From an uncultured Desulfobulbaceae bacterium (GTDB lineage: Bacteria > Desulfobacterota > Desulfobulbia > Desulfobulbales > Desulfobulbaceae): 64,000 nt of DNA. The DNA is taken from positions 1-64,000 of the forward strand of contig CAMYLK010000014.1 in the NCBI GenBank assembly GCA_947259225.1. Reading direction: 5' to 3'. A model generated the notes under the pieces. The model made no database searches and was not told the origin of the DNA. It saw only the letters and a program-made list of their open reading frames with translations. Both the position numbers and the translations under genes were made by a program. This document shows positions 1-64,000 of this stretch, piece after piece. How positions within the stretch are numbered: position 1 is the stretch's first letter; every line of letters begins with the position of its first letter.

Positions 1-528
1 ATTGTTGCCTGGAAGTTGACCAAAAGTATGTCAGCTGACGATGTTAAAGATACGCTTGACCTAGCCATTGAGAAAAGCGGTGTTGATACCGTCAAGGTCA
101 GGCATCGTCCTCGTCTGCTTTCAGATAATGGAGCCTGTTACCTGGCAAAAGATTTACAGGAATACCTTGCTGATAAAGAGATGAAGCATACTCGTGGCAG
201 GCCGTATCACCCGATGACGCAGGGCAAAATAGAACGCTATCACCGAACGATGAAAAACATCGTCAAACTGCAGAATTATAATCTGCCATGGGAACTGGAG
301 AAAGAACTTCATGCATTTGTAGAATATTACAACCATGAGCGTGTCCATGAATCCTTGGACAATATGACGCCTGCTGACGTTTTTTACTGAAGGGACCGGA
401 AAATCAAGACGCTGCGAGATAATGTTAAGAAACAAACTTTGCAGCAACGTAGAAGAAAAAATCTGGGATTGATGCCATTAAACAAGGATGTTATTAAACC
501 ATCAGTGCTTCGGGAAAGGGTCTCTTAA
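1..528 (+). pseudogene. IS3-family transposase (OrfB) C-terminal part with in-frame stop
   Basis: The frame is open from the left edge, so the 5' part lies outside the window. It encodes the C-terminal half of a DDE/rve integrase: SDNG carries the second catalytic Asp, and the GRPYHP...QGKIERYHRT stretch carries the catalytic Glu. The frame hits TGA at 388-390, just after DVFY, where IS3-type transposases usually have a Gly (FYGR-like). It then continues in the same frame with a typical basic tail (RDRKIKTLRDNVKKQT, later QQRRRKN) to TAA at 526-528. A single GGA-to-TGA change would explain this. The truncated protein keeps the catalytic residues seen here, so loss of activity is not certain. 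No terminal inverted repeat was recognised downstream. Confidence 0.8.
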
Positions 529-734
529 CTTTTAAGCTGATTTGTACCAAAGGCTTTGACGACGTACAATCTACTGGGGTGAGAGTAAGAGAATAATAAC
601 GGGTGCTGATGTACTTGGTAGACTCCTCAGGGGAATAGTCCAACAGAAAGGAATTCCTTTTCGAAAATATAAGGAAAAAGAAAGAGCTGACTCAATTCAG
701 TCTAATGAGATAGAAAGGTGACAAGGAAGGGATT

Positions 735-1172
735 ATGGAGCTACCGGAGTACATTACAATTAAAGAGGTTCAAAGAGTTTGTTCTGAAATTGGTTTGCAA
801 GACTGGAGCAGCATGGCTAAACCTGATGTTTCAGAAGAAGAAGCAATAATTATCTTAAAGATTGTCAACACCCAGGGGACGGAAATTCCGCCTGAAGAGT
901 TCAGGAAAGGACTCGAGGTGGAACTTGAACATGGAACAAGGTTTGTTGATGCAAATGTAACCAATAATCATCCGCTCCTCACCGGGAAAATTGTTCTCGC
1001 CCACCTGAAAGAAACCATGGATTATTATCAAAGACTTGATGTGGCAGAGATAGAAGGTGATTTGCTTAAAGCTGTTTTATCCAGGAATATTGAAAAAGTT
1101 GTTTCAAAATATACCAAACTAATAGAGGCGCAAAATGTTTTAAACAAAACAGTCTCTGGCGTATTGAAATAG
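735..1172 (+). CDS. DUF5661-like small protein
   Basis: A 145-residue soluble protein of unknown function, preceded by a good ribosome binding site (AAGGAAGG, 6 nt before ATG). The central pattern FRKGLEVELEHGTR...NVTNNHPLLTGKIVLAHLKE...YYQRL resembles the family I know as DUF5661, which is recalled and not searched. The C-terminal 40 residues look helical and may be a lineage-specific extension. No catalytic motif, signal peptide or membrane segment is visible. It lies 35 nt upstream of the superoxide dismutase gene on the same strand, so the two may be co-transcribed; that position is the only functional hint. Confidence 0.6.
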   Translation: MELPEYITIKEVQRVCSEIGLQDWSSMAKPDVSEEEAIIILKIVNTQGTEIPPEEFRKGLEVELEHGTRFVDANVTNNHPLLTGKIVLAHLKETMDYYQRLDVAEIEGDLLKAVLSRNIEKVVSKYTKLIEAQNVLNKTVSGVLK

Positions 1173-1207
1173 CAGCTCATACTTATAATTTTAAAGAGGA
1201 GAATAAA

Positions 1208-1801
1208 ATGACTATCGCCCTTCCTGAACTTCCATATAATAAAAAAGAACTTGCACCTTACATCACTGAGAACACCCTGGATTTTCATTATGGGAAACAC
1301 CACCAAGCCTATGTTGATAATCTGAACAAGCTCATTGAAGGGTCTGGCCTTGCTAATGAAACCCTGGAAGATATAATTAAGAGCACTGTTAACAATCCTG
1401 AAAAAGCAGGGGTTTTTAATAACGCAGCCCAGATATGGAATCATACGTTTTACTGGCAGTCCATGAGGCCAAGTGGAGGTGGACAGCCAACCGGAGCTAT
1501 AGAAGAAAAGATCACCACAGATCTTGGCGGGTATGAAAAGTTTGTCGAAACATTTAAGAACGCAGCGATGACTCAATTTGGTAGCGGCTGGGCATGGCTT
1601 GTGCTGAATGGCGGTAAGCTTGAAGTGGTGAAAACCGCAAATGCAGACACCCCGCTGGCACACGGTCTTCAACCTCTTCTCACTGTCGATGTTTGGGAGC
1701 ATGCCTATTACCTTGATTACCAGAATAGAAGGGGAGATTACCTGGATGTGTTTCTTGCCAACCTGGTAAACTGGGATTTTGTCAATTCGCAACTTGGATA
1801 G
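1208..1801 (+). CDS. sodB: Superoxide dismutase, Fe/Mn family
   Basis: A 197-residue cytoplasmic superoxide dismutase that disproportionates superoxide to O2 and H2O2. Metal ligands are visible: His27 (DFHYGKHHQAYV), His79 (WNHTFYW) and the DVWEHAYYLDYQNRR signature supplying Asp and His. Gln in AMTQFGSGWAW and the GSGWAWLV region fit the iron-type enzymes. Length matches bacterial Fe-SODs (about 190-200). The start is set by AAGAGGAG upstream of ATG. In a strict anaerobe this would be an oxygen-exposure defence, complementing the SOR-like protein at 16358-16765. It probably forms a transcription unit with the DUF5661-like gene. Confidence 0.95.
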   Translation: MTIALPELPYNKKELAPYITENTLDFHYGKHHQAYVDNLNKLIEGSGLANETLEDIIKSTVNNPEKAGVFNNAAQIWNHTFYWQSMRPSGGGQPTGAIEEKITTDLGGYEKFVETFKNAAMTQFGSGWAWLVLNGGKLEVVKTANADTPLAHGLQPLLTVDVWEHAYYLDYQNRRGDYLDVFLANLVNWDFVNSQLG

Positions 1802-1888
1802 AGACTGAAATAATTATGAAGGGTATCAATATATTGTTCTTTTGTAAGAATGGAATAGAAGTTTAAAGTTTGGATTAGGATTTATCCT

Positions 1889-2896
1889 ATGGCTCTTCGG
1901 TTATTGGAAGTGATTGTACCTGAACAATTCTACAATGATGTATCAGCCATTATTGAGGAAAATGAGATATCAGACTACTGGCAAACCTGCAGCTGTGAAT
2001 CCAGGGTTATTTTCAAGATAATTCTTCAAGCCGAAAAGACAGAATCCCTCATGGATCAGTTTGAGGGTAAATACAAACATCTCGATGATTTTCGTCTTGT
2101 TTTACTTCCGCTTGAAGCATCCTTTCCATCTCCAAAAGCTATCGAACAAAAAACTGAAGAATCTGCATTTAATAAGGAAAAAGAGAAAATTCCTCTGCGT
2201 GTGAGCAGGCAGGAACTCTATAGTGAAATTTTTGATCGATCCAAGTTGAATAGGGTTTTTCTCATTATGGTTGCTCTATCATCACTTGTGGCTGCGGTTG
2301 GATTACTGAGAAATAATGTTGCTGTTATAATCGGTGCGATGGTTATAGCACCATTGTTGGGACCTAATGTTGCTCTATCACTTGCTACGACACTTGGTGA
2401 TGAAGATTTAGGACGCAACGCAGTTAAAACTAATTTTATAGGAATATCTCTTTCTTTCTTACTGTCCGTTTGTATCGGTTACTTTGTTTTTGTTGATCCA
2501 GCCCAGCCAGAGATTATGTCCCGTACAATTGTTAGTTATGGTGATATAGTGCTCGCTCTTGCATCAGGTGTTGCAGGGGCGTTAGCGTATACAACAGGAG
2601 CACCTTCAGCGCTGATAGGAGTTATGGTTGCTGTTGCGCTAGTGCCGCCACTCGTAACATCTGGCATGTTGATCGGCTCAGGTTATATTGCGAAGGGTAT
2701 TGATGCTTTTTTTCTTGTTCTCGTTAATTTGATCAGTATTAATCTTGCGGGTGTCATAACATTTCTTTTACAAGGCATACGGCCGAAGATCTGGTGGGAG
2801 GCAAATAAGGCAAAAAAAGCAACAAAAAGAGCTGTAACTCTCTGGGTTTTGCTTTTGACTGCACTGATCTTCATTCTTTATATAAAATACAGGTAA
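1889..2896 (+). CDS. DUF389 (TIGR00341-like) membrane protein
   Basis: A 335-residue integral membrane protein of the DUF389 family. Residues 1-110 form a soluble N-terminal domain. From about residue 125 come hydrophobic segments including LIMVALSSLVAAVGLL, NNVAVIIGAMVIAPLLGPNV (the hallmark of the family), VLALASGVAGALAY, ALIGVMVAVALVPPLVTSGML and a C-terminal helix ending in IKYR. The family's biochemical role is not established to my knowledge. It sits between SOD and a LOG-type nucleotidase-like gene with 60-90 nt gaps, on the same strand, suggesting a loose stress or housekeeping cluster. Start ATG at 1889 has only a weak AGGA upstream. Confidence 0.85.
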   Translation: MALRLLEVIVPEQFYNDVSAIIEENEISDYWQTCSCESRVIFKIILQAEKTESLMDQFEGKYKHLDDFRLVLLPLEASFPSPKAIEQKTEESAFNKEKEKIPLRVSRQELYSEIFDRSKLNRVFLIMVALSSLVAAVGLLRNNVAVIIGAMVIAPLLGPNVALSLATTLGDEDLGRNAVKTNFIGISLSFLLSVCIGYFVFVDPAQPEIMSRTIVSYGDIVLALASGVAGALAYTTGAPSALIGVMVAVALVPPLVTSGMLIGSGYIAKGIDAFFLVLVNLISINLAGVITFLLQGIRPKIWWEANKAKKATKRAVTLWVLLLTALIFILYIKYR

Positions 2897-2960
2897 ATAT
2901 AATTTATCTTTTCAATAAAGAGGGACGATGCTTTTGCCGAATAGAATCAGGAGTTAAAAA

Positions 2961-3860
2961 ATGAATAATAAGTTTAGAAAGTTAAAAGTATTTCCTTCTG
3001 CTGAAGAGGATGCAGCATCATCTACAATCTGTCCTCAAACTTCACAAACCCTGTCGGATAGCTATAAGCTTTCGTATATGGACCCGCAATTCCTCATGCG
3101 GGATGAATTGCGTCCGGTTCGACTACAACTTGAACTCATGAAACCGGAACTTCTCCAGGAAGAACATGGTATTGGTGCTACGGTTGTTGTTTTTGGCGGA
3201 AGCAGGGTCGTAGAAGAAAGTGAGGCACAAATTAAGCTAGCAGAGGCGGAGAAAAAGGTACAAGGCGATCCGTCAGATCAAAACTCTATTAAACAACTTG
3301 AAATAGCGAGGAGAACTCTCGATAAAGCTCACTATTATGGGGAAGCAAGAAAACTCGGCAAAATCCTTTCTGAAAGATGTCAATTAGCAAATGGCTGCAA
3401 ACTTGTAGTTATTACCGGAGGTGGTCCCGGAATAATGGAGGCTGCGAATCGTGGCGCGTATGAAACAGGTGCAGAAACCATAGGGCTTAATATCGTTCTT
3501 CCGCATGAACAAAGTCCGAATCCTTACATTACCCCTGAACTCAGTTTTCAATTTCATTATTTTTCGATCAGGAAAATGCATTTTCTGCTTAGGGCACAAG
3601 CGCTGGTCGCTTTTCCCGGTGGTTATGGAACACTAGATGAACTTTTTGAAACACTTACACTTATACAGACCAGAAAGATCAAACCGTTACCGGTATTACT
3701 CTTTGGAAGAGAATTTTGGCAAAAACTGATAAACTTTGATTTTTTGGTCGAGGAGGGAGTGATTTCACCAGAAGATCTCAAAATTTTTCGTTTTGTGGAT
3801 AAGGCAGAAGACGCAGCTGATATAATTTTCGACCATTTGGACCAGGTAATTCAGGAATAA
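2961..3860 (+). CDS. LOG family protein (TIGR00730-like)
   Basis: A 299-residue Rossmann-like protein of the LOG/'possible lysine decarboxylase' family, whose characterised members hydrolyse nucleoside 5'-monophosphates (cytokinin-ribotide phosphoribohydrolase). The diagnostic PGGYGTLDELFE motif lies at residues 219-230 and GGGPGIMEAANRGA upstream near residue 152. An N-terminal extension of about 70 residues and an insert rich in charged residues (about 90-120) make it longer than the 180-200 residue LOG core; such long forms are common in Proteobacteria. SD AGGAG is 6 nt before ATG. Substrate cannot be told from sequence. Confidence 0.88.
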   Translation: MNNKFRKLKVFPSAEEDAASSTICPQTSQTLSDSYKLSYMDPQFLMRDELRPVRLQLELMKPELLQEEHGIGATVVVFGGSRVVEESEAQIKLAEAEKKVQGDPSDQNSIKQLEIARRTLDKAHYYGEARKLGKILSERCQLANGCKLVVITGGGPGIMEAANRGAYETGAETIGLNIVLPHEQSPNPYITPELSFQFHYFSIRKMHFLLRAQALVAFPGGYGTLDELFETLTLIQTRKIKPLPVLLFGREFWQKLINFDFLVEEGVISPEDLKIFRFVDKAEDAADIIFDHLDQVIQE

Positions 3861-3884
3861 ACTTTCTAAACGATTGAGTCTCAC

Positions 3885-4301
3885 ATGAAAAGCTATCATA
3901 AGGAACTTTGGTTAGAGGTGCCCACCAGAAGAGCGTTTGTCAACATCACCCCGCAGGTGGAGGATTGTCTTGCCGAGAGCGGTATTAAAGAGGGTTTGCT
4001 GCTCTGCAACGCAATGCATATTACTGCCTCGGTGTTTATTAATGATGACGAATCCGGCCTTCATCATGACTATGAGGTGTGGTTGGAGAAGCTTGCACCG
4101 CATGAGCCGGTTTCTCAGTATAGGCACAACGGGTATGAAGATAACGCTGATGCACACCTCAAACGGCAGGTGATGGGTAGAGAGGTGGTTGTAGCGATCA
4201 CAGAAGGGCAACTACATTTCGGCACCTGGGAGCGGATTTTCTATGGAGAGTTTGATGGCAGGCGCAGGAAACGTGTACTGGTCAAGATAATCGGTGAATA
4301 G
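3885..4301 (+). CDS. YjbQ/UPF0047 family protein
   Basis: A 138-residue protein of the YjbQ family (secondary thiamine-phosphate synthase family, UPF0047). Family features visible are the N-terminal strand ([13 protein letters not shown]), the conserved [26 protein letters not shown] segment with its histidine, [12 protein letters not shown] and the closing [27 protein letters not shown]. Cellular role is poorly defined: weak thiamin phosphate synthase activity is reported for the E. coli member. It begins 25 nt after the LOG gene and its 3' end nearly touches the next gene, so it is likely part of a 2961-6552 operon. Confidence 0.9.
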
Positions 4302-4305
4302 TCAT

Positions 4306-6552
4306 ATGTTACTTCTTGGCCTTAAGCGTATTGCTTCATTGATCCTGGTGCTTATAGTAAGTACATGGTGCCAGGCCGCACCGATTAACGAACTGGTTAC
4401 CAAGAGGCTTGCCATGGGTGACAAACCAAACCGTCTGATTCACGAAAAAAGTCCCTACCTACTCCAACACGCTTTTAATCCGGTCGATTGGTACCCATGG
4501 GGTGATGAAGCTTTTAAAAAAGCAAAGGCTGAAGGCAGGCCGATTTTTCTTTCTGTGGGGTACTCAACCTGCCACTGGTGCCACGTCATGGAGGAAGAGT
4601 CTTTTGAAAGCCCGGAAATTGCGGCAATATTGAATAAGTGGTTCATCTGCATCAAGGTGGACAGAGAAGAACGCCCTGACATAGACCAACTTTACATGTC
4701 TGCCACCCAGGCTATGACCGGAAGCGGTGGATGGCCCATGTCCGTATTTCTATTTCCGGACGGTAAACCCTTTTACGCCGGTACTTATTTTCCTCCGCAG
4801 TCAATGTATGGACGCCCGGGGTTCACAGATGTACTGATAGCAATACATGATGCATGGGAGAACAAGCGGGATGACCTGCAAAGCGCAGCATCCCAGCTTA
4901 TCGATGAGTTGGAAAAAAGGTCTAAAATATCAGGAGCTCAAAAGCTCGACAAAGATATCATGGGCCTCGCATACACGGGATTTGAAAAAGATTATAACCC
5001 CGCTTATGGAGGATTCAGCTATGCGCCGAAATTTCCCAGACCTGTTCAGTTTAATTTTCTCTTGAAATATTGGCACCGGACAGGGAATGAACGCGCTCGA
5101 GACATGGTTCTGCGAACACTGCAATTTATGAAAAAAGGGGGTATCTGGGATCATGTTGGTGGCGGGTTTCACAGGTATGCTACCGATCCTCAGTGGCGAG
5201 TGCCCCATTTTGAAAAGATGTTGTATGACCAGGCCCAGCTTGCCAACTCCTACCTTGACGCCTACCTGATAACTGGTGAGAAAAAATACTCCAATACTGC
5301 TGTTGATATTTTTAAATACATCATGCGCGACATGACTTCTCCTGAAGGTGGTTTTTATTCTGCAGAGGACGCCGACAGCGAGGATCCCTACAATTCAGGT
5401 AAAAAAAGTGAAGGGGCATTTTATTTGTGGACAGCAAAGGAGATAGAAAAAACACTTCCCAAAAAGGATGTCCCATTATTTACCTATCGTTTCGGGATTA
5501 AGAAAGAAGGCAATGCACCAGAGGACCCGCAGGATGAATTTAAAGGAAAAAACATTCTCTACCAGGCCCATTCCCTTGAAGAGACTGCAAAAAAAATCAA
5601 CACAACCCAAGAGGATGTGAAAGAGAGGCTTGGAAGGTCACTTGCGGAACTTCTGAGGGTACGGGCCATAAGAAAGAGGCCTCACCTGGATGACAAGGTT
5701 CTTGTTTCCTGGAATGGCCTTATGATTGGTTCTCTGGCCAGGGGATCTTTTATACTTAACGACCGGGAGTTGCGAGAAACAGCGGTTAAGGCGGCACTCT
5801 TTATAAAGCAACAGTTGTACAACAGTAAAGACAAAACGCTCTACCGTCGGTACAGGGATGGAGAGAGCGGCCTTACAGGGCAGCTTGACGATTACTCTTT
5901 TCTGGTAAGCGGACTAATAGACCTCTATCAGGCAGAACAAAATCCCGAGTGGCTGGAATGGGCAGTGGATTTAACCCGGAAACAGGTTGAATTGTTCTGG
6001 GATGCTGAGAAAGGCGGTTTCTTTGACAGCGTTCCTGATCCAACTCTTCCGATCAGGATGAAAGGTGATTATGACGGAGCTGAGCCCGCTGGGAATTCTG
6101 TTGCAGCCATGAACCTCCTCTTACTGGGGGCTATCACATTGAACAGTGAATGGGTTGAAAAAGGGGAACTGGCCACTGAAATATTCAGCAGTCTTATCAA
6201 GGCTCAGCCAACAATGCTCCCTCAGATGTTATGTGCATGGGATCAGGCCCGATCCAAACCGCAACAGGTTATTATATCCGGACAAAAGGGAAAGGAAGAC
6301 ACAATAGCAATGTTGAACACTGTGCTCGATACCTATGAACCGGGAAGAGTAGTACTGCTTGCTGATGATGGGCCCAACGAAAAATATCTTGCAAAGTATC
6401 TGCCCTTTATTGAGGATATGGGGATGATAGATGATGAGGCAACTGCTTACGTGTGTCAGAATTTCATCTGTCTGCAACCTACCAATGACCTGAACATCCT
6501 GAAATCGTTAATTAATAAAAATTTGCACAAAACAAAATCTGATTACCATTGA
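4306..6552 (+). CDS. DUF255 thioredoxin-fold protein (YyaL/SPATA20-like), exported
   Basis: A protein of about 748 residues with an N-terminal DUF255 thioredoxin-like domain followed by an (alpha/alpha)6-barrel-like region, as in YyaL and SPATA20. After a signal-peptide-like start (hydrophobic [13 protein letters not shown]-x-A-like end) comes [24 protein letters not shown] and the redox-type motif [21 protein letters not shown]-type and [12 protein letters not shown] segments follow. ATG at 4306 gives the signal peptide directly; an in-frame GTG at 4294 would overlap the yjbQ stop by 8 nt. Cytoplasmic family members are more usual, so the predicted export is a mild oddity. Function is unknown; a sugar- or redox-related role is only conjecture. 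Confidence 0.88.
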
Positions 6553-6590
6553 AATTCAGCAATGTGCTCTATCTATGCTTTGTAAACTGC

Positions 6591-6660
6591 TGTCATTTCG
6601 ACCAAAGGGAAAATTTTTTTTAAAAAAGATACAGATTTATCACATACGTTCGAAATGACA
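6591..6660. repeat. Palindromic intergenic repeat, 11-bp perfect outer arms
   Basis: TGTCATTTCGA at 6591-6601 is the exact reverse complement of TCGAAATGACA at 6650-6660, with an AT-rich, partly complementary interior (AAATTTTTTTTAAAAAAGAT). The outer TGTCATTTCGA motif resembles a class of dispersed non-coding palindromes seen in many bacterial genomes. It could fold in RNA or be a remnant of a small non-autonomous mobile element; copy number in the genome is unknown. Confidence 0.6.
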
Positions 6661-7229
6661 TAGAAAGTATATGATATCAGCATGAAACACCTTGTTCATT
6701 CGTCTACTAGCTGAGTTATAGTGGTAATCAAGAAACAAAATGAATCAAACATATTTCCTTTGAGCTTGTCATATATAATCAAATAACTTCCTCGACCCAC
6801 CTCCCAACTCACCAAAAAGATACGTTGTTTAAAAACAAAACTCAATGCTCTGTATAGTTGAGCAGGGAAGAGCTTGGGGATAGATTATATAACTAACAAC
6901 CCATCCAAAACTCAATTCTTGGGTGGTATTACAAAGAGTATCAATAATTATTCAAGTTTGAGAACATTTAAGATTTTAGTCTGCCATGGTTTTACAATAA
7001 ATTTATTCAATAAAAGCATCTTCCATTAAGAATAAAATCGTAATACGTACCAATATAAAACCTGGTTGCCAATATAAACTGTCCAATTAAACTGTTTTTG
7101 GTCGCACGGCCCAATGCAACACGCTCTTAGCGAACCCACCTTTGCTGCGTTCAAAGGCAATAGACAGGTCAAGTCGTTAAGTGTCTAGCTGTATAATTCA
7201 ATAGTCTACATAAACAGTATAAAAAATCC

Positions 7230-7258
7230 TTGACATTGTTGTACAGATGTTGTGTTAT
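7230..7258 (+). promoter_or_regulatory. Candidate sigma70-type promoter for the cyclase gene
   Basis: TTGACA at 7230-7235 is a perfect -35 box, followed after exactly 17 nt by TGTTAT at 7253-7258 (4 of 6 to TATAAT). It lies about 105 nt upstream of the chosen ATG at 7363. Seen in sequence; activity is inferred. Confidence 0.5.
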
Positions 7259-7340
7259 GCACTTAACGGCGTTTACACAGCCTGATACTGTTGGTACTGC
7301 AAACATTCTTATCTGTACAGTCTACATGAGCACCAACAGT
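7241..7340 (+). promoter_or_regulatory. Two interleaved inverted repeats upstream of the MerR-HTH gene
   Basis: GTACAGAT (7241-7248) is complementary to ATCTGTAC (7311-7318), and ACTGTTGGT (7287-7295) to ACCAACAGT (7332-7340). The arms alternate, so in RNA they would form a pseudoknot-like arrangement, and in DNA they could be paired binding sites. The first arm lies inside the candidate promoter spacer, as MerR-type operators often do, so autoregulation by the encoded HTH protein is plausible. Confidence 0.4.
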
Positions 7341-7362
7341 CAAACTATTGCGGGAAATTAAC

Positions 7363-8910
7363 ATGGCCGAACATAATATGATAACAAGCAAGGATATTAT
7401 CAATAAAACGGGTATATCCAGGGCAACTTTAAATAACTACATCAAGCTGGGTATACTCCCTAAACCTGTAGTTGGTCCACCCCGTCATGGTCAGGCAGGT
7501 GTAAAACATATAGGTTATTTTCCGCCTGATTCACTTGAAAGAGTCTACAAGGTAAAATTATTAAAAAGCCAGGGGAAGACTATGGAGGAGATTTCCCGGC
7601 ATTTTACCGGAGATTTAACAGAAATTCCTTCTGCTCGAAAAACCTTATCTGGTCAAAGACGAAAGGAGATGGCCACCAGTTCTGAATTTAAGACTAAGCG
7701 ATCAGTCGACCAGGATTTATGTCTCACAATTTGTGATATTAAATCACCTGCTTACCTTATAAATCGAAACTTTGAGGTTGAGTGGATCAACAACCAGGCA
7801 GAAGATCTCGTTTTTCAAAGAAACGTGCGCTCATTGGTTGACGTAGAATCACGAAACATTTTTAAGCTTTTTCTGGAAAAGCGCAACCTGTTGGACGGTG
7901 ACAACTGGCAGGAACTGGCATCCGTTCATTTAACAGTTATGCAGAACTCCCTTGATGAAAGCAAATTTTCAAGCCTGTATAAAGGTATAACTGACACCGA
8001 ATCAGAAATTCTTATCGAACTTTACCGGGACCGTAGGGTAAGTGGTCCCGAAATGCTTTATCATTTACCGGTTTCCGTAACCGTGCAGGGTGGAACAGTG
8101 AGGACATTCTGGGTACATACCATGACCTTTCGTGAAGGGACTTTTTTCGTCTTCGTACCTGATGATGGTATTAATAATGAGCTCCTCGACATGCTTAAAC
8201 AGCGAGAAAAGATTATTAATGAACTCTTACGAAGAAGAATGCCCTCGCTTGTTTCACTCTGTGTCCTTATAGCAGATCTTCAGGATTCCGTGAAGATTAG
8301 TGCCGAGCTTTTACCTGCTCAGTACTTTGAACTTATTAACGGTCTTTGGGAGCTTGTAGGTCCTGCTTTCGAAAAACATAACGGAATTTACGGAAAACAT
8401 GTCGGCGACGGCATGCTTTATTATTTCATAGACAAGCCTGGTGAAAATTACATTGTAAACTGCATTAACTGTGCTATTGAAATAGCTGAAATAATGAAAA
8501 AATTTAGTAATTCATGGAAGGGGATTAAAGGATGGGTTAATGACCTTCATCTCAATACTGGTATAAATGAGGGACAGGAATTTTTCGGTACCATTCATTC
8601 AGCAAATACAATCGAATTCACAGCGTTGGGTGATACTATAAATATTGCTGCACGCCTTTCCGAATATGCAAATAATGGCGAGATATGGACCACAAAGAAT
8701 TTAATCAGTAAATTATCACAAGAAGAACGAAGTGCTTTTCGTTTCGGTGTACACCATCGCGATAAACAAGGGGAGACATTCATCAGGGATTCTTTTTCCC
8801 GTGTCAGTGATCTTGTAACACCCGATACTCAACATTACCACCGCATGTCAGCTATTGCCGGACTGCCAATAACCGAAATCAAAGAAAGGGTAGTTCCTTC
8901 ATATGCGTGA
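7363..8910 (+). CDS. MerR-type HTH / class III adenylate-guanylate cyclase fusion
   Basis: A 515-residue soluble protein. Residues about 5-75 form a MerR-like winged HTH (TSKDIINKTGISRATLNNYIKLGILP). Residues about 115-280 look like a divergent PAS-type sensor. Residues about 295-470 are a class III nucleotide cyclase: metal-binding Asp305 (VLIADLQD) and Asp349 (HVGDGMLYYF) are 44 residues apart as in active enzymes, and TALGDTINIAARLSEYA matches the conserved GDxxNxAxR signature. It probably makes cAMP (or cGMP), perhaps controlled by DNA binding or ligand. ATG at 7363 is preferred over an in-frame TTG at 7348; the SD is weak. The next gene is a PAS/HD-GYP protein, suggesting a joint signalling unit. 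Confidence 0.85.
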   Translation: MAEHNMITSKDIINKTGISRATLNNYIKLGILPKPVVGPPRHGQAGVKHIGYFPPDSLERVYKVKLLKSQGKTMEEISRHFTGDLTEIPSARKTLSGQRRKEMATSSEFKTKRSVDQDLCLTICDIKSPAYLINRNFEVEWINNQAEDLVFQRNVRSLVDVESRNIFKLFLEKRNLLDGDNWQELASVHLTVMQNSLDESKFSSLYKGITDTESEILIELYRDRRVSGPEMLYHLPVSVTVQGGTVRTFWVHTMTFREGTFFVFVPDDGINNELLDMLKQREKIINELLRRRMPSLVSLCVLIADLQDSVKISAELLPAQYFELINGLWELVGPAFEKHNGIYGKHVGDGMLYYFIDKPGENYIVNCINCAIEIAEIMKKFSNSWKGIKGWVNDLHLNTGINEGQEFFGTIHSANTIEFTALGDTINIAARLSEYANNGEIWTTKNLISKLSQEERSAFRFGVHHRDKQGETFIRDSFSRVSDLVTPDTQHYHRMSAIAGLPITEIKERVVPSYA

Positions 8911-8959
8911 AATTACAAATACAAGAGTTTTTTTTCCAAAACATGCAGGAGACATACCA

Positions 8960-10033
8960 GTGAATAAAAAACCAACCTATGACGAACTGTACAATCGAGT
9001 AAAGCAGTATGAGCTCGAAAATGTACAGATTAAGTCTGAATTTCATGCAAACCTCAACGAATGTACAGCTCAATACAATACCATGCTTGACACTGTTGAC
9101 TCACACATGAGTATGGTTAACAGGGAAATGAAAGTAATTTGGGCCAACCAGAACACTAAAAAGATTTTTGGCAAAGATATTATTGGAAAATCCTGTTTTA
9201 AAGCATGCCACGGTAGAAAGGAACCCTGCAGGGATTCTTCCAGGTGTATTGTAAAAAAAGCTTTCCGCCAAGGTGAAGTCAACAAGCATGAGACTGAGGC
9301 AACGGACCAAAACGGGCAAAAAATGTATTTCAGCGGTTCGGCAAGGGTGATATCAAGGGATAATAATGGATACCCGCTGGTAGTGGTTAAAATTTATAAT
9401 GATATTACTGAACAGAAAAAAACAGAACTTAAACTGAAAAAAAGCATGCTGCAGTTGCGAAAGAACCTTGCAGGTACAATACAGGCCATGGCTATGACAG
9501 TTGAAACAAGAGATCCCTATACTGCCGGTCACCAGAGAAGAACTTCAGACATAGCACGCTGCATAGCCCAGGAGATGGGATTGCCTGATAAACAGGTAGA
9601 CGGTATACGTATGGCCGGCGTTATACATGATCTGGGTAAAATCTCTGTTCCAGCCGAGATCCTGAGTAAACCGGGTAAGATTGGACGTCCTGAATTTTCA
9701 CTCATTAAACATCATCCGCAAACAGGATATGATATCCTTAAGGGCATTGACTTCAAGTGGCCGGTTGCTGAGATTGTCCGACAGCACCATGAAAGAATGG
9801 ACGGTTCCGGGTACCCCTTCGGACTGGCAGGAGAAGATCTTCTCCTGGAGGCCAGGATTATTGGTGTGGCTGATGTAATTGAGGCTATGTCGTCACATCG
9901 ACCTTATAGACCGGCCCTGGGGATAAACAAGGCTTTTTATGAGATTATGCACAACAAGGGGAAATTGTACGATTCCGATGTTGTGGATGCAACTCTGAAA
10001 CTTTTTTCAAAAAGAGAGTTCGATTTTCACTAA
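8960..10033 (+). CDS. PAS domain / HD-GYP phosphodiesterase
   Basis: Residues about 30-160 are a PAS domain with four closely spaced cysteines (CFKACHGRKEPC...C) that could bind a metal or cluster. Residues about 165-345 are an HD-GYP domain with MAGVIHDLGKI, HHPQTGYDIL and HHERMDGSGYP, all consistent with c-di-GMP hydrolysis. The chosen GTG at 8960 has GGAG 9 nt upstream and gives MNKKPTYDELYNRVKQYE, the N-terminus very common in PAS proteins of Desulfobacterota. An earlier ATG at 8903 would overlap the cyclase gene by 8 nt and add 19 residues with no family match. Likely co-transcribed with the cyclase. Confidence 0.85.
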   Translation: MNKKPTYDELYNRVKQYELENVQIKSEFHANLNECTAQYNTMLDTVDSHMSMVNREMKVIWANQNTKKIFGKDIIGKSCFKACHGRKEPCRDSSRCIVKKAFRQGEVNKHETEATDQNGQKMYFSGSARVISRDNNGYPLVVVKIYNDITEQKKTELKLKKSMLQLRKNLAGTIQAMAMTVETRDPYTAGHQRRTSDIARCIAQEMGLPDKQVDGIRMAGVIHDLGKISVPAEILSKPGKIGRPEFSLIKHHPQTGYDILKGIDFKWPVAEIVRQHHERMDGSGYPFGLAGEDLLLEARIIGVADVIEAMSSHRPYRPALGINKAFYEIMHNKGKLYDSDVVDATLKLFSKREFDFH

Positions 10034-10065
10034 AACGTAGGGTCATCTTCAACGGACAGAAAAAG

Positions 10066-11343
10066 TTACAACCTCGCGTCAGCGATACCTTCCTGTAATA
10101 CGTTTTTCACATCATATATGACAGCATTATCTCGACAGTAGGAGCGGATATCATCTGCAGCAAGCTGTACAAAATCCTGATGGGCAACTGCAAATACGAT
10201 GGCATCGTAGGAATGAACTGCCGGCTGTTCAACCATTCTGACATTGTACAGCGATTCGGCTTCAATGTTGTCAGCCCATGGATCGAATACATCTACCCCT
10301 GATCCAAAAGATTCAAGCTCCCTGACGATATTTATTACTGCTGAATTTCTCAGATCCGGACAGTTTTCCTTAAAGGTCAACCCCATGATCAGTATCCTGC
10401 TCCCTGCAACATGGATACGTTTTTTTAACATATTTTTGATTATCTCCGAGGCAATGTAGCGCCCCATATCATCATTGAGGCGGCGGCCTGCCAGGATCAT
10501 TTCCGGATGATAGCCGACTTCCTGGGCCTTGTGTGTGAGATAGTACGGGTCAACTCCTATGCAGTGGCCACCGACCAGTCCGGGTTGAAATGGCAAAAAA
10601 TTCCATTTTGTACCAGCAGCCTGCAATACTTCCATGGTATCAATGCCGAGACGGTTAAAAATAAGGGCCAGCTCATTGACAAGGGCGATATTGACGTCTC
10701 GTTGAGTGTTTTCTATGACCTTTGCTGCTTCAGCCACCCTGATTGAACTGGCCTTGAAGGTCCCGGCCGTTATTATGGCCCTGTACAGATTATCGACAAT
10801 ATTGGCTGTTTCAGGGGTGGAGCCTGATGTAACCTTGATAATGTTCGGTATTCTGTGCGCGGCATCACCGGGATTGATGCGTTCCGGGCTGTATCCACAG
10901 AAAAAATCACTATTGAAGGAAAGGCCGGACGCTTTTTCAAGTACCGGTACACAGATTTCCTCTGTCGCGCCTGGATAGACTGTTGATTCGTAAATAACAA
11001 TATCGTTTTCCCTCAGGGCTCTGCCTGCTGTTTGAGAGGCAGATATTAGAGGACGAAGATCAGGTTTTTTGTTGGCATCTATCGGAGTAGGGACTGCAAT
11101 GATCAGGAAGTTGCAGTCGTTCAGCAGCTGTGAGTCATTTGAAAACAGAATGTTATCTGCCTTGATCAGTTCATCACTTTTCACCTCACGGGTTGAATCA
11201 ACTCCAAGCTGCAGTTCTGATATACGTTCAGAATTGATATCATAGCCAAGAGTTGCAAATTTTTTACTGAATTCAATTGCGAGGGGCAGGCCAACATAAC
11301 CAAGCCCTATTACACCTATACGGATAGATTGAAAATCACTCAT
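10066..11343 (-). CDS. Nucleotide-sugar dehydrogenase (UDP-HexNAc type, TviB/WbpA-like)
   Basis: A 425-residue UDP-glucose/GDP-mannose dehydrogenase family enzyme, oxidising C6 of a UDP-sugar with two NAD+. The Rossmann motif [15 protein letters not shown] is at the N-terminus; AVPTPID and [10 protein letters not shown] follow, then the second domain [23 protein letters not shown] and [16 protein letters not shown] with the catalytic Cys. The PYYLTHKA wording fits the UDP-N-acetylhexosamine dehydrogenases (TviB, WbpO/WbpA) better than UDP-glucose dehydrogenase. It likely feeds surface polysaccharide synthesis. It lies 25 nt after queE on the same strand but is not functionally related to it. 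Confidence 0.9.
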
Positions 11344-11368
11344 CAGTTATTCCTTTGTTGATGGAGGG

Positions 11369-12040
11369 TTAAACACCACGAACTTTTTCAGGCCAGAGGA
11401 TTCTGTGCAGCTGCAGCTGCATTTTAACAGGCAGACGATGCTCCATAATCATTTCTGCAAGCTGGGTCGGTGCAAGAAGATATTCCACCGGTGAAAACAG
11501 AACCGTTGCAATACTGTTCAAGTTGTACTGTTCAACTATGTTTTTCGACCACACAAAATCTTTTTCGGAACTTATAACAAATTTTACTTCGTCCCTACAT
11601 CCGCGGCTTGTTCTGTCGACAAAAATATCTATGTTATTCCAATATGTCCGATCATCCATGCCACTGTCAGGACACTTTATGTCAAGTATAACAGAAACCG
11701 GAGATGGAATTTTTTCAATACTGAGGCTGCCGTTGGTCTCCACCAGGACTGTGCGCCCCTCGTTAAGCAGAATATCAATAAACGGATATATGTTCTCCTG
11801 GAGCAGTGGTTCTCCTCCTGTAAGTTCCACCATCACCCCAGGATAGTGCTTAAGCCAGTTTAAAATATCCTGATATGTGGCAGATCTGCCTTGCTCCTTC
11901 CAGGTGTACTGTGAGTCACAGTAACTGCAACGAAGATTGCAGTCAGACAGGCGGACAAAGGCACAGGGGAAACCTGCCCAGCTTGATTCGCCCTGAATCG
12001 AATAAAACTGCTCTGATATATTTAAATATCCGTTATCCAC
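11369..12040 (-). CDS. queE: 7-carboxy-7-deazaguanine synthase
   Basis: A 223-residue radical SAM enzyme converting 6-carboxytetrahydropterin to 7-carboxy-7-deazaguanine in queuosine precursor synthesis. The N-terminal substrate segment EQFYSIQGESSWAGFPCAFVRLSDCNLRC leads into the cluster-binding CNLRCSYCDSQYTW motif (CxxxCxxC), followed by ELTGGEPLLQ and LVETNGS. Length and domain order match QueE. Its start overlaps the queD stop by 8 nt, indicating translational coupling. Other queuosine genes (queC, queF) are not in this window. Confidence 0.95.
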   Translation of the reverse strand: MDNGYLNISEQFYSIQGESSWAGFPCAFVRLSDCNLRCSYCDSQYTWKEQGRSATYQDILNWLKHYPGVMVELTGGEPLLQENIYPFIDILLNEGRTVLVETNGSLSIEKIPSPVSVILDIKCPDSGMDDRTYWNNIDIFVDRTSRGCRDEVKFVISSEKDFVWSKNIVEQYNLNSIATVLFSPVEYLLAPTQLAEMIMEHRLPVKMQLQLHRILWPEKVRGV

Positions 12041-12404
12041 CGTAATAGATCACACCACTAGTGTCAGTTTCACGGACCGTTACCGAATAGAGCTGATATC
12101 TTTCGGTGTGCAGTTCATCTCGCAGCTCATTAAAAATATATATGGCGATATGTTCAGAGGAAGGGTTGATTTCTTTGAAAGAGGGATGATCATTAAGATC
12201 ACGGTGGTCCAATTCATCAACAACCTTATTGACGTGTCCCTTAAGGCTTTTGAAATCTATTCCCATCCCAAGCTCATCAAGCTCATTCGCCCTGACAGTG
12301 ACCTTTACCTTCCAGTTGTGGCCGTGAGGTTTCTCACAGTTTCCAGGATAGTTCCGCAGGTGATGGCCGCCTGAAAAATGTGTTTTTATAAAAATGTCCA
12401 GCAT
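12033..12404 (-). CDS. queD: 6-carboxy-5,6,7,8-tetrahydropterin synthase
   Basis: A 123-residue PTPS-fold enzyme acting on dihydroneopterin triphosphate in queuosine biosynthesis. Zinc-binding histidines are visible in FSGGHHLRNYPG and EKPHGHNWKV; the active-site Cys is in GNCEKPHGHNW; the usual DELDHRDLND and SSEHIAIYIF segments are present, with the closing TVRETDTSGVIYYG. It is the first gene of a queD-queE-sugar dehydrogenase run. The 190-bp divergent spacer before it (12405-12592) was checked for a preQ1 riboswitch and none was recognised. Confidence 0.95.
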   Translation of the reverse strand: MLDIFIKTHFSGGHHLRNYPGNCEKPHGHNWKVKVTVRANELDELGMGIDFKSLKGHVNKVVDELDHRDLNDHPSFKEINPSSEHIAIYIFNELRDELHTERYQLYSVTVRETDTSGVIYYGG

Positions 12405-12592
12405 GATATATACTCCAAAATTTTCATAGTTACTCTTGTACAGGGCAAACAGGTTCCCGGTTCCTGAAAAGCCCCTTGCATCTCAACTTCATTCAATGTA
12501 AACAAAGTAAATTTTATTTCCGACTTTTACCTGTCAGATTATTTATATATAGCAGGTATATCCCATATTGACCAGAATGAGGAGAAATTTTC

Positions 12593-13978
12593 ATGGCGAT
12601 AATTGCCCCGTTCAGGGGATTGCGATTCAACCCTGATAAAATTAAAAGACTTGAGGATGTTGTGACACCTCCATATGATGTGATCAGCGAAGAGGATGGC
12701 GCAAAATTCCTTGAGAAAAACCCATACAATATGATCCAGCTCGACCTTCGCTCAACATCCTCGGACACACAAAATGATTCAGGTAAATACAGGAAAGCAA
12801 AGAATCTTTTCGACAGCTGGCAGGATGAGCAGGTCCTGATCAGGGATGATCATGATGCCATCTATCTTTACCATATAGATTACGTTCATCCATCAGGCCG
12901 GCGGATGACCAGAAAGGGGTTTATCAGCCTAGTCGGGCTCGCAGATTTTTCAGAAGGTATTGTCAAGCCGCACGAGAAAACTTTTGATTCGGTCATCGTT
13001 GACCGGATGCAGCTCATGGACGAGTGCCGAGCGCAGTTCAGCAAAGTGTTCTCTATTTTTCCGGACAGCAGGCAGGAGGTCATTTCAACGCTTGAGCAGG
13101 CAAAAGAGGAGCAGCCGGTCTGTTGTGTTACAGATCATCTTGGCAATAAGCATACCCTGTGGAGGGTGACCGACAAAAATGCCATTGACTCAGTTATAGG
13201 CTATTTCAAAGATACACCTGTCTATATTGCTGACGGGCACCACCGATACACGACAGCTCTCGGCTGCAGAAACAATGCTCTGAAAAACAACCCCGAGCTG
13301 CCGGCAAACAGTCCCTATAATTTTATTATGATGTACCTCTGTTCAATTGAAGACAAAGGGTTGTCAGTGCTTCCTACACATCGCCTGCTCAAGTTTCCAG
13401 GTAAAATGACCGCTGATGAAATTGTCCGGAAGACCGAAGAAGATTTTTTAGTGGAAGAGATACAGGGAGGCAGTCGTGAAATCCTCGTCGCAGAAGTCCT
13501 GGCAAGAATGAACGAATCAGAGATGGCGTCTCCGCAAACTGTCTTCGGCGTATATCATCCCGGTGAAGACCGCTGTTTTCTCCTGACTATGAAAAGACGA
13601 TCCGAACAGCATCATTCCCTAACTGAAAATCCTGATGTACTCAAAGGCCTTGACGTGGTAGTACTATCAGAACTGCTCATTCACCAACTGTTCGGGCTGG
13701 ATCACAAAAAGATAGTCAATGAAAAGCTGTTGAGTTATTTCAGTGATCCCGACGAAGCGATTGATGTCGCCGTGAAAATGAGTGTAACTGACGAGACAGT
13801 TACCCCACTTCTGCTTCTTCTCAACCCGACCAGATCTAACCAGGTTACGGATGTTGCTGATCATGGTGAAATCATGCCCCATAAGTCAACGTATTTTTAT
13901 CCCAAGATCATGACCGGACTGATGATCAACAAGCTGGTCGCCAGTGAAAACATTTACCTGCCAGAGTATGGAAGTTGA
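12593..13978 (+). CDS. DUF1015 family protein
   Basis: A 461-residue member of the DUF1015 family (role not established; sometimes linked to HipA-like or kinase-like folds). Family hallmarks: the N-terminus APFRGLRFNPDKI...VVTPPYDVISEEDG, KNPYNMIQLDLR, FVKPHEKTF-like segment (IVKPHEKTFD), and the central YIADGHHRYTTAL. SD GAGGAG lies 9 nt upstream of ATG. The stop overlaps the start of the next gene by a few bases (TTGA junction), so translation is probably coupled to the tRNA methyltransferase. Confidence 0.88.
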   Translation: MAIIAPFRGLRFNPDKIKRLEDVVTPPYDVISEEDGAKFLEKNPYNMIQLDLRSTSSDTQNDSGKYRKAKNLFDSWQDEQVLIRDDHDAIYLYHIDYVHPSGRRMTRKGFISLVGLADFSEGIVKPHEKTFDSVIVDRMQLMDECRAQFSKVFSIFPDSRQEVISTLEQAKEEQPVCCVTDHLGNKHTLWRVTDKNAIDSVIGYFKDTPVYIADGHHRYTTALGCRNNALKNNPELPANSPYNFIMMYLCSIEDKGLSVLPTHRLLKFPGKMTADEIVRKTEEDFLVEEIQGGSREILVAEVLARMNESEMASPQTVFGVYHPGEDRCFLLTMKRRSEQHHSLTENPDVLKGLDVVVLSELLIHQLFGLDHKKIVNEKLLSYFSDPDEAIDVAVKMSVTDETVTPLLLLLNPTRSNQVTDVADHGEIMPHKSTYFYPKIMTGLMINKLVASENIYLPEYGS

Positions 13979-14721
13979 ATATTCCATGCTCTCCACTAAC
14001 TGACGACACGCTGTTTGAAGGCCGGCTTGTTTGCCGACAGTACAGACAGGGATACCGTTTTTCTGTTGATGCCCTTCTGGCGGCACATTTTCCCGATATA
14101 CAGGCTGAAAACCACATACTTGACCTTGGGTGCGGATGCGGTGTAATAGGCCTTGTTATTGCGCATCGTTACAGAGGTGAGGGGGTTCATGTTACCGGTT
14201 TGGAATTTCAGTCTGATCTCGCCATGGTTGCTCATGATAATGTCCTTGCGAACAACATGGAATCCACAATGTCTGTTATTGAAGGTGACCTCCGGCGTAT
14301 CGGAGAAATTCTATCTCCGGAATCTTTTGACATGATTGTGTGCAATCCCCCTTACCGCAAGCCTGATACCGGCCGCGTGAGCCTGGGTGATCAAAGAGCC
14401 AGGGCGCGTCACGAAATCGATGCCACCCTTGAAGAAATTGTTGGTGCCGCAGCTTTTGCTGTAAAGAACAGGGGGCGCGTGGTTTTTGTCTATCCCGCTG
14501 GTCGGGCTGCTCGTCTAATTCACATGATGAAGCTAAAAAAACTGGAACCGAAACGTTTTCAGCCTGTTTACAGCTATCCTGGAATCAGCGAGGCTAGCCT
14601 GGTTCTCATCGAGAGTGTTAAGAACGGTGGGGAAGAGGTCCAGGTCCTTTACCCGTTTTATTTATATACTGAAAAAAAAGGCCCGTATACAAGGGCCATG
14701 CAAAAATTATATACAGACTAA
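13975..14721 (+). CDS. trmN6: tRNA1(Val) A37 N6-methyltransferase (TrmN6/YfiC-like)
   Basis: A 248-residue class I SAM-dependent N6-adenine methyltransferase. Motif I is ILDLGCGCGVIGLVIAHRY; the catalytic NPPY motif occurs in DMIVCNPPYRKPDTGR, followed by the family-typical ARHEIDATLEEIVGAA. The FSVDALLAAHF sequence just after the N-terminus is also typical of TrmN6. The likely start is a TTG at 13975 overlapping the DUF1015 stop; no in-frame ATG offers a better choice upstream of the conserved core. Assignment among NPPY methyltransferases (TrmN6 versus RsmC-like) rests on length and the YRQGYRFSVDALLAA motif. Confidence 0.85.
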   Translation: MNIPCSPLTDDTLFEGRLVCRQYRQGYRFSVDALLAAHFPDIQAENHILDLGCGCGVIGLVIAHRYRGEGVHVTGLEFQSDLAMVAHDNVLANNMESTMSVIEGDLRRIGEILSPESFDMIVCNPPYRKPDTGRVSLGDQRARARHEIDATLEEIVGAAAFAVKNRGRVVFVYPAGRAARLIHMMKLKKLEPKRFQPVYSYPGISEASLVLIESVKNGGEEVQVLYPFYLYTEKKGPYTRAMQKLYTD

Positions 14722-14727
14722 GTTGTT

Positions 14728-16260
14728 ATGCTTGCCAAAATTCTGAGCGCAGCAGTTGCAGGTGTTGAGGGGTACATAGTTCAGGTCGAGGTCGATCTTG
14801 CCCAGGGTCTGCCTGTTTTTTCAACAGTAGGGTTGCCTGAAGGAGCAGTCAGGGAGAGCAAAGACAGGGTCAAGGCGGCCATCAGGAATTGCGGCTATGA
14901 ATTTCCAACCAGAAAAATAACGGTCAACCTGGCACCTGCTTCGATGAAGAAGGAAGGTTCAGGATATGATTTACCTATAGCGCTTGGTATTCTCGCTGCT
15001 GCCGGCACAATAAAATGTCCCGACCTGAAAAATACAGGTGTGGTTGGTGAGCTTTCACTGGATGGTTCGGTCTGTTCTGTTCGTGGGATTTTGCCCATGA
15101 TACTTGCCGCCAGGAATAGCGGCATTACACGTTTTTTTGTCCCTCAGGAAAACGGTGAAGAGGCCGCTGTTGTTACCGACTTGGAAATTATACCTGTTTC
15201 CAGGCTGGACCAGGCTGTTGAAATGCTTACCGGAGTAAAGGAATGTTCACCTCTGGTGACCGATGTTCGTGCTGTACTTCACAACAACCGGAAATACAGT
15301 GTCGATTTCGTTGAAGTCAAAGGCCAGGAGCACGCCAAACGGGCCATGGAGATTGCCGCTGCCGGAGGACATAACATTCTTCTCAACGGAGTCCCCGGCA
15401 CTGGTAAAACCATGATGGCCCGTCGGCTGGCAACCATTCTACCCGAATTGTGCCTTGAAGAGGCCCTGGAAACAACCAAAGTCTATTCGACCACAGGGCA
15501 TCTGCCTGAAAGGAAGCCGCTGGTGGTACAGCGTCCTTTTCGTTCACCCCATCATACAATTTCTGATGCCGGCTTGATTGGCGGTGGTCAGGTTCCCCGA
15601 CCCGGAGAGGTCTCACTTGCGCATAACGGGGTTCTTTTTCTAGATGAATTACCTGAGTTCCGGAAAAATGTACTTGAAGTCATGCGCCAGCCCCTTGAGG
15701 ACGGTGTCGTCACGATATCACGAGCATCATCAAGCCTACAGTTTCCCGCTCGTTTCATGCTCGTAGCTGCCATGAATCCGTGCCCTTGCGGCTACTATGG
15801 GGACCAGACCAGAGAGTGTACATGCACCCCTATCCAGATCCAGCGTTACCAGAGCCGTCTGTCAGGCCCGCTCCTTGACAGGATAGATATGCATATCGAT
15901 GTTCCTGCTGTCAAGGTTAAAGAAATTGACGGTAAGGCGGATGGTGTTTCTTCCTCAGTAATGCGGGAACGGGTTAAAACTGCGAGGAAGATTCAGGAAG
16001 AACGGTATTGTGGGGAAAACGGGGTTTACAATAACGCGCAAATGGGTTCAGCGCTCATGAAGAAATACTGTCAGTTAGACAGTGGAGGTAAATCGATTCT
16101 TCATCGCAGTGTTGAACATTTTGGCCTGTCAGCCAGGGCATATCACCGAATACTTAAGATTGCCCGGACCATTGCCGATCTTGATTCGTCAGGTTCAATT
16201 GATGAAAAACATATTACCGAGGCTGTTCAATATCGGCGTTTGCAGAGTGCAAACCTTTAA
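14728..16260 (+). CDS. comM: YifB/ComM family Mg-chelatase-like AAA+ ATPase
   Basis: A 510-residue AAA+ protein. The N-terminal Lon-like domain (GLPVFSTVGLPEGAVRESKDRVKAAIRNCGYEFP, split over residues 27-60) precedes the ATPase with Walker A GVPGTGKTMMARRLA, Walker B GVLFLDELPEF and the zinc-like CPCGYYG...CTCTP cluster; the Mg_chelatase_C domain ends the protein (HRILKIARTIADL). ComM of naturally competent bacteria is a branch-migration helicase; in other lineages the role is less clear. It starts 6 nt after trmN6, same strand, so 12593-16260 is probably one operon. Confidence 0.93.
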   Translation: MLAKILSAAVAGVEGYIVQVEVDLAQGLPVFSTVGLPEGAVRESKDRVKAAIRNCGYEFPTRKITVNLAPASMKKEGSGYDLPIALGILAAAGTIKCPDLKNTGVVGELSLDGSVCSVRGILPMILAARNSGITRFFVPQENGEEAAVVTDLEIIPVSRLDQAVEMLTGVKECSPLVTDVRAVLHNNRKYSVDFVEVKGQEHAKRAMEIAAAGGHNILLNGVPGTGKTMMARRLATILPELCLEEALETTKVYSTTGHLPERKPLVVQRPFRSPHHTISDAGLIGGGQVPRPGEVSLAHNGVLFLDELPEFRKNVLEVMRQPLEDGVVTISRASSSLQFPARFMLVAAMNPCPCGYYGDQTRECTCTPIQIQRYQSRLSGPLLDRIDMHIDVPAVKVKEIDGKADGVSSSVMRERVKTARKIQEERYCGENGVYNNAQMGSALMKKYCQLDSGGKSILHRSVEHFGLSARAYHRILKIARTIADLDSSGSIDEKHITEAVQYRRLQSANL

Positions 16261-16357
16261 ATTTTTAAACATTTTCTTACCCATCAGATGATAATATCTT
16301 GCTTTTGAAGTAAAATTAATTACCATGTGTAATTATTAATTCAACAGGAGGTGGAAT

Positions 16358-16765
16358 ATGATTGAAAGGCGTGATTTTCTTAAAGGTTCCGCTGTTGCGG
16401 TTTCTGCCCTTGCTCTTGGTGTGGGATCAAATGCTTTTGCTTCACAAGGGGCAGCTTTTTCAGGTATTGTTTACACCAAAGATAATCCAGGCAAGTGGTC
16501 GGCCAAGGTGGGAAGCCATGCCCCGGAAGTAAAGGTTGACGGCGGAAAGGTTATGATCAAGACCAACCATCCCATGTCGGAAGCTCACTTTATTGTCCGT
16601 CATACCCTGGTACTATCGGACGGCACAGTTGTTGGAGCAGCCACTTTTACTGGTAAGGATAAACCTGAATCTTCGTACGACCTGCCCGCAGGCTATAAAG
16701 GAAAATTTTATGCAACCAGCTTTTGCAACCTGCACGATTTCTGGTTGACCGAAGCTTCTGTTTAA
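16358..16765 (+). CDS. Tat-exported superoxide reductase-like (desulfoferrodoxin family) protein
   Basis: A 135-residue protein with a Tat signal (ERRDFLKG, hydrophobic stretch, AxA before residue 30) followed by a neelaredoxin-type SOR domain. All five mononuclear-iron ligands can be aligned: His in GSHAP, His in NHP, His in EAHFI, and Cys/His in FCNLHDFW. The catalytic Glu-Lys pair found before the first His in classical enzymes (GEKHVP) is replaced by Gly-Ser. It would act in the periplasm. A class II SOR reduces superoxide to H2O2 without making O2; whether this variant does so at full rate is open. SD AGGAGG is 7 nt before ATG. A perfect terminator follows. Confidence 0.85.
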   Translation: MIERRDFLKGSAVAVSALALGVGSNAFASQGAAFSGIVYTKDNPGKWSAKVGSHAPEVKVDGGKVMIKTNHPMSEAHFIVRHTLVLSDGTVVGAATFTGKDKPESSYDLPAGYKGKFYATSFCNLHDFWLTEASV

Positions 16766-16823
16766 CCGGTAACTACCAAAACTGGCCAGAGTGAAACCCT
16801 CGGGTCGGTTTTCTGGATTAGAA

Positions 16824-16867
16824 TGCATAAAAAAAGCCGCGTTAACTGACGCGGCTTTTTTTATGCA
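16824..16867 (+). terminator. Rho-independent terminator, 18-bp perfect stem
   Basis: TGCATAAAAAAAGCCGCG (16824-16841) and its exact reverse complement (16850-16867) flank an 8-nt loop. GC-rich core plus A- and T-runs on both sides make it bidirectional. It closes the SOR-like gene and could also stop antisense transcription from the 17143-19227 minus-strand unit. Confidence 0.92.
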
Positions 16868-16962
16868 ACAGCTCTGATGGAAAAGCCTTGCCTATTCTAT
16901 AAAGCATCATTCCGGACTGAGCCAATCGAAGAACCGGAATCCAGATCACCGGAGCATATTAG

Positions 16963-16986
16963 ATTCCTGCGAAAGCAGGAATGACA
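16963..16986. repeat. Dispersed-type intergenic palindrome
   Basis: ATTCCTGC-GAAA-GCAGGAAT followed by GACAG is a compact hairpin (8-bp stem, GAAA loop). The motif resembles widespread intergenic repeats of the 'TGTCATTCCTGC' type. A related CATTCCGG/CCGGAAT pair precedes it at about 16907-16940. The rest of 16868-17142 shows no gene. Confidence 0.55.
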
Positions 16987-17142
16987 GAAAGTTCCTGATC
17001 TGTACATTTCACGCTCCATACCGTGAGGATCCTGCCCTCTCTCGGAGGTCGGCAGGACAGAAGAACACGAGTTCAGGGTGTCGTATAGGCCGGGTTATTA
17101 TAGAGCTGTTGAAAACTGATGGTAAGTAAAAAAAAGATCAGC

Positions 17143-17604
17143 TTACCTGGCATCTCTCTGGGCAATGGTCCGGATAATGTCCGTCTTGCCAATGATACCG
17201 ACCAGACTGTCATCATCCAGAACCGGAAGGGTGTGTACTTTTTTCTCAGACATCAGGGTTGCAACTTCATCAAGTGGAGTATCCGGGCTGACAGACACAA
17301 CTTCAGGACTTGCAATATCCTTTACTGTTGATGCCGCCATTTTCTTGAGGTCCTTTTCCATCCGGTCAGGACTTTCAAGAAAGACAAAGGAATCGAACAA
17401 CCTCATTACGGTGGGGATATGTACTTTTTTGGTCTGATCTATCAGGTCACTTTCCGTTACTATACCTATAATTTTACCCTGACTGTCGAGAACCGGAACC
17501 CCGCTGATTTTCTTTTCGGCAAGGATCTTTGCCAGGTCATGAACAGAATTATTTTCATCTACCGTGATTACATCCCGGGTCATTATGTCTTTTGCCTGCA
17601 GCAT
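17143..17604 (-). CDS. CBS-domain pair protein
   Basis: A 153-residue protein consisting of two CBS motifs (residues about 1-60 and 85-150): AKDIMTRDVITVDENNSVHDLAKILAEKKISGVPVLD and DIASPEVVSVSPDTPLDEVATLMSEKKVHTLPVLDD, written here in part. The first CBS ends in GKIIGIVTESDLI and the second in LVGIIGKTDIIR. Such stand-alone pairs bind adenosine nucleotides or SAM and act as energy sensors or regulators; no target is evident. It follows the NAD(P)HX repair gene after 36 nt on the same strand, so co-transcription is likely. Confidence 0.92.
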   Translation of the reverse strand: MLQAKDIMTRDVITVDENNSVHDLAKILAEKKISGVPVLDSQGKIIGIVTESDLIDQTKKVHIPTVMRLFDSFVFLESPDRMEKDLKKMAASTVKDIASPEVVSVSPDTPLDEVATLMSEKKVHTLPVLDDDSLVGIIGKTDIIRTIAQRDAR

Positions 17605-17640
17605 AGATCAAACTCCTTAAATTTGAGATATAAAATTTAA

Positions 17641-19227
17641 TTAAAAAATAATATCAGTAATAAGTTCTGGAATCATGTCACCAACCTCTGATGCAAGATA
17701 ACCCAGCTTCATCTTAACAGCCAGCTTGTCTGCTGCCAACCCATGAATATAAACACCGAGTCTGGCTGCTGAAGCAGGTTTCAGGCCCTGGGCAAGTAAA
17801 CCGCCGATTATACCGGTGAGGACATCACCCATTCCTCCGGTGGCCATGCCCGGGTTACCCGTTGTATTAATAGCCCAGCTGCCGCCAGGATCACAGATTA
17901 CGGTTCCGGCCCCTTTAAGAACAACCGTCACATTGGAAGCGGCAATGTTCATTGAATCAGTAAAATGGCGGATGGTTTTGAGGCGGCCGGCCTGTATGTT
18001 TTTTGTGCTCAGGCCTGTAAGTCTTGACATTTCACCGGGGTGGGGGGTTAGGATTCGCGGGCCTGGGGGATCGGACATGGCCTCAGGATCACTGGCAAGA
18101 AGATTGAGTGCGTCAGCATCTACAACCATAGGTATTTCAATACTCTGGTAAAGTTTTACAACTAGGTCTCTTGTTTCCCCAGCAGTACCTATACCCGGGC
18201 CAATAACAACAGCGCTTTTTCCTTGAAGGTTATCAACGATAAATTCAAGGTCATGATCTGAAAAGTACGTTTCAGAATGAGGAAGCGGAACTGTCATGGC
18301 TTCAATCAGAGATGACTCAAATATCGGGTTTAACCTGTGGGGAACAACCTGGGTTACAAGTCCTGTGCCAAGACGAAGAGCACCGTGCGCACAAAGAATG
18401 GCTGCCCCTGTTTTTCCTTCAGACCCGGCAACGACCAGAAGGTGACCATAGTTCCCCTTGTGGGTGGCAGTTTTTCTCACGGTTAAAAGTTTGAGTATAT
18501 CCCTGTCCAGTGCTTCTCCATTGAGTCCGGCGTCATTAACGACTTGGGGAGGTATGCCTATATCAACAACCTGAAGTTTGCCGACCAGACCGTTTCCACC
18601 GTGCGTAAAATGACCGGGCTTGGCCAGGCCGTAAGTTGCAGTCAGGTCAGCCCGTACACAAATACCAAGTGGTAAGCCGGTGTCGCTGTTCAGTCCTGAG
18701 GGTATATCCACAGCAACTACCGGTATATCCATTTCATCGTGAAATTTGTTTACAAGTTTTACCGCAGAAGAAAAAAGTCCTTCCACCGGACGCTGCAGTC
18801 CGGTGCCGAACAGAGCGTCAATTACAGCCCATACAGGTCTTATATCAATTAAGTTTTGTATTTCCTGGAATACTGATTCAAGGTCTTGAGCAGTTTCAAT
18901 TACGCGGTGGGGAAGGCCAAATTGGCTCACGATACGGAAGTTGTGAGCGGTATCACCTTTCAGTTTATCCGGACTGACCAGGTAAACAAGGAATGGATAC
19001 CCGCCAGACTCGTGAACATATCTGGCTATTACAAGCCCGTCACCTCCATTGTTTCCTGGGCCGATAAAAATGACAGCAGATTTGCCAACAACAGTCCCTA
19101 GCTCATCAATCATGAATTCATAGGTTCCGCGGCCTGCATTTTCCATGAGTTCTTTACCCGGAATATGATGCTCTTCAATAGCAGTGCGATCAAGCTGCTG
19201 CATTTCAGAAGCTGTGGCAAGTTTCAT
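17641..19227 (-). CDS. nnr: Bifunctional NAD(P)HX epimerase/dehydratase
   Basis: A 528-residue fusion. Residues 1-220 are the NAD(P)HX epimerase domain (YjeF_N; IFIGPGNNGGDGLVIARYV), and residues about 235-528 are the ADP-dependent (S)-NAD(P)H-hydrate dehydratase (carbohydrate kinase-like; HKGNYGHLLVVAGSEGKTGAA, ILTPHPGEMSRL, NTTGNPGMATGGMGDVLTG). It repairs hydrated NADH/NADPH. Length is standard for the bacterial fusion. Start ATG at 19227 is preceded by GAGG. A 127-bp divergent spacer separates it from the DUF166 gene. Confidence 0.95.
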   Translation of the reverse strand: MKLATASEMQQLDRTAIEEHHIPGKELMENAGRGTYEFMIDELGTVVGKSAVIFIGPGNNGGDGLVIARYVHESGGYPFLVYLVSPDKLKGDTAHNFRIVSQFGLPHRVIETAQDLESVFQEIQNLIDIRPVWAVIDALFGTGLQRPVEGLFSSAVKLVNKFHDEMDIPVVAVDIPSGLNSDTGLPLGICVRADLTATYGLAKPGHFTHGGNGLVGKLQVVDIGIPPQVVNDAGLNGEALDRDILKLLTVRKTATHKGNYGHLLVVAGSEGKTGAAILCAHGALRLGTGLVTQVVPHRLNPIFESSLIEAMTVPLPHSETYFSDHDLEFIVDNLQGKSAVVIGPGIGTAGETRDLVVKLYQSIEIPMVVDADALNLLASDPEAMSDPPGPRILTPHPGEMSRLTGLSTKNIQAGRLKTIRHFTDSMNIAASNVTVVLKGAGTVICDPGGSWAINTTGNPGMATGGMGDVLTGIIGGLLAQGLKPASAARLGVYIHGLAADKLAVKMKLGYLASEVGDMIPELITDIIF

Positions 19228-19354
19228 GAAACACCTCGGGGAAACCTGATATTGTCTGATGAACAGAATGTACTATATTATATCATGTAAGAAAATGGCA
19301 AAATAACTGTTAAGTTAATGAATTATATCTTTTTTTCCTTTAAGGAGCAAATAC

Positions 19355-19981
19355 ATGGAGGTTGTTGTTTTTGAACAGAACGGCTCTGGCCAGCAAAAAA
19401 TAGACGGAATAAGGAGATACGGCAGGAATGTTGATATTGTTCAAATAATAGATATTGTCGAGGAACTCCCTGAATTCCTCGACAATCCTGAAGAGTTTAT
19501 ACCACTTGATTTTTCCGGGGATCTGGTACTGGATTTCCTGGTACACCAGGACCTGTCAGATTACCTTGTACACCTTTGTGTAGAGAAACAGATTCCGATT
19601 ATCTCGTCCGGGAAAAAAAACCAGGAAGCCATTACGCCTTTCACCTGCTGCGGACTCGGGTTCCATAAACAACTCGGTCCATATGGTCAACAGTTCGGAT
19701 TACCTGAATACAAGGTTACTCTTGATGGTGACAGGATTGTCGCCCTGCAGGTTGTCAGGGGAGCCCCCTGTGGAGCAACATGGGAAGTGATTACCAGAGT
19801 GGCAGGTTCTGAAATAGACGAGGCCCTGACCCTCCTGCCTCGTGAAGTGCAATACCTGTGCGTCGCCAATCCCGGCAGGTTTGACCCGATTAGCGGTAAG
19901 AGTCCGGTTCATCATGCCGGACATGTACACCGGACAGCGCTGCAAAAGGCTATTGATGCGGCGAAGAATAGAGGTGAATAA
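19355..19981 (+). CDS. DUF166 family protein
   Basis: A 208-residue protein of the DUF166 family (better known from methanogens and other archaea, where it carries the label 'thymidylate synthase-related' without firm evidence). Recognisable elements are the N-terminal strand, LVLDFLVHQDLSDYLVHLC, a Cys-Cys pair in TPFTCCGLG, VVRGAPCGATWEVI and the C-terminal HHAGHVHRTALQKAID. The conserved Cys/His content suggests metal or cluster binding. SD AAGGAG is 8 nt before ATG. An unusual 12-bp inverted repeat lies within its codons 34-44 (19454-19486). Confidence 0.75.
   Translation: MEVVVFEQNGSGQQKIDGIRRYGRNVDIVQIIDIVEELPEFLDNPEEFIPLDFSGDLVLDFLVHQDLSDYLVHLCVEKQIPIISSGKKNQEAITPFTCCGLGFHKQLGPYGQQFGLPEYKVTLDGDRIVALQVVRGAPCGATWEVITRVAGSEIDEALTLLPREVQYLCVANPGRFDPISGKSPVHHAGHVHRTALQKAIDAAKNRGE
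19454..19486 (+). repeat. 12-bp perfect inverted repeat inside the DUF166 gene
   Basis: ATTGTCGAGGAA (19454-19465) and TTCCTCGACAAT (19475-19486) are exact reverse complements with a 9-nt loop. It encodes IVEELPEFLDN, so it may be a chance product of the acidic repeat-like peptide, but it would fold into a stable hairpin in the mRNA about 100 nt after the start codon. Confidence 0.6.
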
Positions 19982-20074
19982 AGAAGGCAGTCAAGAGAAG
20001 CTGTTTGGGATTCACAGTGGACGACAATGTTCTTTTCCTTACTGCCGCCATATACTGGTGTGGCTGAGTAAGGA

Positions 20075-21634
20075 CTAATTCGCGGTCTGTTTTTTTGTGG
20101 CCCGTATATCCTCCGTTCTTCTTGGCCGCCAACGTTGTCCGCCCTGGAAGCCGTAGGTCCGGTAAATATAAAATGTGGTCACTTTTTCATTACCCCGCCA
20201 CGGTGACTCACGAAAAATTTCAACCTTCCTGTCCAGTTCGACCCGGTCAAAGACCTTTTCCAGCAACTCGACATACTCAGCATGTTCGGTTATGCCAATA
20301 CCATTGCGACCAATAAGCATGGAATCATCAAACCAGTAATCATATACATTGGGTCGTGTCCAACGATTGATTGCAACTGTACGGGGTTGGCCAGGGACAT
20401 AAAAAGCAAGTTCGCTGGCAACCTGGTAGCGTATCCCGAAAATAAATGTATTTTCAGGGTCTGGCATTTTAACAACGGCTTCATGGACTCCCTGGCCGAG
20501 GGTGTCCCATCCGACCGTTTCACGTGCAGTTCTGTCAAGATGAACAGGCAATGGAAAAACAGGATACACAACCTGAATAAGAACCGGAACCGTTACAAGA
20601 TATGCGGTGAAAACGGAAACAAGCCAAATTCGATTATAACCTCCCTTAAAGGGTGATCGTCCACTGCTGTGCAGGGCCGCAATCAGGACAACGGCTGTCA
20701 GATAACCGGCAGCCGGCCAGTTGCCGTAAACACGTGAATGCAGGGACAGGAAGAGAAAGACCAGAAAAGTGGGCAGCGATGTCCAGACAAGGTAACGGAC
20801 ATCCGTGTCAACGAGGTGTTGTTTGTTTGATCCGGACAGCCAGGCGGCAATTATAAGGAGAAAGACTAGCGGGGAGAGCAGGGCAGCCTGTTCCATTAGA
20901 AAGTCCAGTATATAGTGCAGAGTAAAAAAACCTTCAGCATCAATTCCTCCCATATACAGGACATGTCGGAATGTAGCCCACTCGTTATTCCGGTTCCAGA
21001 TAATGACAGGAGTAAAAATGAGTAATCCAAGAAAAAGACCCAACCAGGGGTAGGCTTGAAAAAGACGTTTGCGATACGGTTTTATAAAAAGAATACAGAG
21101 GAGGAGAGAAGGGAGAAAAAGAAGCATGGTGTACTTGCTCAGTATACCGCATCCGAACCAGAACCCTGTAAAAAGCCATTGCCGGCCCCTGTTCTTTTCC
21201 AGGGCTCGGGCCGCATGGTAACAGGCTCCTGCCCAGCAGGGCAGGAGCATTCCGTCAGGAGTTGCTATCAGAGCCGTTCCGTTGAACAGGAGAACACCCT
21301 GGTTTAGCAGGGTGACATGAAATGCTGTGTGCCACGAAAACATTTTACCGGTTAGATTAGCCATGTAGAGCATGGCAATGGTCACGCCGAGAACAGTCGG
21401 CAGCCTTACAGCTATCTCATTCTGGCCGAACAATTGTGTCGAGAGCCAGATTGCCCAGGCTATCATGGGAGGATGGTCCTGATACCCGAGCTCGAGGTAC
21501 CTGCTCCACTGCCAGTAATTGGTTTCATCCGGTGTCAGCAGAAACTGGCCGCTTAGAACAATACGGACGACGAGTCCTGTTAAAAGCAGGACCCAGGTAG
21601 CCTTCAGTGCCTTCCATTCCTTTGAAATACTCAT
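20075..21634 (-). CDS. GT39-family (ArnT/PMT-like) membrane glycosyltransferase
   Basis: A 519-residue polytopic inner-membrane protein. The N-terminal loop LLTPDETNYWQWSRYLELGYQDHPP contains the acidic motif typical of PMT/ArnT glycosyltransferases that use polyprenyl-phosphate sugars. About ten hydrophobic segments follow (e.g. HAFHVTLLNQGVLLF, LVFLLIIAAWLS), with a periplasmic C-terminal part from about residue 380. The acceptor (lipid A, O-antigen or protein) cannot be read from sequence; the nearby PAP2 and LPS-type genes favour a lipid or glycan acceptor. Confidence 0.85.
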   Translation of the reverse strand: MSISKEWKALKATWVLLLTGLVVRIVLSGQFLLTPDETNYWQWSRYLELGYQDHPPMIAWAIWLSTQLFGQNEIAVRLPTVLGVTIAMLYMANLTGKMFSWHTAFHVTLLNQGVLLFNGTALIATPDGMLLPCWAGACYHAARALEKNRGRQWLFTGFWFGCGILSKYTMLLFLPSLLLCILFIKPYRKRLFQAYPWLGLFLGLLIFTPVIIWNRNNEWATFRHVLYMGGIDAEGFFTLHYILDFLMEQAALLSPLVFLLIIAAWLSGSNKQHLVDTDVRYLVWTSLPTFLVFLFLSLHSRVYGNWPAAGYLTAVVLIAALHSSGRSPFKGGYNRIWLVSVFTAYLVTVPVLIQVVYPVFPLPVHLDRTARETVGWDTLGQGVHEAVVKMPDPENTFIFGIRYQVASELAFYVPGQPRTVAINRWTRPNVYDYWFDDSMLIGRNGIGITEHAEYVELLEKVFDRVELDRKVEIFRESPWRGNEKVTTFYIYRTYGFQGGQRWRPRRTEDIRATKKQTAN

Positions 21635-21813
21635 ATGGCTAAGCAGGGACTTCTGATGGTGATAACTCTTGATGTTACAAGGTTTGATTTGCCGGTGTAT
21701 GTTTTTAATACAACTAGCATATAGGTAATATACTTACAAGAAGTAACGCAGACGTTGCCAAAATCTGTTCTTGTGGTAGATAACAAACTTAAATATTTCC
21801 AGGAGCAGCGTCA

Positions 21814-22482
21814 TTGAAAAATGTATTTCGTGTCGGAGTCCCGGTAGCGGTTCTCCTGTTATTAACTCTTATAATCTGTGCAGGTGACGCTGATATCCGT
21901 CTGGCCCGCCTGGTATATGGAGAAAATGGACCTTGGCCGGGTATTGACAGGTTCCCCTGGGATTTTATTTATATTTATGCTCCCTATCCGGCGTTCATCA
22001 TTGCCGCTTTATCTCTCGCAGTTCTTGTTAACGGTCTTTTCACATCAAAGCTGAACGATTACCGTTCACATGCATTGTTTTTGATCCTGCTGCTTGCATT
22101 GGGTCCGGGTTTGATAATAAATGTCATCCTCAAGGACAACTATGGCAGGGCGAGGCCGAGGGAGATTGTGGAATTTGGTGGAAGTTATAAGTTTACCCAG
22201 GTCTGGGAGAAAGGGGATACAGGCAAAAACAGCTCTTTTCCTTCTGGTCATGCCTCGGTCGGTTTTTACCTTATGGCACCCTGGTTTATATTTCGGCAAA
22301 AAAAACGTGCCATGGGCATGACTTTTCTCTTGATCGGCTTGTCTTACGGATTCCTTGTTGGGACAGCGAGAATTTTTCAGGGAGGACATTTTTTGAGCGA
22401 TGTTCTTTGGTCAGGTGGACTTGTTTATATAACCGGTGAGTTGTTGTGTATAATAATGAACCGTAAAAATGGTTTTTTTTGA
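21814..22482 (+). CDS. PAP2-family lipid phosphatase
   Basis: A 222-residue membrane protein with the three PAP2 signature regions: KDNYGRARPRE (motif 1), FPSGHASVGFYL (motif 2) and ARIFQGGHFLSDV (motif 3, catalytic His and Asp). An N-terminal signal-anchor and about five further hydrophobic stretches place it in the inner membrane with the active site facing the periplasm. LpxE-like lipid A phosphatases and undecaprenyl-pyrophosphate phosphatases share this architecture. The start is TTG at 21814 after CAGGAG; it is divergent from the GT39 gene, with which it may share a lipid-modification role. Confidence 0.88.
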   Translation: MKNVFRVGVPVAVLLLLTLIICAGDADIRLARLVYGENGPWPGIDRFPWDFIYIYAPYPAFIIAALSLAVLVNGLFTSKLNDYRSHALFLILLLALGPGLIINVILKDNYGRARPREIVEFGGSYKFTQVWEKGDTGKNSSFPSGHASVGFYLMAPWFIFRQKKRAMGMTFLLIGLSYGFLVGTARIFQGGHFLSDVLWSGGLVYITGELLCIIMNRKNGFF

Positions 22483-22550
22483 AGTGGTGCCAGGTATACG
22501 ATTTAGGCATATATCAGAGTGTTACAGGATTGCTTTAAAAGGGGGTCAAT

Positions 22551-23186
22551 ATGGTAACAGGTAAGAGAAACGGTTGGTTGATCGGTGTTATTTCCGGATG
22601 TTTGTACGTTATGCTGACAACCCTTCTGTCGGGCTGTGCACAGAATGGTACAGAAGAAGCTCTTCCTGCACAACAGCACAAACTGAACTATCCGGCTGAA
22701 GTTGTAGCTGAACAGCTTGAACCCGGCCTTTCTGTTATCTATTTCCATGATAAGTATAGCCACATAAAGGATATGCCAACAGGCAAACGTATTGCAAAAT
22801 ATGCCCACCCTGGACCACCGGTTTTAAAGATCGATCATCGTTTTGGTCGAGGCAAGGTTTTTGAAAGCGGTAGAAGCCAGGCTGTCGGAATGATCATGTC
22901 AGGTTTCTTTTACCTGGAGAAACCAGGAAAGTACCAGTTCCAGGCTAATTCAAACGACGGGTTTCAGTTGTTTGTCAACACCAATCTCGTGATAAATGAT
23001 CCCAAAGTGCATCCTGACAAGTTATCAGATCCCGGTACAATTGAAGTCGTAAAAGGTGGTTGGTTCCCGGTCGAGTTGAAATACTTTCAGAAAAAAGGAA
23101 CAGCCACGCTGGAGCTTTACTGGATGCAGCCCGGATCGAATACCTTCACGATTATACCGGAACGGGTATATGCCCACCAACCCTGA
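22551..23186 (+). CDS. PA14-like domain lipoprotein
   Basis: A 211-residue predicted lipoprotein: the signal sequence ends in LLSGCAQNG, where Cys30 would be lipidated. The mature part, from about residue 58, resembles a PA14/GLEYA beta-barrel (GLSVIYFHDKY, SGFFYLEKPGKYQFQANSNDGFQLFVNTNLVIN, TIEVVKGGWFPVELKYFQKKG, ATLELYWMQPG). PA14 domains usually bind carbohydrate, so attachment to glycan at the cell surface is plausible. It has no catalytic domain. It is followed by the Mut7-C gene on the same strand after 26 nt. Confidence 0.78.
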   Translation: MVTGKRNGWLIGVISGCLYVMLTTLLSGCAQNGTEEALPAQQHKLNYPAEVVAEQLEPGLSVIYFHDKYSHIKDMPTGKRIAKYAHPGPPVLKIDHRFGRGKVFESGRSQAVGMIMSGFFYLEKPGKYQFQANSNDGFQLFVNTNLVINDPKVHPDKLSDPGTIEVVKGGWFPVELKYFQKKGTATLELYWMQPGSNTFTIIPERVYAHQP

Positions 23187-23212
23187 TCATCCTGTTAGAC
23201 GTTAACAGTGGT

Positions 23213-23947
23213 ATGCCGGAATTGTCTGCAGTTTTTGAATTTCATGGTGACCTGACGACATTGCTACGACCTCGCTGGCGAAACGTACATCCCATAGTCC
23301 AGCCTGTCACTAGACGTGCTTCTGTCAAAGATGTAATAGAATCTTTTGGTATTCCTCATACGGAAATTGACAGGATAACCTGCGACAATACGGAGGTGGA
23401 TTTTTCCTTTCCTGTAAACTATGGTCAGCGGTTTAATATATACCAGGTTCTGCCTCCCTGGAATGTGTTCCAGCCTACCAAGCTCAGGCCAGATCCTCTT
23501 AAGAGAATCCGTTTTATTGTGGACGTCAATGTAGGCCGGCTTGCCCGTTACCTTCGTGCGGCAGGATTTGACACACTCTATAATTACCACTGGGATGATA
23601 ATCAGATAGTCAATCTCATCATGCAGGAAAACCTGATTGTGCTGACCAGAGATCTGGGATTGTTAAAAAGGAAGCAGGTACAGTTCGGTCGTTACATCAG
23701 GGCGGACAGGCCAATCGAACAGCTCCGAGAGGTCATGCAGCTATTAAACCTGGAGAAGGAGGTAAAGGCCTTTTCCCGTTGCCTTGATTGCAACAGATAC
23801 CTCCAACATGTCAGTAAGGAGGAAATAATGCACAGGCTGGAACCGCTTACCAGGAAATATTACGATTCATTCAGTATGTGTCAGGCCTGTAACAAGATTT
23901 ACTGGTCAGGCAGCCATGTCGAGGAGATGAGGCGTTTTTTTCGTTAA
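23213..23947 (+). CDS. Mut7-C RNase-domain protein with ubiquitin-like N-terminus
   Basis: About 244 residues. The N-terminal 90 residues match the Mut7-C ubiquitin-like domain, and the rest the Mut7-C PIN-like RNase domain: RFIVDVNVGRLARYLRAAGFDTLY, VLTRDLGLLKRK, then a zinc ribbon with Cys pairs CLDCNRYL and CQACNKIYWSGSHVEEM. Conserved Asp residues of the PIN-like site are present. Bacterial function is unproven; RNA cleavage is inferred from fold. ATG at 23213 is chosen because it begins the domain; a longer frame would run back through the PA14 gene in a different reading frame. No strong SD. Confidence 0.85.
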   Translation: MPELSAVFEFHGDLTTLLRPRWRNVHPIVQPVTRRASVKDVIESFGIPHTEIDRITCDNTEVDFSFPVNYGQRFNIYQVLPPWNVFQPTKLRPDPLKRIRFIVDVNVGRLARYLRAAGFDTLYNYHWDDNQIVNLIMQENLIVLTRDLGLLKRKQVQFGRYIRADRPIEQLREVMQLLNLEKEVKAFSRCLDCNRYLQHVSKEEIMHRLEPLTRKYYDSFSMCQACNKIYWSGSHVEEMRRFFR

Positions 23948-24031
23948 TCACATGTGAACTAACGAAAAGTTCTTTACAGTCTCAGGTTGAGACTCAAAAA
24001 TTCTGTCGAAAAAGATCTCAGACGAACTTTG

Positions 24032-25276
24032 CTACCTGGGGATTTCTTCTGTAGTTTGTGGTTCAGGTAACAATAACTGCTGTATAGCTTCAAACACCTG
24101 GTCAACAGTAATAGCCTGCAGGCACTTGTTGTCCCGGCAGGGTGTTTTGCGATGATTTGTGGCGCTGACACATGGGGAACAGGCAAGCCCGGCAAAGATG
24201 GGAGTACTGTTGCCGAGCGAACCATACAGCCTGGGTGTTTCAGGGCCGAACAGGACAAAGGTAGGCAGGCTGGTTATTGACGAAAAATGACCAGGACCGG
24301 AATCGTTGGTCACCATCAATTCGGCAATGGTATAGAGCACCGGGAGTTGCCCCAGCTGAAGAGCACCGGCAAAGTTGATGCATCGGACATTGCCAACATC
24401 AGCACACATGCCGTCGGCTTCCTTTTTTTCAGACGGGGCGCCGGTGATCAGGACCAGTACATCCGGTGCTGTATCTAGTATTTTCCTGATGAGTTCCACA
24501 TATCTTTCCGGCATCCATCTTCTTTGCGGAAGAAGTTCACTTGCATTGGGATTGACAAGTACCAGGCGATGAGATGACCGATCATACTCGAGATAATGTT
24601 TGCGGACCAGTTCATGCATATTGTTCAGCTCGACTTCGTGATACATCATTACCGGCAGTTCAATTTCCTCATCAGTTACGAGCTGTTTAGAATATGGAAT
24701 TTCATCCTCACGGCAGAGAAGACTGTTGATCAGTGCGATGAAATTTTTTGAGATATGAATATGTGGATTGTACGCTACGCGATGGGTGAGCAGCTCACCG
24801 CGATATAAACCTTCATTATGGAAACTGTAAAATCCGACCCTGTTTGCTGTACCGCTGAGTCCTGTCAGCAGGGCAGTAAAACGTGAAAAAAGTTCCAGGT
24901 CAACAATGGTGTCGATTCTTTTTTTCCGCACCCAGAAAAGAAATCTGATGGTATCGTAAGCCAGGACAAACAGATTGCTTTCTCTGATGGTAAATGTGTT
25001 TGCAGGGCGGATGGTTCCCAGCAGGTCCAGGCTCCCGCGATTTTTTTTAAAAATAACAAAGAACAAATCGGCATCAAGTGTTTTGACTGCCTTTTTCATG
25101 GCTGGGTCTGCCAGGATTGTCGAACCCATTTCGGAAAGTTCGATAAAAAGAATATTGCTGGGTTGTACCGTGCTTTTATTGCCGAAAATACGAATAACCT
25201 TATGTCCGCAGGTCAGCAGAAATGTCAGCGGTATACCAACCCAGCGATCTATGGTTCGCATTATGTCGACGTTCAT
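24032..25276 (-). CDS. GT9 family (heptosyltransferase-like) glycosyltransferase
   Basis: A 414-residue GT-B fold transferase of family GT9. The N-terminal SNILFIELSEMGSTILADPAMK is the usual 'GDxxxxxP' acceptor-domain start, and the donor-binding side has VLVNPNASELLPQRRWMPERYVELI, LMVTNDSGPGHFSSITSLPTFVLFGPETPRLY (the N-D-S-G/P-H motif) and a Cys-rich CSPCVSATNHRKTPCRDNKC near the end, common in heptosyltransferases. An N-terminal hydrophobic segment may anchor it to the membrane. It would add heptose or another sugar to LPS core. First in a minus-strand run only by position; the gene after it downstream is convergent. Confidence 0.85.
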   Translation of the reverse strand: MNVDIMRTIDRWVGIPLTFLLTCGHKVIRIFGNKSTVQPSNILFIELSEMGSTILADPAMKKAVKTLDADLFFVIFKKNRGSLDLLGTIRPANTFTIRESNLFVLAYDTIRFLFWVRKKRIDTIVDLELFSRFTALLTGLSGTANRVGFYSFHNEGLYRGELLTHRVAYNPHIHISKNFIALINSLLCREDEIPYSKQLVTDEEIELPVMMYHEVELNNMHELVRKHYLEYDRSSHRLVLVNPNASELLPQRRWMPERYVELIRKILDTAPDVLVLITGAPSEKKEADGMCADVGNVRCINFAGALQLGQLPVLYTIAELMVTNDSGPGHFSSITSLPTFVLFGPETPRLYGSLGNSTPIFAGLACSPCVSATNHRKTPCRDNKCLQAITVDQVFEAIQQLLLPEPQTTEEIPR

Positions 25277-25317
25277 CCCGATTTCACCTCTTCACTGATT
25301 AAAGAGAACAAGTAATA

Positions 25318-26262
25318 CTATAACTTGTTTTTTTGGGCAAGGTAGACCAAGAGACCTGGCAATGAATGGAACAGAACGAGAATTCCGTACAGAAGAGAGA
25401 AGGAAAGTACCTTGGTCTGGTCCGCACCGATAAGCAGAAAAAAACCGATCATGGCTCCTTCGCGTACACCCCACCCGGCAAGAGAGACGGGTAGAATTGT
25501 AAGAAGAATGACAGGTGGGACCAGCACAAGGTAAACACTTAAGGGGTAATTTAAACCAGTACTGATACCAAGTACATAAATAGCGGTCATGGAAAACAGG
25601 TGGGTAATGATCGACAGGCTGAGTTGAATTCCAATTAAAGAAGGGGTTGAGTAGACCTGAAAATATCGCTCGGAAAGTTGTCCAACAAAGCCGAGCCACC
25701 TCGTTCTGGTGAAAAGTCGGAAACGGCGCAGGTAGAGCAGGACTACAAGAACAACTAAAAGCAGGGAGAGGATTACGAGCAGCAGGTAACGGATCCGAGA
25801 GGGGAGAATGTCACCGCTGAGAAGCAGGGCCCCGATGTTAAGAACCAGAAGGCCGGCCAAACCCGCAAAACGATCTATAAAAACGCCGTAAAATCCATCA
25901 TGAGCTGACCCTGTTGACCTGGAACAGTCAAGGATACGTATACCGTCACCGCCAATACTTGTCGGTAGTCCCTGATTAAAAAAGGTGCCCTTGAAATAAC
26001 TTTTCAAAAAAAAGAAAAACTCTTCGGTTGAACCTATTGTGCGCATGATCAGGAACCAGCGGTAAGCGGCAACGCTTGTACTTGCAAGTTGGAGTAAAAG
26101 AGCGATTATCAGAGCAGGAAACGATACCAGGGATAACGATACCAGGGCTTCCTGCAGATTAACAGTCCTGAAAATAAGAATAAGCAGGACTGCAGAAATA
26201 CCGAACTTGATCAGATAATTAATTATTTTTTGCTGTCCAGCCTGGTCTTGCAGTGTCTGCAT
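25318..26262 (-). CDS. Lysylphosphatidylglycerol synthase TM-domain (UPF0104-like) protein
   Basis: A 314-residue polytopic membrane protein of the LPG_synthase_TM (MprF flippase-like) family, with about eight hydrophobic helices. Family landmarks are FLKSYFKGTFFNQGLPTSIGGDGIR near residue 90 and VLVPPVILLTILPVSLAGWGVREGAMIGF near residue 245. No catalytic synthase domain is attached, so it is more likely a lipid flippase-like or transport component than an aminoacyltransferase. Its 5' end overlaps the LptF-like gene by 40 nt, implying tight coupling. Confidence 0.85.
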   Translation of the reverse strand: MQTLQDQAGQQKIINYLIKFGISAVLLILIFRTVNLQEALVSLSLVSFPALIIALLLQLASTSVAAYRWFLIMRTIGSTEEFFFFLKSYFKGTFFNQGLPTSIGGDGIRILDCSRSTGSAHDGFYGVFIDRFAGLAGLLVLNIGALLLSGDILPSRIRYLLLVILSLLLVVLVVLLYLRRFRLFTRTRWLGFVGQLSERYFQVYSTPSLIGIQLSLSIITHLFSMTAIYVLGISTGLNYPLSVYLVLVPPVILLTILPVSLAGWGVREGAMIGFFLLIGADQTKVLSFSLLYGILVLFHSLPGLLVYLAQKNKL

Positions 26263-27662
26263 GGTCTGAACCCGGCTTCCCGGGCCACCTTGGTATCTTT
26301 AAATTTGATGGTACAGAGTTCACAGTCATAAAATTCGCAACCCGGAAGATGAAAAATCCTGCCATCAGCGTTTGCATGGATCATCATGCCTTCAGGATAA
26401 TATTCGGCCTGTTCTTGAGTTTTGCTTCCAGGATTCCAGCGTAATATCCAGGTAACAAAGTGTATGAAATTTTTTAATATGGGAACAATGACCGCTTTGT
26501 AAAAATCTATGAACTTGTTTTGTACCCTTTCAGAAATAATCGGTTTGTCAATTTCAACACGACGAAACACCCAGAGTGTCAAACCAAGAAAGATAAAGTT
26601 GGGTAGCCACATGCCCACCACAACAGGCAGGCTCAGATCCTCACTGAGAACCCTGCCAAATGTAAATAAAATGTAATACAACACGAAGAATGCCAGTCCC
26701 AGCGGCACCCCTATAGCCCGCTTTCCAGGCCCAGCCTGAAGCCCCAGGGGGAAGCCGAGCAGGCTGAGAATAAAACACCCAACCGGCAGGGCAAGTCGGT
26801 GATGAAACTCGGTTAAATAAACAACCCCCTCTTTTGTTTTGCGGCCATATTTACCAGCAGCTTCAATGAGTTGTTGCTGGTTCATCGATCCTTTTCCGAT
26901 AACAGTAAGGTCATCACCATCAATCCTGGTCGGAGGCCTAATCGGGATCTGTACCTGATACCTCTTGAACCGGATAATCTGGTTGTCAAATTCATCAGTA
27001 TGGTGCATGGTTCCATCATTGAGGACAATGGTAACCATCATTTTGTCTATATCCGCAGCAAGATGACCAGCCTGGGCCATAATAATGATTGGTTGTTCCC
27101 TGTCGCGCATGTCTGAGACGTACACACCCTGCCATTGTTCCTGCTCATCAATACTGTCAACATAAACAACCAGATCTCCGAGGGTCTCGGTGAATTTTTT
27201 CTCCTGCAGGCCTTTGTCAATTTTTTCCTTAGCCAGTTGAAAGAGAAGATTTTTCATGGCTACTTCACCGGCAGGTATAAGACTGATCGAAAAAAAACCC
27301 GTCAACAGCGAGATAGCCAGGGCAAAGGCAATAACAGGAGGAGTGATCTGTTTCAGGCTTGTACCGCATGATTTGAGAACAAGTATTTCCCGCTCATTGG
27401 TAAGCCTGGTAAAACCAACTATGACACCGGTCATACTGGCCATTGGTATCACATAGAGTAATAAATGCGGAAAAATATAGGAAAAAAGCCTTATAAAATC
27501 ATCCAGGCCGATTCTGAGCTCCAGAACCACATCAAGAAGGGGAAGGAGGCGGATAAGAAAAAATACACAGTAAAGTATTATGAAGCTCGCAAAGAAAGGG
27601 GCAAGCATTTCTGATGCTATATAACTGTACAGCAGCAGGGGGAGGGGTTTATTTTTTGTCAT
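26223..27662 (-). CDS. LptF/LptG permease with C-terminal Ada-like zinc motif
   Basis: A 479-residue protein. Residues 1-360 are a typical YjgP/YjgQ permease: EMLAPFFASFIILYCVFFLIRL, VIPMASMTGVIVGFTRLTNEREILVLKSCG, the periplasmic beta-jellyroll region, and four C-terminal helices (ALPVGCFILSLLGFPLGLQ). LptF/G extract LPS for the Lpt bridge. Unusually, the last about 45 residues carry FHLPGCEFYDCELCTIKF...GFRPCRHCK, a Cys pattern like the Ada-type metal-binding module. In the standard LptF/LptG (about 360-390 residues) nothing of the kind is expected. Which subunit (F or G) it is cannot be decided. Confidence 0.82.
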   Translation of the reverse strand: MTKNKPLPLLLYSYIASEMLAPFFASFIILYCVFFLIRLLPLLDVVLELRIGLDDFIRLFSYIFPHLLLYVIPMASMTGVIVGFTRLTNEREILVLKSCGTSLKQITPPVIAFALAISLLTGFFSISLIPAGEVAMKNLLFQLAKEKIDKGLQEKKFTETLGDLVVYVDSIDEQEQWQGVYVSDMRDREQPIIIMAQAGHLAADIDKMMVTIVLNDGTMHHTDEFDNQIIRFKRYQVQIPIRPPTRIDGDDLTVIGKGSMNQQQLIEAAGKYGRKTKEGVVYLTEFHHRLALPVGCFILSLLGFPLGLQAGPGKRAIGVPLGLAFFVLYYILFTFGRVLSEDLSLPVVVGMWLPNFIFLGLTLWVFRRVEIDKPIISERVQNKFIDFYKAVIVPILKNFIHFVTWILRWNPGSKTQEQAEYYPEGMMIHANADGRIFHLPGCEFYDCELCTIKFKDTKVAREAGFRPCRHCKTRLDSKK

Positions 27663-27732
27663 TATTTAGCGATGTTAGCTGTAGGAGCAATGTATGGAGA
27701 TATGCACAATGAGCCGGCCCGGAGGCATTTTA

Positions 27733-29121
27733 TTACAGCTGGTTTGTTATATCGTTGATATTCACATCAATCCAATGCTGGTCCCACCATTCGACAGGAG
27801 TGACAAATATCCCATGCACCAGGACACTGAAATGGAGATGATCACCACCAGCCATACCAGTAGCACCTGAACGGCCGATGATGGCCCCCTGGTCGACAAT
27901 TTCTTCTAGTTCGGTATCAATACGGCTCAAATGGGAATAGAGGCTGAAAAGCCCCTGCCCATGATCGAGTATAACAGTGTTGCCGTAAATACCAAGATAA
28001 TCCGCATAGATTACCTTTCCCCTGTTTGCAGCTTTTATTTCAACGGCAGTGGTTGAGGCAATATCCATTCCCAGATGGACCTGCTGGTCAACTGCCTTGC
28101 CCTTGTAAAGATAGGTTCGCAAATCTGCATAACCGGCCATGGATGCCCCAGACATCCTGAGGAATTTGTCTTTCCAGAGTTGGTCTGCCTGAGGCGTTGT
28201 GCATAACTTTTTTATGATGTCAGCATTCTGTCTGCGAACTTCATTGTTGGTATATAGATACTTGTCCAGAATGGAACCCTGCATGTCAGGATAATATTGT
28301 TCAAATTCAGGGACCTTTGTTTCAAGGAAACCGTCACTCACGTTTATATTGTCCTTTTTATAATCAGCCTTCTTCTTAATCATTGAAAAGACGGCTTTCC
28401 CTTCGTTGCCGGCCATATCCCGTGCAATAACCCTGGAGCCCTCAATTTTATCAGTATCCCAGGCAAGTGCAATATAGGCAACAAAGCGATTTTCACGGTT
28501 TGGTACCGGAAAACCACGGAAAAAAACATCGTTCACGAGCACACCATGCTTTTTGACTGGCTCGGAAACATCATAGACAACAATTCCACTCCCCCCGGGG
28601 AGTATATACCGCTGAGTATGTTCGAGGGTAACCTTCGGGAGTTTCGTGTCAATGGTGACCGGAAAACGTTGGACAGTGGAATTGCCGGTAAACATCCCGT
28701 TCAGTGAAAAATCACTGGCAGTTATGACAAGTTCGGCATCGCCATCTTTGAGTTTTGCTTTCTTGCTGTCAAACTCTATTACTCCGTCGCTCTGTGCCGG
28801 TCCGGCACCATAATACCAGGTTTTACGTTGAAATGTTTTTTGAAAGAGTTCCCTGGACTGACCGTTCTGTTCGATGGTAGCGGTTACAGTACGGATTCCC
28901 TGTTTGCGGTCATTGATCTCAAAAGCAATGCTTGCATTCCTTCCAAGATAGCGTACTTCTTCCCTAAGGGTAACAAGTGGTTTCTCCGTTTCAAAAAGGA
29001 TAATTGCTCCGATTGCTCCAATGGAAACAATGAGAAGGAGTAATAAGAGGATTACTGTTCGGCCAAGCTTGAACCTCGATTTCCTTGGGGCATTTGACTT
29101 GAGTCTTGTTTCAGAAGGCAT
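27733..29121 (-). CDS. M23 family metallopeptidase, membrane-anchored
   Basis: A 462-residue protein with an N-terminal basic segment and a transmembrane helix (TVILLLLLLIVSIGAIGAIILF). The middle (about 60-320) is unassigned beta-rich periplasmic sequence. The C-terminal LytM/M23 domain carries the zinc-binding HLGMDIAS (HxxxD) and HLHFSVLV (HxH) motifs, with ILDHGQGLFSLYSHLSRI between. It would cleave peptidoglycan cross-links or act as a regulator of amidases, or process a surface peptide. The C-terminal Trp-rich FVTPVEWWDQHWI follows the domain. Confidence 0.88.
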   Translation of the reverse strand: MPSETRLKSNAPRKSRFKLGRTVILLLLLLIVSIGAIGAIILFETEKPLVTLREEVRYLGRNASIAFEINDRKQGIRTVTATIEQNGQSRELFQKTFQRKTWYYGAGPAQSDGVIEFDSKKAKLKDGDAELVITASDFSLNGMFTGNSTVQRFPVTIDTKLPKVTLEHTQRYILPGGSGIVVYDVSEPVKKHGVLVNDVFFRGFPVPNRENRFVAYIALAWDTDKIEGSRVIARDMAGNEGKAVFSMIKKKADYKKDNINVSDGFLETKVPEFEQYYPDMQGSILDKYLYTNNEVRRQNADIIKKLCTTPQADQLWKDKFLRMSGASMAGYADLRTYLYKGKAVDQQVHLGMDIASTTAVEIKAANRGKVIYADYLGIYGNTVILDHGQGLFSLYSHLSRIDTELEEIVDQGAIIGRSGATGMAGGDHLHFSVLVHGIFVTPVEWWDQHWIDVNINDITNQL

Positions 29122-29327
29122 GTGTGTATGTCTCGTTTGTTTCTAGTAAGATATTTAAGGTCAATTCTACGTACAGGAATACAGATTTATACCATTGTCA
29201 GCATTCTATCTATTATTCATAATTGACAGTTTCGCAATAATTGCTTTGCGGATTGTTTGATAATTATGAACGGTTGAACTTCCGGTAGATATGCTCAACC
29301 TCGGTGATGAGCTGCAAAATAAATCGA

Positions 29328-30854
29328 TTATTCACTCCATGAAATGTCGTACCTGCTGACATGTGAGTCGCTGACAGGAATTACTGTTAATTGTTTTCCG
29401 GTTTCTTTTTCAAGGGCTTCGATGTGCTGCGTTTCTTCCTGAAGCAGCATGTCTGCCACATAAGGGTGTACCTTGACATACACTTTGCTGCTTGATTTAC
29501 GGTGAGCGTCCCTGGTAATTTTTCTGAAGATTTCATAACATGTTGTTCTGCGCGATTTTACCATTCCCTCTCCCTCACAATACAAACAAGGTTCACACAT
29601 CATCTGCGTAAGGTTTTCAAGGGAGCGTTTCCTGGTCATCTGCACCAGGCCGAATTCAGATATTTTTAAAATATTAATACGATTCTTATCTTTTTTTATA
29701 GCATCCTGAAAGGTGGCAAAGAGTTCATCACGATGCTCCTGACTTTCCATGTCTATGAAATCAATAATAATTATGCCGCCAATATTTCTTAATCTTAACT
29801 GGTAGGCAATTTCCTTGGCCGCCTCCATGTTTGTCTTGAAGATGGTTTCTGCCTGATCATTTTTTCCAACATATCTTCCTGTATTGACATCAATAACAGA
29901 GAGAGCTTCGGTTGTATCAATAATTATGTATCCTCCTGAACGGAGCCAGACTTTTTTGTCCAGAGCCCTGTTTATATCCACTTCTATGCCATACGCCTCA
30001 AAAAGCGGAATGTCACGCTCATAAAAAATAACTTTATTTTTCAGTTCAGGGGCAAACATCTGCATGAAAGAAAGAAGTCTTTCGAACACAGGCTGGGAGT
30101 CAACGATTAGTTCCTTAACATCGTCAGTAAATAGATCCCTCACGGAACGAAGGATAATATCCAGGTCCTGGTAGACCAGGTTCGGAACAGATACCTTGCC
30201 GCAATGAGACCTGATATCATCCCACAGCAGCATAAGAAATTCCATGTCGGCTTCAAGTTCGGCTTCACTCGCTTGTTCAGCAACAGTCCTGACAATAAAT
30301 CCGGTGCCGGGCGGACGTAGATTTTCAATTTTCCCCTTCAGTTTCTGGCGGATTTCTTCGTCTTCAATTTTCCTCGATATACCTATATGATCGTTCAAGG
30401 GCATGAAAACGAGGTTTCTGCAGGGCAGGGTAATGTGACAGGTCAGCCTTGCCCCTTTGCTGCCGATGGGTTCTTTTGATATCTGAACGAGTATGTCCTG
30501 CCCTTCCTTCAAGAGGTGCTCAATGCTCGGTTGAGAATCCTGGCCTGATTTCACAGGATTAATCATGAGTTCATGTGCCTGAAAAGGCTGTTCATGGAAG
30601 GCAATTCGTCTTTCAATTTCAGACGATGACATGATAACATCATCCACATAAAGGAAACCCGCTCGTTCCAGCCCTATGTCTACGAAAGCGGCCTGCATGC
30701 CGGGCAGAACACGGACAATTTTGCCGCAGTAAATATTCCCGACAAGTCCTTTTTCAGCTGGTCTTTCCAGGTAGAATTCGAGCAGATTGCCGCTGTCAAC
30801 CAGGGCTATCCTGTTTTCATAGGAGGTTGCATTGATAAGTATATCTGTATACAT
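29328..30854 (-). CDS. rng: Ribonuclease G (Rne/Rng family)
   Basis: A 508-residue endoribonuclease of the RNase E/G family acting on single-stranded 5'-monophosphate RNA, including rRNA maturation. An S1-like N-terminal domain (GNIYCGKIVRVLPGMQAAFVDIGLERAGFLYVDDV, cited in parts) leads into the core with SVIDVNTGRYVGK and IIIDFIDM (metal-binding Asp residues), and the zinc-link CEPCLYCEGEGM near residue 425. Length and lack of a long C-terminal scaffold match RNase G and not RNase E. Confidence 0.93.
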   Translation of the reverse strand: MYTDILINATSYENRIALVDSGNLLEFYLERPAEKGLVGNIYCGKIVRVLPGMQAAFVDIGLERAGFLYVDDVIMSSSEIERRIAFHEQPFQAHELMINPVKSGQDSQPSIEHLLKEGQDILVQISKEPIGSKGARLTCHITLPCRNLVFMPLNDHIGISRKIEDEEIRQKLKGKIENLRPPGTGFIVRTVAEQASEAELEADMEFLMLLWDDIRSHCGKVSVPNLVYQDLDIILRSVRDLFTDDVKELIVDSQPVFERLLSFMQMFAPELKNKVIFYERDIPLFEAYGIEVDINRALDKKVWLRSGGYIIIDTTEALSVIDVNTGRYVGKNDQAETIFKTNMEAAKEIAYQLRLRNIGGIIIIDFIDMESQEHRDELFATFQDAIKKDKNRINILKISEFGLVQMTRKRSLENLTQMMCEPCLYCEGEGMVKSRRTTCYEIFRKITRDAHRKSSSKVYVKVHPYVADMLLQEETQHIEALEKETGKQLTVIPVSDSHVSRYDISWSE

Positions 30855-31022
30855 AAATAAAAGACCTGTGCCGAAAGAAGAGAATAAAAAATTATTAAAC
30901 TTTGAATATATATATTAAATAATAAGGTTCCGCCATAAGAAAGCTTGACTGCTTTCTGTGAATATTATTCAGAATTCAGGCAATCAAAGAAGGAACCCGA
31001 AATGTACATATAAATTTTCCAC

Positions 31023-31877
31023 ATGTCCATAAGTGTAATCATTCCAACCTACAACCGGTCAGACTTTCTGGACAGTGCTGTCCAATCTGTTGTCGACCAG
31101 ACTTTTCCATGTTCAGAACTTGTCATAATTGATGATGGTTCAAACGACGATACCGGAATCAAGGTCAAAAAGCTCACTCACAGGTTACATATTCCCGTAA
31201 AATATTATTTCCAGGAAAACAGAGGGGCTGCTGCTGCGAGGAACACAGGAATTAAGATGGCCTCTTCTGACTTTCTCTGTTTTCTGGATTCTGATGACCG
31301 CTATATGCCGGAAAAATTGTCACTGCAAATAACAGCGATGCAGCAGAATGATCATCTTATCTCCCATACCCGCGAAATATGGTTCCGGCGTGAAAAACTG
31401 CTTAACCAGAAACGAAAACATCAACCTCGGGACGGTTACATTTTCAGAGAATGCCTGGATATGTGTGCGGTTGGAATGTCCACAGTGATGGTGAGAAGGT
31501 CACTTTTTGATAAGTATGGATATTTTGACGAAACCTTACCCTGTTGCGAGGATTATGATTTCTGGTTGAGGGTAAGTGTAAATGAGGAGTTTTTTCTTGT
31601 TCCCAAGCAGCTGACTATTAAAAACGGGGGGCGTGACGATCAGTTATCCGTTATTTATCGGGAGGGTATGGACAAATACAGGATCAGATCGATAGTCAAT
31701 CTCCTTGCCCATTACTCCTTGACGACATCGCAACAAAATATTGCCTTACAAGAACTTAAAAGGAAGTGTGATATCTACGGAAAAGGCTGTTTAAAGCATG
31801 GTAAAAAGGAAGAAGGCCGCTATTATCTCCAGCTCCCATCCGAGTATGGTTATAATAAGAAATTTACCCGGGGTTAG
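31023..31877 (+). CDS. GT2 family glycosyltransferase
   Basis: A 284-residue GT-A fold glycosyltransferase. The N-terminus SVIIPTYNRSDFLDSAVQSVVDQT is the family 2 signature, followed by LVIIDDGSNDDT, ENRGAAAARNTGIKMASSDFLCFLDSDDRYMPEKL (DxD-type metal site) and a C-terminal CEDYDFWLRVS (ED acidic catalytic base). It transfers a sugar from an NDP-donor; acceptor unknown. It lacks membrane helices, so it acts in the cytoplasm on a lipid- or nucleotide-linked acceptor. The start codon ATG at 31023 has no clear SD. Confidence 0.88.
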   Translation: MSISVIIPTYNRSDFLDSAVQSVVDQTFPCSELVIIDDGSNDDTGIKVKKLTHRLHIPVKYYFQENRGAAAARNTGIKMASSDFLCFLDSDDRYMPEKLSLQITAMQQNDHLISHTREIWFRREKLLNQKRKHQPRDGYIFRECLDMCAVGMSTVMVRRSLFDKYGYFDETLPCCEDYDFWLRVSVNEEFFLVPKQLTIKNGGRDDQLSVIYREGMDKYRIRSIVNLLAHYSLTTSQQNIALQELKRKCDIYGKGCLKHGKKEEGRYYLQLPSEYGYNKKFTRG

Positions 31878-31886
31878 GCATGAAGA

Positions 31887-32252
31887 TCAGTCGCGATAAA
31901 ATTTATGAGATCCGTATTGTGCTACAAACGTCATATCATTGGACCAGTCAGGCAGGATATCTTCACGGTGATAAAATGTTGCACCACCTGTAAAGTCCTC
32001 GGTAACCATAGCGAAGAAAGCAGAGTGCATGCAGTCAAAAAATGCCTCAGGTTCAGCCGGCACATAGGTTCTCTTCTGGAATGTCCAGCTGAATTGATAT
32101 GGAGCGTTTATTACCTGTTCGAGGCTTTGTTGTTTTATTGTCGCTCTGTTGATAGTGACATGTGCCACCGCGAGCTGACCAATCTTTGATTCACTCCGTG
32201 CTTCGTGATATACATTGAGCGTTAGCCAGAGCAGTCCTTCAAGAAATCCCAT
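31887..32252 (-). CDS. SleB-like (Hydrolase_2) cell-wall hydrolase, small
   Basis: A 121-residue protein matching the SleB/CwlJ hydrolase core: catalytic Glu in LTLNVYHEARSES, then AVAHVTINRA, PYQFSWTF, FFAMVTEDFTGGATFYHRED and TFVAQYGSHKFYRD. Family enzymes act as lytic transglycosylases on peptidoglycan. It lacks a signal peptide, so export may need another route (phage endolysin-like forms also lack one). Convergent with the GT2 gene, with only 9 nt between stops. Confidence 0.85.
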   Translation of the reverse strand: MGFLEGLLWLTLNVYHEARSESKIGQLAVAHVTINRATIKQQSLEQVINAPYQFSWTFQKRTYVPAEPEAFFDCMHSAFFAMVTEDFTGGATFYHREDILPDWSNDMTFVAQYGSHKFYRD

Positions 32253-32742
32253 ACAATTTATTCTGGATAAATGTTATTTCCGGAGCGTTAACAATTCATG
32301 CTGTTAGCTTTAATTTATTGATTAATGTCCTTAACATGCATCTGAATTAAGAAAGTTAATGGGCAATAATACAGCCGTTTAAAATCATAATACCATATTT
32401 CAATGTACAAAAAAAAGTGGGTAGCATGTTTGATAATGATTATTGTTGTGTAATGTAGATTAAACAGGTAGAGATACCTAACTTATATTATATCTAACTC
32501 AGACAATTATATGAATCATCCATCAGTTGTATTTTTACTTATTCTCTACCATTACACTCGTTTTTGGGCTCTTCACACATTGTTTTTTTGCTTGAAAAAA
32601 ATAGTATTTAATTTTAATATCATTAATTCTGTCCTCTCTTCCATGAATGGTAAAAAATACATAATTTATGAACAGCATTTGTCATTTCTTATGCGATCAG
32701 ATATTCTCGATTTAAATTTCTGTATAATGGTAAGGAGACCAT
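32253..32742. other. AT-rich 490-bp spacer upstream of folD
   Basis: No convincing gene: a short frame at 32511-32762 runs into folD and has no family similarity. It separates the SleB-like gene (divergent) from the Wood-Ljungdahl operon, so it should hold the operon's regulatory region. A candidate promoter is listed separately; no known riboswitch was recognised. Confidence 0.6.
32592..32620 (+). promoter_or_regulatory. Candidate sigma70-type promoter upstream of folD
   Basis: TTGAAA (32592-32597) and TAATAT (32615-32620) are separated by 17 nt. Matches of this quality arise easily in such AT-rich DNA, so this is a weak call. It lies 122 nt upstream of folD and may drive the folD-mvhD cluster. 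Confidence 0.3.
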
Positions 32743-33630
32743 ATGAGTGCAAAAATTATTAGTGGAACTGAAACAGCAAAAGCTATTCGCGAAGAACTAA
32801 AAACCGAAGTTGATGACCTCAGGGAAAAACACAACATTACCCCCGGCCTGGTCACAATTCTAGTCGGGGAGGATCCGGCTTCCCAATCCTATGTTGCGGC
32901 AAAAAACAAAACCGCCCACGCCCTTGGCATTTATTCTGAGCAGTTAACACTTCCCGCGGAAACCAGCGAACAGGAGCTGCTTGAGCTGGTTGATAAATAT
33001 AATAAAGATCCGAAAATCCATGGTATCCTTGTTCAGCTGCCTTTACCAAAACATATTAATGAAGGTAAAGTCCTTTTTGCCATTGATCCAGACAAGGATG
33101 TGGACGGCTTCCATCCTGTCAATGTCGGCAAAATGATGGTTGGCGAGCAATGCTTTCTGCCATGCACTCCCCACGGAGTAATTGAGTTGATTCAACGCTC
33201 AGGTACAGAATCAAGTGGCGCCGAGGTTGTTGTTGTAGGCCGTTCAAATATTGTAGGCAAACCGGTTGCAAACCTCATGCTTCAGAAGCGTGATGGTGGT
33301 AACGCCACGGTCACCCTCTGCCACACCCGCACAAAAGATATGGACCTTCATACAAAACGTGCTGACATATTAATTGTTGCGGCTGGTGTCGCCAATATGA
33401 TCAAGGCGGATCAGGTGAAAGAAGGTGTGGTGGTTATTGACGTTGGTGTAAACCGCATCGGCATGTCGGATAGCGGCAAGGCTATTCTGGCTGGTGATGT
33501 AGAATTTGAATCGGTCAAGGAAAAAGCGGCAGCAATTACTCCGGTTCCCGGTGGTGTTGGTCCGATGACTATCACCATGCTCATGAAAAACACTGTCCAG
33601 TCAGCCAAACAGCATGCGGGCTTGGCATAA
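32743..33630 (+). CDS. folD: Methylene-THF dehydrogenase / methenyl-THF cyclohydrolase
   Basis: A 295-residue bifunctional enzyme interconverting 10-formyl-, methenyl- and methylene-tetrahydrofolate with NAD(P). FolD signatures: TPGLVTILVGEDPASQSYVAAKNKTA with catalytic Lys, GILVQLPLPKHI, DKDVDGFHPVNVGKM, and VVVGRSNIVGKPVANLM. SD AAGGAG is 6 nt before ATG. As first gene of the cluster with cooS, metF-acsD, acsB and acsC, it provides the C1 carrier chemistry of the Wood-Ljungdahl methyl branch. Confidence 0.96.
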   Translation: MSAKIISGTETAKAIREELKTEVDDLREKHNITPGLVTILVGEDPASQSYVAAKNKTAHALGIYSEQLTLPAETSEQELLELVDKYNKDPKIHGILVQLPLPKHINEGKVLFAIDPDKDVDGFHPVNVGKMMVGEQCFLPCTPHGVIELIQRSGTESSGAEVVVVGRSNIVGKPVANLMLQKRDGGNATVTLCHTRTKDMDLHTKRADILIVAAGVANMIKADQVKEGVVVIDVGVNRIGMSDSGKAILAGDVEFESVKEKAAAITPVPGGVGPMTITMLMKNTVQSAKQHAGLA

Positions 33631-33711
33631 TTTATATTTAAACAAGGAACCTGTACATAATCTTGCTGGTTACCGGTTCCATTATCTGACCACAGCTCAG
33701 GAGGCTACATT

Positions 33712-35709
33712 ATGGCCAAATCACATGGATGCGATAGTTGTAATGAAATAACAGGCGCATCAACCATTGACCTGTTGAATCAAGACTTGGCGAAAAAAGT
33801 AAGAACAGCATATGACCGGCTTGAAGATCGAGGCATGTCTGCCTGTCTTTTCGGTTCCGGAGGCACCTGCTGCAAGATATGCAACATGGGCCCATGCCAG
33901 ATTATAGACGATGTAGACCAGATGCTCGGTGTATGCGGAGCGACAGCTGATACAGTTGCCGCCAGGAATTTTGCACGCATAATTGCAGCCGGCACTGCTT
34001 CTCATACTGATCATGCGCGGGAGATGGTTCGTGGCTTCATAGCCACAGCCAAGGGAGAAACGCCTCACGAAATCAGAGACGTAGACAAACTCCATAAAAT
34101 GGCAGAACTGTTCGGCATTGAGACCGAGGGACGCGACAAGAACGAAATCGCCATAGAATTGGGTGAAAAGGCCCTGGCTGAGTTCGGCCAGCAGGAGGGC
34201 ACCCTGACTTTTCTTAAACGGGCTCCGAAAAAACAACAGGAGATCTGGAAAAAACTGGGAGTTGAGCCGCGTGGTGTTGATCGCGAAGTAGTTGAGATGA
34301 TGCACCGCACTCACATGGGTGTTGATCAGGAATATCATAACATTATGCTGCAAGGTGCCAGGTGTGCACTTGCTGACGGTTGGGGTTCATCCATGCTCTC
34401 CACCGAGCTGACAGATATCATGTTCGGCACACCCGTTCCCAAGCGGGCGATTGTTGATCTTGGCTGCCTGAAGGAAGACCACGTTAACGTGACGGTCCAC
34501 GGTCACGAACCACTTTTGGCTGAGTCCCTCTGCCTTGCTGCAGAGCAAGAGGATATTCTTGAACTGGCCAAAAAGGTTGGTGCCAAAGGTATCAACCTGG
34601 CCGGCGTCTGCTGTACAGGAAATGAAATTCTCATGCGCCGCGGTATACCAGTCGCCGGTTCCTTTATCCAGCAGGAGATGGTTCTTGCTACCGGTGCTGT
34701 TGAGGCCATGGTCGTTGACGTTCAGTGCGTCATGCAGTCTGTCGCCCAGGTTGTCAAGGAGATGCACACCGATATAATCACCACAAACTACCGTGCAAAA
34801 ATGCCTGATGCGATTCACATCCAGTTTGAAGAACATGATGCAATGAATTCCGCTAAAGAGATCCTGAAGAAGGCAATCGGTAACTACAAGAAACGCGGAG
34901 CACATTATATTCCTAAGGAAGATAAGTTTGACGTAGTAGTCGGCTTCAGTCACGAGACAGTCAATTACATGCTTGGCGGACGTTTTCGTGGATCTTATCG
35001 TCCCCTTAACGACAATATAATCAACGGTCGTATTAAGGGTGTAGGAGCCATAGTCGGTTGTGAACATTATAAATATGCGGATGACGTTCACTTTAAAATT
35101 GCTAAAGAGCTGATCAAGAACAATGTCCTGGTTCTTGCTACCGGCTGTGCGGCATCGGCTCTTGGTCGTCGTGGTCTGATGCGCCCGGAAGCAGCTGCAG
35201 AATATGCCGGTGCCGGTCTTGCTGAAGTCTGTGAAACTGTCGGCATCCCACCGGTTTTGCATGTAGGTTCCTGTGTTGACAACAGCCGTCTGCTGATTGC
35301 TCTGACCGAGATGGTTAATGAAGGCGGTCTTGGTGAGGACATTTCCGAACTTCCTGCCTGCGGTACTGCTCCTTTGTACATGTCTGAGAAAGCTGTGGCC
35401 ATTGGTCAATACTTTGTCAGTTCCGGAGCCCATGTTGTTTTCCAGAATCTTCCAACAGGTGGTGCTAAAAAGTTTAACGAGTTCCTTCTCGGAAGCATGA
35501 AAGAACTGTACGGCGCCAATTGGGCTGTGGAAGAAGACCCCATCAAGCTGGCCCAGCATATGATCAAGGCCATAGATGAAAAGCGTGAAGCACTAGGCAT
35601 CAACAAGAAACAAGAGCGTGTCCTGATGGATATGCAGATGCGCCGTGATCTCGAAGGCCAGGCTCTGCCAGGCACGGGATGCGGTGGAGAAGGGGATAGT
35701 CACGCGTAG
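33712..35709 (+). CDS. cooS: Carbon monoxide dehydrogenase catalytic subunit (Ni-Fe-S)
   Basis: A 665-residue homodimeric CO dehydrogenase subunit reducing CO2 to CO with low-potential ferredoxin. Residues Cys7/Cys10 suit the inter-subunit D-cluster; Cys45, 53, 54, 57 and 62 (ACLFGSGGTCCKICNMGPCQ) supply the B-cluster. C-cluster-type motifs follow (GVCCTGNEILMRRGIPVAG, DVQCVMQ, GCEHYKYADD, TGCAASALG, VGSCVDNSRLL). Length is typical of CooS/AcsA. It lies 81 nt after folD and is followed by metF-acsD, acsB and acsC, so it is the CO-making half of the CODH/ACS here. SD CAGGAGG is upstream of the ATG. Confidence 0.97.
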   Translation: MAKSHGCDSCNEITGASTIDLLNQDLAKKVRTAYDRLEDRGMSACLFGSGGTCCKICNMGPCQIIDDVDQMLGVCGATADTVAARNFARIIAAGTASHTDHAREMVRGFIATAKGETPHEIRDVDKLHKMAELFGIETEGRDKNEIAIELGEKALAEFGQQEGTLTFLKRAPKKQQEIWKKLGVEPRGVDREVVEMMHRTHMGVDQEYHNIMLQGARCALADGWGSSMLSTELTDIMFGTPVPKRAIVDLGCLKEDHVNVTVHGHEPLLAESLCLAAEQEDILELAKKVGAKGINLAGVCCTGNEILMRRGIPVAGSFIQQEMVLATGAVEAMVVDVQCVMQSVAQVVKEMHTDIITTNYRAKMPDAIHIQFEEHDAMNSAKEILKKAIGNYKKRGAHYIPKEDKFDVVVGFSHETVNYMLGGRFRGSYRPLNDNIINGRIKGVGAIVGCEHYKYADDVHFKIAKELIKNNVLVLATGCAASALGRRGLMRPEAAAEYAGAGLAEVCETVGIPPVLHVGSCVDNSRLLIALTEMVNEGGLGEDISELPACGTAPLYMSEKAVAIGQYFVSSGAHVVFQNLPTGGAKKFNEFLLGSMKELYGANWAVEEDPIKLAQHMIKAIDEKREALGINKKQERVLMDMQMRRDLEGQALPGTGCGGEGDSHA

Positions 35710-35793
35710 CTGACAGCCATGACTGTCTATTTCCAGTTGCGGTTATTTCTTGCCAGGGATTATACGACTGTAACTTGATATAATTTTATATAA

Positions 35794-35828
35794 AAGATAT
35801 GGATCGTTTTCATAGCGATCCATATCTT
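35794..35828 (+). promoter_or_regulatory. Perfect hairpin between cooS and metF-acsD
   Basis: AAGATATGGATCG (35794-35806) and CGATCCATATCTT (35816-35828) are exact reverse complements with a 9-nt loop. No T-run follows, so it is not a standard terminator. It sits 14 nt before the AAGGAGG ribosome binding site of metF-acsD and may be an mRNA processing or stabilising element, or a partial attenuator. Confidence 0.7.
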
Positions 35829-35852
35829 GAATTTGTTCATTAAGGAGGATTG

Positions 35853-38489
35853 ATGAAATCGGGGAGCAATCTTGAACGAGTGCTCACCAGCGGCAGTTTT
35901 GCCGTAACAGGTGAGCTCGGTCCGCCGAAAAACAGTGACCCGGATGTGGTCAGGAAAAAAGCACGGCTGTTAAAAGGCAACGTTGATGCAGTTAATATTA
36001 CCGACTGCCAGACTGCTATTGTCAGAATGTCGAGCATTGGAGCCGGACTGATAACCCAGTCAGAAGGGGTTGAGCCGGTCATCCAGATGACCTGCCGCGA
36101 CAGAAACAGAATCGGCATGCAAAGTGACCTGATGGCAGCATCGGCATTAGGTTTGAAAAATTTGTTATGCCTGACCGGTGATCACCAGAAATTTGGGAAT
36201 CATCCTGGATCCAAGGGCGTTTTTGACATGGATTCTATCCAGATGCTCGGTATGGTACGGGATATGCGGGACGAAAAAAAGTTCCAGTGCGGCGAGGAAA
36301 TTAAGGGGGCCGCTCCTAAACTTTTCATTGGTGCTGCAGCCAATCCCTTTGCCTATCCTTTTGAATTCCGTGCTGTCCGCCTTGGCAAGAAAATTGCCAA
36401 TGGTGCTGACTTTACTCAGACCCAGATTATCTACAATGTCGACAAATTCTCCAAATTCATGGAAATGTGCCGTGAGCTTGGTCTTGATGAGAAAGCATAT
36501 ATCCTTGCCGGTATTACACCTCCAAAATCTGTTGGCATGGCGAGATACATGAAAAATTTCGTTCCCGGCATGGATGTGCCCGACGAAATCATAAAGAGAA
36601 TGCAGGGCGCAAAAAACAAACCGCAGGAAGGTATCAATATAGCTGTTGATATTATCCAGCAGGTAAAAGAGATTAAGGGTGTTGCCGGCGTTCATGTAAT
36701 GGCCATCGAGTGGGAAGAAGCTGTTGAGGAAATTGTCGAAAAAGCCGGCCTCCTTCCCAGGCCGACATTCGACGAAGTTGAAACTAAAACAGTTTTAGTT
36801 CCTTCGGCTGAGGCCATAGTTGTCCGTGGTGAAGGAGATACTGATCTTGCTGAAGCAAAAACCGAGGCAGAACAAATCCTAGCTGCTGCCCGGCAGGAAG
36901 CCGAAACAATCAGGCAGCAGATTTCTGCTGGTCAGCCCGTTACAACAACATCACAATTAACAGATACAGTTGCCATTTCTACAGATGATGCAGGAGAACA
37001 TGAGATGAATGAAAAAGAGCGCCAATTGGCGTTGGATTCTGTAAAACAGGGACTCGATGCTTTAAAGAAGGCGTATGGTCTCAATGATGATCAATTCGAT
37101 GCGTTGATCAAGTTCATTGATGCGGAAGCTATTCTGAAAAAAGAACCGCCTGTATCAGGCGGAGTGCAGCCTGCCGCAGTACCTGAGGCCGCAACACCAG
37201 CAGCAGAACCCGTAACAGCACCACCTGCTGAAGACAAAGCTAAAGCTGAGGCAGAACAAAAAGCACAGGATGTAGCTGCTGCCAAAACTCAAGCTGAAGC
37301 AGTTGCCAAAGCCAAGGCCGAGGGCGATGCTAAAGCTGCTGCAGAGAAAAAGGCGAAAGAGGAGGCAGCCGTTAAAGCAGAGGCAGAGGCCAAAGCCAAA
37401 TCAGAAGCTGAAGCAAAAGCCAAGGCCGAGAAAGAGAAAGCCGAGCCCGAAAAACCAAAAGCCAAGGCACCAGCCAAAGCTGTTCCAGCTGAACTGGCAG
37501 CACCTGAACTGGCGCTGGAAAGCATTCCTTTTGCCGAGAGGGCTACCAAAGTGCCTGCGACTTCCTACAAGGTGGATTACAGCGGCGCTATCAGGGAAAC
37601 AGTTCTTGGAAACGGTGATAATACAATAACAGTCGGTGGATCAGAAGTAATGCCATTCCACCTGTTTGAAGGCAATATGCCTCGGAAACCGCTAATCGCC
37701 CTGGAAATTCAGGATGTCAAGCCTGACAACTGGCCGGATACTCTGACAAAATACTATGATGATGTTCTTGACAATCCTGTCGCCTGGGCCAAAAAATGTA
37801 TTGAAGAGTATAATGCCGACGCACTGAACATTTACCTGATTGGAACAGATCCTAACGGCGAGAACCGCCCTTCAGCAGATGCAGCAAAAGATGCTGCCGC
37901 AGTTATTGAAGCCGTTAATGTGCCGATCATTGTCTGGGGATGCGGGAACAATGAAAAGGACACCGAGACCCTGCGTGAGATAACCTCAATTATCGGCGAC
38001 AAAAAGGTTTGCCTGGCACCTCTTGAAGATGCCAACTACCGTTCAATCGGTGCAACTGCCATGGCATTCCAGCACCCCATGGTTGCTGCATCCCCCATTG
38101 ACGTCAATCTTGCCAAGCAGTTGAATATCCTTCTCGAAAATCTGGGAGTGCAACTTTCGACCGTAATGATGGATCCTTCGGTAGGCGCTCTTGGTTACGG
38201 AATAGAATACACATATTCGGTCATGGAAAGGATCCGGCTTGCCGCCTTGACCCAGAAGGATGAGAAGCTCCAGGTTCCGATCATCTGCAACCTTGGACGA
38301 GAAGTCTGGAAAACGAAGGAAGTCACCCTGGCATCAGATGAACTTCTCGGTGATCAGGAACAACGCGGCATTATGATGGAGGCGATGACCGCTAACTGTA
38401 TGCTTCTGTCCGGTGGTGAGGTTTTGATAATGCGCCACCCTAAAGCTGTGAACATGACAAAATCCCTGATCGAAGGCCTCATGGGCTGA
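35853..38489 (+). CDS. metF-acsD: MetF-AcsD fusion (methylene-THF reductase / corrinoid Fe-S protein small subunit)
   Basis: An 878-residue single frame. Residues about 1-300 are methylene-THF reductase (GELGPPKNSDPD, LLCLTGDHQKFGNHPGSKGVFDMDSIQ in parts, FTQTQIIYNVDKF). Residues about 385-560 are linker: a short helical piece beginning MNEKERQLALDS, then a long Ala/Lys/Glu-rich low-complexity stretch. Residues about 565-878 are AcsD/CdhD, the small corrinoid iron-sulfur protein subunit (VMPFHLFEGNMPRKPLIALE, DALNIYLIGTDPNG, MDPSVGALGYGIEYTYSVMERIR). Normally these are separate genes. Start is ATG at 35853 after AAGGAGG; TTG at 35850 is less likely. An internal start at 37005 may also be used. 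Confidence 0.9.
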   Translation: MKSGSNLERVLTSGSFAVTGELGPPKNSDPDVVRKKARLLKGNVDAVNITDCQTAIVRMSSIGAGLITQSEGVEPVIQMTCRDRNRIGMQSDLMAASALGLKNLLCLTGDHQKFGNHPGSKGVFDMDSIQMLGMVRDMRDEKKFQCGEEIKGAAPKLFIGAAANPFAYPFEFRAVRLGKKIANGADFTQTQIIYNVDKFSKFMEMCRELGLDEKAYILAGITPPKSVGMARYMKNFVPGMDVPDEIIKRMQGAKNKPQEGINIAVDIIQQVKEIKGVAGVHVMAIEWEEAVEEIVEKAGLLPRPTFDEVETKTVLVPSAEAIVVRGEGDTDLAEAKTEAEQILAAARQEAETIRQQISAGQPVTTTSQLTDTVAISTDDAGEHEMNEKERQLALDSVKQGLDALKKAYGLNDDQFDALIKFIDAEAILKKEPPVSGGVQPAAVPEAATPAAEPVTAPPAEDKAKAEAEQKAQDVAAAKTQAEAVAKAKAEGDAKAAAEKKAKEEAAVKAEAEAKAKSEAEAKAKAEKEKAEPEKPKAKAPAKAVPAELAAPELALESIPFAERATKVPATSYKVDYSGAIRETVLGNGDNTITVGGSEVMPFHLFEGNMPRKPLIALEIQDVKPDNWPDTLTKYYDDVLDNPVAWAKKCIEEYNADALNIYLIGTDPNGENRPSADAAKDAAAVIEAVNVPIIVWGCGNNEKDTETLREITSIIGDKKVCLAPLEDANYRSIGATAMAFQHPMVAASPIDVNLAKQLNILLENLGVQLSTVMMDPSVGALGYGIEYTYSVMERIRLAALTQKDEKLQVPIICNLGREVWKTKEVTLASDELLGDQEQRGIMMEAMTANCMLLSGGEVLIMRHPKAVNMTKSLIEGLMG
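36991..37007 (+). promoter_or_regulatory. Possible internal ribosome binding site and start within metF-acsD
   Basis: CAGGAG (36991-36996) lies 8 nt before an in-frame ATG at 37005. Initiation there would give a 494-residue AcsD with the linker as its N-terminal extension, beginning MNEKERQLALDSVKQG. The SD quality and spacing are good, but no experiment is implied. Confidence 0.5.
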
Positions 38490-38547
38490 TCAGTGATAAT
38501 ATACATAGAAATCAAAAGAGTAGAAATATAACAAGGGAGTTTTTTCA

Positions 38548-40755
38548 ATGTCGAAGATCATTTGTTCAGCAGCTATTCGCGGTGCCAAGAATATCATTGA
38601 CATGGCTGAAGAGACCTATGAAGAGGCCATAAAAAAATATGGCCCGGATCAGGAGGTTTCTTTTCCAAATACAGCCTATTTTCTGCCAATCATTTATTCC
38701 ATGCTTGGAGCCAAGGTGGAAAAACTTGGCGACATGAAGGACATCTTTCAGGAGTGTCGCACTCTTCTGCCACCAGTGGTAGCCGGAGATATCTGGCTAC
38801 CATACCTGGCACCGGCACTTGATGCAGGTATGGCAACATTTTTCGCCGAAGAAATGTACGAGTCCATTCGTTACCTGAATGACCCGAATTTCTATACAAA
38901 AACAGAAGACCCAACCGCGGAAAACATTTGGCTTGGTGCAGCTGATGACGTCATCTTCAGGAAACGAGGTGTTGAGTTTGTCGACGGAACAGCACCTGGC
39001 TTTGCAGCCATCATGGGGGCGCCACCAAACAAAGAGATTGCCAGCAAGATTGCACTGGAACTCCAGGAGAAAAACCTATACATTTTTATGCACGATGAGA
39101 CAAATGGTGTCAAGATGCCAGACCTGCTTGTCGAAAATGATGTTCAGGTAGGTTGGAGCACCCGTCTGGTTCCATTCGGACCGACATACACCTCCGCTGT
39201 TTTTGCCATTGGTTTTGCCTGCCGAGTCGCCATGGCATTCGGTGGCATAAAACCAGGTGATTACAATGGCAATCTGATCTACAACAAGGATCGTACTTTT
39301 GCCTTTGTCATGGCGTTCGGTCCAGTCAGTGACGAATGGTATGCCAACGCAGCCGGTGCTATCAACTGGGGATTCCCGACAATTTCCGATTACGATATAC
39401 CTGAGGTGCTTCCTACAGGTATCTGTACATACGAACATGTTGTATCCAATGTGCCACACGAAGAAATCGTCCAGAAAGCCATTGAAGTACGTGGGCTTAA
39501 GGTTTCCGTTACCAAGATCGACATCCCCATGTCTTTCGGTCCCGCTTTCGAGGGTGAACGTATCCGAAAGGACGACCTGTTCATGGAATGCGGAGGAGGT
39601 CGGACAACGGGCGTTGAGGTTCTTGTTTCAAAGGAAATGGACGAGGTCGAGGATGGCAAGGTTATTCTCGAAGGCCCGGATATTTCTGATATCGAAGAAG
39701 GACAGAACCTGCCGATCGCTATCCTTGTAGAGGTTGCAGGGCGTGAAATGCAGTCTGACTTTGAACCTATCCTGGAACGCCAGTTTCACCACCTGATCAA
39801 CTACGTCCAGGGCATCATGCATATCGGCCAGCGAAATATTATGTGGATTCGCATAGGCAAAGCTGCCGTTGAGAAAGGATTTTCTTTTAAACATATCGGA
39901 ACAGTCTTGCACGGTAAGCTACACCAGGAGTTCGGTGCCATTCTCGACAAGATTCAGGTAAAAATTTACACAGAGCAGGAAAAGGTTGATGAAGTAGTGG
40001 ATCTTGCCAGGACGGTTTATGAGGAACGTGACCTGCGCCTCGGTTCCATGACAGACGAAACTGAAGAAGTTTTCTACTCCTGTACCCTATGCCAGTCTTT
40101 TGCTCCAAGCCATGTATGTGTCATTACTCCCGAGCGTATCGGCATGTGCGGCGCATATAACTGGCTGGACGGCAAGGCCTCATTTCAGATCAATCCGACC
40201 GGACCCAATCAGCCCATCGATAAGGGTGAATGTACGGATGAAATCAATGGCTATTTCACAGGTATTAACGATTTCGTTAACCAGGCCTCCAGGGGAGCTG
40301 TCAGCGAGGTAAGCTGCTATTCGCTCATGAACAACCCCATGACCGCATGTGGGTGTTTTGAGTCAATCGCTGCAATGCTGCCTGCCTGTAATGGCATCAT
40401 GGTTGTCAACCGTGACTATATGGGAATGACGCCTTCTGGCATGAAGTTCACTACCCTGGCCGGTATGGCTGGCGGCGGCATGCAGACCCCGGGTTTCATG
40501 GGTGTGTCCAAGCATTATATGACAAGCCCTAAACTTTTCCTGGCCGAGGGCGGACTTAAGAGGCTTGTCTGGATACCCAAGATACTTAAAGATGAGATTG
40601 CTGACAAACTCAAGGCCCGTTGTGAAGAGATCGGAATGCCTGAACTATTTGATATGATTGCTACGGAAGAGCAGGGAACTACAGAAGAAGAGATCCTTGC
40701 TTTCCTTAAAGAAAAAGGTCATCCGGCACTTGAAATGGAAACAGAATTAGGCTGA
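38548..40755 (+). CDS. acsB: Acetyl-CoA synthase catalytic subunit
   Basis: A 735-residue acetyl-CoA synthase that joins CO, a methyl group from the corrinoid protein, and CoA. A-cluster ligands are clear: Cys512, 515, 524 and 534 (CTLCQSFAPSHVC...MCGAY) bind the [4Fe-4S], and Cys601-Gly-Cys603 (TACGCFE) bind the distal Ni. N-terminal ferredoxin- and CODH-binding region and the middle domain are intact. SD AAGGGAG is 11 nt before ATG. It is flanked by acsD-bearing and acsC genes, 59 and 77 nt away. Confidence 0.97.
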   Translation: MSKIICSAAIRGAKNIIDMAEETYEEAIKKYGPDQEVSFPNTAYFLPIIYSMLGAKVEKLGDMKDIFQECRTLLPPVVAGDIWLPYLAPALDAGMATFFAEEMYESIRYLNDPNFYTKTEDPTAENIWLGAADDVIFRKRGVEFVDGTAPGFAAIMGAPPNKEIASKIALELQEKNLYIFMHDETNGVKMPDLLVENDVQVGWSTRLVPFGPTYTSAVFAIGFACRVAMAFGGIKPGDYNGNLIYNKDRTFAFVMAFGPVSDEWYANAAGAINWGFPTISDYDIPEVLPTGICTYEHVVSNVPHEEIVQKAIEVRGLKVSVTKIDIPMSFGPAFEGERIRKDDLFMECGGGRTTGVEVLVSKEMDEVEDGKVILEGPDISDIEEGQNLPIAILVEVAGREMQSDFEPILERQFHHLINYVQGIMHIGQRNIMWIRIGKAAVEKGFSFKHIGTVLHGKLHQEFGAILDKIQVKIYTEQEKVDEVVDLARTVYEERDLRLGSMTDETEEVFYSCTLCQSFAPSHVCVITPERIGMCGAYNWLDGKASFQINPTGPNQPIDKGECTDEINGYFTGINDFVNQASRGAVSEVSCYSLMNNPMTACGCFESIAAMLPACNGIMVVNRDYMGMTPSGMKFTTLAGMAGGGMQTPGFMGVSKHYMTSPKLFLAEGGLKRLVWIPKILKDEIADKLKARCEEIGMPELFDMIATEEQGTTEEEILAFLKEKGHPALEMETELG

Positions 40756-40831
40756 TCACGTAAAGAAAGGCAGAATAACCAACTGATTCAGGGCTCTGCC
40801 TTGGATATATGCTCTAAGGAGGAATCTAACA

Positions 40832-42184
40832 ATGGCGTTAACCGGTATACAGATATTAAAAATGCTGCCGAAAACGAATTGCGGTGATTGCAGCATCCCG
40901 ACATGTCTTGCTTTTGCCATGAAGGTGGCAGCCGGTCAGGTAGAGATTGATGCTTGCCCGCATGTCAGTGATGAGGCAAAAGAGACAATTGGCGAAGCCT
41001 CGGCACCTCCGATCAGGACAATCAAAATGGGTAGTGGAGACGCCGAATTTACTGCCGGTGGCGAAACGTGCCTGTTCAGACACGAAAAAAGATTTGAAAA
41101 TCCGACCGGTATAGCTGTAATGGTCTCCACCGGCGATAATGAAAAGACTGTTGACGCCAAAATCGAACGCTTTAACAAACTTGAGTACGAACGTGTCGGT
41201 GTCTTGATGCGTGCTGATCTGATTGTGGTTAAGGATAACGACGGCAACGGAGATGCCTTCACAGGTTTAACCCAGAAAGTTCTGGAAAAGTCTCCCGGAG
41301 CAGCAGTCGTACTGATGACTGACAGTGCTGATAACATGAAGGCTGCGGCTGCTGCGTGCGGTGACCGCAAACCTCTTCTTTTTGGAGCTAACGCAGACAA
41401 TTGGCAGGCTATGGGTGAACTGGCCAAGGAAATCGGGTGTCCGCTTGGAGTTCAGGGCAAAACCCTTGATGATCTGGTCGAAATTTCCGGCAACCTTGTT
41501 GAAGCAGGACATAAGGACCTCGTTATTGATTCCGGTGCAAGAACTCTGCGCGGAGCTTTTGAGGATAATGTCGTGTCCCGCCGTTCCGCCATCAAGGAAA
41601 AATTCAAACCACTTGGTTTTCCGACCATAACTTTTCCCTGTGAAATGACTGACGACCCGATGATGGAAGCCATGATTGCTTCTGTACTGATGGCAAAATA
41701 TGCCGGTATTGTTGTTCTCTCAGACCTACAGGGTGAGGTGCTTTTCCCCCTGCTGCTTGAACAGCTCAATATTTTCACCGATCCTCAGCGGCCCATGGTT
41801 GTCGAGGAAGATATTTATCCTCTTGGTGGACCCGGCGAAGATTCACCTGTTCTTATTACCTGTAACTTCTCGCTTACTTATTTCATTGTTTCAGGCGAAA
41901 TAGAGGGTTCGAAGGTTCCGTCATGGCTGTTGATAAAGGACACTGAAGGATTGTCTGTTCTTACCGCCTGGGCGGCTGGAAAATTCGGGGCGGATCTGAT
42001 AGCTCAATTTGTAAACAAATCAGGGATAGGCGACAAAGTAAAACACCGCGAATTGATCATACCGGGATATCTGGCAACGATCAAAGGTGAACTCGAGGAG
42101 GAGCTTCCCGACTGGACTATAACAATTGGTCCTCGTGAAGCGGGTCATCTGCCGGCATTCCTCAAGGAATGGCAGCCTGCTTAA
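40832..42184 (+). CDS. acsC: Corrinoid iron-sulfur protein large subunit
   Basis: A 450-residue CoFeSP gamma subunit that carries the cobamide and passes the methyl group to AcsB. The N-terminal [4Fe-4S] ligands are Cys17, 20, 25 and 42 (KTNCGDCSIPTCLAF, ACPHV), followed by a TIM-barrel and a C-terminal corrinoid-binding Rossmann-like domain (DLIAQFVNKSGIG, IIPGYLATIKGELEEELPDWTI in parts). SD AAGGAGG is upstream of ATG. Its methyl donor AcsE is not encoded in this window. Confidence 0.96.
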   Translation: MALTGIQILKMLPKTNCGDCSIPTCLAFAMKVAAGQVEIDACPHVSDEAKETIGEASAPPIRTIKMGSGDAEFTAGGETCLFRHEKRFENPTGIAVMVSTGDNEKTVDAKIERFNKLEYERVGVLMRADLIVVKDNDGNGDAFTGLTQKVLEKSPGAAVVLMTDSADNMKAAAAACGDRKPLLFGANADNWQAMGELAKEIGCPLGVQGKTLDDLVEISGNLVEAGHKDLVIDSGARTLRGAFEDNVVSRRSAIKEKFKPLGFPTITFPCEMTDDPMMEAMIASVLMAKYAGIVVLSDLQGEVLFPLLLEQLNIFTDPQRPMVVEEDIYPLGGPGEDSPVLITCNFSLTYFIVSGEIEGSKVPSWLLIKDTEGLSVLTAWAAGKFGADLIAQFVNKSGIGDKVKHRELIIPGYLATIKGELEEELPDWTITIGPREAGHLPAFLKEWQPA

Positions 42185-42249
42185 TAATGTCACTTAAATA
42201 GAGCGGGGAAGTTGTAAGCTTTTGTTTTTTTTCCTGCTCAACTGAATAT

Positions 42250-45200
42250 ATGTCAACAGTCACATTAATCATAGACGGTAACGAGATAGTTGCCGAAAAG
42301 AATCTGACAATCCTCGAGGTGGCCAAGCGTTCAGGTATAACCATACCTACACTTTGCTACGTCAAAGGAAAGCCTACTGACAAGCCATGTAATATCTGCG
42401 TGGTTGAGATAGCTGATCATGCAAAGCACACCATATCTTCCAACCTGAAAGTCGAAGGTTTGTACCGGGCATGCACGACACTTGCTTTGGACAGTATGGA
42501 TATCAGAACTGCCAGTGAAAATGTAATTGCATTCCGCCAGGACCGACTTGCAGCTATCTCCAAGACACATTTCGGCGATTGCAAAGCGCCGTGCAACCTG
42601 ACATGTCCCGGCCAGATAAATGTCCAGGGATATATTGCCCATGTCGCTCGAGGAGAGTACGAAGAAGCGCTTCGCCTTGTTATGGAACGCAACCCGGTTC
42701 CTTTTTCCGTCGGCCGTGTATGCCCGCGGTTTTGTGAAACACGCTGCCGCCGAATCCTTGTTGACGAGCCGGTTTCCATAAATCATCTCAAACGTTTTGT
42801 CGCAGACTGGTGCATGACTCACGAAATAAACCTGAGTATCCCGCGTGATAAACCTACCGGTAAGCGAATTGCAGTCATTGGCGGTGGTCCTTCAGGATTA
42901 TCCGCTGCATACTTCCTGACCAGAAAAGGCCATGATGTCACCATTCTCGAAGCAGCATCGAAGCTCGGAGGTGCGCTGCGTTATGGTTTTCCAGAGTACA
43001 AGATCCCAAAGGATGTGCTGGATTACGAGGTCAATTCCATCCTGAAAATGGGTATCTCTATTCGGCTGAATCAGAAATGGGGTAAAGATTTTACTATTCA
43101 GGACCTTCATGACCAGGGATTTAACGCAACATTTATTGGCATCGGGGCCAATGTGGACGAACCGCTTGAAATCCCCTGTTCCGAAAAACCGCACGTATAC
43201 CCTGCCACTAAGTTTCTTCGTTTAATAAACGAAGGCAAGGATATCGAATTCGGAAAAAGTGCAGCTGTCATCGGTGGCAATAATACAGCTATGGAAGTTG
43301 CCAGAAGCCTTGTGAGAATGGGCGTGGAGGATGTTACAATCATTTACCCGCGGGCCAAGATAGAAATGCCTGCTCATCAGAGAAACATCCGTGAAGCCGA
43401 AAATGACGGCATTCAATTCCTGCTGATGGCTTCGCCTACCGAAATTTGCGGTAAGTCCCCCGAAGAAAGTCGCCTCAAACTTGATCTGATACGAATGAAA
43501 CTGGGCGAACCTGACAAACGAGGTCGCAGGGAACCCTTACCCATCCCCGGTTCCAACACCAGTATGTATGTAGATACCATTGTTTCCTCTCTTGGTCAGA
43601 CTGCGGTAAAGGAACATATTGATGGGGGAGAAATCGAGTCGCAGATTCAGCTTTCACCCAAGTGCACCATAGTTGCAAACCCTCGTTCTTCTCAGACCAG
43701 TGTTGAAGGTGTGTTTGCAGGTGGTGATGCAGTGACAGGACCAAAATCTGTCATCCAGGCAGTTGTATCTGCACGTCGTGCAGCATCAAATATCCATGCA
43801 TTTGTAATGGGTGAAGAAAAAGAGCCCGCTGAAAGTCGTTTCAATTTTACCCGCGGCAAGTCTTTCGACGATGTGGATTCAAAGAATTTTGAAGACGTCA
43901 GTGAAAAAATGCGCGAAAAAATGCCTGAGCGGTTACCTGAAACAGCTGTCCAGGATTTCGACGAGGTAAAACTCGGTTTTACTGAGAAAATGGCCCGCCG
44001 TGAAGCAGATCGATGTCTGTCATGCGGGTGTACAGCGTTCGAACGGTGCGACCTTAAACGCCATGATATAGAAAACAACATTAATATCAATAAAACAGGT
44101 ATGGGAGTCAAGCCGCTTTACAAGGTAGACAACTCTCATCCTGCCATAACAGTTGATCCCAATAAGTGTATATTCTGTTTTCGCTGTGTACGTTATTGTG
44201 AGTATGACGCCCTGGAACTGAGAGCCAAGAAAGTGGTCGGAGCAGGTTATCCCTTTGGTGTTGAGATCAAGTTCAAGGACAATTGTGTTTCCTGTGGGAA
44301 ATGCGTGGAATATTGTTCTACAGGGGCTTTGAACAAGAAAAACCGGATCGTTCCCATCCAGTCGGAAGAAGTAAAAACGATTAAGAGCACGTGTCCCTAT
44401 TGCGGTACCGGATGTCAATTAGAGATCAAGGTCAAGGGGAATACTGTGATGGAAATCGGTGCTGACCTCGACCAGATGCCGAATTTTGGTGACCTCTGTG
44501 TTAAGGGCCGTTTTGGTCACAACTTCATTCAACATCCAGATCGTTTGAAAACACCCCTGATACGCCGCCAGAAAAGTGGTGCTCTTGAGCCGGCAAGCTG
44601 GGCTGAGGCTCTTGACTTTATCGCTGTCAAGTTCAGAAGGATACTCGAGGACAAGGGGCCCGATGCCTTGGCAGGATTGTCTTCGGCACGATGCACCAAT
44701 GAAGAGAATTATGCTTTCCAGAAATTTTTCCGGGCCGGTATAGGGACAAATAATATCGATCATTGTGCCCGTTACTGACACAGTCCTACGGTGGCCGGTC
44801 TGGCCACAGCATTCGGATCTGGAGCAATGAGCAACAACATTGCCGGTATAGTGGATAACGATGTTCTTTTTGTTATTGGTTCCAATACGACGGAGACACA
44901 CCCGGTAATAGCACTACGCATGCTGGAAGCCGTCAAACGTGGAGCCAAATTGATTGTAGCCGATCCGCGACACATAAAACTCGCAGACAGTGCTGTTATC
45001 CGGCTCAATCACCGTCCGGGTACAGATGCTGCGTTAATCAATGCAATGTGCCATGTCATCCTGAACGAGGGTATGACAGATCAGAAGTTTATAGAAAAAC
45101 ATACGGAAGGTTTTGAAGCATTTTCCAGTGCTGTTGTTGACTGTACCCCTGAGTGGGCAGAAAAAATTACCGGGGTACCGGCAGCGGACATAATCGAGGC

Positions 45201-46500
45201 ATCTAAACTATTTGCCGGCGCAGAACGTGCAGGTACCTATTACACCATGGGCATAACGCAACATACATCTGGTACTTCCAATGTTTTGGCTTTGGCAAAC
45301 CTGGTACTCGCTACAGGAAATCTTGGGAAGCCTGGCGCTGGCCTCAATCCATTACGTGGTCAAAACAATGTCCAGGGTGCCAGTGACATGGGCTGTAACC
45401 CGGTCAATCTGCCCGGTTACCAGAGGGTTGACAACGAGGATGCCAGAAAACGTATCGGCGGGATATGGGGGCAGGAGCCCAAAGCTGAGCCGGGTTTGAC
45501 AGCTACAGAAATGACTCCTGCCATTGTTGATGGCGCGATCGCTGGTTTGTGGATAATGGGTGAAAATCCAGTCATGAGCGACCCCAACATGTCTCATGTC
45601 CGTGAAGCATTTGAGAAGCTTGATTTCCTCCTGGTGCAGGACATTTTCCTGACCGAAACGGCTGAGATGGCTGATGTTGTTCTTCCAGCTGCCTCTTTTG
45701 CAGAAAAAAACGGTACCTTTACAAATACAGAACGCAGGGTACAGAGAATTCGCAGAGCTGTTAGGCCTCCTGGAGAGGCCCGAGACGACTTGACCATCGT
45801 AAACCTCGTAACAGCCCGCATGGGTTATGATCATATTGTTCCTTTGTCCCAGGGATTTACCAACCGCTTGTATAACGAAGGTGGATTCGTGACAGCACCA
45901 CCGCTCTGTGATGAAGTATATGAAGAAATGGGTAAAGTCTGGCCGGCAATAGCCGGTATCAATTATGACCGCCTTGAAGATCAGGGATTACAGTGGCCAT
46001 GTCCTGATGAGAACCATCCCGGCACACCTGTTCTGTTTGAAAATGGATTTCCGATTGGTAAAGCAAAATTTTCTTCGGTAGAATGGAAAGGACCGCAGGA
46101 GATGCCAGATGAAGAGTTTCCTTTGTACCTCTCCACCGGAAGGGTACTCGCCCAGTATCATACCGGTACCATGACACGTCGGTCCCGTATACTTGAAGAT
46201 GTGGACAACGGTCCGTATGTTGAGATCAATCCTCAGGATGCTGAGACACTTGGCATCAAGAATGGTGATAATGTAAGGGCTGTCTCACGCAGAGGAAACA
46301 TCACAATACCAGCAATGCTTACAGAACGTGTTAACAGTGGGATGGTATTTATACCCTTTCATTACCATGAAGCTGCGGCTAACCTGTTGACCAATGATGC
46401 CCTGGATCCGGTTTGCAAGATTCCTGAGGCCAAAGTGTGTGCAGTACGGCTGGAAAAGATCACGGGTGATTTAAATATAGTTGAGGTTGATCATAAATAA
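42250..46500 (+). CDS. fdhA: Selenocysteine formate dehydrogenase fused to NuoG-like and GltD-like modules
   Basis: A 1416-residue protein if TGA at 44776-44778 is read as selenocysteine (U843). Order: [2Fe-2S] domain (LCYVKG...KPCNICVVEI), GltD-like flavoprotein with CKAPCNLTCPGQINVQGYIA, GGGPSGLSAAYFL and IGGNNTAMEVARSLV (FAD and NAD(P)H sites), two [4Fe-4S] sites (Cys640 CIFCFRCVRYC; Cys679 CVSCGKCVEYC), then FdhA from Cys715 (CPYCGTGC). The UGA lies in HCARY-U-HSPTVAGL, matching the Sec site of formate dehydrogenases. It likely interconverts CO2 and formate with NAD(P)H and/or ferredoxin. Frames 42250-44778 and 44779-46500 are in phase. No good SD precedes ATG. Confidence 0.93.
44776..44807 (+). 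promoter_or_regulatory. SECIS element of fdhA with UGA-Sec codon
   Basis: UGA at 44776-44778 is followed after 12 nt by a perfect stem GTGGCC (44791-44796) / GGCCAC (44802-44807) closing a GGTCT loop. Spacing and the GGUCU apical loop match the known E. coli fdhF SECIS closely. The SelB-binding element lies inside the coding sequence. Confidence 0.9.
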
Positions 46501-46610
46501 TTATTTTTTTAATTATTTGTATTCCGTTAGAAGATTTTCCGCATTTTCAATGTGAAATAGAGCTGAAAATCATCATTCAAGAGAAGTAATTCTTTAACCT
46601 GGAGATTGAA

Positions 46611-49600
46611 ATGGGAAAAGGAATGGAACACAGGGCCGGATCAGTCATGGTCGTTGGCGGAGGCATTGCCGGTGTACAGGCTGCGCTCGACCTGACAGAA
46701 CTGGGCTACTATGTCTATCTGGTTGAAAAGGAAGCCGTTGTGGGCGGAGTCATGGCCCAGCTTGACAAAACCTTTCCAACGAACGACTGCTCGCTCTGAA
46801 TTCTCGCGCCAAAACTGGTAGAGGCCGGTCGGTCTCCAAACATCGAGATGCTCACCAATGCAGATTTCCTGTCATTGGATGGTAAACCAGGCGATTTTAC
46901 AGCTAAAATCAGGCTGCGTCCCCGTTATATTGATGCTGACAACTGCACGGCATGCGGACTCTGCACACAGTATTGTCCGCGGCACCACGTGGATGAATAC
47001 AACGAAGGCTTGTCACTTACACGCCCGATACATATAGACTATGCCCAGGCTGTACCGGCAACGTATTATATTGATCCGGGTTCGTGCCTCCATCTGCAGC
47101 ATGACACCTGCCAGATATGTGTACCGGTATGCCAAAGCCATGCCATTAACTTTGACCAGAAACCTGAAGAACTTGATCTCAAGGTAGGTGCAGTAATTCT
47201 GTCACCGGGATTTGGGAAGATTTCTGAAGAAACACTTGAGAAATACGGATACAATAAACATCCTGATATTGTTACCAGCATCGAGTTTGAACGCATGACC
47301 ACAGCATCAGGTCCGTTTATGGGTGAAGTGAAATGCTTTTCCGACGGTCGTCATCCAAAACGGATGGCCTTTATTCAGTGTGTCGGTTCCCGCGACCTTG
47401 GATGTGACAACGGCTACTGTTCATCGGTGTGCTGCATGTATTCTATCAAGGAAGCTCTGGTCGCCAAGGAACATGATCCTGAAGTAGATATCACTATTTA
47501 CTATATGGATATCCGTACCCAGGGCAAAGAATTCGACAAGGCTCGCGAGCGCGCCGAATCCATGGGTATCAAGTTTGTCAGGGCAAAGGTTGCAGACGTA
47601 ACTCCCTGGGAGAATCGGTTGCAGTTGACCTTTTCCACCCTGAATGCCAAGCATGTTTTTGAGCCTTATGACATGGTAGTACTGTCGGTAGGCCTGGAGT
47701 CACCGCGTGACGCACAGGGTATAGCAGAAAAAGCAGGTATCGAACTGAATAACTATGATTTCTGCAAGACCGGGACCTTTTCACCATTGGCAACAACACG
47801 GGATGGTGTCATTGTTGCCGGAGCTTTCCAGGGACCAAAAGATATCCCTGAAAGCGTTACCCAAGCTACCGCGGCTGCAGGCATTGCTGCAGGTATGCTT
47901 GCCAAACAACGGGGGCAGGGAGTTATCCATAAATCTTATCCTGACGAACAGCCCTTTGACGATGAAATCAGGATTGGTGTGTTTGTCTGCCACTGCGGCA
48001 TTAATATCAGTTCAGTCGTAGATGTAAAAAATGTTGAAGATTCGACTGAGGGTATGGAAGGCGTCGTCTATCATACTGACAGTCTCTATTCCTGCTCTCA
48101 GGATGCCCAGGAAGTTCTTAAAGATAAAATTAAGGAACACGACCTGAACAGGGTTGTAATCGCTGCCTGTTCTCCTCGGACCCACGAGCCACTCTTTCAG
48201 GAAACACTTAAAGACGCAGGGCTCAACCGGAGCCTGATTGAAATGGTCAACATTCGCGATCAATGCTCATGGGTTCATGCCGCTGAACCTGAGGCTGCCA
48301 CTGATAAATCCAGGGATCTCGTCCGTATGGCGGTTGCCAAGGCGCGTGGCATGAAACCCCTGCCCGAACAGACTGTTCCGGTGACCCCGAAAACTTTGAT
48401 CATCGGCAGCGGAATCGCCGGCATGACAGCAGCCATGTCTCTTGCCGAGCAAGGTTTTGAGTGTTTGCTTCTTGAGAAGGGGAAAACGCTTGGCGGCAAT
48501 CTAGGCCTGCTGAACCATACATTGGATCAGGAAGAAACAGGGAAACACCTGAAACAGCTCGTTGCCAAAGTAAAAAGGAACAAGAAAATCAATGTGGCTA
48601 CAGAAGCTGAACTTACTTCTATATCCGGCTTTATAGGAAACTATGCCTCAGTTATAGCTACGGGCTCTGGCAAGAAAAAGACCGAGCAGACTTTTGATCA
48701 TGGAACGGTTGTTCTTGCCACCGGTGGTCATGAACATCGCCCTGAAGGATATCTGCTTGACAAGAGCAACAAGGTTGTCACCCAGTTGGAACTTGAGAAA
48801 CGTTTGGCCGGTAAAGCCAAGAATCGGGCTCCAGGAACTGTTGTTATGATTCAATGCGCCGGTTCCCGGGGAGATGATCTTAACTACTGTTCCAAAGTCT
48901 GTTGTAATCATGCGGTAAAAAACGCTCTTAAAATTAAAGAAATTAATCCAGATGCGCGTGTTATTGTCCTGTATCGTGACATGCGGACGTATGGTTATGC
49001 CGAAGACGCGTATCGTGATGCACGTCTCAAGGGAGTCATCTTTATACCATATGAAATGGACAACAAGCCTGAACTCTCTGAAAAAGGGCGGAATCTGCGT
49101 GTCAAATTTTTTGACTCCATCATGCAGGAGGAAATGGATATAACACCTGACCTCGTAGCTTTATCCGTAGGCATAGTACCTGACAGCACTGAGGAGTTGA
49201 GCAAACTGCTCAAAGCACCGTTGACTGATGACAAATTCTTCCTCGAAGCCCATGTTAAGCTTCGGCCGGTTGAACTGCCTGTAGACGGGATGTATGTGTG
49301 CGGTCTTGCCCATGGTCCCAAGCCCCTTGATGAAACTATTTCACAGGCTCAGGCTGCGGCAGCCAAGGCCGCGCAGCCTCTTGTCAAGGGTTGCGTGTCT
49401 GTAGCTCCCATTGTTTCGAGTGTTGATCAGGAACAATGCATCGGCTGCAGCTTGTGTGCAAGCCTCTGCCCATTCAAGGCTATAGAAATGATAAAAGTTG
49501 ACAAGAAACGCAAAGCACAGACAATAGCCGCTTCCTGCAAAGCATGCGGTATCTGTGCCAGCCACTGCCCGAGTTTTGCAATTTCCATGGGTGGGTTTAC

Positions 49601-49673
49601 CAACGAACAGATCAATTCCCAGATAAGCGCCTTTGGCGATGTCAGTGAAAAAGAAACTGCTGAGGTATCATAA
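46611..49673 (+). CDS. hdrA: Selenocysteine HdrA-like iron-sulfur flavoprotein, double-length
   Basis: A 1020-residue protein with TGA at 46797-46799 read as U63 in [19 protein letters not shown]; the family has Cys here. The N-terminal half has [17 protein letters not shown] (FAD) and [4Fe-4S] ligands from Cys112 ([11 protein letters not shown]). A second HdrA-type half starts near residue 450 ([18 protein letters not shown]) with its own FAD motif ([16 protein letters not shown]). C-terminal ferredoxin sites start at Cys943 ([11 protein letters not shown]) and Cys976 ([11 protein letters not shown]). HdrA is the flavin-based electron-bifurcating subunit. HdrB and HdrC are absent. SD CTGGAG precedes ATG. 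MvhD follows with a 1-nt overlap. Confidence 0.92.
46797..46836 (+). promoter_or_regulatory. SECIS-like hairpin of hdrA with UGA-Sec codon
   Basis: UGA at 46797-46799; GAGGCC (46821-46826) pairs with GGTCTC (46831-46836) including one G-U pair around a GGTC loop. The loop begins 27 nt after the UGA, longer than in fdhF, but within the range I recall for bacterial SECIS elements. Confidence 0.7.
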
Positions 49674-50272
49674 TGAGTGAACAATACAATCCCAGAATAC
49701 TGGGTTTTCTCTGTAACTGGTGCTGCTATGCAGCTGCAGACGCTGCGGGCGTTTCACGTTTTCAGTATCCGCCCAATCTGCGTACCATACGTGTCATGTG
49801 TACGGGAAGGGTTGATCCGGCTTTTATCATGCGTGGATTTCTCGAAGGAGCAGATGGTATTTTTACCGGCGGCTGACAACTTGGCGAATGTCATTACCAG
49901 GTTGGTAATTATGATGCGATGGGTATGAACGCTATGGTTCATAACGTTTTAAAGGAAATTGGTATCCGCGAAGAGCGGTATAACCTCCAGTGGGCATCAG
50001 CTGCGGAAGCACCGCGCTTTGTACAGCTGATCACCGAGTTTACCCAAAAGATGAAAGAACTGGGGCCCCTTGGTAAAGCAGAAGGGATGAGCCAGGAAGA
50101 ACTTAAGGAACGACTTGAGAAAGGGCTGGCGGTTGTCAGTGACCAGAAAGTAAGGGTCAGCTTCGGTAATGCCACCAAGGCTGTCCGCAAAGATGGTATA
50201 TGGACGCACGAACATATCGGCGAGTTAATTACCACAAAGATGGCGAAAACCATGGACAAGGTTTTCGCCTAG
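49673..50272 (+). CDS. mvhD: Selenocysteine MvhD-like electron-transfer subunit
   Basis: A 199-residue protein with TGA at 49874-49876 read as U68. N-terminus PRILGFLCNWCCYAAADAAG is the MvhD signature; TIRVMCTGRVDPAFIMRGF follows. The UGA stands in FTGG-U-QLGECHY, where most homologues have CGCHPGDCHY, so Sec replaces a probable cluster-ligand Cys and the preceding Cys is Gly. MvhD passes electrons to HdrA. A C-terminal tail of about 60 residues exceeds the usual 140-residue MvhD. Its ATG overlaps the hdrA stop by 1 nt (TAATG), so the two are translationally coupled; no hydrogenase genes are adjacent. Confidence 0.92.
49874..49909 (+). promoter_or_regulatory. SECIS element of mvhD with UGA-Sec codon
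   Basis: UGA at 49874-49876 is followed after 16 nt by ATTACC (49893-49898) / GGTAAT (49904-49909), a perfect 6-bp stem around the loop AGGTT. The loop carries GGU, as in the two upstream selenoprotein genes. Confidence 0.85.
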
Positions 50273-50299
50273 CTTGTAGTTTTATACACTCTATTTTAT

Positions 50300-50336
50300 A
50301 ACCCAGCGTCCAATTTCCGGAAGCTGGGTTTTTTTT
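50300..50336 (+). terminator. Rho-independent terminator of the Wood-Ljungdahl operon
   Basis: AACCCAGC (50300-50307) pairs with GCTGGGTT (50323-50330) over a 15-nt loop, followed by a run of T (to 50336). It lies 28 nt after the mvhD stop. It ends the plus-strand operon and faces the end of the minus-strand pfk. Confidence 0.88.
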
Positions 50337-50404
50337 ATGCACCTTTGTTAGACAGTATAAAAGCAGCAGCCCTTTGATTTTACAATATATTTATATGTGA
50401 ATGA

Positions 50405-51712
50405 CTAGGACAAGTCACAGGTAATCATATTTTCAGGCTGTCCTGTACAGGAAATTACATCTTCCCACATCCTGCCCAATGGATCTATTTTTTTTCTCTC
50501 ATAGGTAGTCAGTGGAATGGGAACGTGAGTGAACTGGTTGTGGCTGTGACCTATAAACATGTTCGTTCTTCCTGTCATACCTGCATGGACCGCATTATAT
50601 CCCAGAAGAAGGCAGAATGCAGAATCGTAGGCATTAGCAGGCATGGAGCGGATAGTATAGCTCGGATCGATATACTTGAGGGTTATGTCGATGTTTTCCT
50701 TATTAAAATAATCACATATTTTCTCTTTCAGGAAGAGCCCAATGTCACCAAGCTTCAAATTACCGGAGGGATCTGTACCAAGATTTTTCCGGTCATCAAG
50801 CATTAAATTCTGCCCGGCACCTTCTCCTACCACAATCACAGCGTATCCGCGCCTGGTTATCCTTTTATTGAGCGAGCTAAGAAATCCCTCAAGGCTGAAC
50901 TCAACCTCCGGTACCAGGCAGAAGTTCACCACATTGTTTGCCAGGGCAGCAGAAGCTGCAATGAAACCTGATTCACGCCCCATGAGTTTTACAAGGCCTA
51001 TCCCGTTCCTGGCCCCCATGGCTTCAATATACGCTGAGTAAGTGGAGGTATTTGATGCTTCAACAGCTGTAATATAGCCAAAGGACATTTCGATGTGAGA
51101 TATATCATTATCAATGGTTTTGGGAACTCCGATAACATTTATTTTCAGGCCCCGATTGGATATTTCTTCGTAAATTGCTGTGGCACCCCGCATTGTACCG
51201 TCTCCGCCGATGGCGTACAGCGTTGAAATATGCATCTGTTCAAGGGTGTCGACCATGGAACCCACATCCTGCGGTCCCCTGGACGAACCAAGGATTGTGC
51301 CTCCCTGATTATGGATTTCACGAACGACATCAGGGGTCAGGGCAAGAGGTTGGTGTCCAAACCTAGGGGCCAACCCCTCAAATCCGTAACGGAATCCCCA
51401 GATAGTGCGCACACCATAATGATGGTACAAACTCATGACAATGGCCCGTATGACGTCGTTTGTTCCCGGGCAGAGCCCGCCGCACGTCACAATACCGCAG
51501 CTTATTTTTGAAGAATCGAAAAAAATCTTTTTTCTCGGGCCAGCCATCTCAAAACTTGGAATTTCTCCGCAAACTTCAATATAGGGCTGCAGGTCCTTCA
51601 GTTTGGAAGTAAAGAGTATTTTATCATCATCCTTGATAAACAAAGAACGGTGCATGGGGTTGGTGATTTTGCACTCACCGATTTGCTCGATCCGGAGGTC
51701 AGATACTTTCAT
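50405..51712 (-). CDS. 6-phosphofructokinase, Group III / plant-like clade
   Basis: A 435-residue phosphofructokinase. Motifs: SCGIVTCGGLCPGTNDVIRAIVM (phosphoryl-donor site), YAIGGDGTMRGATAIYEE, VIGVPKTIDNDISH and MGRESGFIAA. Gly in GGDGT points to ATP as donor (PPi-enzymes carry Asp), while Lys in PKTIDND is shared with the PPi and plant-like ATP enzymes, so the ATP-dependent Group III clade is the best fit. It follows glgP with a 4-nt overlap (ATGA), so glycogen is channelled into glycolysis. Confidence 0.88.
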   Translation of the reverse strand: MKVSDLRIEQIGECKITNPMHRSLFIKDDDKILFTSKLKDLQPYIEVCGEIPSFEMAGPRKKIFFDSSKISCGIVTCGGLCPGTNDVIRAIVMSLYHHYGVRTIWGFRYGFEGLAPRFGHQPLALTPDVVREIHNQGGTILGSSRGPQDVGSMVDTLEQMHISTLYAIGGDGTMRGATAIYEEISNRGLKINVIGVPKTIDNDISHIEMSFGYITAVEASNTSTYSAYIEAMGARNGIGLVKLMGRESGFIAASAALANNVVNFCLVPEVEFSLEGFLSSLNKRITRRGYAVIVVGEGAGQNLMLDDRKNLGTDPSGNLKLGDIGLFLKEKICDYFNKENIDITLKYIDPSYTIRSMPANAYDSAFCLLLGYNAVHAGMTGRTNMFIGHSHNQFTHVPIPLTTYERKKIDPLGRMWEDVISCTGQPENMITCDLS

Positions 51713-54222
51713 GTCAGTTTTTGAATTTCCACATCTATTGGACGAATTTTCCAGATTATGTCACAGTATTCTTCAATTGAACGGTCAGAAGAGAAATACC
51801 CCATCCGGGCAGCATTAATTATTGACATCCTTGCCCATTTTTCCTGGTCTTCCCATGTTCTGCTGACGGCTTCCTGACACCGAAGATATGATTCATAATC
51901 TGCAAGAACAAAAAAATCATCACCATAGACAAGATGATCGAATAACGGCTTGAAGAAATTGACATCACCGTGGGAAAAATATCCGTCACGGATGAGATTT
52001 AACACATCATGCAACTCCTTGTTTTCCTGATAAATAGAATAGGGTATATAACCGCTGTTATGGAGTTTTAGCAATTTATTGACGGTCAGCCCGAACAGAA
52101 AAAAGTTTTCAGAGTCCACTGCTTCACGTATTTCGACGTTTGCCCCGTCCAGGGTTCCGATCGTCAGTGCACCGTTCAGTGAAAATTTCATATTCCCCGT
52201 ACCAGAGGCTTCCTTGCCCGCGGTAGATATCTGCTCAGAAAGATCAGCAGCAGGGTAAATACGCTGACCAACTTTTACGTTAAAGTTGGGTATGAAAACG
52301 ACTTTTAACCTGCCCCTGACATCCTTGTCTGCATTTACTACGCCGGCAACAGAAGTGATGAGCTTGATAATCAGCTTGGCCATAAAATATCCGGGAGCGG
52401 CTTTTCCACCGAATATGAAAGTACGGGGAACAACTTCTGCATCCGGATTTTCCTTGATGCGCCTGTATAATGAAATTATATGCAGAACATTGAGATGCTG
52501 CCTTTTATATTCATGAATACGTTTGACTTGAACATCAAACATAGAAGATGGATCAACAGAGATACCTGTTTTTTCTTTTATATAAGCAGATAGATTTTCC
52601 TTGTTCTGCTGCTTGACTTTCATCCATTTTTTACGAAAGCTTTCATCTTCTGCCAAGGGCTCCAGATCGCTTAGCTTTTCAAGGTTATTTGACCAGTCTT
52701 GTCCGATTCTGCTTTCAATCAGGTTTGTCAGGGCAGGGTTGCTCAGCATAACCCAGCGTCGTGGAGATACCCCATTGGTAATATTATGAAATTTTTCAGG
52801 TTCCATTTCAAAAAAGTCGGTGAAAAGATTTGTTTTAACCAGTTTTGTGTGCATTGCTGCGACACCATTAACAGCGTTGCTGCCTATGACTGCCAGGTTT
52901 GCCATCCTCACGTAACGGTTTCCGGATTCTTCGATAATAGACATACGCCTGAGACGGTCATTATCACCGGGATATCGGAGTCTGACGGTATCGAGAAAAC
53001 GTTTGTTGATTTCGTAAATGATCTCAAGATGTCTTGGCAGTTCGCTCTTAAACAGGGATTCCGACCATTTTTCAAGAGCCTCGGGCAGGAGGGTATGGTT
53101 AGTGTAGCTGAACGTCCGTCTGGTAATATCCCAGGCAGTATCCCATTCCAGTTCATGATCATCGACAAGGATGCGCATCAACTCAGCAACGGCAATTGAC
53201 GGGTGAGTATCGTTCAGCTGACCGGCCCACATGTCCGGGAGGGTTTCAATCTTGTTGCCGAGTCTGAGGTGGATGCGAAGCACGTCTTTCAGGGTACAGG
53301 CTGCAAAAAAATACTGCTGTGATAGTCGGAGATGTTTTCCCTTGATGGCCTGATCATTCGGGTATAAAACTTTTGAGATGTTTTCAGCCATAACCTTGGC
53401 CTCAACAGCACCATAGTAATCACCTACATTGAATGCCTGAAAATCAAATGATTCAGGTGCCTCTGCCTTCCAGAGCCTGAGCAGGCCGACGTTATTCACA
53501 TGGTATCCTGGAACGGGCGTATCATACGGCACACCTGTGACAACAACCCCGGGGATCCATCGTACCCTGAACCGGCCGGCATCATCATAATAATTTTCCG
53601 TGTGGCCGCCAAAGCCTACATTGGTACAATCTTCCGGTCTGGCTATCTCCCAGGGATTGCCAAACCGAAGCCACTTGTCTGTTATTTCCTCCTGCCAGCC
53701 CCCTGTTATAATCTGGTCGAAAATACCGAATTCGTAGCGGATACCGTAGGCAATTGACGGCCTCTGGAGCGTTGCCAGGGAATCAAGAAAGCAGGCGGCA
53801 AGTCTACCCAGACCTCCATTACCAAGTCCCGGCTCTTCTTCCTGTTCTATCAGCTTCTCGTAATCAATATCAAGTTCCGCCATTGCTTCCCGCACTTGTG
53901 CTTCAAAACCCATGTTAAGTATGCTGTTGGCAAGATGGGGGCCAGTCAAATATTCGGCAGAGAGGTAGAAGACAACTTTGACTTCTTCATGAATATAGGT
54001 ATTCAGGGTATTGACCCAGAGCTGGAGCAGACGATCACGTACAGTGTAGGCCAGCGCCATGTACAAGTCATTGATACTGGCATTCTGAAGGTTCCGCCCC
54101 TGAACGTAGAACAGGTTTTCCAGGAACGCTTTTTTGATCGTATCTTTTCTGGTTCCTGTACGGATATCAGGACAGGTAGAGGGAATGGTAATAAACTGAG
54201 TTGGCGTTTTAGGCTTTGGCAT
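51709..54222 (-). CDS. glgP: Glycogen/maltodextrin phosphorylase
   Basis: An 837-residue alpha-glucan phosphorylase releasing glucose-1-phosphate. The PLP-binding Lys is in EASGTGNMKFSLNGALTIGTLDGANVE (cited in parts), and the substrate region EEEPGLGNGGLGRLAACFLDS, LNDTHPSIAVAELMRIL, NGVSPRRWV and VQVKRIHEYKRQHLN are intact. Full length for the family. Upstream is a usp gene 6 nt away; downstream is pfk. Together they look like a stress-responsive glycogen breakdown operon (inference). Confidence 0.95.
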   Translation of the reverse strand: MPKPKTPTQFITIPSTCPDIRTGTRKDTIKKAFLENLFYVQGRNLQNASINDLYMALAYTVRDRLLQLWVNTLNTYIHEEVKVVFYLSAEYLTGPHLANSILNMGFEAQVREAMAELDIDYEKLIEQEEEPGLGNGGLGRLAACFLDSLATLQRPSIAYGIRYEFGIFDQIITGGWQEEITDKWLRFGNPWEIARPEDCTNVGFGGHTENYYDDAGRFRVRWIPGVVVTGVPYDTPVPGYHVNNVGLLRLWKAEAPESFDFQAFNVGDYYGAVEAKVMAENISKVLYPNDQAIKGKHLRLSQQYFFAACTLKDVLRIHLRLGNKIETLPDMWAGQLNDTHPSIAVAELMRILVDDHELEWDTAWDITRRTFSYTNHTLLPEALEKWSESLFKSELPRHLEIIYEINKRFLDTVRLRYPGDNDRLRRMSIIEESGNRYVRMANLAVIGSNAVNGVAAMHTKLVKTNLFTDFFEMEPEKFHNITNGVSPRRWVMLSNPALTNLIESRIGQDWSNNLEKLSDLEPLAEDESFRKKWMKVKQQNKENLSAYIKEKTGISVDPSSMFDVQVKRIHEYKRQHLNVLHIISLYRRIKENPDAEVVPRTFIFGGKAAPGYFMAKLIIKLITSVAGVVNADKDVRGRLKVVFIPNFNVKVGQRIYPAADLSEQISTAGKEASGTGNMKFSLNGALTIGTLDGANVEIREAVDSENFFLFGLTVNKLLKLHNSGYIPYSIYQENKELHDVLNLIRDGYFSHGDVNFFKPLFDHLVYGDDFFVLADYESYLRCQEAVSRTWEDQEKWARMSIINAARMGYFSSDRSIEEYCDIIWKIRPIDVEIQKLT

Positions 54223-54228
54223 GGCTGA

Positions 54229-54720
54229 TTAATCAAGAAGGCGTTTACGAAGATGACCGGCATTTTTTTCGTCCCGGAACGATACGATGGTAACAGGCGA
54301 ACGATGAAAAACCTTGTCTGCTACCGAACCTGTCAAGGTATGTAAAAAATCTGTTTTGTCCCTTATGCCCATAACAATCATGTCCGCTTCTTCTTCGACA
54401 GCCAGTTTCAACAAAGCATCGGAGGGATGGCCGACCTTGAAAATTAACCTGATTCGATTCTGCGGGAAATCAATTTCTTTCAGCATGGTTTTCAATTGCG
54501 TTGTACGCTCAGTTTCTATCTCCTGGACATAGTGTTCTTCATCAACATCGTAACCATATGATGTAATTTTCTGAACAATTTCCACATCCCGTTCATTAAT
54601 AATATTCACCAGGATCATATCTGAGTCGAGCGCTGCTGCTAGTGTTGCTGCATATCTTATAAGGTCAACGGAATGGCTGGAGAAAGCGACCGGTACCATA
54701 ATTTTATTCATTTTGTCCAT
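54229..54720 (-). CDS. Universal stress protein (UspA family)
   Basis: A 163-residue Usp-fold protein, ATP-binding type by its motif VMGIRDKTDFLHTLTGSVADKVFHRSPVTIV, close to GxxGSxxxxxxxxxxxSPVxV. The start chosen is ATG at 54720 (MDKMNKIMVPVAFSSHS), which has an AGGGA upstream and the same N-terminal length as the paralogue at 60181-60675; an in-frame ATG at 54780 would add 20 residues without family support. It is the first gene of the usp-glgP-pfk unit. Confidence 0.88.
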   Translation of the reverse strand: MDKMNKIMVPVAFSSHSVDLIRYAATLAAALDSDMILVNIINERDVEIVQKITSYGYDVDEEHYVQEIETERTTQLKTMLKEIDFPQNRIRLIFKVGHPSDALLKLAVEEEADMIVMGIRDKTDFLHTLTGSVADKVFHRSPVTIVSFRDEKNAGHLRKRLLD

Positions 54721-54901
54721 GCTCAATCCCTGGCTGAGTTTGCATTGGGGAGCTATCAGGTGATCTGTCACCCGGAACATATCAGATTAAATACTGAATT
54801 ATATATTATTAGCCGTTATGGGTTTTGAAGTAAATATCAATTTATTTCAAATGGATTCAATGTATCCTGATGTTAAAGAGAAAGAAAAGATAAAATAACA
54901 C

Positions 54902-55651
54902 TTATTTGAAAAAACCGTACCGCAGAAATAACAGGACCTGCTCAACAACTTCTTCGCTCTCCATAATAAAAGGGTGTGAATGAGGCACGATTATAAAATC
55001 AGCCATTCCTTCAAGCCGGGTCTCAGATACAGCTACCTTACCATCATTAGGCTCATCATAGGCTGTTGACAAGAGATAGTTGATTGTACGGTCACCAGCA
55101 ATTATTCCTACTTCGAAATTTGCAGGACCAAGCTGCAGAGGTATACTGTCTTCTCCTGTACCGAGTTGGAAGCCTGCAGGACCGTTTAACAAGCTGTATC
55201 CAGGATAAATTGAAAATTTATCTACTACCCGGCTGCCCTGGTTGGGAGGAGCAAGCATAACAACACGAGCTAACTCTGGTATTTCGTGAACAGACAGGTA
55301 ATAACGGACAAGAATTCCACCGAGAGAATGCGTTACAAAATGAATACGTTCAGCAGACTGATCCCTGCAGAATTGCAAACCTTTATTGATTGCGATTTCA
55401 GACAATTCCTCAATTTTTTTATAGCGGGAAGGGTAGTCTATATTGATGACAGAATAATCTTCACGGGCAAGCCTGTTTTCAATCATGTCCATAGAGGCAG
55501 ACGTTCTCGCGAGCCCATGCAGGAGAACAACACATTCAGGAGAAGATGCAAGGCTACTTATTGCAGGTACTGAACAATAAAAATCAACCAGCAGGACCAG
55601 CACGATGATACAAATCTTCAAGAATGTCATGAGTGTTTTTGCAAACCGCAC
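54902..55651 (-). CDS. Alpha/beta-hydrolase, lipase-like
   Basis: A 249-residue hydrolase with an N-terminal hydrophobic segment (LKICIIVLVLLVDFYC), so membrane-anchored or exported. HGLARTSASM (oxyanion-hole region) and FVTHSLGGILVRYYL (GHSLGG-type nucleophile elbow, Ser) are clear, with later Asp and His (PNDGKVAV, PHSHPFIM). The family includes PGAP1-like lipases and esterases; substrate unknown. It overlaps the M20 gene by 25 nt and is the last gene of the minus-strand run from 64000. Confidence 0.82.
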   Translation of the reverse strand: MRFAKTLMTFLKICIIVLVLLVDFYCSVPAISSLASSPECVVLLHGLARTSASMDMIENRLAREDYSVINIDYPSRYKKIEELSEIAINKGLQFCRDQSAERIHFVTHSLGGILVRYYLSVHEIPELARVVMLAPPNQGSRVVDKFSIYPGYSLLNGPAGFQLGTGEDSIPLQLGPANFEVGIIAGDRTINYLLSTAYDEPNDGKVAVSETRLEGMADFIIVPHSHPFIMESEEVVEQVLLFLRYGFFK

Positions 55652-56781
55652 AAAACCAATGTACAGAGTTTTATCCTGTCATACAGAGAATCCAAAAGGA
55701 TATATTCGTTTTCGCTATGATCATGAAACCCAATTGGTCCCATACCATCAACAACACTGACTCCGTTTGCTCCAAAAAAATTCGCATCGGATGTTCCTTT
55801 GCGCGATTCAATGCCGTAAGGAACCTGAAGATGTTCTGCTGCCAGTCGAATAGTTTCAATTAACGTTTTCTGTTCATTACTCTTGTGTAAAGTATCCCAA
55901 AGTGGTCGTTCAGATGTGATTATCAATTTTGAGTGACATCCTTCTATAATTTCATCATGTACAAGGCGATTTATCGTTTCTTTTATTTCCGCTTCGTGCT
56001 CTGAACAGGTATACCTGACATCCGAAGACAAAATTGCATATTGGGCAATAGTATTGCCAGCAATGCCACCCTGAACCTTGCCAGCGTTCAAGTCAGTACC
56101 ATTCCAGCGAGAATTGAGACCTTCGATGGCTATGATCTTGTGGGCAATCTCTTCAACTGCACTTGATTTTGTTCCCACCAGATTTCCGGCGTGTCCTTCA
56201 GTACCGTTAACCACGATATCAAAACTCAGCTTCCCCCTTCGTCCAACCACAATCTCTCCATGCTCACCGGCTGATTCAGCAATCAATGCATATTTTGATT
56301 TTTGTGACAGCTTTTCAAAAACCGGTCGTGATGTCGGAGATCCGCGTTCCTCATCTGAATTTAAAAAAACAGTTAATGGGATCTGATCAAGTATGCCTAA
56401 ATGATCAAGGCACTTTACGGTATAGAGGAATACGACAAGCCCGCCAAGCATATCGCCAGTTCCCGGACCAATACACCGGTTGGCCTGAACGTGAAATTCC
56501 GGCAGATGATCATAACTGGTAAAAGTCGTATCCATGTGACCTGCCAGTGTGATTGATGCTTCACTGGTGTGATTCCTGAAAAGGAGATGATCGCCAAAAG
56601 CATGCCCATCGATTCTCTCTACAGAAAAATTAAGAACAGAGAACTCATTGGTAAAAATATCACCGACCCGGTTTACAGCATCAGCGTCTTCTGAACCGCT
56701 TTTCTGGTCCACAAGTGTTTTGAGACAACGCAGGATACTTGCTTTATTTGCATCAACAAACGTTGAAATGTTTCCAATCAT
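55627..56781 (-). CDS. M20 family metallopeptidase (CPG2-like)
   Basis: A 384-residue zinc peptidase. Metal ligands and catalytic residues: His and Asp in LAGHMDTTF, the bridging Asp of GPGTGDMLGG, catalytic Glu pair in NSDEERGSPTS, AESAGEHGE, and His in IGFHDHSENE. A dimerisation domain is inserted (about 180-290). CPG2-type members release C-terminal Glu, and others cut acylated amino acids or dipeptides. Its place after an ATP-grasp ligase and an aminomutase suggests turnover of a ligated beta-amino-acid product. Overlaps the hydrolase gene by 25 nt. Confidence 0.88.
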   Translation of the reverse strand: MIGNISTFVDANKASILRCLKTLVDQKSGSEDADAVNRVGDIFTNEFSVLNFSVERIDGHAFGDHLLFRNHTSEASITLAGHMDTTFTSYDHLPEFHVQANRCIGPGTGDMLGGLVVFLYTVKCLDHLGILDQIPLTVFLNSDEERGSPTSRPVFEKLSQKSKYALIAESAGEHGEIVVGRRGKLSFDIVVNGTEGHAGNLVGTKSSAVEEIAHKIIAIEGLNSRWNGTDLNAGKVQGGIAGNTIAQYAILSSDVRYTCSEHEAEIKETINRLVHDEIIEGCHSKLIITSERPLWDTLHKSNEQKTLIETIRLAAEHLQVPYGIESRKGTSDANFFGANGVSVVDGMGPIGFHDHSENEYILLDSLYDRIKLCTLVLCGLQKHS

Positions 56782-56853
56782 GATAAAAGAATACCTTGGA
56801 TCACTGTACTGCTCTCGACAGGCAACATCTGGGAGCAGGGCTATTCAATGAAT

Positions 56854-58116
56854 TCAACGTTCATTGTCGTATTTCATGACATGTCCGCCCCAGGTACGGA
56901 ACAGCACCTGTCCGTCTACGTTTGTATTTAAAATGTAATTCGGGTTAACCGGAGTTTTTCCGCGTCCGGCAGGAGCTGTAATAATGTATGTCGGGACTGC
57001 CATTCCGCTGGTATACCCCCTCAGGTATTCCATAATATTCAGGCCATCCTCAATATGTGCCCTGAAATGACGAATACCCTCCAGTTTTTTACAGTGAAAA
57101 ATATAATAGGGTCTAACCCGGATCTTCAGAGAGTCCTGCATGAGTTTTTTCATAACATGTTTATTATCATTTATGCCTTTGAGCAGAACCGTCTGGTTGC
57201 CAACCTGTACACCTGCCTTTGTCAGTTTTTCAACAGCTTTGGCAGATGCTTCCGTCACCTCCCTGGAGTGATTAAATTGAGTGTTCAGATATACTGTACC
57301 GTGTTTTTCAAGCATTTCACAAAGTTCATCTGTAATCCGCATTGGGAGCACAACAGGAGTTCTTGTGCCAATCCGTTTTATTTCAATATGATCAATACCG
57401 TCGAGTTCGGATAAGATCCAATCCAAATACTCATCCGAAACCATCAGGGCATCACCGCCGGTAAGCAGCACATCGCGGATCTCGGTATTTTGTTTTATAT
57501 ATGCAATGGCTTCTTTAATGCTCTCCCTGGCATACAAAACGTTTTCAGAACCGATATCTCGACGGCGGAGACAATGCCGGCAGAACATGGAACAGGCGTT
57601 GGTAACATTTATGATGAGCCTGTCCGGGTAAAGCCTGGTTATACAAGGCGCTGGCGAGTTGTACAAAATAGTCTCGGGTTCGGTAACGATTGAAGAATCC
57701 AAAGCTTCCTGAATACTTGGGACAGACTGCATCCGAACCGGGCAAAACGGATCATCCGGATCAATCAGGCTAACATAATAAGGAGAAATGCCCCATCGCA
57801 CTTCCTTTTCCACCTTTTTGATCTGGTCAAACTCATCTTTGAACAGCGGGATGATTTTTGCCAGGGTAGCAACATCCCGTATTTGATTCCTTACCTGCCA
57901 TTTCCAATCGTTCCATTCATGTTCACCAGCTTTTAAGACTGACAGTATACGTGTTTTATTGGATTCATATTGACCGTTCAGATCAAGACCACAGGGAATG
58001 TTTTTTTTGGCATCAATATAATCCTGAATCGCTTCTTTATATTCGACACACCGGTCAGTAGCAACCTTTCTGCCTTCTTCGGTAACTCCCTTGGGCCCTT
58101 CCTTGATAATTTCCAT
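56854..58116 (-). CDS. KamA-family radical SAM aminomutase, probably glutamate 2,3-aminomutase-like
   Basis: A 420-residue radical SAM, PLP-dependent aminomutase. CSMFCRHCLRRRDIG gives the CxxxCxxC cluster, and the PLP Lys is Lys387 (APAGRGK). The two Asp residues that bind the epsilon-amine in lysine 2,3-aminomutase (Asp293 and Asp330) align to Lys343 (HCKKLEG) and Thr380 (YIITAPAG), with the spacing of 37 residues preserved. That rules against lysine and, with Lys at the first position, favours glutamate (known glutamate 2,3-aminomutase has Lys and Asn there, as I recall). Its ATG directly follows the ATP-grasp stop (TAAATG), so translation is coupled. Confidence 0.85.
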   Translation of the reverse strand: MEIIKEGPKGVTEEGRKVATDRCVEYKEAIQDYIDAKKNIPCGLDLNGQYESNKTRILSVLKAGEHEWNDWKWQVRNQIRDVATLAKIIPLFKDEFDQIKKVEKEVRWGISPYYVSLIDPDDPFCPVRMQSVPSIQEALDSSIVTEPETILYNSPAPCITRLYPDRLIINVTNACSMFCRHCLRRRDIGSENVLYARESIKEAIAYIKQNTEIRDVLLTGGDALMVSDEYLDWILSELDGIDHIEIKRIGTRTPVVLPMRITDELCEMLEKHGTVYLNTQFNHSREVTEASAKAVEKLTKAGVQVGNQTVLLKGINDNKHVMKKLMQDSLKIRVRPYYIFHCKKLEGIRHFRAHIEDGLNIMEYLRGYTSGMAVPTYIITAPAGRGKTPVNPNYILNTNVDGQVLFRTWGGHVMKYDNER

Positions 58117-59124
58117 TTATATCTCCAAATCATGTGTGTAACGAGCTGTTGCCACTTCGATCATCTTATCAATCATACCTGGATAGTTATACCCTGCATT
58201 CCTGGCAGCGAGAAAAAATGAGCCCCTTTGATGGATTGCAGCCATGGAATTGAGTTCTAAAACATAAGGATTCATATCCTGATCCAGTCTGAAGTCTATT
58301 CTTGCATAATCACTGCATTTCAATACCGTAAAAGCATGTGCGGCGATTTTTTTCAGTTCATTTTTCAATTTATCGCTAATATCAGGAGGGCAGACGTGTC
58401 GATAGCATTCATTTTTTTTCCCTTCATAAGACTGAAAACAATGCCCGCTGTCGCAGAAATCAATCTCAACCGGATCAAAGATCTCAAGTGTTACACCATT
58501 TCCTAAAACACCTACATTAAATTCTCTTCCGGATAGAAATTCCTCTATCAGCAAAGGTTGATGGAATTCGCTCAGTGTATTTGTAACAGCCTTGACAAGT
58601 TGTTCGGAATTTTCAACAACAGAAATGCCAAAACTCGCAGCCTCATTCTCAGGTTTTATGATCAAAGGATACGACAGGTTCAATTGATCAGCCTTTTCCT
58701 GATTTATTTTTCTGTCAATGAGAATAAATCTGGGGGTTGCTATGCCGGATTGGAGCAAAATCCGTTTAGTAATTTCTTTGTCAAGGGCAATTGAATGTGC
58801 AAGGGGAGCAGATCCGGTATATGGAACACCTGCCATTTCAAGAATTGAAGGAACGTGAGTGTAGCGGCTGTTCCCTTGAATCCCATATGCCAGATTCAAA
58901 GCTATACCATTAGGTTTTGTTCCGTTATTTAGCTTGGGAAGAAATGCCTCAAGACTTTGAATTAATAATTTGTCACCATCAAAATCTTTAACTACGTGCT
59001 TTTTACTTCGTAGTGCTTTAATAACTTTATCGATTTCGTCTCGAAAATACATTTCCCTGTTCTGGGTTCCGATACGATTGATAACCTTTGATCGGTTGAT
59101 GTTGTGAATAACAGCAATATACAT
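58117..59124 (-). CDS. ATP-grasp ligase of the D-Ala-D-Ala ligase family
   Basis: A 335-residue ligase. The N-terminal domain has GIALNLAYGIQGNSRYTHVPSILEMAGVPYTGS (cited in part), then ALDKEITKRILLQSGIATP, the ATP-binding LSYPLIIKPENEAASFGISVVE and IEEFLSGREFNVGVLG, and the Mg-binding DYARIDFRLDQDMNPYVLELNSMA. It would form an amide or peptide bond using an acyl phosphate; typical substrates are amino acids, and a vancomycin-resistance role is unlikely in this context. Coupled to the aminomutase gene downstream, it may ligate the beta-amino acid. Confidence 0.85.
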   Translation of the reverse strand: MYIAVIHNINRSKVINRIGTQNREMYFRDEIDKVIKALRSKKHVVKDFDGDKLLIQSLEAFLPKLNNGTKPNGIALNLAYGIQGNSRYTHVPSILEMAGVPYTGSAPLAHSIALDKEITKRILLQSGIATPRFILIDRKINQEKADQLNLSYPLIIKPENEAASFGISVVENSEQLVKAVTNTLSEFHQPLLIEEFLSGREFNVGVLGNGVTLEIFDPVEIDFCDSGHCFQSYEGKKNECYRHVCPPDISDKLKNELKKIAAHAFTVLKCSDYARIDFRLDQDMNPYVLELNSMAAIHQRGSFFLAARNAGYNYPGMIDKMIEVATARYTHDLEI

Positions 59125-59298
59125 TTTTTCACCATTCCGAAGGAATTTTTTATCTTTTCCTTTTTATATAATGAATGACGATTCCAAAAATAGCGTTCAA
59201 AATTCTCTTCTGGATTTTTTAAAACATTCTTAAAACAAGGGAGGAAAGAATTTAAAAATATGGGTGGGAAGGATTTATATTACAGAACGCTTCGTTGA

Positions 59299-60168
59299 CT
59301 ATAATTTTGAATTTGTTAATTGGTGCTTTTGTTTGTAAATACTAGGAGTTACACAAGTAAGTTTTTTGAAAACCGTTGCAAAACTCTGACTGGAAGAAAA
59401 ACCAAGGTCAAAGGCTATAGTAGTAATGTCTCTGTTTTGAAGCAGCATTTGTTTAGCAAGTTCAATTTTTTTTCGAATAATATATTCTTTGGGGTTTATT
59501 CCGGTTGCTTGATGAAATATATCATACCCACGACTTCTTTTAACACCCAACTGTTCGAAAAGATCTTCGATTGGCCCCATAAACTCCTTATTATCATCTA
59601 GAAGCTGATCTACTTTCTCCACTAACCAATGTGTTATTTCAGTATCCTGCTCCTGCTCGTTATCGTTTGCAGTCCGAATGGCCGAGATAAGAATCTGTCG
59701 AATTGAATTTTCGATTTGTACCACCCAGCCATGGTTTTTTTGTTCATTTTCCTCAATAATGGTTTTAAACGAAGCTACAAGTAGAGCAGGAGCTTTCCTA
59801 AAAAATGGTCTGGAAGGTAATTGTGAGATGATTTCTTTTTCAAGAAAGCTTGACGATAAATTTGAGGACTTTTTCGGGGAAAGGTCCAGTGCCAAACGGA
59901 ACATAGAATAAGGTGTTATCGTCTTGTCATATGTCTGGTATTTTAATGACAAGGGTGGGTGATAGTAAAACGTACCGCCTTTTGGAGCAAGTATTTCACC
60001 GGTTTCATAGCGAATCTCGAAGTTTCCCTTTTCAATATATAATATCGACGTCCAACCCTTATCTTCAAAGTTCGGGATAAATGGCTTGGAACAATTAATT
60101 TTGGTATGGCTGAACTCCTTTACTTCCGGGAAGAACCGATTGAGAGAAACAACCAAATCATTGTCCAT
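59299..60168 (-). CDS. AraC-family transcriptional regulator
   Basis: A 289-residue regulator. The N-terminal about 170 residues form an unassigned cupin-like ligand domain (FEIRYETGEILAPKGGTFYYHPP). The C-terminal HTH pair has LFEQLGVKRSRGYDIFHQATG, EYIIRKKIELAKQMLLQ and ITTIAFDLGFSSSQSFATVFKK, the standard AraC core. It lies directly in the run between a usp gene and the ATP-grasp gene, with a 174-bp spacer before the latter, so it is the obvious candidate regulator of that unit. Confidence 0.9.
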   Translation of the reverse strand: MDNDLVVSLNRFFPEVKEFSHTKINCSKPFIPNFEDKGWTSILYIEKGNFEIRYETGEILAPKGGTFYYHPPLSLKYQTYDKTITPYSMFRLALDLSPKKSSNLSSSFLEKEIISQLPSRPFFRKAPALLVASFKTIIEENEQKNHGWVVQIENSIRQILISAIRTANDNEQEQDTEITHWLVEKVDQLLDDNKEFMGPIEDLFEQLGVKRSRGYDIFHQATGINPKEYIIRKKIELAKQMLLQNRDITTIAFDLGFSSSQSFATVFKKLTCVTPSIYKQKHQLTNSKL

Positions 60169-60180
60169 ATCTTCAATTTA

Positions 60181-60675
60181 TTAAATGTGAATATGTTTGC
60201 GCAATTCCATGGCTATTTTTTCTTCCCTGTATGAAACAATAGTAACTGGCGAACGCCTGAAAAGTTTTTCTGCCACTGATCCGGTAAATGCATGGATAAA
60301 GTCACTTTTAGCCTTAACGCCCATTACAATCATATCAATATTTTCCCTGACCGCGTATTTCAAAAGTTTCTCGGCAGGCTTGCCGACAGTGATAATAAGT
60401 TTCACGCGATCTTCAGGGAAATTAATTTTGTCAAGCATGGTTTCAAGTTTTAAAATTCGTTCTTTTTCAATCTCATCGACATAGTGACTACCATCAACTT
60501 CGTAGCCAAAAGAAGTAATTCTCTCAACTGCATCAACGTCGCGTTGGTCAATGACATTAACAAAAAGCAATTTTTCCACGTTTAATGCTTTTGCGAGGCT
60601 TACGGCATACTGGACAATACCTTCCGAGTATGGGGAAAATGCCAGAGGTACCATTATTTTTTTTATTTCTTTCAT
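60181..60675 (-). CDS. Universal stress protein (UspA family), paralogue of 54229-54720
   Basis: A 164-residue Usp, strongly similar to the other copy: KIMVPLAFSPYSEGIVQYAVSLAKALN, RDVDAVERITSFGYEVDGSHYV, and VMGVKAKSDFIHAFTGSVAEKLFRRSPVTIVSY align position by position. It sits between the TRAP permease (12 nt) and the AraC gene (12 nt). USPs next to TRAP transporters are known to bind or regulate the transporter in some bacteria (e.g. TeaABC/TeaD). Confidence 0.92.
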   Translation of the reverse strand: MKEIKKIMVPLAFSPYSEGIVQYAVSLAKALNVEKLLFVNVIDQRDVDAVERITSFGYEVDGSHYVDEIEKERILKLETMLDKINFPEDRVKLIITVGKPAEKLLKYAVRENIDMIVMGVKAKSDFIHAFTGSVAEKLFRRSPVTIVSYREEKIAMELRKHIHI

Positions 60676-60687
60676 ATGTTTACCTGG

Positions 60688-62766
60688 TCAAGGTTGGGAA
60701 GCTAATGGCAATCGTGCTTCAGGCCCCCTCATTCTTTGTAAAATAAAAATTACTCCAAAAAGAGCAAGTCCGATCAAATAAGTCCAATAACGCTGGTCAT
60801 GTGCAAGACCAATCCACTGCGCAATTCGTTGAGGCTGCATTAATATAAAACTGACCGAGAGGAAAAGCGGAATTTCCCAGAATTTGTTTTTTGCTATGAA
60901 CCAGCCCTGTGTCGCTGATGCAAAAGCAAAATTTCCCGTACAGGTCATAAGAAAAATTAAAATACCCTGAGGCCATGAGAACACATTATGCAGGATCAGT
61001 TCTGTGTTAAAAATAAACATGAACGGCAGGATGGCTGTTCGAATATCATACATGAAGCCCTGCAGACCCGTGGCAATTGGTGGCGACTTGGCTATTGCCG
61101 CAGCAGCATAGGCTGCAAGCCCGACTGGAGGTGTGTCATCAGCCAGGATACCAAAATAAAAACAGAAAAGATGGGCCGCCATGAGGGGTACTATAAACCC
61201 CTGCATTCCGCCAATAGTTACAATTGCAGGGGCAGTCAGGGCTGCCATAACAATATAGGTGGCAGTCGTTGGCAGCCCCATGCCGATAATAAGACTTGCT
61301 ATTGCGGTGATGACGAGCATAAGAAAAACATTACCCATGGAGAGAACATCAATAATTTCAGAAATAAGATTACCAAGTCCCAAGGCTACTACACCGACAA
61401 TGATTCCGGCTGCAGCGGTTGCGAGTGCTACGGAAATCATGTTCCTGGCTCCGGATGCCAGGGCAGAAAAAATATTGACTATGGATTTTTTGAAGGCATC
61501 TCCTAAAGATTCTTTTCTATGATACGCTCTGATCGGTTCCTGAAACAACATGATGACACCCAGGACCATAATTGCGTTGAACGCAGCCAATTCCGGAGAA
61601 TGACGGACTACTATCAATTCATAGAGCAGCATAAATAGCGGGATCAGGAAATGGACACCACTCAATAGTGTCTTGAAAAAAAGAGGAAGTTCCTTCCTGG
61701 GAAGACCTTTAATTCCTAACTTCGATGCTTCAATGTGAGATATATAGAAAAGAGCAGCGTAGGAAGCAAATGCTGGAACAGCGGCAGCTTTGATGACTTC
61801 AATATAAGGTACATTAACATATTCGGCAATTATGAAGGCCGCCGCTCCCATGATCGGCGGCGCTAACTGGCCGTCGGTCGAAGCGGCCACTTCGACAGCA
61901 GCAGCTTTTGTTGGCGGGTAACCTACCTTTTTCATCATTGGAATTGTAAATGTTCCGGTAGTGACAATATTTGCGATGCTGGACCCTGAAATCATACCGG
62001 TCAACCCGCTGCCCATAATAGCGGCTTTGGCCGGGCCACCTTTAAATCCTCCAAGCAGGCTTAAGGCAAGCTGAATAAAGTAATGTCCTGCTCCTGCCTT
62101 GTCCAGCATGGCTCCGAATAAAACAAAAAGAAAAACTATGGTGGCCGAGACATCAAGAGGGATGCCATAAATACCTTCTGTCGACATGGTCATCTGGCCG
62201 ACAAAGCGATTCAGCGAAGTTCCTTTAAAGGCTATCAGGTCAGGCATATATGGACCGAAAAAACAATAGCCGATAAAAAAAGTGCCAATGATAGGCAAGG
62301 CCGGACCAATAGTTCTACGCGCAGCCTCCAGAAGCATGACAGTCAGCAGGATACCGAACACTATATCCCAGATCACAGGAGACCCTTGTCGATTATTAAT
62401 ATCCTCCAGGAATATAACGAGATAAAGGGCGGAAAAGCATGCAAGCGCCGCAACCAGCATATCAAAAATCGGAATATGTTTATGCTGGGAAAAATACTTT
62501 ATTCCCATAACAGGTTTTTTGAAAAGGGGGTAATTCAAATAAACAAGGGTAAGGGCAAAGGCGAGATGGATTGCGCGGATATACGTTGTGTCCAGGACAA
62601 TGAATTTTGGCAGGGCAAGCTGGTACAAACTCCAGCATACAGCTATGGTTGGGATGATGTATTTTTGCCAGCCAGTCGGCTTTCTTCCAATACCTTCTTC
62701 CTCTTCGGCCATTTTACGGGCCAGATCCATTCCATCATCTTCAAACTGTACATCAATTTTAGTCAT
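60688..62766 (-). CDS. TRAP transporter permease, fused 4TM/12TM subunits
   Basis: A 692-residue membrane protein of the TRAP fused-permease type used with TAXI binding proteins. About 16 hydrophobic segments; family signatures include TTGTFTIPMMKKVGYPPTKAAAVEVAASTDGQLAPPIMGAAAFIIAEYV (cited in part) and ASLIIGMGLPTTATYIVMAAL, and the ADDTPPVGLAAYAAAAIA stretch. Na+-driven uptake of a small carboxylate or amino acid is expected. Flanked by a TAXI-type solute-binding gene upstream and a usp downstream. Confidence 0.92.
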   Translation of the reverse strand: MTKIDVQFEDDGMDLARKMAEEEEGIGRKPTGWQKYIIPTIAVCWSLYQLALPKFIVLDTTYIRAIHLAFALTLVYLNYPLFKKPVMGIKYFSQHKHIPIFDMLVAALACFSALYLVIFLEDINNRQGSPVIWDIVFGILLTVMLLEAARRTIGPALPIIGTFFIGYCFFGPYMPDLIAFKGTSLNRFVGQMTMSTEGIYGIPLDVSATIVFLFVLFGAMLDKAGAGHYFIQLALSLLGGFKGGPAKAAIMGSGLTGMISGSSIANIVTTGTFTIPMMKKVGYPPTKAAAVEVAASTDGQLAPPIMGAAAFIIAEYVNVPYIEVIKAAAVPAFASYAALFYISHIEASKLGIKGLPRKELPLFFKTLLSGVHFLIPLFMLLYELIVVRHSPELAAFNAIMVLGVIMLFQEPIRAYHRKESLGDAFKKSIVNIFSALASGARNMISVALATAAAGIIVGVVALGLGNLISEIIDVLSMGNVFLMLVITAIASLIIGMGLPTTATYIVMAALTAPAIVTIGGMQGFIVPLMAAHLFCFYFGILADDTPPVGLAAYAAAAIAKSPPIATGLQGFMYDIRTAILPFMFIFNTELILHNVFSWPQGILIFLMTCTGNFAFASATQGWFIAKNKFWEIPLFLSVSFILMQPQRIAQWIGLAHDQRYWTYLIGLALFGVIFILQRMRGPEARLPLASQP

Positions 62767-62812
62767 ACACCCCTCTTGAAGCTAAAAACATTTCCTTATT
62801 AAGAAAGTGAAA

Positions 62813-63298
62813 TCAGTTTAAATCTCGAACTGCCAGGGCCCGGTATCCTCGCTTATGCACCAGCCTGTCACTATAATATATTCCACGTTTAAAATTGAAG
62901 ACCTGGGCAGTGATAGACTGCCGGTCCGAACTCCATACAAAACCGCATGTAAGCTGAATTTCCTGGCTTATTTTAAGAAGCTGACCACATTCTGCTTCAT
63001 AGCCGTCATATTCTTTATTTTTTATGTGAAGGCTTTGGAGTTCTTCAAGGGTTGGAAGGCGCCAGTTTTCATACAAAACCGGAAGAGAGTAGGGGAAGGT
63101 AAAACGTATCCACTTGTCTGCCTGATGCCAGTCAATATCACCAATGTTATCTGTCTTGGCCCACATAAGGCCCTGTTGGTGATCGGTAACGGTACCATCC
63201 TTATTATCGGTAAATCTTTCTCCTGGTATCACACTCAAACAGAACGGGACAACCAGAATAAACATAGCCATAATCAGTGATGATATGTGTCGTATCAT
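62813..63298 (-). CDS. DUF1566 (Lcl-like) exported protein
   Basis: About 161 residues with a signal peptide (IRHISSLIMAMFILVVPFCLS) followed by a DUF1566 domain: RFTDNKDGTVTDHQQGLMWAKT, NWRLPTLEELQSL, CGFVWSSDRQ and VRDLN at the end. Function of DUF1566 is mostly unknown; related domains occur in surface and adhesin proteins. ATG at 63298 is preferred (MIRHISS) over one 5 codons upstream because it has a GGTGG-like SD. Located between the TAXI binding protein and TRAP permease genes. Confidence 0.72.
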   Translation of the reverse strand: MIRHISSLIMAMFILVVPFCLSVIPGERFTDNKDGTVTDHQQGLMWAKTDNIGDIDWHQADKWIRFTFPYSLPVLYENWRLPTLEELQSLHIKNKEYDGYEAECGQLLKISQEIQLTCGFVWSSDRQSITAQVFNFKRGIYYSDRLVHKRGYRALAVRDLN

Positions 63299-63454
63299 AA
63301 GGCCACCCGTCATTGAGATAAACAGTCATGATTTTATTATATGTTCAATGTATCTTGTTCCCGGGTAATTTATGAATAGTGGTTTTTATCTGAAATAACT
63401 GATCTTTTTTTCCATAAACATGATTTATTAATTTGTAAATCAATCATGTTTATG

Positions 63455-63492
63455 AAAAAAAAATCCGGCGGTAGAAAGGCCACCGCCGGATT
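63455..63492 (-). terminator. Rho-independent terminator after the TAXI gene
   Basis: On the minus strand AATCCGGCGGT (63492-63482) pairs with ACCGCCGGATT (63472-63462) around a 9-nt loop, followed by a T-run (A-run at 63455-63463 on plus). It starts 10 nt after the TAXI stop codon. It would limit readthrough into the DUF1566/TRAP permease genes, giving more binding protein than permease. A second 10-bp inverted repeat, AAACATGATT/AATCATGTTT (about 63417-63451), follows. Confidence 0.85.
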
Positions 63493-63502
63493 ACGAATAT
63501 AA

Positions 63503-64000
63503 TTATTTCATTAAGCCTGCTTCTTTATAGTACTTCATTGCACCTGGATGAATAGGTGCTGAAAGACCCTGAAGCATATTTTCTTTGGTCAAAGTAGAAT
63601 ATGCAGGATGTAACTTTTTAAATTCCTCAAAATTATCAAAAACTTCCTTGGTAATAGCATAAACGATGTCATCAGGTACTTTGGCAGATGTGACAAACGT
63701 CGCCTTTACACCAAAGGTTTCCACATCTTTGTCATTCTGTGCTCCGGGATAATTTGATATAGGAATGGTAGCTTTTGCGTAGTAGGGGTATTTGGCCAAC
63801 AGGGAATCTATACCTGTGATATCAGCAATTCGCACCTTTCGAGCACCTGAAGTTGCTTCTTTGATCGATCCGTTAGGATGGCCGACAGTATAAAAGAAAG
63901 CATCTATACGCCCATCCTGTAGAAGACTGGCAGCCTCGGAAGCTTTAATGCTCTCAGCCTTGATATCTTTTTCGTAGTTGATACCAACAGCTTCCAGTGC
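63503..64000 (-). CDS. TAXI-family TRAP solute-binding protein, partial
   Basis: The C-terminal 165 residues of a TAXI-type periplasmic binding protein; the frame runs open through the right edge, beginning ALEAVGINYEKDIKAESIKASEAASLL (cited in part). DGRIDAFFYTVGHPNGSIKEAT and YPYYAKATIPISNYPGAQNDKDVETFGVKA (in part) are typical of the TAXI family (TIGR02122). TAXI proteins of characterised systems bind glutamate or other carboxylates. It feeds the fused permease at 60688-62766. The N-terminus with the signal peptide is outside the window. Confidence 0.92.
   Translation of the reverse strand, partial: ALEAVGINYEKDIKAESIKASEAASLLQDGRIDAFFYTVGHPNGSIKEATSGARKVRIADITGIDSLLAKYPYYAKATIPISNYPGAQNDKDVETFGVKATFVTSAKVPDDIVYAITKEVFDNFEEFKKLHPAYSTLTKENMLQGLSAPIHPGAMKYYKEAGLMK

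What the first reader, a model, noticed from the sequence alone, without database searches (positions are those of the whole stretch)
35853..38489. MetF-AcsD fusion with low-complexity linker and a possible internal start
Two steps of the methyl branch (methylene-THF reduction and corrinoid methyl transfer) are joined in one frame with a roughly 180-residue Ala/Lys/Glu-rich linker. An in-frame ATG at 37005 with a good SD could also make free AcsD, so the locus could give two products at a set ratio. MetV, the usual MetF partner in acetogens, is not seen.
Basis: partly seen in the sequence, partly recalled or inferred. Interest (0 to 1): 0.7.

Follow-up and report, generated by a model that had tools for sequence, protein, structure and literature searches.

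The report
One gene, two carbon-fixation proteins
A gene of the carbon-fixing (Wood-Ljungdahl) pathway in sulfur-cycling Desulfobulbales joins two enzyme parts in one protein, and a start signal hidden in its middle, kept letter for letter in 117 of 117 relatives, almost certainly also makes the second part alone.

Summary
35853-38489 is one open frame of 878 aa: MTHFR (MetF) domain 1-300, a linker of about 270 aa, and AcsD/CdhD 567-878. It is no sequencing error: full-length matches at 65-85% identity run through Desulfobulbales and sister groups. The fusion itself is known: a 2016 Desulfurivibrio genome paper lists an "mthfr/acsD fusion" (PMC5016858).

The internal start appears to be new. 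In 117 of 117 distinct relatives the in-frame ATG (37005, Met385) follows a GGAG kept at synonymous sites. Gly381 is always GGA (about 14% of Gly codons) with 0 inferred codon changes; the other 42 conserved Gly columns have 19 or more, median 31. The site is also unusually open, A-rich downstream, and matches the true acsD start in two relatives where the gene is split. The gene most likely makes MetF-AcsD plus free AcsD (494 aa). Use of the start and the ratio are untested.

Corrections: MetV does exist, in an unlinked HdrC/MvhD/MetV cluster. The methyltransferase AcsE is a separate gene. Only about 120 aa of the linker is Ala/Lys/Glu-rich.

The parts
35853..38489 (+). MetF-AcsD fusion ORF, 878 aa (long product)
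   Evidence: one open frame; Pfam/NCBIfam; orthologous open frames in Desulfobulbales and sister groups
35842..35848 (+). Shine-Dalgarno AAGGAGG of the long product
   Evidence: sequence; duplex energy -11.5 kcal/mol
35853..36752 (+). MetF / MTHFR domain, residues 1-300
   Evidence: PF02219 E 1.3e-41; modelled as a TIM barrel with high confidence; PDB relatives are MTHFRs
36753..37004 (+). linker present only in the long product, residues 301-384, with predicted helix 329-358
   Evidence: AlphaFold2 secondary structure; A346 and A335/E338 conserved
36992..36996 (+). internal Shine-Dalgarno AGGAG, inside codons Ala380-Gly381-Glu382
   Evidence: GGA in 117/117 distinct sites; 0 codon changes on the tree; duplex -7.4 kcal/mol in 91 of 92
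37005..37007 (+). internal in-frame start ATG, Met385, of free AcsD (494 aa, to 38489)
   Evidence: ATG in 117/117; A-rich codons after it; low opening cost in 92/92; matches acsD start in split relatives L082/L083
37005..37136 (+). helical-hairpin module, residues 385-428, N-terminus of both split and predicted free AcsD
   Evidence: conserved in 93 sequences; helices 383-407 and 412-428; no Pfam hit
37137..37550 (+). Ala/Lys/Glu-rich linker, residues 429-566, long predicted helix 463-522
   Evidence: sequence; AlphaFold2; weak TolA hit E 3e-7
37551..38486 (+). [quoted passage not shown]
   Evidence: NCBIfam E 2e-145; PDB 4djd chain D E 1e-80
33712..35709 (+). CO dehydrogenase catalytic subunit (AcsA/CooS)
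   Evidence: TIGR01702, 615.9 bits, over cut-off
38548..40755 (+). AcsB, acetyl-CoA synthase alpha/beta
   Evidence: NF040764, 1076.5 bits, over cut-off
40832..42184 (+). [quoted passage not shown]
   Evidence: NF003195, 589 bits, over cut-off
32743..33630 (+). FolD, methylene-THF dehydrogenase/cyclohydrolase
   Evidence: PF02882 and PF00763

Best explanation
One gene encodes two proteins. From 35853 the ribosome makes MetF-AcsD (878 aa). From the internal start at 37005, with its own Shine-Dalgarno written in synonymous codon choices, it makes free AcsD (494 aa) carrying the helical hairpin and the long helical linker. Both pair with AcsC to form the corrinoid iron-sulfur protein (CFeSP), so only part of that pool carries a tethered MetF, keeping the source of methyl-THF near the acceptor without forcing MetF:CFeSP to 1:1. 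Shown by sequence: the fusion, its conservation, and selection on the internal start beyond the protein code. Inferred: that ribosomes use the start in cells, that both forms assemble with AcsC, and that the purpose is stoichiometry.
For: (1) Met385 is ATG and Gly381 is GGA in 117/117 distinct sites, and the preceding codon ends in A or G in 116, although GGA is only 14% of Gly codons (as low as 1.6% in one gene) and GC3 spans 0.31-0.89. (2) Parsimony on the protein tree: 0 codon changes at Gly381; 19 or more, median 31, at the other 42 conserved Gly columns. (3) Nearly all of the most synonymously constrained 8-codon windows lie at 375-394. (4) Codons 387-388 rank first in the gene for GAA and AAA, like codon 2 of the annotated start. 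(5) Internal SD at or below -7 kcal/mol in 91/92 against 6.9% of 2701 other in-gene ATGs. (6) Opening cost of the start region 5.7 against 13.4 kcal/mol at other Met codons, lower in 92/92. (7) In two relatives (L082, L083) metF and acsD are separate neighbouring genes and acsD starts, after its own SD, at the homologous ATG; their fused neighbours L075-L078 have ATG plus SD there too. (8) No second AcsD gene was found in the genome.
Against: No ribosome profiling, N-terminal or size data were available. The internal start is missing or weak in several sister groups that have the same fusion (f78 and most of f91; 13 of 34 sequences reach -7 kcal/mol against about 15% expected per window), so free AcsD is not needed wherever the fusion exists. 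The internal SD is GGAG(A), moderate in strength; in this genome the long start is stronger (-11.5 against -7.4). The functional role rests on pathway logic only.
Confidence: 0.83

Rival explanations
1. The GGAG is an in-gene pause signal that slows the ribosome between the MetF and AcsD domains for co-translational folding; only the full-length protein is made.
For: It sits between domains, at a predicted disorder-to-helix border.
Against: A pause would not require an invariant ATG at fixed spacing, A-rich following codons, an open mRNA around the ATG, or coincidence with the acsD start of split relatives.
Confidence: 0.08
2. The peptide [AS]GE[HD]xMNE is itself conserved for a structural or processing reason and the DNA follows.
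For: G381, E382, M385, N386 and E387 are invariant as residues.
Against: It cannot explain GGA in 117/117 or 0 codon changes where other invariant Gly columns have 19 or more.
Confidence: 0.03
3. Free AcsD is made, but from a separate transcript (internal promoter or processed mRNA) rather than from the full mRNA.
For: The internal start could work on any mRNA that includes it.
Against: No plus-strand sigma-70-like site between 35853 and 37005; the number found in the region is that of shuffles. Other promoter types are not covered.
Confidence: 0.06
4. The fusion is an assembly or sequencing artefact and the genes are really separate.
For: Two relatives (L142, L177) show a break.
Against: Those two breaks are runs of N in scaffolds; full-length frames without stops are found across the order, including G010 and G027, each on one contig.
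Confidence: 0.005

Closest known systems
mthfr/acsD fusion of Desulfurivibrio alkaliphilus AHT2 (methylene-THF reductase DaAHT2_0827; PMC5016858)
   Same: a Desulfobulbales member; same two domains fused; CODH, ACS and FolD genes at adjacent locus tags
   Different: the paper names the fusion only in an abbreviation list; the passages read mention no internal start, linker anatomy or distribution
MetFV-HdrABC of Moorella (as described in PMC10553843)
   Same: MetF working with MetV and Hdr-type proteins; here MetV is encoded with MvhD and an HdrC-like protein
   Different: here MetF is fused to AcsD and MetV is unlinked
Genes giving a long and a short form of one protein, e.g. Salmonella spaO (PMC13059759) and the cobalamin-binding AerR (PMC6199135)
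   Same: a second, shorter isoform from the same gene (abstracts only)
   Different: here the short product is a whole enzyme subunit that relatives encode as its own gene, and selection on the start is visible at synonymous sites
Stand-alone AcsD/CdhD with solved structure (PDB 4djd, 2h9a, 4c1n)
   Same: the AcsD domain
   Different: those chains are about 310-323 aa and lack the hairpin, helical linker and MetF

Membership tests
MTHFR (MetF, PF02219) | complete MTHFR domain match | tested here: met
   profile 2-287 of 287, 143 bits against cut-off 24
MTHFR (MetF, PF02219) | conserved residues at active-site positions | tested here: inconclusive
   E21, D110 and Q191 are invariant in 17 orthologs; D110 and Q191 align with GD and TQ of human MTHFR; equating them with catalytic residues rests on general knowledge
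MTHFR (MetF, PF02219) | reductase activity and electron donor | not testable with these tools
   no biochemistry
AcsD / CdhD (PF03599) | AcsD domain over the family cut-off | tested here: met
   PF03599 142 bits (cut-off 24.8); NF003376 381 bits (cut-off 280); the stricter WLP_AcsD exception model scores 316, below its 430
AcsD / CdhD (PF03599) | partner AcsC encoded in the same cluster | tested here: met
   40832-42184, NF003195 589 bits
Gene with an in-frame internal translation start | start codon with SD at usable spacing | tested here: met
   AGGAG-N8-ATG; -7.4 kcal/mol
Gene with an in-frame internal translation start | selection on the start beyond the protein sequence | tested here: met
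Gene with an in-frame internal translation start | short product observed | not testable with these tools
   needs N-terminomics or ribosome profiling

The most novel reading that the evidence does not exclude
Across an order that includes cable bacteria and sulfur disproportionators, one gene yields MetF-AcsD and AcsD from two starts, building a mixed corrinoid-protein pool in which a fraction carries a tethered methylene-THF reductase that feeds methyl groups locally; the ratio is tuned by the internal start.
Probability: 0.45. Interest if true: 0.72.

Novelty: new variant of a known kind. Interest (0 to 1): 0.6.

Why it matters
It turns a domain fusion that was only named in a genome paper into a testable two-product gene at the centre of CO2 fixation in an ecologically important order. 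It gives a clear case in which an internal start can be read from synonymous sites alone, and annotations that treat the protein as one 878-aa chain would miss the second product. It also suggests how a fused gene could be split again without losing expression of its second part: in the split relatives acsD begins where fused neighbours have the internal start.

Tried and rejected
Sequencing or assembly error: rejected (two breaks looked at are N gaps). MetV absence: rejected. Missing AcsE, which would have made the fusion an unusual methyltransferase: rejected, AcsE-like genes are on C12 and C124. Internal promoter: nothing above shuffles. A separate second AcsD gene: none found. Known domain for the hairpin module: no Pfam hit. 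Strong local RNA structure at the internal start: z -1.67, not convincing. Whole-chain AlphaFold2: MetF good, AcsD part poor with 17 sequences, so used only for secondary structure. Internal start universal to the fusion: rejected, it is patchy outside Desulfobulbales. Literature: no paper in the searched library was found to describe the internal start.

Full report
What is there. The open frame 35853-38489 encodes 878 aa with an MTHFR domain at 7-299 and an AcsD/CdhD domain from about 572. It lies in a cluster FolD - CODH - fusion - AcsB - AcsC - formate dehydrogenase - HdrA-like. The closest solved relatives are MTHFRs for the first part and corrinoid iron-sulfur protein small subunits for the last. 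AlphaFold2 gives a mostly confident barrel for MetF, a helix at 329-358, a hairpin at 383-428 and a long helix at 463-522; the AcsD part of the model is poor.

How widespread. Full-length orthologs in one frame occur in most families of the order sampled. Named matches are Desulfobulbaceae, Desulfocapsaceae/Desulfocapsa and the cable bacteria Electrothrix and Electronema, so the order is taken to be Desulfobulbales. Longer versions, some with TPR repeats in the linker, occur in sister groups and in Thermodesulfobacteria-like genomes. In an AcsD tree all fused sequences form one clade (100/100, midpoint root); the only two split sequences, L082 and L083, nest inside it, which suggests secondary fission, although the fork that places them is weak (92/69). 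Two other apparent breaks are runs of N. A 2016 genome paper already lists the fusion (PMC5016858); a 2026 study of the pathway in Desulfobacterota does not mention it in the text searched (PMC12827605).

The internal start. In 93 aligned orthologs Met385 is invariant while the residue before it varies (E, A, K, V, I, T, D). Over all loci fetched there are 117 distinct sites: ATG in 117, GGA at codon 381 in 117, and a purine at the third position of codon 380 in 116. GGA makes up 14% of Gly codons in these genes on average and 1.6% in the lowest. Counting codon changes on the protein tree, Gly381 has 0; the next lowest of 43 conserved Gly columns has 19 and the median is 31. One sequence, L137, was left out of the 92-sequence tests because its 5' end is garbled; it too reads GGA ... 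ATG. Codons 387 and 388 rank first in the gene for GAA and AAA, matching the AAA bias at codon 2 of the annotated start. The SD duplex is at or below -7 kcal/mol in 91 of 92, against 6.9% of 2701 other in-gene ATGs. Opening the mRNA from -18 to +12 costs 5.7 kcal/mol on average against 13.4 at other Met codons, and less in every one of 92 genes. The SD of the annotated start varies widely across the same genes (median -6.0, range -3.3 to -11.6; -11.5 here), so the internal signal is the steadier of the two.

Independent support. In the split relatives acsD begins MQNEKELL after GGGGGAAAGA or CTGGAGGATAGA, at the start of the same helical module. Fused members of the same family (L075-L078) carry ATG with SD energies of -8.8 to -10.2 at that place. 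L052, L068 and L236 carry ATG, and L059 and L066 GTG, with SD -9.3 to -11.4 at the homologous position. Other sister sequences lack it, so the protein alone does not demand it.

Mechanism. Most likely both products form the corrinoid protein with AcsC, and only the long form brings MetF. The methyltransferase AcsE is a separate gene, so the fusion places methyl-THF production beside the acceptor rather than fusing two consecutive catalytic steps. MetF's usual partner MetV sits in an unlinked HdrC-like/MvhD/MetV cluster. In 58 genomes of the order, the six without a MetV domain are all among those without the fusion, though a few genomes have MetV and no fusion match. Use of the start, complex composition and the ratio remain untested.

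Verdict.

Noticed in passing
window 42250-46500: Formate dehydrogenase fused behind a GltD/NfnB-like flavoprotein; in-frame TGA at 44776-44778 in the motif CARYUHSP marks a probable selenocysteine (1416 aa). The gene would be cut in two by ordinary ORF calling.
   Followed up: partly
window 35794-35828: A 15-pair stem (AAGATATGGATC...GATCCATATCTT) between the CODH gene and the fusion, about 14 nt before the long product's SD; possible attenuator or mRNA end.
   Followed up: no
L238 7844-9569 (own genome contig C4): Unlinked HdrC-like, MvhD and free MetV genes in a row, the likely electron partners of the MetF domain.
   Followed up: partly
L088 2816-6001: In another family AcsD is fused to a CO dehydrogenase catalytic domain in one frame of 1062 aa that runs off the locus.
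   Followed up: no
L086, L089, L090, L244, L245: Other Desulfobacterota AcsD frames carry an extension of about 200 aa after the AcsD domain; in L086 and L090 Pfam gives no convincing domain there.
   Followed up: partly
L236, L242 and L053-L066: In sister groups the MetF-AcsD linker contains TPR-like repeats (Pfam hits in L236 and L242; by eye in the others), so the tether has been remodelled repeatedly.
   Followed up: partly
window 46848-49673: HdrA-like flavoprotein right after the formate dehydrogenase, in line with Hdr genes next to this pathway in other sulfate reducers (PMC10553843).
   Followed up: no

What the first reader, a model, noticed from the sequence alone, without database searches (positions are those of the whole stretch)
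42250..50272. Three consecutive selenoprotein genes, each with its own SECIS hairpin
fdhA, hdrA and mvhD each contain exactly one in-frame TGA, at residues 843, 63 and 68, and in each case the frame on both sides of it is in phase and family-conserved. Hairpins with a GGU-containing loop follow each TGA (GGUCU, GGUC, AGGUU). The same three families are selenoproteins in some methanogens (FdhA, HdrA, VhuD), although archaeal SECIS elements lie in the 3' UTR. An automated annotation would break the operon into six pieces and lose hdrA's N-terminus.
Basis: partly seen in the sequence, partly recalled or inferred. Interest (0 to 1): 0.82.

Follow-up and report, generated by a model that had tools for sequence, protein, structure and literature searches.

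The report
Selenium-using formate/Hdr enzyme operon

Summary
The finding holds. fdhA, hdrA and mvhD (42250-50272) each carry one in-frame TGA at codons 843, 63 and 68, followed by the hairpins described. Of 38 loci (window included) where all three sites could be read, 35 have TGA at all three; the other three have Cys in fdhA only. The hairpins behave as bacterial SECIS elements. The hdrA one is identical to the base in 42 of 42 loci, silent positions included. The fdhA one keeps 114 of 114 pairs through compensating changes in 19 sequences. More distant hdrA copies with TGA have a SECIS-type hairpin in 17 of 19 cases, copies with Cys in 0 of 21. selA, selB and a TGA-containing selD are present. 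selC is not in this incomplete assembly, but the six other genomes of its genus that were searched have it. glyQ, beside selC in five of those six, is missing here too, so an assembly gap is likely. The operon closes a Wood-Ljungdahl cluster in Desulfobulbales. Its layout is published for Desulfurivibrio dismutans, and Sec forms of all three families for related sulfate reducers. Verdict: correct, well supported, ordinary biology; a new member of a known kind.

The parts
42250..46500 (+). fdhA: fused NAD(P)H-site (2Fe-2S, Fer4_20, GltD-like) and formate dehydrogenase catalytic domain, 1416 aa with Sec843
44776..44778 (+). Sec codon TGA (U843) of fdhA
   Evidence: TGA in 41 and Cys in 3 of 44 readable loci
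44791..44807 (+). SECIS apical hairpin of fdhA, loop GGUCU
   Evidence: (Rfam SECIS_3, 44.1 bits, below gathering 63)
46611..49673 (+). hdrA: long HdrA with two FAD modules, 1020 aa with Sec63
46797..46799 (+). Sec codon TGA (U63) of hdrA
   Evidence: TGA in 42 of 42 readable loci
46821..46836 (+). SECIS apical hairpin of hdrA, loop GGUC
49673..50272 (+). mvhD (FlpD/FrhD family), 199 aa with Sec68; its ATG overlaps the hdrA stop by one base
49874..49876 (+). Sec codon TGA (U68) of mvhD
   Evidence: TGA in 39 of 39 readable loci
49893..49909 (+). SECIS apical hairpin of mvhD, loop AGGUU
32743..33630 (+). folD, methyl branch (context)
33712..35709 (+). CO dehydrogenase catalytic subunit (context)
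35850..38489 (+). MetF-like domain fused to CFeSP small subunit AcsD (context)
38548..40755 (+). acetyl-CoA synthase AcsB (context)
40832..42184 (+). CFeSP large subunit AcsC (context)
50316..50336 (+). possible terminator (short stem then T run) after mvhD
   Evidence: pattern match only

Best explanation
A bacterial selenoprotein operon in a Desulfobulbales bacterium. SelB with Sec-tRNA(Sec) binds the hairpin just after each UGA and inserts Sec into FdhA (metal-site ligand, from known formate dehydrogenases), HdrA (the position of Cys197 in chain 5odc_A) and MvhD (the position of Cys67 in chain 5odc_D). [quoted passage not shown] Shown here: TGA conservation, SECIS conservation, sel genes except selC, domains, gene context. 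Inferred: actual Sec insertion, the complex, electron bifurcation or confurcation, its direction and its partners.
For: TGA at all three sites in 35 of 38 loci, window included, with all sites readable. hdrA codons +8 to +12 identical in 42 of 42 sequences; only 7 of 530 amino-acid-conserved degenerate columns in that gene are invariant. mvhD: 5 of 89 such columns invariant, all within the hairpin stretch. fdhA ARY type: 114 of 114 pairs in 19 sequences (9 distinct) with compensating changes, 0 of 1000 synonymous permutations as good. SECIS-type hairpin in 17 of 19 TGA versus 0 of 21 Cys hdrA homologues; six of six pairs in 7 of 8 TGA versus 1 of 41 Cys mvhD homologues. selA, selB, selD over cut-off, selD itself with a TGA. 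U63 and U843 align with residues printed X in chains 9sfi_A and 9t1s_L.
Against: selC was not found in this assembly. The mvhD stem is weak (-4.5 kcal/mol) and misses the published -7.5 limit on my stem-only measure, as do all 39 mvhD loci and 16 of 41 fdhA TGA loci. Rfam finds only the fdhA element, below its gathering score. The relatives compared are related to one another, so counts are not independent. I saw no protein or translation data for this organism.
Confidence: 0.95

Rival explanations
1. The TGAs are true stops: three genes split or decayed, or the UGA is read through as another amino acid.
For: selC is missing from the assembly.
Against: The same three codons are TGA in most loci compared across an order while both sides of each stay open and conserved. 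A silent-site-conserved hairpin follows hdrA and mvhD, a covarying one fdhA, and in hdrA and mvhD homologues it is mostly absent where the codon is Cys.
Confidence: 0.02
2. Sec was used until recently, but this strain lost selC and the operon is now broken.
For: No tRNA-Sec found in G000 by covariance model or by DNA match.
Against: The selA and selB matches have no stop inside and selD only one TGA. glyQ is missing as well, and a glyQ-like frame sits beside selC in five of six genus neighbourhoods listed.
Confidence: 0.03
3. Sec is inserted, but the three proteins do not form one complex; HdrA-MvhD instead serve DsrC/sulfur electron flow, close to what is proposed for D. dismutans.
For: The D. 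dismutans authors propose electrons from DsrC trisulfide through HdrL to FdhAB (PMC12142623 passages).
Against: Gene order, a one-base overlap of hdrA and mvhD, and the Fdh-VhuD-Hdr association reported for Methanococcus (PMC6019823 passages) suggest a joint complex; this does not exclude sulfur-linked electrons.
Confidence: 0.3

Closest known systems
FdhAB-HdrA/HdrL-MvhD genes beside the Wood-Ljungdahl genes in Desulfurivibrio dismutans AMeS2 (PMC12142623, passages)
   Same: Fused FdhAB, HdrA with two NADH/FAD-binding domains, MvhD, next to WLP genes; similarly expressed there
   Different: No word beginning with 'seleno' occurs in the main text held; I did not look at its sequence
Sec-containing HdrA1/A2, HdrL1/L3, MvhD1/2/3/5 and FdhA of Desulfobacterium autotrophicum HRM2 (PMC2702500, passages)
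   Same: All three families are Sec proteins there, with hdr next to mvhD
   Different: The passages I saw do not place fdhA, hdrA and mvhD together in one WLP operon
glpC-hdrA-frhD-frhG-frhA selenoprotein operons of Syntrophobacter fumaroxidans (PMC1794560, passages)
   Same: Neighbouring selenoprotein genes that include HdrA and FrhD (=MvhD)
   Different: Hydrogenase partner (FrhA), not a fused formate dehydrogenase
HdrBCA-MvhD-FdhBA with a Sec FdhA in deep-sea Chloroflexi and, in similar layout, Desulfobacula toluolica (PMC5736913, passages)
   Same: FdhA, HdrA and MvhD in one cluster, FdhA with Sec
   Different: HdrBC and a separate FdhB present; the passage names Sec for FdhA only
Vhu/Fdh-Hdr complexes of Methanococcus maripaludis (PMC6019823, passages)
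   Same: Fdh donates electrons through VhuD to Hdr
   Different: HdrBC and heterodisulfide present; archaeal SECIS, mostly in the 3' UTR
Type II HdrA of methane-metabolizing archaea (PMC12054007, passages)
   Same: Second thioredoxin-reductase (FAD) domain; 14% of the type II genes lie with hdrBC, mvhD, fdhB and a molybdopterin oxidoreductase gene
   Different: Archaeal; the order of modules was not compared here
22 selenoprotein genes in Desulfolithobacter dissulfuricans GF1 (PMC12013277, one table passage)
   Same: G010 has the same genome size (3,596,428 bp) and holds this trio with all three TGA (L092)
   Different: The table passage gives counts, not the genes

Membership tests
Bacterial selenoprotein genes | In-frame UGA at a position where homologues have Cys or Sec, both sides conserved | tested here: met
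Bacterial selenoprotein genes | SECIS just downstream: stem 4-16 bp, loop 3-9 nt, G in first two loop positions, 16-37 nt from UGA, MFE <= -7.5 | tested here: inconclusive
   Geometry met by all three (loop at 18, 27, and 22 or 23 nt). Energy met by fdhA (-10.1) and hdrA (-7.7), not by mvhD (-4.5), on a stem-only measure that may differ from the published one. Conservation strongly supports all three
Sec decoding trait | selA, selB, selD in the genome | tested here: met
Sec decoding trait | selC (tRNA-Sec) in the genome | tested here: inconclusive
   Not found in G000. In one search, 24 of 27 genomes have a match of 67 bits or more, all six other genus members among them; the tally of 25 over the cut-off includes G014, whose hit is tRNA-Ser. 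glyQ also missing from G000
Sec decoding trait | Sec shown in the protein | not testable with these tools
   needs 75Se or mass spectrometry
FdhA / HdrA / FlpD-MvhD protein families | Family profile match | tested here: met
   FdhA over cut-off (TIGR01591 802.7 vs 666.25); FlpD PF02662 166.1 vs 22.3; HdrA best NCBIfam profile NF040770 961.5, under its cut-off of 1100, with modules in another order than the methanogen HdrA
Electron-bifurcating HdrABC complex | HdrB and HdrC partners | tested here: inconclusive
   The eight large genes from 32743 to 50272 are all assigned otherwise. CCG-domain (HdrB-type) matches elsewhere in G000 lie in three larger frames of 413, 558 and 549 aa, not identified further; HdrC was not searched for

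The most novel reading that the evidence does not exclude
A lineage-wide triple-selenium formate dehydrogenase-HdrA-MvhD module in Desulfobulbales in which the HdrA and MvhD selenium sites are locked in (0 Cys of 42 and of 39), while FdhA can switch to Cys (3 of 44, with the SECIS-type hairpin kept in two). This would make the little-tested roles of Sec in HdrA and MvhD testable in cultured relatives. The counts are too small to show the difference by themselves.
Probability: 0.3. Interest if true: 0.4.

Novelty: new member of a known kind. Interest (0 to 1): 0.22.

Why it matters
The locus shows selenium use across one electron-transfer module of an ancient CO2-fixing pathway, kept in most loci compared through an order. 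Annotations that ignore Sec would break all three genes. The strict silent-site conservation gives clean SECIS examples, and natural Sec/Cys pairs of homologues give a ready test set. It does not change what is known of the families.

Tried and rejected
Single-sequence hairpin stability as proof was rejected: many other codons do as well, above all in mvhD. Rfam at gathering score found nothing in the window; with a lax E-value only SECIS_3 at fdhA was believable, the other five listed matches being unrelated families with E 4.8 to 9.9. Eight of the 14 RF01852 matches in G000 were checked (loci L009-L016): they are ordinary Trp, Ser, Tyr, Leu and Gly tRNAs, so selC was not claimed; the six weaker ones were not checked. 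A pairing test in the window's fdhA register is of little use for the ARL/HAP type of FdhA, which uses another register (135 of 150 pairs, 39 of 1000 permutations as good). The same test is uninformative for hdrA and mvhD, whose stems never vary in the order. Structure prediction was not run, because it would not bear on Sec insertion.

Selection and drops: of the 128 of 146 genomes with a match, I fetched 40 stretches, favouring long, high-identity fdhA hits, so the trio's conservation is conditional on having this fdhA; 18 of 146 genomes had no match at that cut-off (E 1e-150), 10 of them from one genus of the family. L058 has a run of N over the fdhA site. hdrA was not found in the fetched stretch of L079-L081, nor mvhD in L066, L079-L082 and L085. 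Several of the remaining loci are close relatives, so counts are not independent. For one search I fetched 20 listed matches with one TGA (one of them also with a TAA) and 20 with no stop; one of the former (L107) has Cys at the site and is counted as Cys. The two TGA copies that miss the limit (L106, L109) score -7.3. For one search the 49 loci were L142-L170, laid, plus 20 more without a stop; with five or more pairs as the bar the split is 8 of 8 TGA and 8 of 41 Cys.
Full report
What is there. Three genes in one direction, 42250-50272, follow a Wood-Ljungdahl cluster (folD, CO dehydrogenase, a MetF-AcsD fusion, acsB, acsC). Read with TGA as Sec they are fdhA (1416 aa, U843), hdrA (1020 aa, U63) and mvhD (199 aa, U68), each with exactly one TGA. 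Table 11 gives six fragments. FdhA carries a 2Fe-2S domain, Fer4_20 and a GltD-like flavin/NAD(P)H region before the catalytic part. Its N-terminal half matches the solved chain named NfnA (9n5u_A, query residues 4-756). HdrA has two flavin modules: against the methanogen HdrA 5odc_A, residues 12-330 match chain 146-460, 451-603 match chain 2-154, and 827-1007 match chain 467-648. HdrA with a second such domain is called type II in archaea (PMC12054007, passages); I did not compare the module order. MvhD is FlpD, PF02662.

The organism. G000 is a 4.28 Mb assembly in 288 contigs, 93.29% complete, 5.02% contaminated. G010, of the same family, has the genome size of Desulfolithobacter dissulfuricans GF1 (3,596,428), which is placed in Desulfobulbales. 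Both identifications rest on equal lengths.

Are the TGAs conserved? In 45 loci (46 fetched plus the window, two duplicates dropped), the fdhA site could be read in 44 (41 TGA, 3 Cys), hdrA in 42 (all TGA), mvhD in 39 (all TGA). All three were readable in 38, the window among them, and all three are TGA in 35 of these. The exceptions L061 (same genus, TGC), L072 and L099 (TGT) have Cys in FdhA only. In L061 and L072 a hairpin meeting the SECIS limits persists, in L099 it does not reach the energy limit; this suggests recent Sec-to-Cys changes in the first two.

Are the hairpins SECIS elements? Single-sequence stability alone says little: 7 of 1416, 29 of 1020 and 45 of 199 codons of the same genes are followed by as good a hairpin. 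Conservation says much. In hdrA, codons +8 to +12 (GAG GCC GGT CGG TCT) are identical in 42 of 42 sequences, though A, G, R and S have four to six codons; in the whole gene only 7 of 530 amino-acid-conserved degenerate columns are invariant. In mvhD, 5 of 89 are, all in the hairpin stretch. In fdhA genes of the ARY/HSP type the stem changes with compensation (GTGGCC/GGCCAC, GTGACC/GGTCAC, GTTGCA/TGCAAC, GTGGTC/GACCAC): 114 of 114 pairs in 19 sequences (9 distinct), and 0 of 1000 permutations of synonymous codons within columns reach this (mean 0.911). Two of those 19 are the Cys forms L061 and L072. The 25 genes of the ARL/HAP type use another register and give no such result in this one (135 of 150 pairs). 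Rfam SECIS_3 matches at 44773-44831 with 44.1 bits, under its gathering score of 63; no SECIS family matched at hdrA or mvhD.

Controls from other lineages of the phylum. For hdrA, 40 of the listed homologues were fetched: of 19 with TGA at the site, 17 have a hairpin meeting the published geometry and -7.5 kcal/mol; of 21 with Cys, none has. For mvhD, 49 homologues: of 8 with TGA at the site, 7 have all six pairs in the window's register; of 41 with Cys, 1 has. The hairpin thus goes with the TGA more than with the protein sequence. No such control was run for fdhA.

Machinery. selB, selA and selD score over their cut-offs, and selD has one TGA of its own. selC did not reach its cut-off, the eight best hits are other tRNAs, and a DNA search with the selC of L042 found nothing (best E 1.27). 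All six other genomes of the genus have a match of 70 bits or more, and ARAGORN calls all six tRNA-SeC; of the 11 loci given to it, nine are tRNA-SeC, L046 is Ser and L047 Trp. I listed the reading frames around selC in those six: a glyQ-like frame, named from its sequence by eye, lies next to selC in five (L026, L028, L037, L039, L042); in the sixth (L036) the frame there looked different. glyQ is likewise absent from G000 (that family is found in 7 of 14 control genomes, so it is not universal). The simplest reading is a missing stretch of assembly.

What it does. U63 aligns with Cys197 of 5odc_A and with a residue printed X in 9sfi_A; U68 with Cys67 of 5odc_D; U843 with a residue printed X in 9t1s_L, a formate dehydrogenase. 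That X stands for Sec is my reading. By analogy with methanogens, where Fdh passes electrons through VhuD to Hdr (PMC6019823, passages), I propose a complex linking CO2/formate, NAD(P)H and ferredoxin for the methyl branch. No hdrB or hdrC lies among the eight genes assigned in this cluster; CCG domains of the HdrB kind occur elsewhere in the genome in three frames of 413 to 558 aa that I did not identify. The partner reactions are therefore open. The D. dismutans authors describe the same three genes beside the WLP genes, similarly expressed, and suggest sulfur-derived electrons (PMC12142623, passages).

What is known. Sec forms of FdhA, HdrA and FrhD/MvhD in Deltaproteobacteria were reported by 2006 (PMC1794560, passages), are listed for D. 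autotrophicum (PMC2702500, passages) and D. multivorans (PMC5109826, passages), and selenoprotein operons with hdrA and frhD are reviewed (PMC13188914, passages and section 5). Searches around this fdhA-hdrA-mvhD Sec trio (open-licence papers only) showed no paper that describes it in the titles and passages I saw; 11 papers were opened by passages in all, and most listed papers were not opened. So the arrangement may be undescribed as a Sec trio, but each element is known.

Verdict. Observation confirmed, interpretation supported, low surprise. The useful additions are the controls and the conservation through the order.

Noticed in passing
L150, L152, L153, L155, L159, L161-L164, L168: In 10 of 49 MvhD homologues elsewhere in the phylum the in-frame TGA lies at the position of window residue 17 (CNW-U) while codon 68 is Cys: two alternative Sec positions in one small Fe-S protein.
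   Followed up: partly
window 35850-38489: One 879-aa frame joins a MetF-like domain, an Ala/Lys/Glu-rich linker and the CFeSP small subunit AcsD; it is matched end to end in L054-L059, 6 of the 46 loci searched, the six that were fetched with a long upstream flank.
   Followed up: partly
L061, L072, L099: fdhA has Cys (TGC/TGT) instead of Sec while hdrA and mvhD keep TGA; L061 is from the window's own genus.
   Followed up: partly
L092 around 1615: fdhA of the genome whose size equals D. dissulfuricans GF1 changes frame near residue 367 in a G/C-rich run; sequencing error or real.
   Followed up: no
G000:C33: A second fdhA with one TGA (16932-19271) lies about 5 kb downstream of selB on the same contig.
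   Followed up: no
window 19355-19981: A DUF166 protein in an ordinary frame without TGA; DUF166 is listed among Sec proteins in another deltaproteobacterium (PMC8318568 passage).
   Followed up: no
window 56854-59124, minus strand: A radical-SAM lysine-2,3-aminomutase-like gene directly next to a D-ala-D-ala-ligase-like ATP-grasp gene; perhaps a small beta-amino-acid pathway.
   Followed up: no
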